From Henricia sp. BOLD:AAB3569 (lineage: Eukaryota > Echinodermata > Asteroidea > Spinulosida > Echinasteridae): a DNA stretch of 64,000 nucleotides. The position numbers were made by a program, and so were the translations under genes. The stretch covers positions 62,001 to 126,000 of the forward strand of contig JBBELK010000937.1 of assembly GCA_037783545.1 (NCBI GenBank), read 5' to 3'. The notes beneath the pieces were generated by a model. It ran no database searches. It had not been told where the DNA came from and saw nothing but the letters and a program-made list of their open reading frames with translations. Of the stretch, positions 1-64,000 are shown one piece after another; position 1 is the stretch's first letter; every line of letters begins with the position of its first letter.

Positions 1-1170
1 GTCGGTGCCCTGTGCTATTGCCGCGATGCCCTCAAAATATTGAATATTTCACGGCAATAAATTGCCGTGCCTTTTTATTTAACTGCCGTCGGTGCCCTTC
101 ATTAAAATACACATATGAAAATGTCAAATTTCCCACTTTTAGTGACACATTTCGGAGACAAAACTAGCTCTTCCACCGCTGTTTAAAAATGCAACAAAAC
201 CGTACGCAATTTTTGCAAAACCACACCGAGCTTTATAGCACATAGCACGCACGGTAGCCTACGTGTACAGGTACTAAGGGTACAGTTCGACGAAAGTCCC
301 TCGAACAACGGAACTTCCCCCTGGTTTCCGTGCGAAATTGTACATGTATGTTGAGCGGGCCTCATTGGTATCCGTTAGCGGTTCGGTGTACAGCACGGAA
401 AATATCGTTCGAGTGACTCTGTAGTCGATAGTTTACTGTAGTCGCTCAATCAAACTTCGCCCTGGTTTCCGTGCGAAATTGTACATGTATGTTGAGAGGG
501 CTTCATTGGTATCCGTTAGCGGTTCGGTCATGGGTTCGGTGTACAGCACGTGCGTGCACTCGTCGATGACTATGATGAAGAACACATGCACTTACGTGTC
601 GATTGCAGAATACGGCCAAAGACGAATATGTACGAACATTAGCATGACGTTCGTGATATAACCGTGGTCATTGCACATGCGTAGCACACAAAATGGCGGC
701 CGCAGGAACCGCGTTGCGAATGTCAACGAAAGGTCTAGACGATTTATCGATGAGGTGGAAGCAATACCATGTTCAACGCGGATAAATAAAAGAGACAATC
801 CTCAGACTGCAACCCCAGCTAAGTATTAATGATTGCTGTGGTGCCCTTCAAGTTCAAGCAAACTGCCGTGATGCCCTTTTTAAATTGACAGAATTGCCGT
901 GATGCACTTGAAATGTGGGAAAAGGCAAGGCAATTGTTGCCGTGCCCTTTTGAACACGAATTTCGAGGCCTGCCAGGTATTTGTGGATTGTGTGCCACTG
1001 GAAACTACAGGTACTTTATATGTTTCGGTAGTTTTATTTAACCAGTTGAAAATAAAAATGCTGGCCCCATCTTTTTTTTCCTTAGGAGCCAGTGGCTCCT
1101 TATTTTATTGTTCTCCGTACAGCGTTGAATCCACCATATTCATGTAGTTATTTATTTATTTGAATTACAG
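1..1170. repeat. Intron or upstream region with dispersed 'TTGCCGTG' repeat and a short direct duplication
   Basis: Degenerate copies of a TTGCCGTG/GTGCCCTT pattern occur at 1-100 and 835-990. A related stretch lies at 16985-17135. A direct duplication of about 85 bp (near 319-400 and 458-545) shares the CCTGGTTTCCGTGCGAAA segment. No convincing HYR exon is found here. Confidence 0.5.
693..785 (+). CDS. Possible 30-codon small ORF, unproven
   Basis: An ATG in the context AAAATGGCGGCC opens a 30-codon frame (MAAAGTALRM... ending in VQRG) with a stop at 783. An AATAAA lies immediately downstream (786). The start resembles a YY1-type AAATGGCGGC initiator, so this could be a first exon or promoter relic and not a true peptide gene. 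I do not recognise the product. It lies upstream of the HYR exons on the same strand but shows no phase link to them. Confidence 0.15.
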   Translation: MAAAGTALRMSTKGLDDLSMRWKQYHVQRG

Positions 1171-1416
1171 CTGACACCCAGCGACCTATCATCAGTGGCT
1201 GTCCAGTGCCCATAAGTCGAACCACATCAAACTCCAATGGCCAATCCGTCTTCTGGAATCCACCAACAGCCACTGACAACTCAGGCTTTACAACTATTGC
1301 CTACCAGTCTCACAATCCAGGGTTCTTCTTTCAAGCTGGAACAACTCTTGTCACATACATTTTTAGGGACAACTCTTTCAACTTTGCTGACTGTCAATTC
1401 TATGTCACTGTAACAT
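1171..1416 (+). CDS. HYR exon 1
   Basis: The exon is 246 bp and starts after TTGAATTACAG; the donor is ACAT|gtgagt, phase 1-1. It encodes a HYR domain with the usual landmarks: ISGCP near the start, PTATDNSG in the middle, GTTLVTYIF before the last strand, and a closing DCQFYVTV. The final Asp-Gly-Asn turn is altered (RDNSFNFAD). It is the most upstream exon visible. Confidence 0.85.
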
Positions 1417-2039
1417 GTGAGTACATACATTTTTTTGTGGTTATGTTGTTTTTCCCCTGATCATTGATAGATGCGAACAACCTAAACAGTGTAAATATGC
1501 TAGGGATAGGGGGTAGTTCTAAGTTGTGGTGAAGAAAGCGTGCCTACCGTGCTCACACATACTGTAATAATAATAACCGAGAATGTGGCATTTGGGAGAC
1601 ATTTTCGAGAACCATTTTCTGATTAACTACTGAGTTATCGATGAACATATGAACACTAACTTATTTTACTTAAAGCTCAAAAAAATGGTTCGTAGCCTAA
1701 ACAAAATGGTTCTCGACCTAATAAAAATGGTTTTTAACCTAATTAAAAATAGGGAGACATCACCATGTCTCCCTAATTGCACATGTCTCCCCAATATACA
1801 TTTTTTACACCTACCATGTCTCCCTATTATACTTGATAGTGGCCGTGGATATTTTGTGGGTGTTGGAAGTATTACTGCATCTACCTGTATGCATCTGCAA
1901 GGCGGTTTATCAACATTATTCTTTAGTTATGTAATGCCGTTATGTAAAGTTTTCCAAGCATGAATTCTGTCTTTAACGAGGATACCCTCGGTAATGTATT
2001 ACTCTCAGTAATGTAAAGTCTGAACCAATCTTTCCCTAG

Positions 2040-2297
2040 TGGCACGTGCTGACACCACTGCTCCCTTCATCACTGGTTGCCCCTTTGGTCCAACCGTGAA
2101 TGCTGCACCCAGCGCCACGTCAGCGACTGTCACATGGGATGAACCCACAGCAACCGATAACTCCGGTCAGCAGCCGCAACGCACACGGTCACACACTCCT
2201 GGTTCCCGTTTCTCACTGGGTTACACTGCGGTGGTGTACACATTCCAAGATGCAGTGGGGAACCGTGCAACGTGTAGCTTCCTGGTCAATGTTGTAG
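2040..2297 (+). CDS. HYR exon 2
   Basis: The exon is 258 bp between tttccctag and G|gtaggt, phase 1-1. The HYR domain is canonical: DTTAPFITGCP, WDEPTATDNSG, SHTPGSRF, YTFQDAVGNRATCSF. The two cysteines of the domain are in place. Confidence 0.88.
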
Positions 2298-2439
2298 GTA
2301 GGTGGCACAGAATCATGTCTCTTTCTGCATTACACTTGCTGCTATTCCTTGCGTTCACATTTTTGTTCAGGTGGCACAGTAGCGTTTATGCTCACAATAT
2401 TTATCCTCTTGCAACAGTGCCCCTTTAATGCACTCCCCT

Positions 2440-3230
2440 ACTCGTGCCTACCGAAGCCCTGTTGAAAATAGCCCCATTTCGCTGGGGAACAAGCAACAGA
2501 AATCTTGTCTCCTCTCTGGACCAATCGGGATGCATGGCAGTGCATTGCAGGCATTCACATGTAACGCGTGCAGATTTTAAACACTGCATGCAGTGTGATA
2601 CATGTACTCTGGTAATGCTTAAAGGAGCTGTGTCATGGTTTGTGCATGCGCAAAATCTTTCCGATATTTTGGCATACCGTAGCATGCTCAGACGCGTTGG
2701 GCCACTGTCATTGGTTATTTGTGCGAGTATTGTAACTTTGCCCGAACGGGCGTGTTGCACGCATCATCTATGCCTGTTGTTCAATGTAACACACAGTCCA
2801 TGCACTGGATGTCCCCTTGCTATGGATGCCCCACCAAATACAATGCCTGGACTGGTCATACTGTCTTCACTTGTCTACATCGTGGCCTGCATGTGTTAAG
2901 TAGAATGCAAGCGATCGCATGGACCGGGGAGCGGTCTAGGCCAAGCATTGTTCGTGGCGTACAATGACGGCGGGCACGTGGCTTCAATTATTGTATTGCC
3001 AACTGCGATTGCATACTTCATCCAGTGTATATATATCGATGGTCCGTCCCCTCCAGTATTCATCCCAACTCCTTCCTCATTCAAATTGTTGCTTGTTTTG
3101 TCCTAATGTAATTGCTTTAATTATATCGTGCTTTATATTTTCATTTTTATGTACACTGTCCTTGTATTTGTTGATTCATGGCCGAATAAATAATAATAGA
3201 ATAATAATATTGTAAAGAGGACGACTCACT
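2440..3230. repeat. Intron 2 repeats, including a LINE 3' tail at about 3010-3215
   Basis: The last 200 bp read like the 3' end of a 5'-truncated non-LTR element: T-rich UTR, then GGCCGAATAAATAATAATAG and an AAT-rich tail. The preceding 600 bp is open in one frame but looks like no known protein. It is treated as non-coding. Confidence 0.4.
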
Positions 3231-3308
3231 AGTTACTAGATTGGTCCATATACAGCTAACAGTGCAAGTTGGAAAGGAAATGATGCATTCAGGATAACAA
3301 CCAGACAC

Positions 3309-3873
3309 TTAAAGGGCCCCGTATTTAGGATTTTTATCAATGAAATCTACGCTTTAAAACCACTCTACTCAGTTAAAGTCATAAAAATCCTATTTGGAGC
3401 TTGCTTTGGGAATTAAAACAAAGGTTTTTAGTTTTTATGCTAATGCGAGTATGCATATTCATGACCAAGGTCACGATGTCACAAGAGGCAAACACAGGAA
3501 AATTACATTCAACTGTGCACAAAAGATTCCACTTTTTTCTCAATTTTCCTGAAACTTTTGTAATCCATGGCTGTTTGAGTTTGTTTTACATGTTAGCCAT
3601 TACAAAACTGGGGGTAGAAACTGCAGCAATTTGCCACAAGTCCAACTTGAAGTCTTATGTTTTTTCTTAACTTTTCCCTTCTGTCTTCCTTACGTGATGC
3701 ACTCCAAACAGCGCCCTCTGTCTGTGATTTATACTAATGAAATCTTCAAATTTGAAAAAGGCCACCTTTTATTGATTTTACATCCAAAATAGTATGTCTT
3801 GCTGAAAAAGTAATCCGTCATTATGAAGCAAAGCTTAGGCACAAAGTTGTTTAGGATGTCACAGGCCCTTTAA
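3309..3873. mobile_element. MITE family P1, copy 1 (TTAA-flanked)
   Basis: The element is bounded by TTAA on both sides, with short inverted ends AGGGCC...GGCCCT. A second copy lies at 17612-18722. TTAA target duplications are typical of piggyBac-type transposons. There is no coding capacity. Confidence 0.7.
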
Positions 3874-3887
3874 ACTACACCACAGAC

Positions 3888-4468
3888 TGAATAGACCGAT
3901 CCAGTAAACTCCGCCCATTTAGAAATTGCCTAGCAACATGCCACACATGTAAGGCACGTGTTCAGTAGAGTCGCGTGGCCGTGCTGTGCGTCAGCGTCCG
4001 CGCCCTAGCGCGTATTGAAACCTGCACACGCACACACAAACTGCACGCTTGAATGCAAAATATGCACTTAAGTATCCGGTCGTGTGCGTGCACGTACAAC
4101 ACGCCTGCAATACGCGTAACGCGCGCGATCGAACAAAACATCTCGACACACATCTAGAACGCAGTGAATGCACAACATAGAAAAACGACAAGCTAATTTT
4201 GGTGAGTTTTTCCAAAACACATTTATGAAGGGATTAAAAGTAGGTTAGGATAGTCTTATACAATCTGTTTTAAACCGGCTAGGGTCCTCTGCGCTGATAA
4301 AAATGATTATGGTGTTTTTGCGTCACTCGTGCTGCACTTCGCCGTAGCTCTGTGCACAAAATTGAGGACCCGGGTAACCAAAGTGGAGATCCACTTTTTG
4401 GTTACCTCAACCTGAGGCTGTGATTGGTCAATTCCAAAATGGGCGGAGCTTATTGGATCGGTCTATTA
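3888..4468. mobile_element. MITE with ~28-bp inverted ends (ATAGACCGATCC)
   Basis: The left end ATAGACCGATCCAGTAAACT and the right end (reverse complement ATAGACCGATCCAATAAGCT) are inverted repeats followed by CCGCCCA. The right end of this element is also the first part of every 3.05-kb tandem cassette, so the duplication breakpoint lies inside it. Confidence 0.65.
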
Positions 4469-4639
4469 CTGAAGTATTACAAAGGCTGGCGAAGATTGAG
4501 CAAGATAAGCAATATAAGCAATATCTGAACTTGAAAAGTTAGGCTACTTTTTCAATTTTGCTACGCTTGTGCAGATTGTGACACAGCCCCTTTAAAATGG
4601 CATTTTTTTTGGGCACACACCCCATGTCGTCTTGTGTAG

Positions 4640-4903
4640 GCATTGGAGTTGTTGACACCACAGCACCAGTCATCAGTGGATGTGACGCCGCCGCCACCAC
4701 AAGAACAATCCCATCTACAGCCACTTCAATCCAAGTATCCTGGACTGAGCCCACAGCTACGGATAACTCAGGCCAACAAGTTGTCATAGTCCAATCCCAC
4801 CGTCTTGGAGACACGTTCACACTCGGCGTGACTACAGTCACTTACACATTCACTGATAATTCGGGAAATCGGGCAACGTGCATGTTTTCTGTTAGTGTTC
4901 AAC
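4640..4903 (+). CDS. HYR-A exon, cassette copy 1
   Basis: The exon is 264 bp, acceptor cttgtgtag, donor CAAC|gtaagt, phase 1-1. The HYR domain is canonical, with DTTAPVISGCD, WTEPTATDNSG, VTYTFTDNSGNRATCMF. Its translation is identical in all three cassette copies. Confidence 0.9.
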
Positions 4904-5389
4904 GTAAGTACTTTCAATATTTTTACACGTACCAATTTGAATTAAATTAGGCCCACTGTCATTTGCAATGATCCGAAATGTCAACGATTTGACTAGGAAA
5001 ACCTTTCTCAAATTAAAGATTTAATTCGTAGCAACTATCCAATAAAATGTTTCCACCCGAGATTTGTTCAGAAATTAATCTATGAAGATGAAATTTATTT
5101 AGAAGAAGCCGGCTCTCGTGAGATTGAAATTTCTTAGTTGGCTCGCATCTGGGCGGTCCGAAATGGGCGCTGTGTATAGGCTGCACGATTCAGGCTTCGC
5201 ATGCTTTTTTGTAGGTACATGTAGGTTATGTGCATGTGCACCGTATTGTGTGCATGTGCGTGTTCTATTATGAAACTGACTATTAAGTGCCGTGGGCCAG
5301 ACTAAAATGTGTTTAAAACCAGCTCGGTCCTTCATTTAAGACCATCTACGTGAGGTGCTCTCGGCCAATAGGGATGCATAAACTGTATT

Positions 5390-5583
5390 TATTTTTTTAT
5401 TTATTTATTTACCACATCCAACAGCGGAGGGACTGCCAATTACAGGAATGGGAGCAAGTGTGGTTGAGTGCCTTTCTCAAGGGCACAGGTGCCACAACCC
5501 GTCGCGGCCCGGAATCGAACCTATATTCTAGTACTAGCACAGGAACTTAAGTTCGACGCACTAGGCCGCTCGGCCATAACACC
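5390..5583 (-). mobile_element. tRNA-derived SINE, cassette copy 1
   Basis: On the minus strand there is a tRNA Ser/Leu-like head with A box TGGCCGAGCGGCC and B box GGTTCGATTCC. Then comes a core containing CCTGTGCCCTTGAG, and an AAATAAATA tail (TTTATTTATTTA on +). Equivalent copies lie in the other two cassettes. Confidence 0.75.
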
Positions 5584-5728
5584 CCAATGTATAATGTATT
5601 TATGATAAATGGACCCTTAAAGTAATTTCCACATTTGGCATTGTGGGTAAAGTTGACCAATCCACATCCCAGGTGCCATTAAGTCTGCTGTGGGCAGCCA
5701 ATGGTCCAATTTCATAAAGCCTGTTAGA

Positions 5729-5878
5729 TGCCATCCATAAAGTATGTACATGTACGCACGGAGGGGGAAGGGGAGTTGGAGCCAATGCATACACCCAACG
5801 TTAAAGCATATGGGTGACGTCAGGAAATATGCATGCAGGGGGCGAGGGGGGTCGTGCATACGTACTTTATGGATGGCC
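5729..5878. mobile_element. ~150-bp MITE, cassette copy 1
   Basis: Inverted ends CCATCCATAAAGTATGTAC and the reverse complement of CGTACTTTATGGATGG bracket a G-rich centre. It is repeated at about 8781-8930 and 13648-13797 in the other cassettes. Confidence 0.7.
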
Positions 5879-6094
5879 ACTTAGCACCTGTTTTCTGCTC
5901 AAAGCAGTGCTCTTTCTATTTAGAAGACCCATTCTCTACTTAAGTACTTAGAAAACCAAACCATGTGCTAACTTACCTTTTTGTGGCATTGTGACACCAT
6001 TGAAATATGATTGTAACCCATATTGTCTGCAGCTTGTTTGAAGGGCTTCCTCTTACTTGGCTTAATATTGTCACATCTGTTATGCAATGTGTAG

Positions 6095-6355
6095 GTCAGG
6101 GCTCAGGCGCAGTAAACATTAATGGCTGTCCAACACAAGGAGTGACAACCACCGCCCCAGCGGGTGCTACCAGTGGCACTGCTTTCTGGACAGAGCCTAC
6201 TGCAACAGGCACGTTTGGTCAGACAATTAATCTTATCCAACGGTCGCATACACCTGGAAGCCAGTTCAATGTCGGCCAGCCAACACAAGTCAGTTACACA
6301 TTCGCCTCCAATGCAGGCGCACAGGCTCAGTGTGTTTTCACCGTGACTGTCAATG
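6095..6355 (+). CDS. HYR-B exon, cassette copy 1 (divergent HYR)
   Basis: The exon is 261 bp, acceptor aatgtgtag, donor AATG|gtaagg, phase 1-1. The fold landmarks remain (NGCPTQG, FWTEPTATG, RSHTPGSQF, CVFTVTV). The usual DNSG is GTFG and the Asp-x-x-Gly-Asn turn is SNAGAQ, so acidic positions normally conserved in HYR are lost. It is identical in the three copies. Confidence 0.88.
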
Positions 6356-6680
6356 GTAAGGGTCTTTTTTTTTGTACGCTTCATTGTATTTGGAGGCCAA
6401 GTGAGACTGTCCAATTTATATGGCTACAACTTGAAATTTCACCCTTTCATCACAGAGGGAAAAAATCGTGGGAGGAGCTTCAAGAGTTGGACAATTTAAG
6501 AAACTTTTGGTTAAACCCTTGGCGTCATAATGTCTACAAGTATACAGCAAGCATATTTTTGCAATTTTGCAATGAGTAAGTTACGAATTTTATAAGAGTT
6601 TAATACAAGTTGTCTCGAATGTACTGCGAGTTTCACAACTTTATTGCAAATTAGGCAAGAGTTTCCCAGAGTATGTTATA

Positions 6681-6863
6681 GACCAATCCGCCATAGCTGG
6701 TGGCTTCCAGTGCATGGACTGCGTTTTGTGTTGCTGTTGGAACGAAAAGCGCTCATCCATTACATGCAAAGACAATCCTACAAAGACGTGCAACTTATTC
6801 GAAGTAAACTTCAGCAACAGCAAAAACCATTCATTCAGTGGAAGGCCCCCAGCTATGGTGGAT
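6681..6863. mobile_element. MITE with CCGCCATAGCTGG ends, cassette copy 1
   Basis: The left CCGCCATAGCTGG and the right CCAGCTATGGTGG are inverted, with TTCCAGTG / CAGTGGAA just inside. Copies lie at 9732-9914 and 14584-14766. A diverged relative lies near 27676-28145. Confidence 0.6.
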
Positions 6864-7691
6864 ATAAAGAAGGGGAGTACTCGGCTCTCGGATTTGTGTA
6901 TAGGTTTACTTCGAGTAAGTTACGAGTATAGTATGAGTTTGGTACTATTTAAGTGACTTCGGCATTTAGCATGGAAATTGATGCAAAATCATTCATTTAC
7001 TCTTGCAACTCAACTGGACTTGTATGATATCCAAATCATTGCGAGTTGTCCCAGATTTGCCAACTCTTAAACTACTGCCAACTCACGCCTGGGAGAGCTG
7101 TTTGCAACTAAAGTCCTGACAGAGAATTATCCCCAGCACATTTAAATATTTTTACTAACAAAATAAAGAAAACGTTGGGCAGAAAGCATTTATAAATTTG
7201 AAACCCTATGCAAAAACTATGGAGACCGACTAAAAAAAATCCTATGAATATTTGTCAACATTTATCCGCAGTTTTAATAGTATATGTACATATGTATGAA
7301 GATTTTTCATTATATTTTCACCTTCTGGGAATCAACTGTGACCATGGTGACAGTCTGGTCAAATTTGTTCATAGACCAGGCCGCTCCCAGTCGTGGCCGA
7401 GGCCCAAACTCTTCCCGGCCCGGGAACGGCAGTGGACAATTTGTAGGTATCGACATTGTAAACTGACACGGCCAGTATCCGTTCCACAAAATGGGCGGAG
7501 CTTACTGGATCGGTCTATTATTGAAGTATTATAAAGGCTGGCGAAGATTGAGCAAGATAAACAATATAAGCAATATCTTAACTTGAAAAGTTAGGCAACT
7601 TTTTAAATTTTGCTACGCTTGTGCAGATTGTGACACAGCCCCTTTAAAATGGCATTTTTTTTGGGCACACACCCCATGTCGTCTTGTGTAG

Positions 7692-7955
7692 GCATTGGAG
7701 TTGTTGACACCACAGCACCAGTCATCAGTGGATGTGACGCCGCCGCCACCACAAGAACAATCCCATCTACAGCCACTTCAATCCAAGTATCCTGGACTGA
7801 GCCCACAGCTACGGATAACTCAGGCCAACAAGTTGTCATAGTCCAATCCCACCGTCTTGGAGACACGTTCACACTCGGCGTGACTACAGTCACTTACACA
7901 TTCACTGATAATTCGGGAAATCGGGCAACGTGCATGTTTTCTGTTAGTGTTCAAC
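7692..7955 (+). CDS. HYR-A exon, cassette copy 2
   Basis: The exon lies exactly 3052 bp downstream of the copy-1 exon, with the same splice sites and the same translation. Confidence 0.9.
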
Positions 7956-8441
7956 GTAAGTACTTTCAATATTTTTACACGTACCAATTTGAATTAAATT
8001 AGGCCCACTGTCATTTGCAATGATCCGAAATGTCAACGATTTGACTAGGAAAACCTTTCTCAAATTAAAGATTTAATTCGTAGCAACTATCCAATAAAAT
8101 GTTTCCACCCGAGATTTGTTCAGAAATTAATCTATGAAGATGAAATTTATTTAGAAGAAGCCGGCTCTCGTGAGATTGAAATTTCTTAGTTGGCTCGCAT
8201 CTGGGCGGTCCGAAATGGGCGCTGTGTATAGGCTGCACGATTCAGGCTTCGCATGCTTTTTTGTAGGTACATGTAGGTTATGTGCATGTGCACCGTATTG
8301 TGTGCATGTGCGTGTTCTATTATGAAACTGACTATTAAGTGCCGTGGGCCAGACTAAAATGTGTTTAAAACCAGCTCGGTCCTTCATTTAAGACCATCTA
8401 CGTGAGGTGCTCTCGGCCAATAGGGATGCATAAACTGTATT

Positions 8442-8635
8442 TATTTTTTTATTTATTTATTTACCACATCCAACAGCGGAGGGACTGCCAATTACAGGAA
8501 TGGGAGCAAGTGTGGTTGAGTGCCTTTCTCAAGGGCACAGGTGCCACAACCCGTCGCGGCCCGGAATCGAACCTACATTCTAGTACTAGCACAGGAACTT
8601 AAGTTCGACGCACTAGGCCGCTCGGCCATAACACC
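8442..8635 (-). mobile_element. tRNA-derived SINE, cassette copy 2
   Basis: Same SINE as at 5390-5583, with one visible base difference near the B box flank (CTACATTC instead of CTATATTC on +). Confidence 0.72.
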
Positions 8636-9146
8636 CCAATGTATAATGTATTTATGATAAATGGACCCTTAAAGTAATTTCCACATTTGGCATTGTGGGT
8701 AAAGTTGACCAATCCACATCCCAGGTGCCATTAAGTCTGCTGTGGGCAGCCAATGGTCCAATTTCATAAAGCCTGTTAGATGCCATCCATAAAGTATGTA
8801 CATGTACGCACGGAGGGGGAAGGGGAGTTGGAGCCAATGCATACACCCAACGTTAAAGCATATGGGTGACGTCAGGAAATATGCATGCAGGGGGCGAGGG
8901 GGGTCGTGCATACGTACTTTATGGATGGCCACTTAGCACCTGTTTTCTGCTCAAAGCAGTGCTCTTTCTATTTAGAAGACCCATTCTCTACTTAAGTACT
9001 TAGAAAACCAAACCATGTGCTAACTTACCTTTTTGTGGCATTGTGACACCATTGAAATATGATTGTAACCCATATTGTCTGCAGCTTGTTTGAAGGGCTT
9101 CCTCTTACTTGGCTTAATATTGTCACATCTGTTATGCAATGTGTAG

Positions 9147-9407
9147 GTCAGGGCTCAGGCGCAGTAAACATTAATGGCTGTCCAACACAAGGAGTGACAA
9201 CCACCGCCCCAGCGGGTGCTACCAGTGGCACTGCTTTCTGGACAGAGCCTACTGCAACAGGCACGTTTGGTCAGACAATTAATCTTATCCAACGGTCGCA
9301 TACACCTGGAAGCCAGTTCAATGTCGGCCAGCCAACACAAGTCAGTTACACATTCGCCTCCAATGCAGGCGCACAGGCTCAGTGTGTTTTCACCGTGACT
9401 GTCAATG
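9147..9407 (+). CDS. HYR-B exon, cassette copy 2
   Basis: The exon is 3052 bp downstream of the copy-1 HYR-B exon. Sequence and splice sites are the same. Confidence 0.88.
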
Positions 9408-10740
9408 GTAAGGGTCTTTTTTTTGTACGCTTCATTGTATTTGGAGGCCAAGTGAGACTGTCCAATTTATATGGCTACAACTTGAAATTTCACCCTTTCA
9501 TCACAGAGGGAAAAAATCGTGGGAGGAGCTTCAAGAGTTGGACAATTTAAGAAACTTTTGGTTAAACCCTTGGCGTCATAATGTCTACAAGTATACAGCA
9601 AGCATATTTTTGCAATTTTGCAATGAGTAAGTTACGAATTTTATAAGAGTTTAATACAAGTTGTCTCGAATGTACTGCGAGTTTCACAACTTTATTGCAA
9701 ATTAGGCAAGAGTTTCCCAGAGTATGTTATAGACCAATCCGCCATAGCTGGTGGCTTCCAGTGCATGGACTGCGTTTTGTGTTGCTGTTGGAACGAAAAG
9801 CGCTCATCCATTACATGCAAAGACAATCCTACAAAGACGTGCAACTTATTCGAAGTAAATTTCAGCAACAGCAAAAACCATTCATTCAGTGGAAGGCCCC
9901 CAGCTATGGTGGATATAAAGAAGGGGAGTACTCGGCTCTCGGATTTGTGTATAGGTTTACTTCGAGTAAGTTACGAGTATAGTATGAGTTTGGTACTATT
10001 TAAGTGACTTCGGCATTTAGCATGGAAATTGATGCAAAATCATTCATTTACTCTTGCAACTCAACTGGACTTGTATGATATCCAAATCATTGCGAGTTGT
10101 CCCAGATTTGCCAACTCTTAAACTACTGCCAACTCACGCCTGGGAGAGCTGTTTGCAACTAAAGTCCTGACAGAGAATTATCCCCAGCACATTTAAATAT
10201 TTTTACTAACAAAATAAAGAAAACGTTGGGCAGAAAGCATTTATAAATTTGAAACCCTATGCAAAAACTATGGAGACCGACTAAAAAAAATCCTATGAAT
10301 ATTTGTCAACATTTATCCGCAGTTTTAATAGTATATGTACATATGTATGAAGATTTTTCATTATATTTTCACCTTCTGGGAATCAACTGACCATGGTGAC
10401 AGTCTGGTCAAATTTGTTCATAGACCAGGCCGCTCCCAGTCGTGGCCGAGGCCCAAACTCTTCCCGGCCCGGGAACGGCAGTGGACAATTTGTAGGTATC
10501 GACATTGTAAACTGACACGGCCAGTATCCGTTCCACAAAATGGGCGGAGCTTACTGGATCGGTCTATTATTGAAGTATTATAAAGGCTGGCGAAGATTGA
10601 GCAAGATAAACAATATAAGCAATATCTTAACTTGAAAAGTTAGGCAACTTTTTAAATTTTGCTACGCTTGTGCAGATTGTGACACAGCCCCTTTAAAATG
10701 GCATTTTTTTTGGGCACACACCCCATGTCGTCTTGTGTAG

Positions 10741-11004
10741 GCATTGGAGTTGTTGACACCACAGCACCAGTCATCAGTGGATGTGACGCCGCCGCCACCA
10801 CAAGAACAATCCCATCTACAGCCACTTCAATCCAAGTATCCTGGACTGAGCCCACAGCTACGGATAACTCAGGCCAACAAGTTGTCATAGTCCAATCCCA
10901 CCGTCTTGGAGACACGTTCACACTCGGCGTGACTACAGTCACTTACACATTCACTGATAATTCGGGAAATCGGGCAACGTGCATGTTTTCTGTTAGTGTT
11001 CAAC
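10741..11004 (+). CDS. HYR-A exon, cassette copy 3
   Basis: The exon is 3049 bp downstream of copy 2, with identical translation and splice sites. The 3-bp offset fits a small deletion in the intron of copy 2 (near 10389, GTG missing). Confidence 0.9.
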
Positions 11005-11490
11005 GTAAGTACTTTCAATATTTTTACACGTACCAATTTGAATTAAATTAGGCCCACTGTCATTTGCAATGATCCGAAATGTCAACGATTTGACTAGGAA
11101 AACCTTTCTCAAATTAAAGATTTAATTCGTAGCAACTATCCAATAAAATTTTTCCACCCGAGATTTGTTCAGAAATTAATCTATGAAGATGAAATTTATT
11201 TAGAAGAAGCCGGCTCTCGTGAGATTGAAATTTCTTAGTTGGCTCGCATCTGGGCGGTCCGAAATGGGCGCTGTGTATAGGCTGCACGATTCAGGCTTCG
11301 CATGCTTTTTTGTAGGTACATGTAGGTTATGTGCATGTGCACCGTATTGTGTGCATGTGCGTGTTCTATTATGAAACTGACTATTAAGTGCCGTGGGCCA
11401 GACTAAAATGTGTTTAAAACCAGCTCGGTCCTTCATTTAAGACCATCTACGTGAGGTGCTCTCGGCCAATAGGGATGCATAAACTGTATT

Positions 11491-11684
11491 TATTTTTTTA
11501 TTTATTTATTTACCACATCCAACAGCGGAGGGACTGCCAATTACAGGAATGGGAGCAAGTGTGGTTGAGTGCCTTTCTCAAGGGCACAGGTGCCACAACC
11601 CGTCGCGGCCCAGAATCGAACCTACATTCTAGTACTAACACAGGAACTTAAGTTCGACGCACTAGGCCGCTCGGCCATAACACC
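11491..11684 (-). mobile_element. tRNA-derived SINE, cassette copy 3
   Basis: Same SINE as in copies 1 and 2, with a few substitutions (CCCAGAATCG, ACTAACAC on +). Confidence 0.72.
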
Positions 11685-11780
11685 CCAATGTATAATGTAT
11701 TTATGATAAATGGACCCTTAAAGTAATTTCCACATTTGGCATTGTGGGTAAAGTTGACCAATCCACGTCCCAGGTGCCAT

Positions 11781-13596
11781 AAGCCTTTTTGAAGTATGGC
11801 TGCCTTATAGAGGGCACCCTTTGATTTGGGTAAAATAAACCAAAATGGCCGACGCTTGTACGTACGTTTGTGCGGGTGGGTGTACGTTTACATTTTTACT
11901 GACGGCTAAAGCCGCCTTTTTGAAATGACATTTTAGTGCTTAATTACGGTAATGGACGGGTTAAAGATACTCATTTATCTACGGCACAGGATATGTGTTA
12001 ATCTGGCTGATTTAACCCAGCATTAAGGCATAGGATGCGCCTAGCCCGTGGCCTACCCAACGCGCGCACGGTCATATATCAAAATGATGGACACATGCAA
12101 AGGAAACCGACCCAAGTTGGGCTAGGCCTAGTGAAACTTAATAATTTCTGCAAGCCTTGGTCTACTCTATAACGTGCTATGTTTTTGCCTAAAGCCTTAG
12201 CTTAGTAGGGCCTATTTTAACTAGCTAAACGCTATGACTGTTTCCCAAAAGACCAATCAGTGTGTTATGTTTTAATTTGTGTCTTTTGGCTCTTTTAATT
12301 ATAGTCCAGATGAATAATGCAAATGACAGTTTGAGTTTACAAGCAGTAGATCCTGCATGACTGCATGACTGGCTGAAAACCAACAATGTGCCTTATCATC
12401 ATTCCTGGAAGAAATTGCAGCTTTTTCCAAATTAACTTGTTATAATAGTTAAATCTTGTATTACCAATCTTGAAAAAGAAGAAGAAAGAGTTGGGACCCA
12501 AATTTGTCCTTGTTATAAGCATTACTTTGTATTAACAGTGCTCTTATAATCAGTGTTAGACTATTTGTATGTAGTTTTCTCGACACAGGCTCTCAATTAA
12601 TCACCGTTTTTAAGAATTTACCAATCGATAGTACCATTAACTATGCATGTATAGATGCTCTAAAAATCACTCCATCTTAAGCTTCCATGTTATGGTATAC
12701 AGTCAAAACTCTGATAAGAGAACTGCTCATTGAACATTCTGCTCATAATGAAGAAAATTTATTATTCTCCATCGTGTTCATTCCTCATTATTCATAAAGC
12801 TTGACTATGCAAGTTGTAAAACACTAAAAAATACAGCTATAGTACCTGAAATTTTGTTTTGGCCATGGACAAATGAGTGTAAATAAAAAGGCCAAGTGAT
12901 ACAAGATAACTTGAAGCCGCACGACACTGAGTTTATTCATTGGCAAATCTGAAAATACAGATGTCAAAACTGTCAAATAACTTTACATGTGAACTTCCAG
13001 AAACCACGGAAAGAATTGATAACTTGACGTACCATATTGTTTTAGACCTTGGAAAGAATTCCGTACTCGGCCCGTCACATTTTCTAAAGTGCAAATGAAA
13101 AGAACAAATTTTGGAGGGGTAAAAAGTGAAGATTTTACGAGGAAAAACTAAGAAATCTTCCGAGTTGTCTTATACGTTTAGTGCAGGAGGGTTTATGTGA
13201 CGTCCGACTCGTAAATTCTTTCCAAAATATTAATGGTTAAATTATCAATTCTTACCCTATCGGACTTTAGAAACGTGCGTGAACGAATCAGCATTTTTTG
13301 AAGTACGACGTTTTTCACGTATGCTAGGCAAAACAATAACGAAAACGATCAAAATCTGCCACAAACAGACCAAAAGTTGTTCTTATACAATAGACAATTA
13401 TCCTATTTCCAAAACCACGTACAATATTGGTCGTCAAGTTATCTCTAAACAATCAAACAGATGCAGTTTTGATAAGCATTTTAATACAACAACGTACACG
13501 CTACGGTAACCGTCTGCCATTTTTAGATGCGTTTACCCAAATGACAGTGCGCCCTCTAGCGACAGGTATGGTATCCGCCATACCTCAAAAAGGCTT
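11781..13596. mobile_element. 1.8-kb inverted-repeat DNA transposon, non-autonomous, only in cassette copy 3
   Basis: It starts AAGCCTTTTTGAAGTATGGC and ends with the inverse of AAGCCTTTTTGAGGTATGGC. Imperfect inverted similarity continues inwards (GAGGGC, ATTTGGGTAAA, AAATGGC) for about 100 bp. Comparison with copies 1 and 2 shows a clean insertion with a 2-bp AT duplication. No transposase-like ORF is visible, so a longer relative would have to mobilise it. An internal segment (about 13047-13215) is itself an inverted repeat and is shared with 58730-58920. Confidence 0.8.
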
Positions 13597-13996
13597 ATTA
13601 AGTCTGCTGTGGGCAGCCAATGGTCCAATTTCATAAAGCCTGTTAGATGCCATCCATAAAGTATGTACATGTACGCACGGAGGGGGAAGGGGAGTTGGAG
13701 CCAATGCATACACCCAACGTTAAAGCATATGGGTGACGTCAGGAAATATGCATGCAGGGGGCGAGGGGGGTCGTGCATACGTACTTTATGGATGGCCACT
13801 TAGCACCTGTTTTCTGCTAAAAGCAGTGCTCTTTCTATTTAGAAGACCCATTCTCTACTTAACCATGTGCTAACTTACCTTTTTGTGGCATTGTGACACC
13901 ATTGAAATATGATTGTAACCCATATTGTCTGCAGCTTGTTTGAAGGGCCTCCTCTTACTTGGCTTAATATTGTCACATCTGTTATGCAATGTGTAG

Positions 13997-14257
13997 GTCA
14001 GGGCTCAGGCGCAGTAAACATTAATGGCTGTCCAACACAAGGAGTGACAACCACCGCCCCAGCGGGTGCTACCAGTGGCACTGCTTTCTGGACAGAGCCT
14101 ACTGCAACAGGCACGTTTGGTCAGACAATTAATCTTATCCAACGGTCGCATACACCTGGAAGCCAGTTCAATGTCGGCCAGCCAACACAAGTCAGTTACA
14201 CATTCGCCTCCAATGCAGGCGCACAGGCTCAGTGTGTTTTCACCGTGACTGTCAATG
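13997..14257 (+). CDS. HYR-B exon, cassette copy 3
   Basis: The exon sequence matches copies 1 and 2. The flanking intron has a 17-bp deletion relative to copy 1 (about 13860), upstream of the exon, and splicing signals are unaffected. Confidence 0.88.
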
Positions 14258-15394
14258 GTAAGGGTCTTTTTTTTGTACGCTTCATTGTATTTGGAGGCCA
14301 AGTGAGACTGCCCAATTTATATGGCTACAACTTGAAATTTCACCCTTTCATCACAGAGGGAAAAAATCGTGGGAGGAGCTTCAAGAGTTGGACAATTTAA
14401 TAAACTTTTAGTTAAACCCTTGGCGTCATAATGTCTACAAGTATACATAGCAAGCATATTTTTGCAATTTTGCAATGAGTAAGTTACGAATTTTATAAGA
14501 GTTTAATACAAGTTGTCTCGAATGTACTGTGAGTTTCACAACTTTATTGCAAATTAGGCAAGAGTTTCCCAGAGTATGTTATAGACCAATCCGCCATAGC
14601 TGGTGGCTTCCAGTGCATGGACTGCGTTTTGTGTTGCTGTTGGAACGAAAAGCGCTCATCCATTACATGCAAAGACAATCCTACAAAGACGTGCAACTTG
14701 TTCGAAGTAAACTTCAGCAACAGCAAAAACCATTCATTCAGTGGAAGGCCCCCAGCTATGGCGGATATAAAGAAGGGGAGTACTCGGCTCTCAGATTTGT
14801 GTATAGGTTTACTTCGAGTAAGTTACGAGTATAGTATGAGTTTGGTACTATTTAAGTGACTTCGGCATTTAGCATGGAAATTGATGCAAAATCATTCATT
14901 TACTCTTGCAACTCAACCGGACTTGTATGATATCCAAATCATTGCGAGTTGTCCCAGATTTGCCAACTCTTAAACTACTGCCAACTCACGCCTGGGAGAG
15001 CTGTTTGCAACCAAAGTCCTGACAGAGAATTATTCCCAGCACATTTAAATATGTTTACTAACAAAATAAAGAAAACGTTGGGCAGGAAGCATTTATAAAT
15101 TTGAAACCCTATGCAAAAACTATGGAGGCCGACTAAAAAAAATCCTATGAATATTTGTCAACATTTATCCGCAGTTTTAATAGTATATGTACATATGTAT
15201 GATGATTTTTCATTATATTTTCACCTTCTGGGAATCAACTGTGACCATGGTGACAGTCTGGTCAAATTTTTTTCATAGACCAGGCCGCTCCCAGTCGTGG
15301 CCGAGGCCCAAGCTCTTCCGGCCCGGGAACGGCAGTGGACAATTTGTAGGTATCGACATTGCTAACTGACACGGCCAGTATCCGTTCCACAAAT

Positions 15395-16670
15395 TATCAC
15401 TGCATGGCCGCGCCGCGCAGTGGATAGATGGGGCAAGGACTATTGGCTGTGCCCGGGGCCATGCCCGCCTGCAAGCAAGAGCGGGCGGTCAACTCTGGGC
15501 GCAGCGGGGCGGCCAGCAGTCGATTTCACGAAAGAGTGCGCAGCTTGCACAACTTGGACAGAGGCAAAATGGCGCAAGCCCAATAGCTTGCGTGTTATCA
15601 GCGCTAAATTGTGGGCTTACGCAAATGCGTAAGTTTCGTGAAATCTGCTGCAGTTCATGCAAAAACATGCGCGCGCATACACACTACATGGACAATTCAT
15701 GGCGCCATCTTAGTAACTATAGACTTGCACAAGTCTGAATCGCGACTCGTTGCAGTCGCGGTCTGCACACACGTCCAGTTTACATGCAATCACGCACACA
15801 TAGAAGTGTTATTGCATGAACGGAAGTTCAAGACTTGGACAAGTCTATTTATTGTCGCTGTTTTCTTGCTCGGTAAAAACAAGATCGTCCATGCTTGCGT
15901 AGAAAAAGCGGAAAAAAATATCTGCTACGCTCAACAAAATTGCGAAACATGCAAAAAAAAGCACATTAAAAACACAGAAATACGTGTACAGACATTTCAC
16001 ATGTACGGCATGGGTCTGTTTTAATGCATAGTTCCGAGATTGCCCAATTAACCCAGCCCCCTTGGATATTGTTGCTATGCCTCGCACGTTATCGTCAAAA
16101 TGTCCACACACACTGCACAAACCAATCTGCTTTCAACGGAAAGCACAGATTCAATGGAGAAAACTTAAAGGTATTCATGTTTCAGGGTCGACAGTTACTG
16201 TAGCACGCACATGTACATGTAGTAAAAGGCCAGTGATACAGAGATGTAATATATTCATAACAATTCGCTTTCTTACCTTTGAATAGTGAATTGCTAGGCC
16301 TTGAAACCAAAAATTTACCCAGAACACCACATACAACGTATGGGCAGAAAATCGCGTGATGTTGGTTTGTGAGGCAATGCACTTTGACCTATGTGGGCGC
16401 TGTCTGCTAGCCCTGTTGTGATTGGTCGGCGGGTTCAGTTGATTGACAGGTCTGAACTATGCATTCAACCGGACAGCCGGGCCATTTGGGGAGGCTTTCT
16501 AGCTGGCCCGAGACCATTTCAACTGCCATTTGACCAACGGACCAGTGCTAATTCGAACGCTGCCCAGGGTGCAGTACTTCCCAAGTCTCTCCTCTTGAGT
16601 CCCCATGTCATGTTATGTGCAGTGCATGTCAGAGGGTTAACAACTGTGGTTTGCTTTCTTGTACATGTAG
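15395..16670. repeat. Intron with GC-rich patch and repeats
   Basis: 15400-15520 is a GC-rich unique patch. 15525-15645 has short inverted ends (TTTCACGAAA...TTTCGTGAAAT) of a small MITE. 16030-16475 is the left arm of a diverged inverted pair whose other arm lies at about 18800-19000 and 19690-19840; a third relative lies at 24000-24420. No HYR exon is seen. Confidence 0.45.
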
Positions 16671-16931
16671 CTCCCTCGATTGACAACATTGTCCCAGAGA
16701 TCACAATCCCTTGTCCAACTGGTGTGATCGTTAGTGCTCCAGCTGGTGCTACAACATTTACTGTCGGTTGGACGCCCCCAAGTGCCAGGGATGACTCGGG
16801 CACCGTCAACACATTTCGCTCCCATGACCCTGGGTCCATCTTCATTGTTGGCACATCTACAACAGTCACCTATAGATTTATTGATCCCTCGGGCAATATG
16901 GCATCCTGCAGTTTCCTTGTCACTGTTAACA
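16671..16931 (+). CDS. HYR exon 9
   Basis: The exon is 261 bp, acceptor ttgtacatgtag, donor AACA|gtaagt, phase 1-1. HYR landmarks are IPCPTGV, WTPPSARDDSG, SHDPGSIF, YRFIDPSGNMASCSF. Confidence 0.87.
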
Positions 16932-17611
16932 GTAAGTCTTCTGCCTCAAAGCTTTCCAAACTTTACCAGGCCTTGAAATAACCCAAGGCACCACGACAAA
17001 TTGCCATCGGTGCCCTATGCTTTTGCCGTGTTGCCCTTAAAAAGTTCCAACACAAATTTTCCATTTCCTCATTCAGGAGGCCTTTACTAGGAGAAAATTG
17101 CTGTGCCCTTTTGAAAATGAATTTGGAGGTCTGCTTTACTTACAATATACGGTTCAAAAAAGAAATGCAATTATATCCCGTCTTGGAATACTGCAATTTC
17201 ATTGGTCCAGAACGGTCACATGTCCAGTGCATAGAAACAACTGAATAACAATGACAGATTCAAATTTTCTTCATATCACCCTTCGCGTGTATGCAAATTT
17301 CTTTATTTAACCCTGCCGTATGCAAATTTCTTCATATCGATCTAGCGCGAAAGCGATGTGCGTGCGCGTTGTGCGTCTCCATAGCATGCGTAACGCGCTG
17401 TACTAACGCTCCTGTTGGTAAAATAAACTGTGTTACGCCCGCTAGACAATGCATATCACTTCAATATTCCACACGCTATGTGCCGAAACAAACTGGTACA
17501 CGAGTACATAATTTTGTCAGTGTTGATGTTAGTTTGCAGCGGTTCACGATTTCAGCGTGTATTGTGCAAATCGACCTTTCCCAGCACATCTGCCTCAATC
17601 CCAGTTTAACC

Positions 17612-18722
17612 TTAAAGGGCCCCTTATTTAGGATTTTTATCTATGAAATCTATGCTTTAAAACCACTCTACTCAGTTAAAGTCATAAAAATCCTATTTGG
17701 AGCTTGCTTTGGGGGTTAAAACAAAGGTTTTTAATTTTTATGCTAATGCGAATATGCATATTCATGACCAAGGTCACTATGTCACAAGAGGCAAACACAG
17801 GAAAATCACATTTAAAGGCCCAGTGGATCATTTGCAATGACCCCAAAAAGTAATCTACGAGTTTACAGGGGAAAAGTTCTGAAAGTAGAGATTGAATTAA
17901 TAGCAACTATCCAGTGAAAGGTTTTCGCTCAAAATGATATAATTTTACCAGAAAATAATCCGTAAAGTTGAAATTATTTAGACCGTTTGCAAACGATTTA
18001 CTCATTTTTGGTTCGCATCTACGCGGTCCAAAATGCATGGGCGCTGTGTACTCCGTGAGCGTGTTCCAACGCGATGCATTTTTATGGATCGCGCGCACAC
18101 GCAGTATGTGCGCCACAGAGTGCATGACGCAAACCACATAGTACCCGATCAACTGAGAACGAATATTTGAAACACCCCGCCAAGACCAGGAAAACGCATA
18201 TGGATTTTCATTGTTTTTTAAACGTGGTACATTTGACAAAGCTGAAATTTCTTCGGATGAGTTTGTTGATGTCTTTCTTTTGATTTATAATGGTTTTATT
18301 CGCAGAATCGCTCAAAAACAGATCATCTACAGGGCCTTTAACTGTGCACAAAAGATTCCACTTTTTTCTCAATTTTCCTGAAACTTTTGTAATCCATGGC
18401 TGTTTGAGTTTGTTTTACATGTTGCCTGCTGTAAGCCATGACAAAACTGGGGGTACGTAGAAACTGCAGCAATTTGCCACAAGTCCAACTTGAAGTCTTA
18501 TGTTTTTTCTTAACTTTTCCCTTCTGTCTTCCTTATGTGATGCACTCAAAACAGCGCCCTCTGTCTGTGATTAATTGCAATGAAATCTTCAAAGTTGAAA
18601 AATGCCACCTTTTATTGATTTTACATCCAAACGAACAATAGTATGTCTTGCTGAACAAGTAATCCGTCATTATGAAGCAAAGCTTAGGCACAAAGTTGTT
18701 TAGGATGTCACAGGCCCTTTAA
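17612..18722. mobile_element. MITE family P1, copy 2, with a second MITE nested in it
   Basis: TTAA-flanked and matching 3309-3873 on both sides of a 530-bp insertion at 17812-18341. The match resumes at CTGTGCACAAAAGATTCC. Confidence 0.72.
17812..18341. mobile_element. MITE family P2, nested in P1 copy 2
   Basis: TTAA on both sides, with inverted ends AGGCCCAGTGGATCAT / AGGCCCTGTAGATGAT. Its interior resembles the cassette intron near 4950-5170 (CATTTGCAATGA..., TAGCAACTATCCA, CGCATCTGGGCGGTCC), so related copies also occur in each cassette. Confidence 0.68.
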
Positions 18723-19508
18723 GAATTATACAGACACTGATGACACAAATTCTCCGCCAGAAACAAATAGTCAAATTTTAACCGTTCCAAAGAGGAAACC
18801 AATGCATAGTTCCGACCTGTCAATCAACCGAACCCGCCGACCAATCACAACAGAGCTAGCAGATATCATCCACATAGGTCAAAGTGCCCTGTCTCACAAC
18901 ATACATCACGCGATGTTCTGCCCCATACAATTTGTACAGTGTTGTATGAGATGATCCGGGTGAATATTTGGTTTCAAGGCCGGTCGTTTCGTTGTTCAAA
19001 GGTACGAAAGCACGTATTTCATGTTATATACCTCATGCGTAGATTCCAGTCATCTGATTGGTTAAAAGTGGGGGCATTGAATCGGCTAGACCCGGCGCGT
19101 ATATGCCCACCGGTCAATAGTCTTTGCCATGCCCCGGGCATAGTCAATTAGCGGGTTCCGGACGCGCACATTACATGTGTTAGCATAGCTGTGCACCAAC
19201 TATGCAGCTGGGCGCTTCACGTAAACATTCATCAGGACGGTAATTGCGGAATCTCGACGTCATTTTGTCGTCTGTCGTAGATGATGAAGTCCTTAAGAAA
19301 GTAAGAGAAGTGGCCTACAGTGAAAACTGTGTCAGGTGAAATGTGCTACTAAAGTGCCAGGTGATTATGCTACAAATGTTTGCTGTAAATATACAACTTT
19401 TCCGCCGTAGACCAGCTTCCGAAACTCGAAGGACCACTGTCATGACTGTATGATGTATCGTTACTTTTAACCAACCAGATGACAAAAATCTACACATTCG
19501 GTATATAA

Positions 19509-19675
19509 AACAAATATTGACTGCTGTTTATTCGGGTCATGGTTAAGATTATAAGCCCTCGGTGATCTCGAAGCCATGACTATGGCCCTCGGCTACCGCC
19601 TCGGGGCATAGTCATGGCTTCGAGATCACCTTGGGCCTATAATCTTAACCATGCCCCTCATTGCAGTCAATATTT
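19509..19675. repeat. Near-perfect foldback, ~75-bp arms, ~15-nt loop
   Basis: Arms pair from CAAATATTGACTGC to GCAGTCAATATTTG. They include CATGGTTAAGATTATAA and GATCTCGAAGCCATGACTAT on the left and their inverses on the right. It lies in the intron between HYR exons 9 and 10. Confidence 0.8.
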
Positions 19676-19888
19676 GTATAATATGTCATCCATGTATTAC
19701 TGGCCCTTTACTCGGTGTGTTCTAAGATAACTGTCGACCCTGAAACATGAATACCTTTGAGTTTTCTCCAATAAATCTGTGCTTTCCTTTGAAAGTCCCA
19801 TTGCTTTGTGCGTTGTGTGTCGCAATTTTTATGATAGCGTGTGAGCCGTAGCTATTAGCACTCTCGGCATTGCTTCGGGTGCTATGAG

Positions 19889-19890
19889 CT

Positions 19891-19926
<36 letters not shown>

Positions 19927-19968
19927 ACACCCCACACCCCACACCCCCCCCACCCCCCTCCCCCCCCT
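19889..19968. repeat. Poly-C / CCCCACCC low-complexity tract
   Basis: A C-only run of over 30 bases is followed by CACCC-rich sequence. A homopolymer of this length is also a likely assembly-length error. Confidence 0.9.
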
Positions 19969-20159
19969 CGAGTCATATATTTTTACAAAAATTATATATA
20001 TATATAATTGCGCGCACAGGATTCCTGTGGGGAAAAGCAAAGTATGACGCATGCGTATGTACATTACCCCCACCAGGCCAGAGAGGAGTGCACGAGCACG
20101 TCATCATTTCACACATCGAGTGTACGAAACTATAGCAGATTCAGTTTCATTTTGGTGAA

Positions 20160-20288
20160 CAAGTGACTTGTGACTTGGACTCGGACTCAAGGAAAGTGAC
20201 TCGTGACTCGGACTCGAGACTTACGACTCGAGACTCGGACTCGCGGACTCGAGGCTTATGACTCGAGACTCTGACTCGATATTGGTGA
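20160..20288. repeat. Degenerate GACTCG microsatellite
   Basis: Imperfect tandem repeats of GACTCGGACTCGAGACT. A related short stretch occurs at 29597-29665. Confidence 0.8.
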
Positions 20289-20557
20289 TTCGACTACAAC
20301 ACTGGCTGACGACCTAAAACACTACGCATACAGTAGTGTTGGTACATGGTGCGCGGCCAATACCTGGCAACTAGTCTGGTTGCTTTATAACATTTCTCCC
20401 ATATGGTGAACAACTTCTTCACAACTACCGCTTCCATCCGTCAAATTGCATAAAAACAACTAATTGTGCATATTAAAGACCCTAATAACGCGAAATAGGC
20501 AAAAAGGCTAATTAGAACAGTGCTTGACAAATATTCCCAATACTCTGATCTCCCCAG

Positions 20558-20818
20558 GAGGTGTACCGGTAGTTGACAACATTCCGCCTACCTTTACTAG
20601 CTGCCCCAATGACATTGTGGTCACAGCACCAGCTGGATCTACGTCAACAACGGCCATATGGACGGAGCCCTTTGGCAGTGACAACTCGGGCGTTGCGCCA
20701 CAGGTTTTTCAATCCCATACCCCTGGCTCAAGGTTTGAGCAAGGATCAACCCAAGTCACTTACCGATTTGTGGATGGATCTAACAATGAAGCAATATGCT
20801 CCTTCTTTGTAACTGTTG
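20558..20818 (+). CDS. HYR exon 10
   Basis: The exon is 261 bp, acceptor tctccccag, donor GTTG|gtaaga, phase 1-1. HYR landmarks are SCPNDIVVTAPAG, WTEPFGSDNSG, SHTPGSRF, YRFVDGSNNEAICSF. An alternative acceptor 3 bp later would remove one residue. Confidence 0.87.
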
Positions 20819-20984
20819 GTAAGATTTGATTTGATTTGATTTTGTTTTTGTTACGCATGTTTTGAAACACAATAACCTTTTAACTTGAACCCTGTATACA
20901 GAATTTGCAAACAAAATTGTAACAAAAAAAACCCTTACTCAGGTCTGTAGAAGTGCTTCCAACTTTCCAATGCAGTGATTTTGC

Positions 20985-21380
20985 TAGAGACAAGACATTT
21001 TTATCGGAAAATTATAATATGAGATTAATCTGTACAAATGTGTGTGTGCACACTTTAAAGGCAGTATACATGATTGGTATCTCAAGTGCTATAGTCTTTC
21101 GCGCAAGTGCCATTTCGCCCCTAAACCACTTCGCCCGAGTGCTATTTCGCCCCAAATCACTTTGTCCAAACACTTCGCCTCAAAACCACTTCGTGCACAG
21201 GCGAAGTGGTTTTGGGGCGAAATGACTGCAAACCCTTTTTTGACTTTTCTCGATAGTTAAAGGAAGTACGGAGCTGGTTTTTGCTCAAATTGGTTTTAAT
21301 TATGCATATCTTCAATCACACAGGGGGATAAAACTATTTGTAACAGTTTACCAATCATGTATACTATCTTTAAAAAACAA
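20985..21380. repeat. Dispersed 'TTCGCCCCAAAACCAC' repeat, copy 1
   Basis: Iterated CGCCC(C)AAA.CACTT units run into their own inverse (GAAGTGGTTTTGGGGCG). GTACGGAGCTGGTTTTTGCTC follows. Similar copies lie at 23395-23935 and 48775-49290. Confidence 0.65.
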
Positions 21381-21479
21381 AGCTTACTCAAATGAAAACA
21401 CGACCATCAAATTATGGCCCTTTTTACAGTATAGTAAGTGAACCAGCCTAAATGGGGTACATTGGCCAATCATAGGTGA

Positions 21480-21800
21480 AAACTTGGGGTTGCGGGTTCG
21501 AATCTCCCCCCCGGCTGCGGAACCTGTGCCCTTGAGCAAGGCACTCAACCACACTTTCTCCATCCTTCGGAAGGGATATAAAGCTGTTGGTCTAGTGTGC
21601 TAGGTGACAGTAACGCACTTTAAAAATCATTCTTTCGTGAGAAGCAAGGGGATTTCCCGGTGTCTCTGGCCATTTCTAATTTCTAATTCTTCATGGGTTT
21701 CCTCTCGCTTGCGAGTGACAGTGCAATGGGCACTTTAGAGGAATCTTTGGTACATGTATGAATACCAGAAAGAAATAATAATAATAATAATAATAATAAA
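21480..21800 (+). mobile_element. tRNA-related SINE with AAT tail
   Basis: It has a B-box-like GGTTCGAATCT, the same CCTGTGCCCTTGAGCAAGG core as the cassette SINEs, and an (AAT)n tail at 21775-21799. The tRNA head is truncated or decayed. Confidence 0.6.
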
Positions 21801-21928
21801 ATCTGACAGAAGTTTGAAGGTTTTCAGTTCTTGGGTTGACAGTTACAAAGAAACTGGCAATGTTTTATCTTTGCACAAAATGGCTTTAAATGATACTATA
21901 TATACAAAAAGCTTCTGTAATTTTAAAC

Positions 21929-22741
21929 AATTCGTCGCAATTTTCCCATACTGACGAACAGGCACTTTTTGACAAATTTCGTTTTTTTACATATTTGCAA
22001 TTTTTTTGGGTTCTTGGGGTGCCCCCTTTTATTTCTGAACATTTCAAACCAAGCTTTTGTGTGGTTTTTGAGTTATGAAACATCTGAAAATGACGAACAA
22101 CCCCATTTCGCTTAAAAAGTTTTTCCCATACTGACGAACATGGATTCTTGGTTGGTGACCGTTCACTGCTTCTGCATATTACAACACAGAGCGCTAGTAC
22201 CGGGTACCAACCAATATCGTGCGAAGCTGAACGCTGTTTTGACGTATGGAATCTTACAAAATGTTAGTTTGTGGATATGGTACTTAATTACCTAAGTGTT
22301 CATAAGTATAAAGATAAGTCTCGTTCGCAGCCCTGATGAAGTAATATAACCGCTAATCTGGGGGACCACCGTTCAAACACACACTAAACATATGGAGGTG
22401 GAGAACAACGTTTTGAGTTTTTCTCATAGTGACGAACCCGAAAGTGCATAGCATTACGGGTGGCGAACAGCACGCGCATCGAATTTTGTTTTTTCTCATA
22501 CCGACGAACACGTTCACAGCTTTATAACTGCTCAGATATTAATCAAATAAAAGGAAAATATGTAATTAATTAAAGTTTAGACATTAAGCAAGAAGTTTAT
22601 TAAACCCAAAAGTGGGATTTTATTTTCAAAAACAGTGAATTAAAAGAACCAAAATAAGTCCAACTAAAAACGCGAATTACTCGAAACTGCAGTTTGGCAT
22701 GTTTGGCCATGTTCGTCAGTATGAGAAAAACGCGACGAATT
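21929..22741. mobile_element. Non-autonomous DNA transposon with iterated internal motif
   Basis: The left end ATTCGTCGC...CCCATACTGACGAAC is inverted at the right end (GTTCGTCAGTATGAG...GCGACGAAT). Diverged copies of TTTTCTCATACTGACGAAC recur inside near 22121, 22420 and 22493. An isolated end lies at 37509-37540. Confidence 0.68.
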
Positions 22742-22995
22742 TTGGTGTTGAATTTTTCTTTTTTTTCTGTTGTGTCCCATTTAAAGACTTTTTTTCTGTG
22801 TCCTCTTTTTGTAACATTACCAACCGATTTTAGCTATTACTGTCTGATGGGCGCTGGTAACTGACAGGCATGCGTGTTGATATAAAAGCGATGAAAGTCC
22901 ACTAAACTGCTAAAAATGTAACATTACTATAATTAAACCATGGAATTGCCCAGCTGCATATACCTGTCAAACTAAAAACTCTATTTGTTTTCTAG

Positions 22996-23256
22996 GTACT
23001 GGTACCGGTGACAATATCAGCCCAGTTTTATCCGCATGCCCGACTGGTGTGACGGTGTATGTATCAGCTGGTGTTACAAGCACCCGCGTGACGTGGACAC
23101 TACCAACGGCAACGGACAACTCGGGATTAAATCCAGCGCTGGTCAGTTTTCCTGCTGTAAACTCACTCTTCCAACTGGGAATGACGACGGTCACGTACAC
23201 TGCCACGGATGCAGCAGGCAATCGTGCATTCTGCAATTTTGGAGTCAATGTGATTG
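22996..23256 (+). CDS. HYR exon 11
   Basis: The exon is 261 bp, acceptor tgttttctag, donor ATTG|gtaaga, phase 1-1. HYR landmarks are SACPTGVTV, WTLPTATDNSG, MTTVTYTATDAAGNRAFCNF. Confidence 0.88.
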
Positions 23257-23394
23257 GTAAGAGTTTATGTAATTTGTAAAACATGTAATACAGCCAAATC
23301 TGGCTAACTCAAAGAGAAAAAGATGTTCACAATGAATTATCCCATAAATCTTTGTTTGTTTGAACAAAGACTATGACGTGCAGATGTTTAAAGG

Positions 23395-23935
23395 TAGAAT
23401 ACATGATTGATATCTCGATGAATCAGAAATGTTCGCATATTTACACATAACTTACACAATATAAACACGATGACGGTAGAAAACCTCCCCTGAAATGGTT
23501 TTGTCTGAAGTGCTATAGTCTTTGACAAATGAGCGAAACAATTATTTTTCGTCTCGCGAGACGTAATTCATTTCGCCCCAAAACCACCTCGTCCTGGACC
23601 ACTTCGCCCTGAAGCACTTCACCCATAGGCCATTTCACCCCAAAACCACTTCGCCCAAACACTACCTCCCCCAAATGCCACTTCGCCCAAAAACAACTTT
23701 GTGCACAGGCTATGGTTCAGGGCAAAGTGGTTCAGGGCGACATGGTTTTGGGCAAAGTGACTGTAAATTTTTTTTTGACTGTTTTCTCAAATGTTAGATG
23801 AAGTACGGAGCTGGTTTTTGCTCAGGTTGGTTTTAATCATGCAAACCTTCAATCACACAGGGGGATGAAACTATTTGTAATGGTTTTCCAATCATGTATA
23901 CTGTAGTACCTTTAAGGGTAAACGTACAGGTATAA
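23395..23935. repeat. Dispersed 'TTCGCCCCAAAACCAC' repeat, copy 2
   Basis: Same family as at 20985-21380, with more iterated CACTTCGCCC units. Confidence 0.6.
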
Positions 23936-24639
23936 TGTTGTATATGGCCAAATTACATCCAGTTATAGTACCGTAAGAACCGATGCAATAATTCCCCTAC
24001 TCCGCGATTGCCCAATTGTAACTGCGCCCCTTTATACTGTTGCTATTGCTCACAAGCCATCGCAAAATGCACAAAGCATATATTTGTTGGAGAAAACTCA
24101 GGGTCGATGGTTATCATACACACACTGAGTAAAGGACTAATAATGTCATATATTCATACAATACATACTTTCTCTACATTTTAACGGCGAGTAACCCGAC
24201 ATTGAAACCAAAATTCACTTGGGGTGCCTGCATAAAAGCAATACACATGATTCAGCGGAGAACCACGTGCGTACTGTTTATGAGCAATACGCTAATATGC
24301 TGTGTGCGTAACTCTGTTGTGATTGGTCATACCGGTATATTGTCACACCGGTATATTGTCACACGGGTTTTGCTTGATTGACATGTCAGAACTATGCATT
24401 ACAGTCACCCGCTGTAGGACTATATAGAAACCCGCCATTCGTAACCGGCATATTCGGTTATAAAGTCTGCCTATATACATGTACATGTAGTATGCAGGAG
24501 GTCGTAGGTTCAAGTCCCACCTGATAAGCACGCTATGCGGTTTTTAACATGTTCTCAGGGTTTGCATGTGCCACGTCGTGTATGGGCAAATTTCATCCAT
24601 TTCACATGCGGACGTTTCCTTTCTGAAATTTTTTGACAG

Positions 24640-24894
24640 TTGATACAATGGCGCCTGTGATCACGGACTGCCCTACCACTGCAGTTCGGGCATCGCTGCC
24701 TAGTGCCACAGCTAGCAGTGTTTCTGTTAGCTTCACGCTGCCCAGTGCTAGTGATAACAGCCTCTTACCGGTCACCGTAAATCGCACTCACGTGCCTGAT
24801 GATGCGTTCAGTCAAGGAACAACAACTGTCACGTACACATTTGCGGACAGTGTCAACAATGTTGCAACGTGTTCTTTTATGGTCATCGTATCAG
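24640..24894 (+). CDS. HYR exon 12 (last HYR)
   Basis: The exon is 255 bp, acceptor tttttgacag, donor TCAG|gtaaag, phase 1-1. It reads DTMAPVITDCP, FTLPSASDNS, TTTVTYTFADSVNNVATCSF; the Gly-Asn turn is Asn-Asn. Confidence 0.87.
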
Positions 24895-25396
24895 GTAAAG
24901 AATGTGTAAAAAAAATCAGTCATAGAAATTAGAGTGACGCTCAATTTGAATTAAGAGGATAATTTTGAATTTTGATTTGTTGCTGAGACCAGTGGTTTGA
25001 CATGCCATCACAATATAATTGACTGACCTACTAGTCCTGTGTGCAAAAGGTGATAACAAGGGGGATTTTGAAGTGTTTCTCTTAGAGGCATAGCAAAAGA
25101 AAACAAATTTCAATATCAGTTTTCTTGAAAATTCTTCCTGGCTGTTTTTAGTGTGCAGTAAGGTACAGAGGTGAAAAGGTATCAATTTAAAGCCTGCTAA
25201 TCACTATTTATTCTTAAATTTATCTCAAAACAGCTAAAAGTAAAATGTTATGTTCCTCATTTTGCCGTGGCACATCACATGCATTTAATAAAACTGAACA
25301 GAGAATTATTATGTTAGTCTCTTACAAACAGGAATAAATGAAAGCTAGCATTTTGAAAACTAACTGTTGTAGCAACATCTTCATGTGATTAAATCT

Positions 25397-25881
25397 GGGG
25401 CACGTTCAACAGCACAATACGTATGCCGGTGTTGGCCACCCCAGCATACCGAAAACACTGAACGCAACCGAGCGCACAGTATTCCCAATACGTATTTCAT
25501 CCAAAGCAATCCCAACTCGAACGTGGTACGCTTTCTATACCAAGATGGCGGACTGATAAATTATGGCTATGGCATCGGGCTTTCAAGTCAATATTTTGCT
25601 TCAACTTTCGGCATGTCGAGGAGATTTCAAAGTGTTTATTCTTAGACTGTGGAAGACCACTGCCGGTTGAGTTAGCAGTTTTGATTTGCAATTCAATTGT
25701 CAGAATCTTTGCGCTAAGCGTGCAGCCGTAGCGCTTTGCAAACCGCGTTGTCTACATGTACAGTCGGACAGTAGCCATGTTTGATCATACATTTTGGGAT
25801 GCAGTCGTTCAATAAGCCATTTCGGTTGCAGCATACTGATGCTGCCATACGTATTTCGGTATTGTGCTGTTGAACACGCCT
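25397..25881. mobile_element. ~485-bp MITE with GTTCAACAGCACAATACG ends
   Basis: The left GTTCAACAGCACAATACG is inverted at the right as TATTGTGCTGTTGAACACG. The AAGATGGCGG at 25542 lies inside it. Confidence 0.7.
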
Positions 25882-26606
25882 CTGATGCAGTAGTTGTTGT
25901 GGAAGGTTCACGGAAGCTAATGTACTGCTCACAAAAAATTAAGACTCCAACAAAATGTGTCCCAAATTTCCATTTGTTTTCTCACTTTTCTGCTTTAAAA
26001 TTCTTTTTGTATTTTTACAGTATCTAATGAGTTATTGTTATCATATTGGACACACACACAAAAATGTCAAAAAAATTAGGACATTTTTGGAACATTTTGT
26101 TTAATAACTTTGTTATTAACCGTCTGGTTGCAAATTGGTTGAATTAATAAATTATAAATATAAATATGAAATAATATCAAGTCAATTTTAACTGGTTTGC
26201 AAAAAAAAAACATTGGTACTGTAAAAGACCACACTCTTTTTCTCTATACTCAAAAAGCACACGACTTAATTTGCAATCTCCAATTTGGATGTGGAAGCAA
26301 AAAGGTTGGTGTAATCACTGCACTGCTTTATGTAACTGGATAAATTAGTTTACTAAATATTGTTTTTTGACGATATACATGTACTTGAAAACATACAGAT
26401 TTTCAGAGTGCGAAATTTCAGAAATGACTGTAGGCTAGTTAACCTCTATTGGCAACAATTTTCAGGAATCGGATTTTTGCGAAATCAGACCTGATAACTT
26501 TTTATTTTTATTGTTTTGTTTTTTTTGCATATTACTGCAACAAATTGTTGTAATGTTAACTGTTTGATCCATGTTAATTGGTTTGTACCAATTTTCCGTC
26601 CCTCAG

Positions 26607-26699
26607 CATTCACCACCGAGAGCACCCCATGTGATAGCAGCCCCTGCCCTGCCAACCAGAATTGCTTCTACACTTCTGTTTCATACCTCTGTCGAAACA
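26607..26699 (+). CDS. Incomplete EGF exon
   Basis: The exon is 93 bp, acceptor tccctcag, donor AACA|gtaaga, phase 1-1. It has four cysteines spaced like EGF C1-C4 (PCDSSPCPANQNC...YLC). The expected C-x-C-x8-C ending is absent; the next exon supplies RRKR. It may be a diverged or truncated EGF, or have an alternative exon not recognised here. Confidence 0.75.
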
Positions 26700-27664
26700 G
26701 TAAGACTGCTTGTTCTCTTAATCAATACTTCAACATCAAATGTCTTGAAAATGAAATTTCAAAACCTTATTGTTGCATTTCCCAAATACTAAACACCTGT
26801 ATGTTTTGTTTCTGGGTTATTCCATGAAGTTGGGCATGGAATTCCTTGTTACATCCAAAAGCATTTTGAGCTATTTTTTACAGGTGTTGGGATTTAAATC
26901 TGAAGTTTTGAATATTCAATTTTGATTTTACGATCCTGTTCCACATGTCGAAAACAAATGAATAAAACCAATGCAAAAACAAATTTGATACTTCTTTTTC
27001 AATTGGAAACCACATCATAAAAGCATGTTAAAACAGTTTAATGGATATTGAATGGATCCAAGCAAACAGACAGATTTATTTTGGCTAGTTTATTTGCCAA
27101 AGCTCAAGTTGCAGCAGCACTATCATCTAACTCAACATTATTTGCCAAACTTATGTGCTTGCCCAGACCAGCATTGGCACCCGTGCAAAATTGTAAAATC
27201 GGAGGATCGATTGCTCCGTTTAAAAAAATCTGAATTATTATATTTTGAGATCTTTGTTTTTTTCACACAACACTAATTTTTACCCTCAATAACCCCATGA
27301 ATCAATAGTTCTCAGAAAGTTCAGCTGTAAATTCACAATACTGGTGCTGCAAGAGTTTGATGTGGAAAAGCTACTTCCACTGTGTGTCGCCTGAAAAAAG
27401 AATCTATTAAAACCAGGTTTTAATAATCAGGGTTTTAAATATTCTTCAATTCCCAAATGAGACCTGGATTGTTTGCACAATTAACGAATGCACTGATGTC
27501 AACCACACAGTTGGAAAATGACCTTTCTAACAGAAATACTTGATGGCGCTATGTATTTTAAAACACTTTAATGCAGTAATTCTTTTTAGAATGTCACATC
27601 ATTAAAACTTATCCCAATATAAAGCTCTTTGTCCAAAATCCCGGCATACATGTACTGGGCATCC

Positions 27665-28145
27665 ACGAGTATAGACCTTTCCCAGGACGCCTTCCCCTAT
27701 ATGCCTTCCCCCATACACATCTGCCATTGCTGGAAAGCTCTTTTTCCAGTGCATAGACTGCGTTTGATGTTGTTGTTAAATCGAACACCGCACGTCCATA
27801 ACGCGCGCAACGCTCTCTCCGCACACACAATTCACACTGAGCCTCCTTCACACTGAGCCTCGTTTTAGGAAAAAGCTATGTGGAGGAATTTTGAATGAAA
27901 CGATGCACTGAAAATCACTCAATTTTAAAAATACTTTCCGTCCAAGTTAATTCTGTGGAGGGAATTTGGCGTGAAACAACGCACCAAAAACCACAAAATT
28001 AGCTTAGACATATTGGACGGAAAGTGTTTTCATAATTAAGTGATTTTCAGTGCATCGTTTCACTCGAAATTCCCTCCACATTGCTTTGTCTCAAAGCCAC
28101 GCGCATCATGCTCAATGTAAAATCGTATCCCAGCTATGGCGGACA
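27665..28145. repeat. Diverged MITE with an internal foldback
   Basis: 27875-28085 pairs with itself (ATGTGGAGG.AATTT...; CGATGCACTGAAAATCACT and its inverse). The outer part resembles the CCATAGCTGG MITE of the cassettes. Confidence 0.5.
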
Positions 28146-28264
28146 CACAAGGAGGGTTTCCATGGTAATGGAAAAGGTCTATCAAGCTCACATGAGAATT
28201 TTCTGCAAAATTCATACACGTGGCCTGGACTCAAGTCATTATTTCTGATCTTTGTTGTTTTCAG

Positions 28265-28321
28265 TGCGCAGGAAGAGGGATGTCGGTGACGAACAGCAGG
28301 ATGAATCTGAAGAGATTGATG
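28265..28321 (+). CDS. Furin-site / acidic linker exon
   Basis: The exon is 57 bp, acceptor gttgttttcag, donor GATG|gtaagc, phase 1-1. Spliced to the EGF-like exon it reads RNMRRKRDVGDEQQ followed by an acidic DESEEID. RRKR fits the furin consensus R-x-K/R-R and stands between the HYR array and the membrane-proximal EGF stalk. Cleavage there would release or leave non-covalently bound the large ectodomain; that is inference. Confidence 0.75.
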
Positions 28322-29737
28322 GTAAGCGCCAAAACAGATACTTGTCTTTTCACCAACATTACCATATCTCATACATAGTCTTAAACTCACTGGTCTGTTC
28401 AACATCACGTGTAAGTGGATATTTTTGCTGTTTACCAGCGCGCGCAGTAAAGCTTAGTTTCTATATAATCGGAACACGCGCACACAGACTAGAAGCAAAC
28501 AACTTCAATGCAAACACTGACGGAAACAATTGGCAAAGTTAAAATTGGTTTAACTTTGCCGACTGTCTGCGTTACTGTTTGCATTGCATGTTTACGTTTG
28601 TTGCGATGATATGGAAACTAGGCTTTAGTGCAGACTGTGCACCCATGTCAAACATGCATGCATAGTAAACTAACACCTAGTTACTTGGGAATGAGTTTAC
28701 TTCGTAGACACTTCAATCAAGGAACTATAAAACTCCCAGCACAAGCACTGTGTAAGAAACGATGGCAGCTAACACAGAATATTACCCAACATTTTCCTGT
28801 GTTTTTGCGACCATGCAGTAACTAGAAATCAGGATCCTTAAAATATAAGCACACAATGGAAATTTCTGGCAGTACTCGGATACCGCCTGAAATTTCTGGG
28901 TACCGCACAATTTTTCCATTGTATTTTCTTATTTTAATGAGCCGTGATCTGCCACTGATTTCTAATTATGGTCACCAAAACATGGCCCAGGCTTTGCGAG
29001 AAGCGACTTTCATTAGGTTGGCTGATTTCACGAAACCTTACGCACTGGGTAAGCCCGTTTGCGCTTTTTTTTTTATTGCGTAAGTTGCAAAACATTCCTG
29101 CGATTATACACGCAGTCTGTGGGACTTATGCCATTTTCAAAAGTTGCACAAGCTACACACTTTTCCGTGAAATTGGCTGCAGTTTCATAAATGGGGCTCT
29201 CTGTGGCTTGGCTCTCAAGTACGGTAGGACAAGCACATACACCGCCTTAGACACAGGTAGCCAGCAAACTGGTTTAAAGAGGTGCAACACATACAGCAAC
29301 ACTGTAGAAGTCCGGACTCAAGTCCTGATTTTTTTTCGAGTCCATCGAAAAATTTAATATACATTTTTGTATTTTAACAAAAGTACATTATTACAAGAGC
29401 CGGAAAATCATTTGAAGTGCCTGTTAAACTTTATTTTGGGATCCAAAATATTTTGAACATATTTAAAATGATTTTGAGCACTCAAAATGTAGTTCACCTC
29501 CCAAAGAAATATATTTCTTGGCCTAAAGCTTATGAGCTGCCAGTCACGATCATTGACACTCAATTGACAGTAATGCACTCAAGATTGAAACAAGGTCTTG
29601 GGACTCGGACTCGCCCTGCTGAGGACTTGGCCTGCTGACGACTCAGACTAGATGACTCTGACTCGTACAGTGTGGAGTCAACTACATGATATACATAGCA
29701 TTAACTGCATTCCTTCATCATTTCTTATCTGTTTAAG

Positions 29738-29842
29738 AGTGTCCGTGTCTGAATGGTGGTGAGTGTGTCCACTCCAGTGATGAGCACCATGGGTCTTACT
29801 GCATCTGTCCTAGTGGTTTTGGCGGAGTGTTGTGTGATGAAG
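29738..29842 (+). CDS. EGF exon 1
   Basis: The exon is 105 bp, acceptor gtttaag, donor GAAG|gtaggt, phase 1-1. All six EGF cysteines are present (CPCLNGGEC...YCICPSGFGGVLC), with an unusually short C1-C2 spacing of one residue. Confidence 0.85.
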
Positions 29843-30300
29843 GTAGGTCCATATCTGTTGAGAGAAAAAGTATTCGCATATAAGAAATATTTTCCCAGCC
29901 ACAAAAGGTTTGCATAATGCCTTCTATCTATGAGTGTCTTTATTTTCTCATGATTTCTTTTTTACTGAATATTCATGTATATTTTTGCTTGTTTTCCAAT
30001 AATGCAGTAAATCTTGTCAAGTTGAAACCGGATTTCTCAAAACTCTGTTTACCTCGAAATAACAGCGCACTATATTTCTGACATTAGATGACCACACATG
30101 CATGCTTTATGAGCACACTACCTCCATAAATCAAAGTTCCTGTGCTAGTTCCACTGTTTACTTCAGCTACATTGTAGTCCAAAAAGAAACTGCACCCAAA
30201 ACAATCCCAAGGAAGCATGAAAAACTTTCCACGAGGCTTAGGCAGATCTGTCCATTTTTATCCATCTTTTCATCAAGAGATGAATGATGATCTGTAGCTG

Positions 30301-30323
30301 GGGGGGGGGGGGGGGGGGGGGGG
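30301..30323. repeat. Poly-G tract
   Basis: A G homopolymer of 23-24 bases in the intron. Confidence 0.9.
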
Positions 30324-30465
30324 AAGCTTACAGTATAGACAAATACTGAAAACACGTACATCAAACACATGGGGCTATATAGTGAGTTACAGTGGAAATG
30401 ATTCATTCCAGCAAATTGGGACATACTCTTTTACACCTCAGAGATTGTTATGCTATGCAAGTACT

Positions 30466-30545
30466 TTTATATGCTACATGTATGCAACTACTTTATGCTA
30501 TGCAACTACTTTATGCTATGCAACTACTTTATGCTATATACCTCA
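30466..30545. repeat. Short minisatellite
   Basis: About four imperfect copies of a 19-bp unit containing TATGCTATGCAACTACTT. Confidence 0.8.
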
Positions 30546-30728
30546 TACATTGATTCTTGTTCACTGATTGGTTATTTAAAAGCAGGTCACACGACATTCA
30601 ACAGTTGAAGGGTTATTGCCCAAACATTTTACAGCCCTGCATAGCAGCTCTGCCAAAAAATAAATCTGAAAACATTTGAAATGTTTCTTTTCTAATATAT
30701 TCCATCCATTATTGTTATGTCCATGCAG

Positions 30729-30866
30729 TCGATCCTGATGTATGCAGCCCCAATCCATGTGCCAACAATGGCTCTTGTTTAATACCTGTCAGCGAAGACT
30801 TGATGCAACTCAATCACTACATCTGCTTCTGTGCCGTCGGTTGGTCAGGTCCCAACTGTCTTCAAG
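30729..30866 (+). CDS. EGF exon 2
   Basis: The exon is 138 bp, acceptor tccatgcag, donor CAAG|gtacag, phase 1-1. Six cysteines are in EGF order (VCSPNPCANNGSC...ICFCAVGWSGPNC), with a longer C3-C4 loop than the first EGF. Confidence 0.88.
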
Positions 30867-31143
30867 GTACAGTGTAACAATTCTCATCATTGCATTTCTT
30901 CCAATTTTATATGAATCTTTGATATTGTTAAATGAAACTCGTCTATAGATACATGTTTTTTTCTTCATTATTTATTTTTAAGGATTTCGATGTGCCATAT
31001 TCATAACAATTAAAGGTCCACTATATCATTCGCACTGACACAACATTTTACGTCATTAGTTGACAAGAAATAGGTTAGCAATATTTACAAACACAACATG
31101 AATTTACTCCTATGTTGTAATAAAACAATATGTTTTCTTTTAG

Positions 31144-31337
31144 CTGTTGGGGATGAGTTAAGGGATATGGACATGATGAGGACCAATGCATTGAAACCTG
31201 AAATTCTCATTGGTGTCCTTACTGCACTGGTTGTCATCATGTTCCTAATTTTCTCTATTGCCATGCTACGTATCATCGTGCGTCATCAAGGGCCTCCCAC
31301 CCAGAAGCAAGATGACAAAGTCGCCATAGTCCACTAA
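31144..31337 (+). CDS. Terminal exon: transmembrane helix and cytoplasmic tail
   Basis: The exon follows gttttcttttag. It encodes a short juxtamembrane segment, then a hydrophobic helix (ILIGVLTALVVIMFLIFSIA), then a basic, about 25-residue tail (LRIIVRHQG...) ending IVH before TAA at 31335. This makes the product a single-pass type I membrane protein if a signal peptide exists upstream. Confidence 0.88.
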
Positions 31338-31517
31338 GGACCCTTAATGTTTTGCTAAGTCATTGTGTAGAATATCCTAAAGGACTAAAAACTAGTTGCT
31401 TTGAAATTTAAAACTGCCTTGGTGCGCAGAAGCTCTGCCAATTGATGATTTTATTTCAGTGCTTTAGATTTTATGCATAATCATGTCGATTTCACGAATA
31501 ATCCCTGCCCACCCAGA

Positions 31518-31876
31518 TATGAGTCTTTCCACGGTAAAAGGGGCATTTTGGCAAGATAACTTAGCCCAAAAAGGGTTACAAATAGTGTGACAACATGCCT
31601 TTCTAAAATCCCGGTGTACAAATTTCCAAATATACGCTCGTAACCGGGACAGCCTAAAATGTAACCGTCCCGGTTAATTAAGAGCTTATATTGGAAATTT
31701 GTACACAGGGTTTTTAGAAAGGCATGTTGTCACACTATTTGTAACCCTTTTTGGGCCTAAGTTGTCTCTTCAGAACAACTTAAACTTATTTCTTTTATGT
31801 TGAGACCAGACAAAGGTATTTCCTCAAAAATATGGTCTGTGTTGCCAAAATGACCCCTTTACTGTGGAAAGACCCA
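31518..31876. mobile_element. Foldback MITE just downstream of the HYR gene stop
   Basis: Outer inverted ends (GTCTTTCCACGGTAAAAGGG versus inverse of CCCTTTACTGTGGAAAGAC) enclose a long inner foldback (31556-31764). The inner arms include GGGTTACAAATAGTGTGACA and AACATGCCTTTCTA. It may lie within the 3' UTR. Confidence 0.75.
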
Positions 31877-32235
31877 CATGCAATATAACATGCTGGCATG
31901 TACTGAACTTGTAGAACTGCATGAAAAAAACTGACAGTAGATGTACATTTATTCAAAATTATATTAGGTGTAATGTTTATATACGGTAACAACTCTTTAA
32001 ATTTAATTTTTTTAATTTGTTAAAGAATGTTCTTGCAGTTAGAATGCAAAATTAAGAAAGAAATGTTGCACTGGTCGCGAAATTCGTGCATAGCTTTTAT
32101 TTGCCATGAGATCAAATTAGTTTAATTTACGGGATATTGCTCGCAAAAATATGACTCAAGCAATTTGATGTGATCAGGCATATGTCTGATACACTTGTTA
32201 AATATCTCATTTAAAATAAAATAATCAAGAGAACT

Positions 32236-32550
32236 GGGGCCAATTTCATAAAGCTGTTTAGCAGAAAATTTTGCTTAACCCTAACACTCCTCAAAACTCC
32301 AAAATCAATACGGTTTTACATACATGAACACCCTAGGGAGTTAGGGTTAATCCAAATTTTGTTTGCTTTATAAAAATGTGTTAATAGTAAAAAATTGCAT
32401 GACAACTTGTGTTTTTAGCAAGAATAGAAGAACAACAATAAATTTTAATACACATCACATACAATTTTGACTATTAACCCATTTTTATAAAGCAAACAAA
32501 TTTTGGATTAAGCACATTTTTCTGCTAAACAGCTTTATGAAATTGGCCCC
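32236..32550. mobile_element. MITE family GGGGCCAATTTCATAAAGC, copy 1
   Basis: Inverted ends GGGGCCAATTTCATAAAGC / GCTTTATGAAATTGGCCCC. A second copy lies at 38778-39019. Confidence 0.78.
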
Positions 32551-32610
32551 AGGTTTTTTTGTTTCCAAAGCTTGAAATAGGCACATAAAAAATACTACGA
32601 CATTGGTTTA

Positions 32611-32683
32611 AAGGCACAGGCTCGTGCCACGAAATACGCAGCTCCATGCCTTTTGCTACGAGCTGCGTATTTCGTGGCACGAA
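32611..32683. repeat. Perfect 22-bp stem hairpin
   Basis: CGTGCCACGAAATACGCAGC is followed after about 17 nt by its exact inverse. Confidence 0.8.
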
Positions 32684-33245
32684 TTTGGCCTCTGTGACGT
32701 GCGCATTGACGAGCCTCTGCCTGCATTCTTCACAACAATTTTTGTTTCGGGAAAGTCTAAGTGAAATTTCTCCGATATCCTTGATAGAAAATTTAAAAAA
32801 ATACAAAAACGGAGAAAATGGACATGATTGTCTTTGTGTCATGGCAAAATTATGCTTTTTAATCCCTACTACAAGTACAAAACATACTTTAAGTTTATAC
32901 ATTGATTTTTTGCTGACAGTTTAATAGAACCTGCTCTATCAATAAAATAGGAATGTATATTTCAATAGGATAGGACCGTACGTATACGTATTGGACAAAG
33001 AATTTTAACAAGAGACTTTAGCACAAGATAACACCTTTTCAGAACTTCAGATAATTTAGCATTATAATAAAGATACGTATCATGTATGTAGACCTTTCAT
33101 ATGGTAGTCATCTCGGAGTGAAAGGTCCATGTCCCCGGTGTGTCAGGCAGGCTTCCATATTCACATTGTGTAAGGCATCATTTTAGTCGTATTATTTCTA
33201 AAAGGTGGAAATATTTTTACCATGAAATCGGATGCAGCACAGTTT

Positions 33246-33540
33246 AAAGGGGAGTTCATCACACTATCGCGGAAAAATCACACTGCCGCGCTGCGCTCAC
33301 CTAGCACGAGGTCCCAATCGCCGATCTTTCCAATTAAAATAGACAATTCCACTAGGGTAACTTGGGGCTTCTCTGATACCTCATTGGCTGCGCGTTGAAA
33401 CGGTCAGCGCACCGCGGTCAAAGTTCAACAAATTTGAACTTTGACCCAGCTCAAAACTTTTGCGCGTCGCGATAGGCCGCGCACATGCGGCAAACCAGTT
33501 TGTGTACAAACCAATGGCACAGTGTGAACTCCCCTTTACG
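33246..33540. mobile_element. ~295-bp MITE with AAAGGGGAGTTCA ends
   Basis: AAAGGGGAGTTCATCACACT at the left is matched by the inverse of GTGTGAACTCCCCTTT at the right. Confidence 0.65.
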
Positions 33541-33861
33541 GCCGCCGCCAACACGCCGCAGGCCAATTGTGAACGAGGCTTTAGTAAAAAATAATACTCA
33601 CTGGTGTTGAAGGGAATTAAGTTGTTGTTTTTACTGATTTGTAGTACAGTTTTAACTGCACTGTTTCATTAAAACAGCATCCTAAAACATTTTGTAAAGA
33701 TTTGTTTACATTGATCAAGTTGCTCTTTCATATCAAATATTTGATTGTTAAACAGGGTGATTTGTCAGTTTTCTCGCGTTACAAACAATTTGCCAGGGAA
33801 CACTTTCTTCTCCAGGCAGAGGGCAAATATGAGGATTTTGTAGGAGTATTAAATCTTGTTT

Positions 33862-35828
33862 TTAAACATACACGTAGAATCCACTCGCCGTGACCCCCGG
33901 CGAGGCGTTAGCTTCCATTTTCGGTTTAAATGACTGCCGTTTCCTAATGATGTCCTGCTTTGATCGACCCCTTCTAGTGTCCAGCCTCTTCTCGGGTCGC
34001 AGAGTCGGCTGTTGGTCGTTTCCCGGCAGCGTTTTTCCTTGGCAATCCCTGGCGAAGTGCCCCATTTTCTGGCACTTATAACACTTGTCCTCCGGTGTTG
34101 CAGCTCTCCTCGCAAGCTGCCTATAGACCCGCTGCCTATAGACCCTATAGTCCCGTCGCCTCTCCGGAGGCGCAGGTGTCTCCGGATTCTTCTGTTCGTC
34201 TTTTATGGTCTGGTGGTATTGCTTTAGATTGGTTCCCGATCCCTATAGATTGGTTCGCCTATTGCGAAAATATAGGGATCGGTAAAGGGCAGCCATGACG
34301 GGCAGAATTCTGCCCGTCACGTGGTTATTATTTTTTTTTTTTTAGTAAGTGCGCAGATTTTGCATTGACATTTGTAACTTGGCCGTGCGTGTCGAACATA
34401 TCCAATTATGTAAATAAAGTACATTGCCTAAAGCAAAGGGCTTGGCCAATTTTTAAATATAAAAAAACAATGCGCACGCGCAAAGACGACCAATTACAGA
34501 TCAAGATGAAGCGCCCTTTACCTGTCCTTATATTCTCCTGTGTGGAATATGTGGACGGGAACCAGTCTAGTATTGCTTCAATTGCTTTACCACATGCTTT
34601 ACCGCTATGATGGCGTCCCGATATGGATCGTCATCGTCGCGTCCCATACGACATTTCTTGTCTCCTTTTCCACTTCTTTGTTCCTCAATCTGCTCAAAGT
34701 TTTCGGTAGCCAGAGCCGCCCAAATCGCGTCATTCAGGGTGGCCGGCCGTGATCGGAAAACTGCTTCGCGAATTGTCGGGCTGGCGATAGCATCAGAAAA
34801 ATGCCCGCGGGCCAATCTGTCTCTACTCTCATCTGAGAGTTCCGGGTAAGACAGGGCGGCAAGTTCCCGCACTGCCTCACCGAGTTCTTGCAGCGTTTCC
34901 TTGGGGCCTTGGCGACGGTTTCTCAATTCCATGAGAAAATTATCTGCCATCTGTCCCGGACCAAAACGCGCAGTTAGTAAGTCCATTAGCTCCTTGTAAC
35001 TAAATCGTCGATCCTTTTTCTCTCCTTGACGACTGGTCAAGATTTTCACGGCCGGTCCTTGGAGACTAGCTGCAAGATAGGCCGCGGCCTCATCGCTCCA
35101 ACCGTTTATCTGCTTATAACAGGCCTCGAAGTGTTCCCTGTAGTCTATCCATGGTTGTTTTCCCATTGATGACAGAATCTGTCTGGACAATCCTTGGGCG
35201 CCTCACGTCATAACCGAAGCGCTTCTTCCATTGCTGCTCTCCACGAAATCTCGCGTCCCTCCTTAATTCTAATGGGACATCGGGAGAGACCTCCTTGTCC
35301 TCCATCCCGTCAATTGCTGACTCTACATCTGGAGTACTCGTTGCGCCTCTTGCGTCCGTCGGAGGTGCAACATTGAGTTCGCTGTCATCCTTTGACTGCC
35401 TTTGTTCCGTGGACCTCGCCAGTGGCCTCCGCGTTCTATCATCAATCGCCCTCACTGGCGTAATGGCGCTCTGCTGTATATAGCGCCTCAGACTTGGTCC
35501 TTTGCATCACGCTCGAGTGTTCCGACACAGAGCCATATCCTGTGGTTTCCATGGCGCCTCTTGCGCCTCGCTTAAACTCTATCTCCTTGTCGGCCTCATC
35601 AGGCCTCATGTGAGTCAAGCTCGAAGTTGCAACCAGAAGCTGTTTAATTTGGGCCTCTGCTTGCTCCGTCTCCCTCTGTAGGAGGCGAAATCTCTCATTT
35701 AATTCCCGCATGGCTCGCTCACGAGTGGAGGTGCCCATGCAATCTCCTGGTTTGTCCGCACTCATTGTGCTTCGTGCGCCTCCTGTAAATTCGGATGCCT
35801 CAATTGAAGTTTTTGTCGAATCTGTCAT
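33862..35828 (-). pseudogene. gag: Ty3/gypsy-type gag, broken
   Basis: The reading starts at an ATG at 35828 and needs frame changes near 35450, 35185 and about 34560. The central part (34567-35190) has a retrotransposon capsid-type sequence (YREHFEACYKQINGW, AAYLAASLQGPA, RFGPG, ETLQELGEAVRELA). A zinc knuckle CYKCQKMGHFARDC lies at about 34045-34090. No protease, reverse transcriptase or integrase follows; coding ends near 33862 in unrelated sequence. It is a truncated LTR retrotransposon copy. It lies directly downstream of the tandem leader repeats. Confidence 0.8.
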
Positions 35829-35834
35829 TTGCTA

Positions 35835-37165
35835 TTATTTGGGACACACTTTGACCAAATTCCCGTCACAATCTGGGGTGAGTCAACGGCCGTCCAAAGG
35901 TACACCAGCGCAGCGCAGGGTGTCCCAACAGCCACGGTTAGGGGAGTAGCCACGTAGCCGAACTCCGTTTTCCCTACATCCTTAAATTTCTCGGCCATTT
36001 CCCAGCGAAAATCGGTCAATTTTGCAGTGACAAGTGCGGAATATATACAGTTTGAAGCATGCAAAATTTGAAGTTCGTTGGAAAATTCCTTGATTTCCAA
36101 ATTTGCCGGCATTTGGGACACACTTTTGCTAAATTCCCGTCACAATCTGGGGTGAGTCAACGGCCGTCCAAAGGTACACCAGCGCGGCGCAGGGTGTCCC
36201 AACAGCCACGGTTAGGGGAGTAGCCACGTAGCCGAGCTCCGTTTTCCCTACATCCTTAAATTTCTCTGCCATTTCCCAGCGAAAATCTGTCAATTTTGCA
36301 GGACAAGTGCGGAAAATATACAGTTTGGAGCATGCAAAATTTGAAGTTCGTTGAAAAACTCCTTGATTTCCCAATTTGCCGTCATTTGGGACACACTTTG
36401 ACCAAATTCCCGTCACAATCTGGGGTGAGTCAACGGCCGTCCAAAGGTACACCAGCGCAGCGCAGGGTGTCCCAACAGCCACGGTTAGGGGAGTAGCCAC
36501 GTAGCCGGGCTCCGTTTTTCCTACATCCTGAAATTTCTCGGCCATTTTCCAGCGAAAATCTGTCAATTTTGCAGGACAAGTGCGGAATATATACAGTTTG
36601 GAGCATGCAAAATTTGAACTTTGTTGGAAAATTCCTTGATTTCCAAATTTGCCGGCATTTGGGACACACTTTGACCAAATTCCCGTCACAATCTGGGGTG
36701 AGTCAACGGCCGTCCAAAGGTACACTAGCGCAGGGTGTCCCAACAGCCACGGTTAGGGGAGTGGCCACGTAGCCGAGCTCCGTTTTCCCTACATCCTTAA
36801 ATTTCTCGGCCATTTCCCAGCGAAAATCTGTCAATTTAGCAGGACAAGTGCGGAATATATACAGTTTGGAGCATGCAAAATTTGAAGTTCGTTGGAAAAT
36901 TCCTTGATTTCCAAATTTGCCGGCATTTGGGACACACTTTGACCAAATTCCCGTCACAATCTGGGGTGAGTCAACGGCCGTCCAAAGGTACACCAGCGCA
37001 GCGCAGGGTGTCCCAACAGCCACGGTTACGGGAGTAGCCACGTAGCCGAACTCCGTTTTCCCTACATCCTTAAATTTCTCGGCCATTTCCCAGCGAAAAT
37101 CTGTCAATTTTGCAGGACAAGTGCGGAATATATACAGTTTGGAGCATGCAAAATTTGAAATGATC
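35835..37165 (-). repeat. About five tandem ~275-bp leader monomers upstream of gag
   Basis: Each unit (minus strand) contains AATTTTGCATGCTCCAAAC, GGAAATGGCCGAGAAATTT, GTGGCCACTCCCCTAACCG and a GTGTGTCCCAAAT end. Units are highly similar with small indels. A single diverged unit precedes LINE ORF1 at 54190-54458. Units are partly open in frame, but no known protein is evident. Confidence 0.85.
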
Positions 37166-37194
37166 TCCGACGTTTGGCTGAACACACAATCCCA

Positions 37195-37480
37195 CCGCTG
37201 CCACCGTTTGTGGCGGGATCGGGTAGTAGTGGTTTTCTACTACTTGGTTCCTCGCCCCTACTGAGTTGGTCACAAGTGTAAGGTCTCAAAAACGAGCGTC
37301 TAGGGCCTCACTAAGCGCCAGTCCGTTTGGCCAGAAATATACCGCCGCATGTACTGTGTGGAGCCAAAAACGGAGCCTATCCACGGAGAAGGGGACCTCG
37401 TCTAACGGGTAAATAAGTGACTGGACCTTGTACTGACTTTATTTGATGACGAATGATTTATTGGCATCCTAAGAAACTTG
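37195..37480 (-). other. Probable LTR end and primer binding site of the gypsy element
   Basis: On the minus strand, CCCGATCCCGCCACA is followed within a few bases by TGGCAGCGGTGGGA. That resembles a tRNA primer-binding site (TGG start) just after an LTR ending in CA. The presumed LTR would extend to higher coordinates. No second LTR is present to confirm it. Confidence 0.35.
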
Positions 37481-38034
37481 CAGAGGTTTACTTCACTTCC
37501 AAATGCTCAATTCGTCGCAATTTTCCCATACTGACGAACAGGCACCTTTTTACAAATTAGCGCGAAACTTATACTCACTGACTACGGTATAGGCTAGGTA
37601 CGTGTGAAAAAGGGTACGTGTGAAAAAGGGTTGCACGCATGCACACGAAAGGGTAGTAATGCTCACACAGCCCATGCAGACGTACATACGTGAACATGTT
37701 TTGTTTTTGTACAGCGCTATACATGCCGTTCGTATTGAGTATCCGGAAGTGTGAGCACGCACGGAATGAAATACATTCACCGCTACGTGCTGGAAATTCC
37801 TATTGCGTCATCCGGAAGAATTTACACGCCGGTGGATCGAGCACGCGACACCGGCGCCTCAGGACACAACCGTTATATAGCGGGCGTCCTCCCTATGAGG
37901 CGTCGAGTCTGCCACGGGTCGCGTATTTTTTTTTTTTACACCGCAGCGATCAGGGGTACACCCCAATTTTTCAACCCGAATAGAGTCTAAGTTTCCAATG
38001 ACTGACACTTCTCAAGTGACAACCGAGAAATTTC

Positions 38035-38130
38035 GGAAAATCCCAAACATGACTGAGGTTCGAACTAGGGACCTTATGATTACAAGTCGAGCTCTCTTCT
38101 AACCAGACCACTAAGCTGAGTGGTTGCAAA
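38035..38130 (-). repeat. tRNA-derived SINE relic
   Basis: On the minus strand, TGGTCTGGTTAGAAGAG is A-box-like and GTTCGAACCTC is B-box-like, with CTTGTAA resembling a Thr anticodon loop. The stems are decayed. Confidence 0.45.
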
Positions 38131-38559
38131 CTGACCGCATTCAAAACCCTAAATTCCTTTAAAATAACTAACCCTGAACCCTAACCTTCTATATAGTCTC
38201 CTCTCAAGACGCTAAAAATGTACAAAACCCCTCATTTTCCCCTCGCAGTGGTGTACAAAAAATTACGCCCACGGGTCGCCTTCCTACGGGCGTCGCTTAC
38301 CCGTTAGCGCTACCACAGTTGTATCTCAGCTCCGTTCAGCTTGAAGTTTCGACTGCGGTTGCTCACTCGCGCGCTCGCAGCAGGATCACGCATGCGCTGC
38401 TCGCTAGCTACTTCGGAAGTGTGACGTCAAAAACTACGGTGTTTCTAAGTTACCATTAAAATTTATAAAACATAAGTCCTAATTTGTGTCCATGCTACAA
38501 TACTGATGTTAAACAATAGTGCAAAGTGCAAGGTGCAAAGTGCAAATAAAATAAAACTA

Positions 38560-41160
38560 GTGCTCAACTTTTCGGCCTAACTAGGCCTTCGTCAGGGTCT
38601 GGAATGCTTGAATGCAGGGAGTTCGAAGTTTATACCCAGAGCTGCGCGAACGCTCCCAGCTTGAAGATGACGCGTTGCTCCAACTCGGCGCGTTGTTTGG
38701 TGGAAGTTGCCTTGGTGACAACGCACACCCGCATGTCGTCACAATGTGTAGATTAGTCGTGAAGTGGCGGGCAACCGGGGGCCAATTTCATAAAGCAATT
38801 AAGCCCAAAATAATTGCTTAATCAAAAATTGGTTAGCTTTATAAAAATGGGTTAATAATCACACTTTTACGTCAACTTGTGTTTTTAGCAAGAATAGCAG
38901 ATATTCTTGTGAAAAACACAAGTTGACTTGTAATTTCGACTATTGACTCATTTTTATAAAGCAAACAAATTTTTGATTAAGCAAATTTGTTTGCTTAATT
39001 GCTTTATGAAATTGGCCCCTGGTAGATTGCGTTTTACGCTTCGCAGGTGTTCGGCGAAGCGGTCACCAAGGCGACGCTGAGTCTCCCCGATGTAGTGTTG
39101 ACCACATCGGAGACAACTGATGCAATACACCAAGTTGGACGTGACGCAGCTGTATTCGCCGCGCGGGCATAAGTGGCCTCAGGGTCCTTCGATGCGATGT
39201 GGACTGTGTACAAATCGGCAGGTGTTACAACGGGGACGCCGACAAGGAAAAGTTCTGTTTTGCTGATTGTTCCCGTTTGTACTCGAGGGAAGTTTCGAGC
39301 GGACCAGCAAATCCCCAGTAGACTTATCACGTCGGAAAGCACTTGGATGGGTGTGGTGTCTGGCCCAAATATATATCTAGTAAGCGGGTCGTTTTGCAGA
39401 ATGTTGAGCTGCTTCTTGATTATTCCAGCGACACGCCGAGTGAATGGGTGGTAGGTTAAGACCAGTGGCAAGCGTTGACTTTGTTTTTTTCACCACTGGT
39501 GATCATCTCTGGATATCCACGGTCCCCAAAGAAAGATGTCATTTCAAAGGCGCGCTCGTTGAAGTCTTCCTCGTCGGAGCAAATCTGTCGCAGTCGGAGT
39601 AATTGCGATAAAGGGGGTTGATTTCTTGCAGACCATGGAGTGTGATGATCCGAACTGTAGGGAGCTATGGGAGTCTGTTTCCTTATATAGAAGACCGTAG
39701 ATGACATGCCAGTGCCAGAGATGGTGAGCTTGATGTCGAGGAAGTTGAGAGATCTCTGAGGTGAACTTTATAGCAGGGTGATAAGAGCTCACAAAGGTGA
39801 TGAAATTTTCCAATTCCTCCCTTGTAGAGCTGGAAACTCCGATCACATCATCTATGTACCGTTTGTACATGAGTGGGAATGTTCCGTTATAACTTCTTCG
39901 AATTCCTTCCTCGATGAAGCCAACGAACAGGCAAGCATAACTCGGACCCATGCGGGTGCTCAAAAAACTTGCCGTTGAACCCGAAGCTGTTAAGTTGAAG
40001 AACAAGTTCGGCGAGCCGTATCAGGGTGGTGGTAGATGGCGTGAGATCGGTCCTTAGATCCAAAAAATGTCTCAAAGCATGCAGTCCATCACTGTGGGGG
40101 ATTGACGTGTTAGGGACTTCACATCCATGCTGAACAAAAATTATTGGTTGTCTCCGTTGTCATCAGGGAAACGGAAATCCTTGAAGATGCGAAGCGCATC
40201 AGTAGTATCCTTGACGAACGACGGGAGTGTTTTGACGATTGGAGCAAAGATGGAATCTAAGTACCGAGAGATATGTTCAGTGGGGCAATTGCATGCTGAG
40301 ACAATCGGTCGGCCCGGATTGTTCTCCTTATGGATCTTAGGTAGAAGGTAGAACCGCGCTGGGCGAGGAGAAAGGACAACCAGGTTTTTTGCTGTTTTCG
40401 GAAGTTAACCTTGGCGGATAAGTTCTGAAATCGTGCGACTAATAACTTCTTGGTTCATAGCCGTTGGATCTTGGTTGACCTGCCTATACGATGAACGATC
40501 GGATAATTGCCTCTCTGCTTCCTGGATGTACAAGTCCCGGCGCCAAACAACCGTAGCACCTCCCTTGTCCGCTCGCTTAATAACGATGTTGCGGTTATTC
40601 CGAAGCGATTGGAGAGGTTGTTCTTCAGGTTGAAGGTTGGGTTTGTTAGGCCTTGTAAAGTCCAACTTGTCGATGGCAAAGGGGCAACTACCAATGACGT
40701 AATCAAGTGTACTATTGGCGCCAGAACTATAGGGCACCAGTTTTGCAAATGCATCAGCTTGCGTTTGTTGTTCCTCAAGCTCAGGTGTATCGTTATCTGG
40801 AGATGGCGAAGCACTGGGATCTTGGTTTGCAGAAGGCGTGTCAATATCACTGGACCCCTTATGGAAATATGCCTTGAGACGGAGTTTCCTGTAGAACTCC
40901 TCGGCGTCCTTTCTTATGGCAAATTCGTCAATGCGTGGGTTGACTGGCACAAAATTAAGCCCGCGCTGAAGGACCCGACGTTCATCCTCGGAAAGTGGAA
41001 GATCAGGCGGTATAACTACCAGGTTCTTGGCTTGACTCGCCTGATGAGGCGTAGTGCGAGTTGCGTTCTCAGGTTTATTATGCACCGTAAGGCTGGAAAG
41101 CTTTTTGCTCTTGTTTTGTTGAAGAGCATGGTGCAATTCTCCGTTCAGTCTGTGTAGAAC
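38560..41160 (-). pseudogene. Penelope-like element (RT + GIY-YIG), broken
   Basis: Read on the minus strand, 40405-41136 holds the N-terminal part and early RT motifs (IVIKRADKGGATVVW, RDLYIQEAERQL). 39544-40005 holds the palm (MGPSYACLFVGFIEEG and the catalytic YKRYIDDV). About 39020-39170 holds the GIY-YIG endonuclease (LVYCISCLRCGQHYIGET, LGDRFAEHLR). The C-terminal end of the endonuclease (PVARHF...) resumes at about 38770 after a MITE insertion. The 3' tail has CTGACGAAGGCC...CGAAAAGTTGAGC, typical of Penelope-like 3' ends. Several frameshifts and stops make it inactive. Confidence 0.85.
38778..39019. mobile_element. MITE family GGGGCCAATTTCATAAAGC, copy 2, inside the Penelope-like endonuclease
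   Basis: Same inverted ends as 32236-32550. On either side the Penelope GIY-YIG coding sequence continues, so the MITE inserted after the Penelope copy. Confidence 0.8.
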
Positions 41161-41920
41161 GCCTCGGATGTGATATATCGATTTACCGTTTTCGAGCGAT
41201 TACAGTTTTTGAATAAGTTGGCGTACCTGAGAGTCCATGTTTTGAATCCGTTGATTGACGGTTTGAAGAGTACAGCGCATAAGCCGACGCGATGCCGACT
41301 TGGCGATACGACCCGTTTTTAGAGAATACTCCGTGCAGCCAGGCTCCCAGGAATCAAATTCGAAGGGTGGAATTTCAGTCTAAAGCCTTTAGGTATGGCG
41401 CCTTTCCGTAGGCGCCTTTCCGTAGGTATGGCGCATTTCCGTAAATACTGATGTGCGTGTTGCTATACATAGCATAAATTTAATTTCTTCAATGGTTTTA
41501 AAGTAGTCAGATAAAAACTCTAAAAGTTTTAAATCTTTTATTTATTGTGTCCTTTTCTCAAATTGCATAAGAATTATGCTGATCATCATCAGAACTATCT
41601 AAACATGTAATTTTACCTGGGACTGCCTTTCATCAACTTTGTAATGCTTGCAAATTCCACGTTTCCCCCCAAAAGAAAACATGATGAGTAGTAAGAGATA
41701 CAAAGGTTATAGTTCAGAGCCAATTTTTAATATTGCTGCATAATCTGGTATTTTACATACACCATCATAACTGTATGCACACTGTCAATCATCCCCTGCC
41801 AAGCTTTGGAAGGTGTTTTTTTCCAAAATAATGTTTTTTGTCGGACTAAGCATTTAACCAAAAGTTACAAAGATACTTAGAGATATGGATACAAAAAAAA
41901 CATCCAAACTAATTAGACCA
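41160..41920. other. No gene seen
   Basis: The 5' remainder of the Penelope-like region is followed by a short repeat of GCGCCTTTCCGTAG (41398-41445) and then AT-rich sequence. I see no coding or structured feature. Confidence 0.5.
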
Positions 41921-42949
41921 CGGGGTTGGGCCGTTTAATGGCGAAAAAAGTGCACAGCTCTAATGTTTATTTTGTGTTGTAGTACACCTTGGGGCATAAG
42001 AAAAGGGTATTCTTAAGTCGCCCATGGGGGGCATTTGGCCAACAGGTCAAAACAATAGCTGTTTTAAGCAATTTTTACTAAAAATTAGTGGGTTTCGAGA
42101 TCAAGTTTCTCCAAGATGAGTTTGAAATGTTGTAACTTAGTCCGAATCCCAGACGCTTACAACTTCTGAAAACATATTGTTTTACCACTGACCTGTCTTG
42201 TATGGATATATAAATATGCCCAAGGCCATGAGCTTTGATTTGAGTGGTCACTGAGCTCAATAGTGCGAAAAATGTTGGTGCTACGTCCATTTAGGCTAAC
42301 CCTACCCCTAACGCCCCAAATGCCCAATATCTGGATATGCGTACAATAATTGAAGATAACTCGACAACCAGTTGTCGTAGACTCATAAACTTGAGATCTG
42401 TGCCTCATTGTTTGGTATAGGCTTTGCAATGGGCTACCAGGGGTCAATTTCGCCTGAAATCATCAGATTTATCTGATATTGCTTCGGAATCTTCAAGACA
42501 TATACGGGTCATTCCATGAGGTTGGGTATGTAAAAAAAAAAAAGCAGTGTCCATGTTGTGTTGGTACAGTAAGTTATTTTATTTAAAGACTGGAGAATTA
42601 TTTATTTGGTGAAATATAAAATTTGGCTAGGTGTCCCAATATAATCATGTTGTTTTCACTGACCAATCTCTCACAGATAATGAAAGATTTGTCTTACCTA
42701 CGCAACATGGACACCACATATGTTTAACACTACGAGTATTTGGAGGTCTGTAGTTTTGTTACAATGTGGTTTAAATATTTCTATTGTAGTGTAACATGTG
42801 TTTCTTTATTAAATGAATATAATTACTAGAGTAGCTGGGCTGGAATGTTACTCATATTTAAGAGCTTTGTATGTCACACTGTTTGTACCCAACCTCGTAG
42901 AATGACCAATACCTGTTGGCCTATGGTACAGAGAAATTAATGCACCCTG

Positions 42950-44420
42950 AATGGAGTGGACAATTTCTAATTATAATCGTGGTCAGTAGAGGCCCCAATT
43001 ATGTTTGTCAGATGCGGTGTGTGATGCGCCATGATCTCATTAAATACAAATCCTGCTGTGTACTAATTACCGAGTGTTGCAGCCATTTCAAGAATACCTT
43101 TCACTGATATGTATGCTAATGGAGAGCAGAACAGCAATGCACATACTTTTAGATGGTCTGTTTTAGTATAGTTCGATACGGTTGCGCAAGCTCAAGTCCT
43201 CATTTTCATCTGCCCTCCTCCCCGATCTCTTCCCCGTCATCTTTATCTCCGCTCGCCTCCTCTTGACTTCCATCTTGCTCGTCAACTACAGTGTCAGCTT
43301 CATCCTCACTCTCCTCCATGTCCTTTTCAGCCTCATATAGTACAGATTATCTGGTTCCTACCCCCCTTCAAACTACAGCGGGAGGTACTTTCCCTCAACC
43401 AGGATCCAGCCATGCGTACACGGGTCCCACTCCTTGATAGAGGCCAGGTTCGCGCTGGCATAGATGTGAGCGACCATGTTGGCTCGTTTGATATTTTGTG
43501 GGATCACTTTCTCGGAAGGGTGGCAGGGTCGAACCCTTCATCATATTCCAGTCTGCCCTCTTATTTTCTTTGGCATATTGGCCTTTATGGCGAGATAGCG
43601 GGTTTTGTCCTTTGTCAGGTTATATCCTCTTTGCGGCCGTAAATGTCACACGGTAACGACATGAGGATGTCCTTGATAGCTAGGCAGGGACTGTATCCCT
43701 CTTGCCACGCTCTCCAAATGCCTTAAGAACCTCCCTGTCTTTAAGCATCGCGTCAAAGGGACGAACCTACATTTCGTTGCGCGGTTGAAGGCTGCTGTAT
43801 ACGTGTAGTTTGAGCCAGCGAATGCATGGAACGCTGGTAGAGCTGCACACACATGTAAATTAATTGACCAACACCATCAAGCATGCTAAGGTCTGTAAAG
43901 TATAAAAACAACTCCAACAACCGATTCAATCGTCATGGACCCATTGTTTTTGCCACTGCGACCAAGATCAATGAGAATGTCTCCATTGATGCGACAAGCG
44001 TGCTTTGCAAGTGAGAAGATCACATCGGAGTCATCACAGCGGATGAGAATGGTGTTCCGCAAAGAGCTAGTGGACCATCATAGTGTCAGCTTCGAGGTGA
44101 CCTTTGCACATGGTACTCACCAATCTCGGCACGTGTCACCTCGGACTGCTCGGACTGGAAGGACAGCGCGCTCCACCATGGCTTCCATGCAACTTATGTG
44201 CACCAGACTGGCCTTGTAGGTGGAACAACATGCTGCCATTGAGGTGGCCCACCAGCGTGACAGCGGGAATGGTGTGAGGGGGGTACTTCAGGACCCCTTC
44301 AAGTGAAATATTTTGATCCTTGCCGAGGAGAAGAATCTCGCCGAAGAGATCTCTCGAGAAGGTCAGCTCGAGAATCTTGAACATTTGACCTTTGCTTTCA
44401 CAGCACGGGACCGCATCACC
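42950..44420 (-). pseudogene. Decayed uncharacterised gene, left palindrome arm copy
   Basis: This is the inverted counterpart of 44560-45960. Fragments in shifting frames include FHAFAGSNY, HGKRDTV-like and IKEW-like segments. Detailed evidence is given with the right copy. Frameshifts and stops are abundant. Confidence 0.5.
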
Positions 44421-44559
44421 TTCTTAAAGGAGTCACACCTCATTTTTGTTTTGCAAGGTCTCGTGGTCGGGACTGGGCATGGCCAGATTTCTCAGAGTAG
44501 GAGCCCCCTGTGACAGCACCCCGCTGCTCCTGCAATTGTCTTTGATTGATGCAGTCCCG

Positions 44560-45960
44560 TGCTGTGAGGCAAAGGTCAAAGGTTCAAGATTCTCGAGCTG
44601 ACTTTCTCGAGAGATCTCTTTGGAGAGATTCTTCTCCTCGGCCAGGGTCAGAATATTTCACTTGAAGAAGTCCTGAAGTACCCCCTCACACCATTCCCGT
44701 TGTCTCTGGGCCACCTCAATGGCAGCGTGTGCTCCGATCCAACAACAAGGCCATTCTGTTGCACAAGTTGCATGGAAGCCTTGGTTGAGCGCGCTGTCCT
44801 ACCTCCAGTCCGAGGTGACACGTGCCGAGATTGGCAAAGACCAGTGCTAAGGTCACCTCGAAGCTGACACTATGATGGTCCACTACGCAGTCTGTGCTGC
44901 CACTGCCAGCTCTTTGCGGAAAACTATTATCCTCCGCTGTGATAACTCCGATGTGATCTTCTCACTTGCATAGCACGCTTGTCGCATCAATGGAGACATT
45001 CTCATTGATCTTGGTCGCAGTGGCAAAAACAATCGTCGCTGCATCAACATGACCATTCTTGCCACGAAACGTTGGGTCCATGACGATTGAATCGGTTGTT
45101 GCAGTTGTTTTTATACTTTATAAACCTTAGCATGCTTGATGGTGTTGGTCAATTAATTTACATGTGTGTGCAGCTCTACCAGCGTTCCATGCATTCACTG
45201 GCTCAAACTATATGTATACAGCAGCCTTCAACCGCGCAACGGAATTTAGGTTTGTCCCTTTGACGCGATGCTCAAAGACAGGGAGGTTCTTAAGGCCTTT
45301 GGAGAGCATGGCAAGAGGGATACAGTCCATGCCTAGCTATCAAGGACATCCTCATGTCGTTCCCGTGTGACATGTACGGCCGCAAGGAGGATATATCCTG
45401 ACAAAGGACAAAACCCATAAAGGCCAAGATGCCAAAGAAAATAAGAGGGCAGACTGGAATATGATGAAGGGTTCGACCCTGCCACCCTTCCGAGAAAGTG
45501 ATCCCACAAAAGATCAAACGAACCAACACGGTCGCTCATATCTATGCCAGCGCGAACCTGGCCTCTATCAAGGAGTGGGACCCATGTACGCATGGCTGGA
45601 TCCTGGTTGAGGGAAAGTACCTCCCGCTGTGGTTTGAAGGGGGTAGGAACCAGATAATCTGTACTATATGAGGCTGAAAAGGACATGGAGGAGAGTGAGG
45701 ATGAAGCTGACACTGTAGTTGATGAGCAAGATGGAAGTCAAGAGGAGGCGAGCGGAGATAAAGATGACGGGGAAAGGTGAAAGGTATTCTCGAAATGGCT
45801 GCAAACTCGGTAATTACACAGCAGGATTTGTATTGAATGAGATCATGGCGCATCACACGCCGTATCTGACAAACATAATTGGGGCCCCTACTGACCACGA
45901 TTAGAATTAGAAGTTGTCCACTCCATTCAGGGTGCATTAATTTCTCTGTACCATGTACCA
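44560..45960 (+). pseudogene. Decayed uncharacterised gene, right palindrome arm copy
   Basis: In shifting + frames I read a SDVIFSLA...GDILIDLGRSGKNN segment, then ALPAFHAFTGSNY, then KDREVLKAFGEHGKRD, then IKRTNTVAHIYASANLASI, then HGWILVEGKYLPLWF. These pieces, in this order, resemble a protein family I recall from many invertebrate genomes (the 'FHAFTGCD' type), function unknown to me. An acceptor-like tgtgtgcag precedes ALPAFHAF, so the source gene may have been spliced. The copy is broken by frameshifts and stops. Confidence 0.5.
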
Positions 45961-46298
45961 TATGCTTGCCTACAGGTATTGGTCATTCTACGAGGTTGGG
46001 TACAAACAGTGTGACATACAAAGCTCTTAAATATGAGTAACATTCCAGCCAAGCTACTTTATTAAGTCATTTCATAAAGAAACACATGTTACACTACAAT
46101 ATACACCACATTGTAACAAAACTACAGACCTCCAAAATGTATACTCGTAGTGTTAAACATATGTGGTGTCCATGTTCCGTAGGTAAGACAAATCTTTCAT
46201 TATCTGTGAGAGATTGGTCAGTGAAAACTGACTATATGATTATATTGGGACACCTAGCCATATTTTATATTTCACCAGATAAAAAATTCTCCAATCTT

Positions 46299-47147
46299 TT
46301 AAACAGCTAGAATCCCCCCTTCCACATTTTTTTAGTTTTTCTGTTTATTATGGAGGTGTATGTGTCTACAACACCATCACAACTTGTTTTTCACAAACAA
46401 ATCGACAGACTTTTGCTTAAAACGTAAAGCAGTTCCGACCCTCTTCACCCAAATTCTGAAACGCTCGAGGTCACTCGGCTTGTTTATCAACAGGGTGTTG
46501 ACGTCATCCTGAGAAACATACAAAACGGTCTGTGCAGTATTGAATGGAAAATACACGAAGTGAATGTTTATCATGCCTATACTGCTGCATTGCGACTGGT
46601 GGTTTTGTCACGGAACGAATGGCATTCACAGCGGTCTGTGTACGGTCTGTGTACGGCGTAGTTTCCACGTGTTTGGACATCGGCCGTACAAGTTATAGAA
46701 TGAGCGACTCATTTTTCTCTCTCTCGGTAATAACAAAGAAAATCTTTCTGCTCTTTTTTTTTCATAGTGTCTGGTTAAACATGCAACCACGCAGCTACTG
46801 GGCATATCTCTGGCTTTTGGGAACAACAAAATTATTCAAAAAAGACCATCTAACAAAGACGGTTTTCCAAGTTTTTTGCGTGTAAACGTATGGAGCTAAC
46901 AATCGTGTTGACTTCTCTTTCTCAGGATTGCGTCACGGGGTCACGCGCATATCATGAATACCTAATGAGCGTTTCAGAAATCGCGAAAATCTCATTTTCG
47001 AAAAGCGCACTTTTGCTTGCAATTTACTCCACTTGAAACCGACAATTAAAAAAAACAAAATCCACGTCGGCAAGAGGGATGTTTGGACTAAAGAAAAAAA
47101 GCCTTAATCATGCTGGATTTTCGTCAAGGGGGATTCTTCCTCTTTAA
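46299..47147. mobile_element. MITE family P3, copy 1 (TTAA-flanked), only in right palindrome arm
   Basis: TTAA flanks both ends; inverted ends are ACAGCTAGAATCCCCC / AGAGGAAGAATCCCCC. The left palindrome arm has the empty site (TTTAAATAAAA). Confidence 0.78.
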
Positions 47148-47970
47148 TAAAAGAACTTACTGTACCAACACAACATGGACACTGCTGTTTTCTTTTACAT
47201 ACCCAACCTCATGGAATGACCCGTATATGTCTTGAAGATTCCGAAGCAATATCAGATAAATCTGATGATTTCAGGCGAAATTTACCCCTGGTAGCTAAAA
47301 TTGGAACCAAAACACACCATTTTCAGTCTCATTTTCAGTCTCATTTTTAGTCTCGAACAATGAGGCACAAATCTCAAGTTTAGGAGTCTACGGCAACTGG
47401 TTTTCGAGTTATCTTCAATTTTTGTACGCATATCCAGATATTGGGCATTTGGGGCGTTAGGGGTATAGGGTTAGCCTAAATCGACGTAGCACCCACATTG
47501 TTTGCACTATTGAGCTCAGTGACCACTCAAACCAAAGCTCATGGCCTTGGGCAGATTTCTATATCCATACAAGATAGATCAGTGGTAAAACAATATGTTT
47601 TCAGAAGTTGTAAGCGTCTGGGATTCGGACTAAGTTACAAAATTTCAAACTCGTCTTGGAGAAACTTGATCTCGAAACCCACTAATCCTTGAATTAAGGG
47701 TGGGGTTAAATTGATTTTTCTAATGTTTTGTAATCATATACTGATGATAAATGTGAAAGGACAATTTTTGAGGTCACATTGCCCCAGATACGTGATTTTA
47801 AGTAATTTTTAGTAAACATTTCTTAAAACAGCTATTATTTTGGCCTGTAGGCCAAATGCCCCCCATGGGCGACTTAAGAATACCTTTTTCATATGCCCCA
47901 AGGTGTACTACAACATAAAATAAACATTAGAGCTGTGCACTTTTTCGCCATTAAACGGCCCAACCCCGGG

Positions 47971-48420
47971 GACTAAATCCATACGTACATATTATAAGGC
48001 GTCGGTCTTTAGTTGCCTGGGTTCCTGTCGATTTAAGCACGGGGTCCCAGCTCTGGTTTTGTATCTAAGTTCCAAACCCTCTCTATAGCACTAGCTGTCT
48101 TGCATTGGTCAAACCCGGCGATGATTACTTTTATTGGCTGTGGATCTTTCGCACCGTTTAAGTACAAAACAGTTATGATCACTCAACCCCATACAAGTCA
48201 AGTGTAGCTTGGGCCCTTGTGAAGAATCCGATTACCTGCTTCAGTCCCTAGTACATTTATTAAAATCTCCAGCTATGAGAAATCCCACTACATCTGTAGC
48301 CTCAATAAGATGATCCACAAATAGATCTTGATGGAGTGAATCCGGAGGTATCCGCATATAGCCAGTGCAGAGATCCCACGTGGAAGGCGGTGAAGATGGG
48401 CCATAACCCACAAACATTTT
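47971..48420 (-). pseudogene. Possible LINE endonuclease relic
   Basis: On the minus strand a short stretch reads DLFVDHLIEATDVV...IAGDFNKC and later LSDHNCFV, in the order of the GDFN and SDH motifs of AP-type LINE endonucleases. It is interrupted by stops and covers only about 80 codons. Confidence 0.35.
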
Positions 48421-48774
48421 ATAAATGTTTCCTTCTCAAAAACCGCGTGACCTGGAATCTCCATATATACCTAGTGGTTACGTAGTTTTCTTTGTGTGGG
48501 GATTTTCATCTGACCCTTCCTTGCTGGGTCAAATGAAGGTCAAAGTTCAGCGAATTAAAACATTATTTTTGTACAAAAAAACTATTCCGGATCTTCATGA
48601 AACTTGGCACAGACATATATGCTCCATGAGTATCTGCCCAAACCGTGTACGATGTCATGATGACGTCATTCACGCTTACGCAACGCAATTTTGATTTTAC
48701 ATCATGGGCCACAATTTTCTTTGTGCGTGCATTTTGAGTTCACAATTTTTTTCTCGAAAAAGCAAACTAAATCA

Positions 48775-49290
48775 TATCCGGCAACTTTTCATGATTGGTA
48801 TCTCGAAAATCAGAAATGTTCACAGATTTACGCCTAACTTACACAATATAAACATGATGAATCTATATACGAAGCTTCCCCTGAAATGGTTTTGTCTATT
48901 AAAAGTGCTACAGTCTTTGAGAAATGAGTAAAACAATTAGTTTTCGTCTCATGAGACAAAAATTCAATTCGCCCCAAAACCATTTCGCCCAAGTACCATT
49001 TGGCCTCCAAACCATTTCGCCCCAAATCACTTCGTCCAAACATTACATCTCACAAATGCTACTTCGCCCCAAAACCACTTCGTGCACAGGCCGTGGTTCA
49101 GGGCGAAATGGTTCAGGGCGAAGTGGTTTTGGGGCGAAATGACTGCAAACCCTTTTTTGACTGTTTTCTCAAAAGTTAGACGAGGTACGGAGCTGGTTTT
49201 TGCTCAGGTTGGTTTTAATCATGCGTATCTTTAATCACACAGCGGATAAAACTATTTGTAACAGTTTACCAAACATGTATACTATCTTTA
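48775..49290. repeat. Dispersed 'TTCGCCCCAAAACCAC' repeat, copy 3
   Basis: Same order as copies 1 and 2: iterated CGCCC units, inverse, GACTGCAAACCCTTTTTTGA, GGTACGGAGCTGG. Confidence 0.65.
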
Positions 49291-49530
49291 AGTTGCTCAA
49301 AAATTGTGCATAAATCATGATGCCCGCGTCGATTTCAAGCTACACTCCTTTAGCAGTACACTCCTTTAGCCACTTTAGTTTGCCCGCTCCAACCACTGCT
49401 AAACTTCGCCGCAAATCCTGCGAAGCGCGTGGGTGTGACGTCACCCAACACCGAGCCTGGATGACATTTGCCATGATTGGCTAAATTCTGTCACCTGACG
49501 TTGGTTCTGTCACATGACCTGCATCTGACA

Positions 49531-49544
49531 CAGTAAAGATGGCT
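49531..49544 (+). promoter_or_regulatory. Possible first exon / initiator (AAAGATGGCTGCG)
   Basis: AAAGATGGCTGCGCCCAG is followed by a donor-like GTACGT. The ATG is in good context and also resembles a YY1-type initiator. Surrounding sequence is locally GC-rich. No downstream exon was found on the + strand. Confidence 0.2.
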
Positions 49545-50099
49545 GCGCCCAGGTACGTCAACACTAACGTTGCTTTGCCCACTGTCGCGTCGACTTTTTT
49601 TGTCATTATTTCGTCCTGGTTGTTAGTGTGGTTTTACACAGTAAGTATTTGTTTCACGGACATCACTAATCCTTCACCGTGATCACTGTACATCCCTATA
49701 GAAAGGTGGGGAAATCACATTTTTCAAGCTCTTTTACTAGGGACTTGGAAAACAAAAAATCAAAGTTCGATTTTGATTGAAAATATCATCTCACAATACA
49801 GATTATTTTCTGTAAATTCCAAAACAACATTCAGAGCATTAATTGAGCAAGCGGCAGCCGAGATATACATCTTATAAATCGGCCGTTTTTCCGCGAAATC
49901 ATGTGTGTAAACTAATTAGGGGAGAGCTGGAGATGAAGAATGCGGTGCAGTATGAAGCGCCCCCACAGATATATATTGCGCCAAGCCAGCGAATAATTCC
50001 TCAACTTCAAGTCTGATCAGTCTTAGTTCAACACGCTGTCTCGTTTTCTGCTAAACTATAAGCTTTGTCACGAAAGCCTAAATGCAGCAGCCCACTGCA

Positions 50100-51520
50100 G
50101 ATGGGCAAAATGTTACCGATTACCGATATTACCGGTAATATCACCCCTAAATATTACCAATATTACCGTGTTATTACCCAAAAGATTATTATTACCTGGT
50201 TGGGTTACACAATTTTAATATATGGTATTTAAGGATGACAATTAAATTTGATTGATCCTCGCAGATGACAGGGACTTTAAAAAAAAAAAAAAAAAATTAA
50301 AATGTGGCACACCTTCTGCCGAAATTATTAAGTCCAAAATGTTACTGTTATTACCCTGTTTAAACCAACATTTTACCGAGTTACAACAGGCTAATGAAAG
50401 GTAATATGGGTAACAACAAAATGTTTGAATTGGTTATAACATTCGGAACTTGAGTAATAACAGTAAAATCATGTAAATCCCAGGAAAACACCCAAGTTCA
50501 AAATGTTACTGTTATTACTCTGTTGAAACCAACATTTTACCGAGTTACAACAGGCTAATGAAAGGTAATATGGGTAACAACAAAATGTTTGAATTGGTTA
50601 TAACATTCGGAACTAGTAAAATCATGTAAATCCCAGGAAAACACCCAAGTCCAAAATGTTACTGTTATTACTCTGTTGAAACCAATATTTTACCGAAATC
50701 GCTCGGAGATAATTTTCCCATAAATTTTACAAGAAATGCATTGTTTTAAGCTGTACGTACTGTAACCACGCACTGCCTGATTTCGAATGTATGTACTTTT
50801 GTATATAAAACAAATCTATAGTCTAAAAAAGTAAGATTTTCAAGAAATGGTTGAACAAATGTGATTTCCAATGTTCGCCAACCGTGACTACATACGAAGG
50901 AAATTCAAGGAGCATATATACCAAGTGTACTTACTATTCTAGTAAGAGGCAGTGACTGATATCAAGATCCCTGGCACTTAATGTAAGAGATTATACCGTA
51001 TGTAGTTGTATATGTAGTTGTACATGTAGTTGATAATTGCACATTACGTCATCATTATCTTGTATCATAAATGGGGTAATTAATATAGGGCAATGCAAAT
51101 AATATCGGTAATATATCGGAAAATTGGGTGGTAATAACATGCCGGGTGGTAATAACAGGGAATATCGGTTACATTCTTCCTGGTAATATAGGGTAAATGG
51201 GGTAATATCGGGCGGTAATCACGTGGCAATGCAAGAAATATCGGTTACATTCTCCCTGGTAATATCCGGTAAATGGGGTAATATCGAGGAAACGGGTTAA
51301 TATTGGGTAAATGGGGTAATATCGGGCGGTAATAACATGGCAATGCAAGAAATATCGGTTACATCCCCTCTGGTAATATCGGTAAATAGGGTAATAACGG
51401 GTTGTAACGGGGAAATATTGGTCTACTATTTCCCCGTTATTAACCAAGAATATTATATTACCCAGTAATAACTTTTGTTATTACTTGTTATTACCCGGGT
51501 AATAACGGGTAAAATGCCCA
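50100..51520. repeat. AT-rich GGTAATA/TTACCGATATTACC repeat region
   Basis: Degenerate GGTAATAAC/GGTAATATCGG units cover most of this stretch. 50331-50700 is a tandem array of about two and a half ~160-bp units containing AAAATGTTACTGTTATTAC. 51169-51400 has two to three ~120-bp units containing GCAAGAAATATCGGTTACAT. Confidence 0.8.
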
Positions 51521-51968
51521 GTGGGAGGAGTACGTACGTGGGGGCACCAACGTCGTTGTCAATGTAATAGCACACATTTACGCCTGGAATTAAAACTACG
51601 CACTCGACGAAGCTCACGAAGAGGAACTGATAATCATTTTTGTGTGCTAAAACAAACAATCAAAGGGCATGTTTTTTACACTGAAATTTTGCCCAAACAC
51701 AGACAACTATCTCCCTAAACTGTCGCTGGTTTCACAAGTCTGTTTCGCAACACAAACTACCCTTTTTGGACCAGAAATCTCACCGTCAAACAAACATCTT
51801 GCTGTGTTCCAATTTAAATATTTAAAAAAATTGTTTTAGAAATAAATATCGTCAGAGAGTATTCTTTATTTTCAGTATCTATTTAAAAAGTTGGAATTGA
51901 ACAATGCTGTTAAGGATTTTAATTAATAATATTTCATCATGATGTACTCTCTGCAACAGCAAAACCTT

Positions 51969-52927
51969 TTAAACAGCTAGAATCCCCCTTCCACATTTTT
52001 TTAGTTTTTCTGTTTATCATGGAGGTGTATGTGTCTACAACACCATCACAACTTGTTTTTCACAAAAAAATCGACAGACTTTTGCTTAAAACGTAAAGCA
52101 GTTCCGACCCTCTTCACCCAAATTCTGAAACGCTCGAGGTCACTCGGCTTGTTTATCCACAGGGTGTTGACGTCATCCTGAGAAACATACAAAACGGTCT
52201 GTGCAGTATTGAATGGAAAATACACGAAGTGAATGTTTATCATGCCTATTTTGTCCTTGTAATTCAAAATACAAACGTGAAAAACACTTCATGTAATATG
52301 ACAGCAATCTACTATTACCTGTTTTGTGAAAAAACGATGAAATTGTGGCTCACAGTGACTCTCTTTTATGAAGTAAATACTGGTGCATTGCGACGGGTGG
52401 TTTTGTCAGGGAACGAACGGCATTCACAGCGGTCTGTGTACGGTCCACTGCGGTGTAGTTTCCACGTGTTTGGACATCGGCCGTACAAGTTATAGAATGA
52501 TCGACTCATTTTTCTCTCTCTTGGTAATAGAAAAGAAAATCTTTCTGCTCTTTTTTTTCATAGTGTCTGGTAAAACATGCAACCACGCAGCTACTGATGG
52601 GCATATCTTTGAAATTCTTCAAAAAACACCATCTAAAAGAGACGGTTTACTAAGTTTTTTGCGTGTAAACGTATGGAGCTAACTATCGTGTTGACTTCTC
52701 TTTCTCAGGATTGCGTCACGGGGTTACGCGCATATCATGAATACCTAATGAGCGTTTCAGAAATCGCGAAAATCTCATTTTCGAAAAACGCACTTTTGCT
52801 TGCAATTTATTCACTTAAAACCGACAATTAAAAAATAATAAAAATCCACGTCGGCAAGAGGGATGTTTGGACTATCGAAAAAAGCCTAAATGCTGGATTT
52901 TCCTCAAGGGGGATTCTTCCTATTTAA
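51969..52927. mobile_element. MITE family P3, copy 2 (TTAA-flanked)
   Basis: Same ends as 46299-47147 and about 110 bp longer internally (extra sequence near 52250-52380). A minus-strand stretch is open in both copies and encodes a similar peptide ending KQKSVD.FVKNKL. It has no recognised domain. Confidence 0.78.
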
Positions 52928-53860
52928 TTGATGTTACTTATTTATTCAGCAGATGGTTTTGCATGTACAGTGTATTATAGGTTACATTTTTGGCAATATT
53001 TACTTTTTGGAAATCCATAATGTCATATTTATATAATACATGTTTTAACATATTTATTTATCAGTTGTGTAGTGTGTAAAGTTGTGTGACAGTGAATAAA
53101 TAAAGAAAACCGTTAACAGTCTATCATTTTATGTCATGATGTGTTTTTGTGTCACAAAAACAAGACCATAATTATCTTTTTCCCAAAGTGAGTTTGGCTG
53201 TTTATTTAAATTTATTAAGGCAGATGTAAACATATAGAGCAAGGAAACAGAAGATTGGGAAATAGAGTAGCTGACCTTTACTTAAATCCTGTGTACAAAA
53301 AAGTAAAATCTTCAGATTTAAATTTGAACTGGCAAATCCTTGCTAAGTGATTTTAAGGAAAAACTTCTCAAAACTTGATTAAATACACGCCTGGCTTATT
53401 GGCTATGCTTTGAGTTTTAATAGCTTACTGGTTTTGATTTAGTGGGGCTTAATAATACTGTTCAAAGAAGAGAAATATAGATATTTAAAAAAATAAGGTA
53501 TGTGTACTTGAATTCGGGGCGATTCAATAAAGCTCTTTGCGTACAACTTAACCAACGCAAAATAGGTGGACCGTAAAGCAGTCTAATCTGGAACGAGCAA
53601 TGACGTCATCGTTAGCCAATCAGACTACGGGAAACCTTACGGCGCCACGGCGGTAATTTTGGATTTCTGTTTTTTCGAAATGCCGTTAGATTTCGTTGGA
53701 TTCCGACTGGACTAGACAAATGTACGTAGAATTTTCATTATTTATGGGTAGAATATTACATATTCTTTGTGTAGAAGGGAAACATGGACTGTTTTGAGTA
53801 TTAGCAGTGGGAAATATTTGCCGATTTTTGGGGTGTTTCATCGTCTTTTTTTGCAAGCGT
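52928..53860. other. No gene seen
   Basis: AT-rich unique-looking sequence with a TGACGTCA (CRE-like) octamer near 53603 and no coherent ORF. Confidence 0.5.
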
Positions 53861-53862
53861 AT

Positions 53863-54075
53863 ATGTGACGGGCTCTACGAAAATGAGTCACAAGTCGCGC
53901 TGGCAAGTATTCTTTTTGCGACCTGGAATGTCTGCGTTACGCCTTGAATTTCTTTTGTGTTTAGGTATTTTAATGAGCGTAGAAATGCCACATATTTCTT
54001 TTTATGGTCGCAAAAAGAATACTAGCCAGCGCGACTTGTGACTCCCAGTCATTTTCGTAGAGCCCGTCACAAACT
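53863..54075. repeat. Foldback, ~62-bp arms
   Basis: GTGACGGGCTCTACGAAAATGA at the left is matched by its inverse at the right (TCATTTTCGTAGAGCCCGTC). AGTCGCGCTGGC and AGTATTCTTTTTGCGACC are also paired. It sits immediately upstream of the LINE leader. Confidence 0.78.
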
Positions 54076-54189
54076 CACATATTTCACTTCTCTCGCTGCG
54101 GACCGGCTGTATATATGCATGCATGACATTAGGAGGCGCGGCGCGATACCCGATTGTGATTGGATATCCGTGCAACAATGCTAACGATT

Positions 54190-54458
54190 TGGAAGTCAAG
54201 AAATTTTCCGACGAACTTCAAATTTTGCAGGCTCCAAACAGTCTATATTCCGCACTTGTCCTGAAAAATTGACAGACTTTCGCCGGGAAATGGCCGAGAA
54301 ATTTCAGAGTTTAGGGAAAACTGGGCTCGGGCTTCCTGACTGCTCTGCAGACCGTGGCTGTCCGTACACTCTTCTTTGGTGTACTCCTGACTCGTGCGCG
54401 TGCTCAGGCTTGTGGATGGTCGTTGACACACCCCAGTTTGGGACTTGTGCCGTGAACC
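54190..54458 (+). repeat. Single leader monomer directly upstream of LINE ORF1
   Basis: It matches, by eye and in the same 5'-to-3' orientation relative to the coding start, the ~275-bp monomers at 35835-37165: ACGAACTTCAAATTTTGCA, TATTCCGCACTTGTCCTG, GGAAATGGCCGAGAAATTT. It is more diverged than the gag monomers are from each other. It ends a few bases before the ORF1 ATG (54459). Confidence 0.75.
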
Positions 54459-55822
54459 ATGAACAACGCTAATTCTAACCTGAAGAGGGAGCTGACTGTC
54501 ACTTTGGACCTGCCCAGCAAGTTGAACTACCAGGATGTCTGCCGAACCATTGCGTCTACCCTTCCCGACGGCGAAATCAAGTGCCTCCAACAACTCGGAG
54601 ACCCGGCCTGCGATGGCTTGTGACGCCGAGGACCGCCGCCGGGAGGAAGAAGATCCTGGAAACTCAACTTGCCGCGGGGAATGTCAGGTTTAACGCCAGC
54701 CCGGTGCAGCGACCAGTAGACTACGTTACCGTCAGCTACGCACCCTACGAAATGGAGGATCGGCCCATCATCACACTTCTTGGACAGTACGGTACGGTGT
54801 TGGGAGTACGACGGGGACAATGGGTATAATGCATCCAACATGGGAAAACGGCATGCGGCATATCCGCATGCATGTCGACAAGGCCATCCCGTCGTACGTC
54901 TGGGTCGGGGGGTTACCAACTAAAGGTCCGTTACAACGGCCAAGTAGAGACCTGCCGGCGGTGTGGAGCGCCCGGGCATAAGGCGGCTTTTGGGGTCCAG
55001 ATTCGCTGCTATAATTGCGGTGAAGCTGGGCACCGCAGCAGCATTTGCCCAAAGCCGCCTCGACACCAACAGACCTTGGCGCAGAGAGTCGGCAATAACA
55101 TTCAGCACAGAGACAATGTAAGCATTCATTCAGACGCCGACTCCGAGGATACAATGGACACCGCCGACACCCCGACCCCCACCACAGCCCCAACACCGGC
55201 AGCCCGCACCGTGCCTGCCCCGGGACCGCAACGCGCTGGACCGAGCAATGCTCCGCAACCAAAACCCGCAGGAACCAGCGCGGAACGTACCCCGGGACCG
55301 CAGAACGCCGGTCCTCCATCAGCCGCTGCACCGGGACAAAAATCCGCGCCCCGTCCAGTTCCACGCAAGAACACTCCTGTGAGAAAACCAAACATGGGAC
55401 GAGGCACGGCTCTGCCTGGCTGGACAGCTCCCTCTTCACCACTCGGCAAGACCGCACCCAAAGCCCCACCACCAACCAAGCCTGCACCGCCCCCGCCATT
55501 GGCACCCGCCCCGACTCCTGCTCCGGCAAAAGGACCGCGTCCGCCCAGGAAAGGAATCAACAAGGCAGACGCAACGCGTTCCTGGGCGGAACGGTCTATG
55601 TTTGAAGTACTTTTGGACGAAATGGACTCAAGTTCGGGGTCTCTTGTCATCAACGAGACCCCGTTGTCGGAGCAGGAGTCCACGGACTCGGACAAGGACT
55701 CCGTCGTCTCAATGATTTCGAGCAAGCGGGGCGGTCGTCGTCTGACGAACAGCAGGGTGGTGTGTGGGAAACTAAAAAGAACTGCCGTAAGGCCAAGAAG
55801 AAATGAGAAAAAAATCCTATAA
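54459..55822 (+). pseudogene. LINE ORF1 (Tx1/L1-type, zinc knuckles), frameshifted
   Basis: The frame starts at ATG 54459 (LTVTLDLPSKLNYQDV). It shifts near 54600 (RPVDYVTVSYAPYEMEDRP, LLGQYGTVLGV) and again near 54870, leading into PSYVWVGG, KVRYNGQVETCRRCGAPGH and CYNCGEAGHRSSIC. It then continues as a long Pro/Ala-rich tail to a stop at 55822. The second knuckle is a complete C-x2-C-x4-H-x4-C; the first has lost its last Cys beside a small indel. The layout fits Tx1-clade ORF1 nucleic-acid-binding proteins. Confidence 0.8.
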
Positions 55823-55825
55823 ATA

Positions 55826-55957
55826 ATGGAATTTTTAATTTCCAGTGTGAATGTTAACGGTTTGAGAAATCACGATAAGCGCCGTCGAATTTTCGGCTCG
55901 TGCAACGGCAAGAATACCGATATTCTACTGTTGCAGGAGACCCATGAAAGAAGCTAA
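55826..55957 (+). pseudogene. LINE ORF2, N-terminal fragment of AP endonuclease
   Basis: ATG 55826 opens MEFLISSVNVNGLRN...DILLLQETHE, the first two motifs of an AP-type LINE endonuclease (N in VNVNGL, catalytic E in QETH). It ends at a stop in non-LINE sequence at 55957. The rest of the domain resumes near 61835. Confidence 0.85.
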
Positions 55958-56015
55958 GGTTCTCTGAGGAGAGGGACCCCTCTCGGCCTTGGACTTCTGC
56001 ATAGCTTCTTTCCTC
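55946..56015. repeat. Two-part hairpin at the LINE/RAG-like junction
   Basis: GAAAGAAGCTA at 55946 is inverted at 56003 (TAGCTTCTTTC), and an inner GAGAGG/CCTCTC pair lies between. It marks the boundary of LINE-derived sequence. Confidence 0.6.
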
Positions 56016-56143
56016 ACTAGGCAGTATATGCAGCAGTAGCGTGCTACAAAATAAACGTAAGGGGACACATGTTAAGTGCGAGGTAAAAAGACACTACATG
56101 TATTACCGGTATGCTCGAAACAACTGAACAAGTGAATTCGTAC

Positions 56144-56220
56144 CATTGGGTCCTAGGGTGCCATACAGCTTCGTCAGAAGTTCATAATCGCCGAAACAGA
56201 ACAGCCTGATGGTGTGGCCC
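56144..56220 (-). CDS. RAG-like exon E (FGDYE motif)
   Basis: It follows acceptor tgacaattacag at 56221. It completes the Arg codon left by exon D and reads GHTIRLFCFGDYELLTKLYG then TLGPNG. A donor ATG|gtacg at 56143 is possible; reading through instead reaches a stop at 56103. FGDYE sits where RAG1 has its second catalytic Asp (the GTGYD region), and family members would be expected to continue into a C-x2-C zinc motif, which is absent here. Confidence 0.65.
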
Positions 56221-56322
56221 CTGTAATTGTCAAAGACACAACACACCGAAAGTGGGTTTAAAATTAATAGGCAAAATGAAACAAATTAAAAACACAATCC
56301 CTCTCCAAAAACAAAAGCTCAC

Positions 56323-56583
56323 CTCCATTTTTCTGCAGAAAGGTCACTAATTTGGCTTGTAACTTTTGGCAGTACTCTATGTAGATTGCAGGCCGAGTCA
56401 TTTCCCTCAAAGCATGCGAAAACAACTGTGTTCTGAAGGCTGTTTGGATGGTCAACATTGACGATCTGAAATGCCATCTTGAAGGACGACCCCCCCCCCC
56501 CCCCCCCCCCCTTGTCTCCTCCGACCTTTACCCAGATTTCATCGGTTGGGATGACATCACCATGCCAGGTTAATGAACCACAC
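56323..56583 (-). CDS. RAG-like exon D (GGD motif, poly-Gly)
   Basis: The exon is 261 bp; acceptor tacatgtag, donor TGGAG|gtgagc. It reads CGSLTWHGDVIPTDEIWVKV, then GGDKGG, then a run of Gly from a long G homopolymer. SFKMAFQIVNVDHPNS, FACFEGNDSACNL and EKWR follow. GGD is the proposed first catalytic Asp. The G tract keeps the frame as sequenced but inserts several extra glycines into a motif-proximal loop. Confidence 0.7.
56490..56513. repeat. Poly-C/poly-G tract inside exon D
   Basis: A C homopolymer of more than 20 bases (+ strand) coding for Gly on the minus strand. Length errors here would shift the frame. Confidence 0.85.
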
Positions 56584-56674
56584 CTACATGTACATGGATG
56601 GAGAAAGCAAAAAGCAAATTTAGTTTTCCGAAGATGTACATGTAAGTGCAAATTAAAACGTCTTTTTGTCAAAC

Positions 56675-56822
56675 TGATTTCACGAAGACTTTCGACCGTC
56701 ACAAATACCCAAATCCATCTCAACTCGCCGAAACCATTTGTAAGTTTGCCACAGGTTCGGCGAGTTGCGATGGATTTGGGTACTTAGGACACATCGCAGG
56801 TCTTTGTGAAATCGACCCCTGG
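56675..56822. mobile_element. MITE/foldback in RAG-like intron C-D
   Basis: TTTCACGAAGACTTTCGACC / GGTCTTTGTGAAATCGACC ends and an inner ACCCAAATCCATC...CTCGCCGAA pair with their inverses. Confidence 0.65.
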
Positions 56823-57078
56823 TGGCACAAAAACTGTACATGTACCGTCACACAAACTCCCCCCCCCCCGCCCCCCCCCCCCCTCCAATCCAGGGGAAGT
56901 ACCAGTTGAACCAGCCCCAAAACAAAATGTACCGGTACATGTATACTAGTAGCCACAATTTTATATACAGAGTACGACAACTCTGAAAGAAAAAGGTTTT
57001 CCCACTAAAGAACAAAGTTTAAAGTGCTATATATGACCAAGAGACTGTAACATGCTCAATGGACTTGTATGTACTTAC

Positions 57079-57288
57079 TTGTCAAGTCTGTCAAGATAGT
57101 CCAGCACCATCAGGCGAAGGTTATTAACTCTGAAAAATGGCACCATTCGATTTTCAAACCCATGGGACCCTTTGGCCTTCAAGCTTGGAAAGACCAGTTC
57201 CACCATTTCCCCAACTAAGTAGTCTTTTAGAAGATGCTTTTGCTGCGATCTCATTGATCTTTCCGATGCTATAGTTGGCCCTATGTAT
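57079..57288 (-). CDS. RAG-like exon C
   Basis: The exon is 210 bp; acceptor attttttacag, donor GACAA|gtaagt (strong consensus). It encodes YIGPTIASERSMRSQQKHLL, then an acidic/hydrophobic stretch (DYLVGEMVELVFPS), ending MVLDYLDRLDK. I recognise no known domain; by position it corresponds to the segment before the DDE core. Confidence 0.7.
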
Positions 57289-57408
57289 CTGTAAAAAATA
57301 GAAATCAAAAACTTTTAAATACAGTAGACTGTTAAAGATCTTTTTATGATTGTACAATATACATGTACATCATGTACATTCCGTAACTTTGCAAATGATG
57401 TGAAATAC

Positions 57409-57593
57409 CTGCGTAGCTTCCTCATTTGGTCCCATGCAAGGTGGCAATCTCTCATCATTGCCAGAGATACGTTAGCTGAGGCTATGTTGGGGGGTGAAGG
57501 ACGCTTGCACAATGTTGAGAGGCCTTCCTCTCCAGCTCCTGGTTTACAAGGTGAGCTTGCTGACTCGCAGTTTTGGTGTTTTTTTGACACTTG
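57409..57593 (-). CDS. RAG-like exon B
   Basis: The exon is 185 bp; acceptor tgcccttattcag, donor CGCAG|gtattt. It starts in phase 0, matching exon A. It encodes a Cys/Pro-rich start (NCESASSPCKPGAGEEGL), then IASANVSLAMMRDCHLAWDQ and MRKLRR. The helical AWDQMRKLRR leads directly into exon C. Confidence 0.72.
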
Positions 57594-58199
57594 CTGAATA
57601 AGGGCAGGCTGTATAATTTTTGTTTTAAAGAGAAAAACCAAATGCAGTTAATGCATATGCATGAATTAGAAGCGATGTTGATTTGCATAATAATCCAAAT
57701 GCACAAATTAGTAAACCGTACGACGTGTGTAATTTAATAGAAAATGTAATTCAATATCATGCAAACGGTACTGTCTACAGTTTGGTAATGATGAATGTTA
57801 AACCCTTTTGAGCACATGTGAAGTTTTTTTTTTTAAAACAACATTTATATATTTCATGTGCATTAATGTCTCCAGATGTAATTATATTTTTATAAGGGAC
57901 AACATGTGACATAGCAGTGTAAAATTTCATACCGGACAGGGTTTCCCCCAGGATTTTCCCAAAGCGTAGTGGCCTGCTAATTTTTTGCGTAAAGTTTGCG
58001 GTGAGGGGACGCGCGAGCGCGCCGCGGCTTAACACAACTACATCAAAGGAAATTTAGTTTCCAGCAGCAAGACAGGCAATTATAAAATGATTTATTTATT
58101 TTCTTCAACAGCAGGCCTCATAACATGTATAGTGTAAACAAATTATAAAATTAGTCTATCACTATCATGATTAATGTCGCTGTTCTTATGTCTCTCCAC

Positions 58200-58297
58200 A
58201 GTGAACTTCATCAAGCTGATGCAAGGTTGCTCTATCCAGACCTGTGATCCACTCCGACACTTTCGACCATGTCTTTTGCAAAGACTCCAAAGCATCC
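58200..58297 (-). CDS. Exon-like minus-strand piece in the RAG-like intron
   Basis: After acceptor tattgttag, one frame reads DALESLQKTWSKVSEW then ITGLDRATLHQLDEVHC and a stop (58186). AATAAA lies about 90 bp downstream on the same strand. Its phase does not fit between exons A and B, so it would belong to another transcript or be a relic. No known domain. Confidence 0.25.
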
Positions 58298-59124
58298 CTA
58301 ACAATAAAATAATAAAAGAAGTTTGAGTAATGTGTTAGTATTGTGATTACTTTATTATATGCTGATATGCACGTCAACATGCATTAAGTCTACTGTATCT
58401 AAATCCCATAGTGCTTTGCAGAAGGGCGCCCTCTGTTGGTGAAACATGATTGCCGACATACATGTATAAGCCAGTTCGGAATCTCGCGAGCGCAATGAAC
58501 GTCTATGGGATTGTGTCAAGGTCATTTGAGATAAACACAGGTCATTTGAGATAAACACAATGCATACCGCTTTGTTTATCTCAAACCAAAGTCGGGAGAC
58601 GCATGCGCAGTCGAGACTCCGAACTGGCTTATTATACCTTCATAAGGTACGGTAGGTAAAAAAAATGCCCCCACAAAGTGTAAATTTGATTGGAAAACAT
58701 TCTTTGAGCAATGAGAAAAATCCAGTTTGGAAAAAAATCCGTACTCGGACGTCACTATTTTTTCCTTGAAATGACCTATTAAGCATCAATAAGTGCAAAT
58801 CGAAAGAAAAGAAGAAAAAAATTGGAGGGATATATTATTATAGGCCTAGGCCCTACTACTACTAGGAAAAACTTAAGTTTTCCAGGGTGCAGAAGGGCTT
58901 GTTAGTTATTTCCCAACCATCTAAAACAAAATTAAAAAAAAAAAAAGATAAATTTTCTTCGGGAAAAATTGTAACGAATTAAAACTAAGTCTTAGGCCTA
59001 AAGTAATTTGACAATCTTAATACCTGTCCCGTCGTTGACGATCACAAGCCAATTATACGTCTTCGTCCATTCTGGGTCCACGCCGGTTTTTCATCTTAGG
59101 CAGTGGTGGTTCGACGGTGGGTAG

Positions 59125-59254
59125 ACCTTGAAGCACAGCATTTTGTTGATTTTCAGGTGTTGATCCGGCGTCAGTTCAACTTCCACCACTTCCTCTGGTG
59201 GTGTTTCTTTTCTCCGTTTTCCAAAAAACGATGTTATCAAACTGGACGAAGGCA
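59125..59254 (-). CDS. Possible first exon of an unknown gene in the RAG-like intron
   Basis: On the minus strand an ATG at about 59254 opens MPSSSLITSFFGKRRKETPP, then an acidic stretch (EEVVEVELTPDQHLKI) to KMLCFK, followed by donor-like AAG|gtctac. FFGKRRK resembles short N-termini of some transposon-encoded or nuclear proteins. There is no phase link to 58200-58297 without an additional exon. Confidence 0.25.
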
Positions 59255-60131
59255 TTTTGAATGAAGCGAAGCGTGACGACAGAAAAAGAACCGAGAAAAG
59301 AATGACGCGTCGATCTCGAACACGTTGCAAGCAGGGCGAGTTTGTTCCAGAAAGACATGTGCAATCACTATCGCTGGTGTGCGTTACCACTATCGCTGTG
59401 TGGTGCGTAATGCGAGCGCAGCATACCAGCGAAGAAAAAAATGACGTCATTTTTAAACTTCATTCTAGTCCGTCCAGTGTTTCTCTGCTTGCATTTTGCA
59501 TTTTGCAGCGCACTGCGTTTAACAGCGACCGCATTGTGACATCGTGCGAGTGTTAACAATGGACTTTGGATCGTCTAACTAGTCCATTCGGCCTGCCGGC
59601 GCGCTCAATCTCGAACGCAAATCCGAAGTGTTTTTTGCCGGACGTTTTCGTGATCGATCGTGGGGAATTTTTGCGGGCGGCTTTGCCGAAGCGTAGCGCT
59701 GCAAATTTAAAGCGTTGCGTTCAAAATTGAAGAGTTGCGGCCTTTTGCCGATGCGTAGCGGCACCGCTACGCTACAACGCTTATGTAAATAAAATATCAA
59801 AGTTGTGTCGATATATTGTGCAATAATGAAAAGGGAATAAAAGTACTGTTGGATTTCATTTCGAAAAAAAAAATGTGTTTTTACATATATTCATTTTACT
59901 GTGTGTTTTCACTACAGTCGAACACTGATAGTAAGAGAACTTTTAATACAAAGAATGCTTATAACTAGGAAACTTTAGTCCCGAAGACCTTGTATTATCA
60001 GTGTTCGACTGTACTTATCCCAAGTCTTTGTTTTCAAGACTGATAATACAAGATCACTGTTATAACAAGGTAATTTACAAAGTCACAAGGACCTTGTATT
60101 ATCAGTGTTTGACTTTATTTGTAAAACTTAC

Positions 60132-61175
60132 TCGTCCTCCGGTGTTGAGAATTGCTTCTCTATTTTGAAGTTGCAATTTCAGCCAGGTCCATTTGTCTGC
60201 AGCCTTTTCTATCTCCAAAGGTATCGGCTGGCCCCTTTGGTGTTTCAGTGCTTCCTCTCGCAATAGTCGGGCAGCACTAGTTACTGGAGACGGCTGTTGT
60301 CTCGTCTTGGCCTCACTTACAGATGGATCACTTGACTTGACTACTGTCACTTTAGATTTTGGCTCTGATGACTGAGTAGGGTCACAAGTATGCTTGATCA
60401 GTGCATCATACTTTCCGATCGTTGTGCATTTGGTGCACACCAAGGCCAAATTCCTCAATTGTACATTAAGAATTCGCGGACTCCGAGTAACTTGATCAAA
60501 GCCAACTCCCTCTTTACACACAGGGCAAGGTACTGACTGCTTTTTTTGGCACTGAAAATATTTTGTGAAACATCTTGCGCAGAAGTTATGTTCACAGGGC
60601 AATTGTAAACATGGCGAGGTTAATAAACAAAGGCAGACTGGACAGGTAAACAAGCATTGTTCCTCCTCTCTGCCAAATATTTCGATGCAAGGATCAAATT
60701 CGGAGATGGTGTCCGTTATACCACAGAAAATGTTGTCTGCTGACAGTGAAAATGGCAAATCAACGAGAGGGGTGGAAAACTGCTTTCCAATAACACGTTT
60801 AGAGTGGTGTAGTCTCCCTGGTTTGGAAGTGTTCATGTAATGGAGGCAAATAGGGCAGTCTCCAGTTCTCTGGTGCTTTGTCCAATTTATTGGAGATGTG
60901 GATGCAGTGTCGTGAATATAATCCTGTGTTTGTGCCTTATAATGTCTTACTTTACGTGAACACTTCTCGCAGAGAGCATTAGGATGTTGATCTGAGCTGT
61001 CATTCCATGTACTAATTTGAAAAACTGCATCAATTTCTTTCTGGTTGTCCTTACACAAGGTCGGTGCACGAGTCAGTGTCGCCAATTGGCTCGCTGTTGC
61101 TCTCCTGTTCCCACAAATTCTGCACAGTTTGATCAGAATCTCTCTGTGACGATCAAAACTCAAAGCCTGGGACAT
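60132..61175 (-). CDS. RAG-like exon A: RAG1 N-terminal-like zinc-binding and RING region
   Basis: The exon encodes 348 codons from ATG 61175 to donor GGACGA|gtaagt. Visible zinc ligands, in RAG1-like order: C18-x2-C21 (LCRICGN); H64, C69-x2-C72; W98-x2-H101 and C107-x2-C110 (GDCPIC). Then comes a C3HC4 RING: C178-x2-C181-x12-C194-x-H196-x2-C199-x2-C202-x14-C217-x2-C220. A C247-x2-C250...H262-x-C264 finger follows immediately. Vertebrate RAG1 has the same series ahead of its recombinase core. RING domains of this type have ubiquitin-ligase activity; activity here is inferred. The tail (about 270-348) is basic and helical (ARLLREEALKHQRG, DKWTWLKLQLQNREA). Confidence 0.82.
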
Positions 61176-61834
61176 TGTAGATGATATATCTCATTGTTAT
61201 CACTTAAAAAGCAAACGATGGAGGGCGATTATTTAGCCTACATGTAGTTTCACATTACATTATCCACTGCACACGAAAAGCAGCATTCAAGTTTCGCGCG
61301 CAACGTCGGCCGTGCGAAGTACATGAACATGCATTTTGTGCACAGTACAATACACGTAACGAACGTGCGTGCGTAATGTTAGAAGTGTTTTAGTGCAATT
61401 TTCTCCGCCAAGATGGAAAAAAACTGTCCATTGCCCACTGACAAAAACCCAAGTGTTTGTTCGACAGACTGTTCTTTGCCACACATGTAAATTCACATTT
61501 CAAATAAAAATTTTGAAAACGTCGAAAAATAGGTTTTTGTAGGACGTCGATTGAAGTTCGAGTTTCCCGAAATCCGCCGCCAGTCGGTCGAAAAAAAAAT
61601 TATTTTCAATTTTATTTCGGCTCATCAACACTAATAAGTCATGGAAACTGATACGATATATAAAAGGCCATCACTTGGTGTTAGAAACGGGAAAGTTTTC
61701 CGTGTATTCTAGTAGAAAAATCGATTTGTAATCGAAAAAAAATTCAACGTCCATGGGCGCCGCCATCTTGTTTGCGTGACGTCATTCGCGCACACTGGAG
61801 TAATGCGCACAGTCACGCACAATAACATAACAAC
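61176..61834. other. Upstream flank of the RAG-like gene
   Basis: This is the presumed 5' flank on the minus strand, ending where LINE sequence resumes at about 61835. It contains two ATGGCGG-like inverse motifs (CGCCGCCATCTTG at 61757) compatible with an initiator-type promoter. I see no clear terminal inverted repeat with the 55.96-kb end. Confidence 0.35.
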
Positions 61835-64000
61835 CACACGGGCCACACTTTATTGTACACGCGCTATGGGAGTGAAACAGCCGTGGGAAACCCACGGACC
61901 TCTTCCGGGATGACAACGGTCGAATTTTGTCCCTCACAATTACTTTACCAAACACTGATAAAAAGGTTCGTATCATTAATGTCTATGCCCCCAATGACCG
62001 GGGGGAAAGAAAATCCTTTTTTTCAACTAAGTTGCCACACCATTTTCACGGCTTTCGTCATGTTATTTTTGGGGGAGATTTTAATTGTGTTCCAGAACCT
62101 GCCATAGATTCGAAGGGAGATTCTGTTGAGGGAAAATCCGGTATAAAGGAATTTAATAAATCAGTTGCAAATTTTAATTTATTAGACTGCTGGCGGGAGC
62201 AAAACCCCGACCAGCAGCGTTTCACCTGGCACAATAGTGCACAAAACCAAGGGACAAGAATCGACCGTATTTATCTATCGCGGGAGTTGTCTGTGGGTTC
62301 CCTTAGTGAAATTGCCGCTTTTCCGTGGTCCGACCACGACATGGTATGCACTAAAATCACGGGGGGGATTTCAAACATTGGAAAGGGGTTTTGGAAATTG
62401 AATTCTAGTCTTTTGGGAAATGTTTTGTTTCAAGACACTATTAAAAGGGAGTGGGATTTTTGGCGAACGCAAAAAGGGGAATTTCGAAATTTAAGTGACT
62501 GGTGGGAGGAGGGGAAATCGGGCCTAAAACGAGCGACAATTTCTTTTTCCGTCGGTTTAGCGCGTCGACGTAACTCTGAACGTAAAGACCTATTACGTAA
62601 ACTAAACGATTATCAATGTAATTTAGACAAAGGTGACGCTTCATATGGTGTTAAAGTTAAAGATATTCGTTTTAAGTTGACACAATTAGAGAGAAACCAT
62701 CCAAATTTCAGTTCTTTTCAGCACAAACGTCCTAAGGTTCCCGGTGAAACGATTAATTTTGATTTAAATAACGATGATGATTTAAAACGCATGGATAATT
62801 TAAAAGACAAACACGGCAATATAATTTCTAACTCTAAGGATATGACCAACCACTGCAAAGAATTTTATTCAGACTTATATCAGCACCTTTAATTAGCCAC
62901 AATGACGTAGATTTCTTTTGTAGTTCTGTTAACAGACATTTAAGTTCAGAGGACCGTGACTCTCTCGAGGGTCCGGTCACTCTTCTTGAATTGAGACGGG
63001 CATTGTTCGATATGGGCACTGGCAAAACACCTGGCTCCGACGGTTTTTCTGCTGATTTTTATAAACATTTTTTTTTATGATTTGGGTTCTGACCTTTGCG
63101 ACTTGATTAACGAAATTGTTAATAATGGGGTTCTCACAGATTCACAAAGATTGGGGTTTATTACTTTGCTGTACAAGAATAAGGGGGAGAGGGGGGATCT
63201 GGGTAATTGGCGACCGATTTCTCTGCTTAACGTTGATTACAAGTTAATTGCCAAGGTGCTTGCTAACCGACTGCGGGGTGTTCTCGATCGAATCATCGAT
63301 ATCGATCAGACCTGCTCCGTAGTCGGTCGGTCCATATCGGACAACGCCCATCTCCTTCGAAACGTTCAGAGTTACGTCGACCAGAAAAACCTGGGCGCTA
63401 TTTTCGTGTCTCTCGATCAGCAGAAGGCGTTCGACAGGGTTGACTGGGAATATCTTCGGCGTGTTTTGGATACCTTTGGCTTCGGTGACAATTTCAAAAA
63501 GTGGGTGGGAATATTGTATAAAGATATTAAAAGTTCAGTTATTTGCAACGGGCATGTTTCGGATTCCTTTCCTTTATTTCGGGGTGTGCGACAGGGATGT
63601 CCCCTGTCGCCCCTCTTGTACATTCTTTCTTTAGAGCCTTTGGCGGCAGCGATCCGTAACGATGTTAATATTCACGGGGTTAAAATGCCGGGTGGGACCG
63701 AAGCCAAAATGTCCATGTACGCCGATGATACCACGTTGATCTTGTCGGACGAGCGCTCGGTCGCCCGAAGCTTTCGGCTGATCGAGAGATACGAGCGCGC
63801 GTCCGGGGCCAAGCTAAACCAAAGGAAAACGGGTGGCGTTTATCTAGGCCGATGGCGAGGTCAGATGCATGGTCCGGTTGACATCAATTGGGTAAATTCC
63901 GTGAAAGTCGTTGGGGTGGAACTCGGGTACGGAGAACACAAAGACAACATTTGGGAGGAGAAAATAATGAAACTCAGGAAAACAATTGGAGAATGGGATG
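61835..64000 (+). pseudogene. LINE ORF2 continued: endonuclease C-terminal part and reverse transcriptase (runs off window)
   Basis: After a degenerate start, the frame from 61880 reads DDNGRILSLTI, VRIINVYAPN, HVIFGGDFNCV and FPWSDHDMV, the later AP-endonuclease motifs. A shift near 62885 and another in a T run near 63070 lead into the reverse transcriptase: KTPGSDGFSADFY, NWRPISLLNVDYK, the QQKAFDRVDWEYL motif, FRGVRQGCPLSPLLY and MYADDTT (catalytic YADD). The motif style matches the L1/Tx1 group. Translation continues to the window end. Confidence 0.85.

Follow-up and report, generated by a model that had tools for sequence, protein, structure and literature searches.

The locus studied here lies within the window, by which we mean the whole 64,000-nucleotide stretch of DNA that was analyzed, and at a probability of roughly 90% we interpret it as a Chapaev-type DNA transposon of the CMC/CMCT clade, in a copy that is truncated at the 3′ end and nested in the ORF2 of a LINE; the source is an echinoderm and probably a sea star. 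What remains of the insert occupies 55946..61885 (minus strand; about 5.94 kb if the right border is the favoured one), as delimited by the interruption of the LINE protein. The element is another case of an already described kind of Chapaev with a RAG1-type front end. An earlier note had identified the locus as a RAG1-superfamily transposase or a gene derived from one; the RAG1-type zinc/RING front is borne out, as is the DDE recombinase, the fold of which resembles that of RAG1, but the core is of the Chapaev/DUF1280 clade and not of RAG1 or RAG1L.

Exon Structure of the Locus

The five minus-strand exons proposed previously were found at the positions given, with GT donors and AG acceptors throughout, matching phases of 0, 2, 2 and 2, and no stops. 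Exon A (60132..61175) encodes the Chapa zinc region, a RING, a post-RING zinc finger and a linker, and the recombinase core begins in exon B (57409..57608). Exon C (57079..57288) is followed by exon D (56323..56583), in which the DUF1280 region includes the first of the catalytic Asp residues (508, GGDKGG) together with a glycine run private to this copy, and by exon E (56144..56220), which encodes the second catalytic Asp (residue 583, FGDYE). A sixth exon that had been overlooked, exon F (55949..56043, minus strand), starts at 56043 in phase with exon E and encodes a CxxC zinc pair before being cut off. Reading past exon F leads into antisense LINE sequence, within which an in-frame stop is located at 55925-55927.

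In comparison to the Asterias relative P0001, junctions A, C, D and E aligned without gaps and junction B with two gap columns. Junctions D and E were gap-free in all seven of the relatives compared, and junctions A and B had 2 to 4 gap columns in some. Because the junctions align with few or no gaps in relatives, the exon joins go beyond chance. The relative P0004 apparently reads through from exon A into the intron at the same place as the end of the window's exon A, and P0006 (an Asterias isoform) apparently retains an intron at the E/F place. An exon-like stretch in intron 1 (58297-58150) was rejected, as it had no Pfam match (frame 58189-58383) and did not fit the protein family.

The N-Terminal Zinc and RING Region

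Within exon A, the three zinc pairs of the Chapa/RAG1 N-terminal kind (C18-C21, C69-C72 and C107-C110; 60846..61124, minus strand) were invariant in 6/6 sequences. They are followed by the RING finger (C178 to C220; 60516..60644, minus strand), recognized by Pfam RING models and by a fold match, and by a post-RING zinc finger (C247, C250, H262 and C264; 60384..60437, minus strand), recognized by ligand alignment. The zinc ligands noticed in exon A extend to 18 candidates (19 Cys/His columns counting H10), all of them invariant in the six aligned sequences, window included, and a profile of the exon A family matched residues 99-373 of RAG1. This succession of a Chapa zinc region and a RING is a feature of two Chapaev subgroups.

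The best E-value of the window's RING with the Pfam RING models was 2.7e-5, yet the score of 24.5 bits was below the 25.2 needed, and the window protein scored 16.4 to 21.8 bits with Pfam RAG1_imp_bd, under the curated cut-off of 23.3 bits. The relative P0004 reaches the Pfam curated cut-off where the window's own protein falls short. Modeled by itself, exon A gave a poor model (mean pLDDT of 48.6), of which only the RING part is usable. The fold of this RING matched other RING structures as well as the dimerization domain of RAG1 (1rmd); RINGs of LNX and TRAF came first, and 1rmd ranked 14th.

The Recombinase Core

The DUF1280/Chapaev transposase core was recognized in the window by Pfam with an E-value of 6.9e-16 (59 bits, relative to the 25 needed); DUF1280 is the Chapaev family name (PMC3985635). 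The GGD and FGDYE motifs, previously noticed by eye, are the first two acidic positions of this family and were invariant in the six aligned rows. The window protein has D508, D583 and, 19 residues after the second Asp, the CxxC, that is, the D, D, C(2)C portion of the core. A run of G adds five extra glycines after the first Asp, which were absent from the seven relatives that cover the place. The HxxxxH (H(3-4)H) pair and the catalytic Glu are absent from the window copy, which is cut off upstream of both; the two features were found together in 22 of the 29 relatives. Their absence lowers the claim of function and leaves the kinship to Chapaev unaffected.

The family core, as modeled on a relative, matched the RAG1 fold, with about 16% identity to the RAG1 core in the structural alignment; the model is that of the relative and not of the window protein, and its first approximately 160 residues are of low confidence. 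Two outcomes that the earlier note had named as refuting it, the lack of a match of exon A to the RAG1 N-terminus and of exons D/E to a DDE fold, did not materialize, since the exon A family matched the RAG1 N-terminus and the family core the RAG1 fold. Pfam scans with an E-value limit of 1, in which filters drop most weak matches and the core-bearing proteins were those of the window, P0001, P0002, P0008, P0015 and P0017, recovered no RAG1 core model. Within an E-value limit of 10, a sequence search of the PDB with the core profile gave two matches, and neither was to a RAG1 or Transib chain; a single-sequence PDB search with exons B-F gave seven matches, none credible (best E-value of 0.47). 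As no RAG1 or Transib chain was found by sequence, the link of the core to RAG1 rests on the modeled fold and on placement by Pfam and the literature.

The zinc/RING part and the core were found in one chain in P0001 (the representative of a cluster of 20 sequences), P0002, P0015 and P0017, all of which aligned across the exon A/B joint. These chains bear on a reading of the locus as an element similar to N-RAG-TP, with RAG1 N-terminal sequence only, lying beside an unrelated transposase fragment. The Aplysia element is, in the portion of PMC8355894 consulted, wholly RAG1 N-terminal-like, which would be a precedent. However, both parts occur in each of the four proteins, and the core continues in the same protein and reading frame, which contradicts an N-RAG-TP; we regard this reading as the least probable of those considered, with hardly any chance of being correct.

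Insertion in a LINE and the Element Borders

To the left of the insert, LINE alignments identified the N-terminal end of the endonuclease of the host ORF2 (55826..55945, plus strand), and to the right the ORF2 resumes with endonuclease and reverse transcriptase (61888..64000, plus strand; RVT_1 E-value of 2.6e-37) and continues beyond the window end. The LINE protein breaks off after QETH at 55945 in 6/6 alignments and restarts with KPTDLF at 61888. In all six LINE relatives, 39 amino acids separate QETH from the Trp that precedes the resumption point.

A Chapaev (CMC/CMCT) end is taken here to consist of CA..TG termini with a target-site duplication of 2-5 bp; such termini are usual in the CMCT clade according to the available part of PMC12730594. 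Candidate CAC ends were found at 61885 and 61873, and the opposite end and the duplication are not present in this copy: neither a 3′ inverted repeat nor a target-site duplication is visible at the locus. The first candidate 5′ terminus, CACGGCTGTTTCACTCCC (61868..61885, minus strand), adjoins the resumed LINE frame and occurs once in the window when up to 3 mismatches are allowed; the second, CACTCCCATAG, starts from 61873. The 5′ end of the element is placed, as a candidate, near 61885.

The right border falls in the range of about 61740 to 61887. The translation of 61741-61788 resembles the LINE just ahead of the resumed part and in the same frame; the score of 35.2 is the top one in the window, the next, chance-level scores being 34.0, 33.7 and 33.5, and two of the six LINE relatives also aligned through this segment. 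If it is LINE, the element would end near 61740, about 69 nt of the LINE would have been lost, and the approximately 97 nt at 61789-61885 would be a separate insert. The minus strand of the segment also holds TGACGTCA and AAGATGGCGGC, which we take to be CRE-like and YY1-like, respectively. In our judgement these are expected of the transposase gene's own promoter, and for this reason we keep the right border near 61885, a favoured reading in which about 105-120 nt of the LINE were lost at the truncation.

Part of the LINE is missing along with the element's 3′ half, where the HxxxxH pair and the catalytic Glu would lie. The "first half of a DDE core" described in the earlier note reflects damage to one nested copy rather than an architecture. 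The copy probably jumped into the LINE ORF2, and the simplest course would be that a later deletion removed some LINE sequence together with one copy of the target site and the element's 3′ half and 3′ terminus; there may also be an assembly error at the truncation point. With the catalytic Glu lost, the window copy should not work as a recombinase, and it is very probably dead, a fossil.

Discussion

The open frame across six exons and the intact splice sites might suggest domestication, with the host putting the N-terminal part and half of the core to use in the manner of a truncated regulator. However, an open frame is equally expected of a recent insertion, and the locus interrupts a LINE ORF2, runs out in antisense LINE and has, next to the active site, a glycine run of its own. 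In view of the nesting and truncation we reject domestication, which we consider very unlikely. Only slightly less improbable is that the locus is the RAG1L gene of a RAG transposon like TransibSU or ProtoRAG, or else the fossil of a RAG1L. The RAG1-type N-terminus and the RAG1-like core fold would fit, and sea stars have RAG1L transposons, as described in the accessible text of PMC4411706. Against this, DUF1280 was recovered instead of a RAG1 core model, neither PDB match of the core profile is a RAG1 or Transib chain, and the window has the RING that echinoderm RAG1L is missing in what we have of PMC7204232. A RAG2-like gene was not recognized by eye among the open frames of the remaining part of the element. 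It is on account of the DUF1280 core that we reject RAG1L membership.

Taken together, these results favour the nested Chapaev copy. By analogy with RAG1 and Transib, the core of an intact relative would pair both element ends, cut via hairpins and insert the element elsewhere. Such a relative encodes a single protein with Chapa (three CxxC pairs), RING, zinc finger and RAG1-fold core, the core elements being in the order Asp, Asp, CxxC, HxxxxH, Glu; the RING/Chapa part would be expected to dimerize, localize or ubiquitinate, as in RAG1. With this element, the Chapaevs that bear a RAG1-type zinc/RING front gain an echinoderm branch, and modeling shows a lengthwise match between the core of one such protein and that of RAG1, beyond the catalytic motifs alone. 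This lends support to the published proposal in which the N-terminal region of RAG1 sat on a recombinase before RAG1 existed. The locus had been thought to bear on how that region became linked to a recombinase; the link is present, but it has already been published for the Chapaev clade (Kapitonov and Koonin 2015, PMC4411706, as far as its consulted text goes).

We tentatively raise the possibility, which we hold to be somewhat doubtful, that the transposases of living sea stars include intact, mobile ones in which the RAG1 layout is complete and RAG2 is absent, in a phylum whose RAG1L lacks the RING. If true, the regulatory front end of RAG1 would be a module in its own right, long present in this transposase clade, and its function could be tested without RAG2, and the full-length Asterias amurensis P0001 and P0002 are proteins for testing its ancestral role. 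The first two zinc pairs of the front end would then possibly be related to the ZAD dimerization domain, a weak lead because the 13 matches that the Chapa profile gave in the PDB include no ZAD chain.

In the parts of Kapitonov and Koonin (2015, PMC4411706) available to us, two Chapaev subgroups carry a Chapa domain and a RING finger, the Chapaevs named in the text are those of lancelet and sea anemone, and Figure 2 adds species including S. purpuratus. The window copy has in common with the Chapa/RING Chapaevs of that portion the Chapa zinc region, RING, DUF1280 core and candidate CAC-type end, and it differs in being truncated and LINE-nested. With vertebrate RAG1 it shares the succession of zinc pairs, RING and post-RING finger in the N-terminal part, the CxxC after the second Asp and, as predicted by modeling, the core fold; however, RAG1 belongs to another Pfam family and is the V(D)J recombinase that rearranges antibody genes, whereas the window element encodes a transposase. 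The RAG1L of TransibSU and ProtoRAG is paired with RAG2L, and the RING absent from echinoderm RAG1L (PMC7204232, in part) is kept by the window protein and by intact sea-star relatives. Transib (HzTransib) is without the N-terminal zinc/RING part in the sections consulted of PMC7204232 and PMC4411706, whereas exon A of the window is joined in frame to the core. The N-RAG-TP of Aplysia is likewise a mobile element with a RAG1 N-terminal-like region, but has that region only, going by the available text of PMC8355894, whereas the window has the core in the same protein.

Gene structure and exon joins

The earlier note had described a RAG1-like gene of five minus-strand exons, and the coordinates and GT/AG borders of all five were confirmed: exon A (61175-60132), which holds the zinc/RING part, and exons B (57608-57409), C (57288-57079), D (56583-56323), and E (56220-56144) are each in frame, and the joined frame contains no stop. 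It was found that a sixth minus-strand exon, F, starts at 56043 in phase with exon E. The spliced protein is 636 residues long and ends at a stop at 55925-55927, with its final few residues encoded by antisense LINE sequence. When it was compared with P0001, a protein of Asterias amurensis (989 aa), the identity was 50% with 98% of the query aligned.

Alignment to seven relatives supports the predicted exon joins. Junctions D and E were without gaps in all seven, and junction C was gap-free in six, with a single gap column in relative P0015. Junctions A and B had 2-4 gap columns in several of the seven, close relatives included (P0003 at junction A; P0001 and P0002 at junction B). Relative P0004 apparently runs past exon A into an intron at a position matching that of the window, and the Asterias protein P0006 seems to keep an intron where E would join F.

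Two long G runs lie on the minus strand, one at about 56859-56883 in the intron preceding exon D and one at 56490-56511 in exon D, the latter giving five extra glycines directly after the first catalytic Asp. Intron 1 holds inverted-repeat sequences (58466-58632 and 59913-60120) that resemble small nested non-autonomous elements, and sequence related to 59913-60120 is present at 12429-12562.

The RAG1-type N-terminal part

Judged by ligand pattern and profile matches, the N-terminal part of the protein is of the RAG1 type. In all six sequences compared (the window copy and relatives P0001, P0002, P0004, P0015, and P0017), 18 candidate ligands are invariant, comprising three CxxC pairs, a RING, and then a CCHC finger. 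The top match of the six-sequence profile in the whole PDB was mouse RAG1 (E 1.3e-15), colinear across RAG1 99-373, and the same profile matched a RAG1 N-terminal fragment that lacks the RING at E 4.1e-10. A profile of the first ~90 residues found the RAG1 N-terminal fragment at E 1.6e-10, the top non-RAG1 chain reaching only E 0.096. The Pfam model RAG1_imp_bd matched five of the six members at E <= 0.1; P0004 exceeded its curated cut-off (37.3 vs 23.3 bits), and the window copy fell under it (16.4 to 21.8 vs 23.3 bits).

At the first two zinc pairs, the ZAD model zf-AD (PF07776) gave weak matches to RAG1 as well as to Chapaev N-termini, all under its curated cut-off: mouse RAG1 fragment, E 0.0041; P0017, 4.4e-4; window (60846-61124), 0.0022; and P0004, 0.092. 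It was absent among the Pfam matches of P0015, and none of the literature matches listed named RAG1 together with ZAD or "zinc finger-associated domain". We take a possible ZAD kinship of these zinc pairs as a lead only.

The Chapaev core and its relatives

The second half of the protein is a Chapaev core by its match to Pfam DUF1280 (E 6.9e-16). A core profile search found at least 27 proteins among 7,995 candidates scored, the named ones coming from sea stars, a brittle star, a sea cucumber, a sea urchin, lancelets, Hydra, and a coral; Em0016g378a is, as we presume from its code, a sponge protein. A crinoid relative was found in a separate search with the window protein.

Motifs were called by script in 29 proteins from the protein search and the core profile search. 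The second Asp was called in 21, and in 18 of these a CxxC lies exactly 19 residues past it. The three misses were P0001, in which the script picked the wrong Asp and the alignment shows the same +19 spacing; P0006, with its apparent retained intron; and P0009, in which the stretch is absent. In 22 of the 29 the script found HxxxxH together with the last Glu, spaced 21 residues every time. We take the catalytic and ligand positions in RAG1 to include D600, D708, H937, and H942; C727/C730 can be read from the RAG1 match of the N-terminal profile, and E962 from structure entry titles.

Because the ligands and three acidic residues are present and a RAG1 fold is predicted, intact relatives most likely transpose by a cut-and-paste mechanism like that of RAG1/Transib. 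For hairpin cleavage and ubiquitin ligase activity in these relatives, the suggestion comes by analogy only. Catalysis by the window copy is very unlikely, since HxxxxH and the Glu have been lost.

In a tree of the window protein and 19 of 29 relatives, the window protein forms a pair with one from Patiria miniata (support 99/100), within a nine-row clade (100/100) whose rows other than the window are all echinoderm by name and whose inner forks are mostly weakly supported. Sea cucumber and sea urchin proteins were placed outside this clade. By this placement the DNA comes from an echinoderm, and probably from a sea star.

Nesting in a LINE, and truncation

Left of the insert, the plus-strand LINE ORF2 breaks off after QETH at 55945 in six of six alignments. 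On the right, three alignments pick it up again with KPTDLF at 61888 and one at 61894, and the other two continue through stops as far as 61741-61747. The distance from QETH to the following Trp is 39 residues in all six closest ORF2 relatives. The LINE has therefore been split and lacks some of its sequence, the amount depending on the right border.

We favour an insert from 55946 to 61885 or 61873, with about 105-120 nt of LINE lost; the candidate ends on the minus strand then start CACGGCTG at 61885 or CACTCCCATAG at 61873. Alternatively, 61741-61788 may itself be LINE, so that the element would end at about 61740, about 69 nt of LINE would be lost, and about 97 nt would be a separate small insert. 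The plus-strand NSTSMGAAILFA*RHS of this stretch resembles the segment TNSSCGVAILFSKRHS expected just ahead of the resumed ORF2, and its place and frame favour this reading, as does its score of 35.2, the highest when all six frames of the window were scanned, although stretches at chance level reached 34.0, 33.7, and 33.5. However, no LINE similarity continues to the left of 61741-61788, and in our judgement its promoter-like motifs on the minus strand, which we take to be CRE-like and YY1-like, also count against it.

Under the favoured border and its alternative alike, the gene lacks its 3' half, and neither this truncation nor the family placement depends on the choice. The candidate terminus matched once in the window at up to 3 mismatches, and thus a second element end was not seen there. 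The simplest account would be insertion of the element into the LINE and a deletion afterwards.

Other features of the window

HYR-domain exons are present at 6004-6576 and 16388-16978, and the near-identity of the reading frames at 6004, 9056, and 13906 suggests that a 3-5 kb unit was recently duplicated in the region of about 6000-17000. A minus-strand retrotransposon gag fragment lies at 34570-35202 (PF03732, E 3.3e-5), and 35917-37159 holds five units spaced ~270 bp that are ~83% identical to 54187-54384, upstream of LINE ORF1.

Comparison with known systems

The Chapa domain is described by Kapitonov and Koonin 2015 (PMC4411706), who also place a RING after Chapa, as in RAG1, in two Chapaev subgroups, and infer that Chapa and RING were fused to the core in the ancestor that Chapaev, Transib, and RAG1 share. 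Theirs was the only paper among the best literature matches to combine Chapaev with a sea-star word, which is a weak statement on what is in print. A passage of Martin et al. 2020 (PMC7204232) gives echinoderm RAG1L as lacking a RING domain. The architecture of Chapa, RING, and Chapaev core is therefore already known, and the additions made here, echinoderm members and a modelled core match, are modest.
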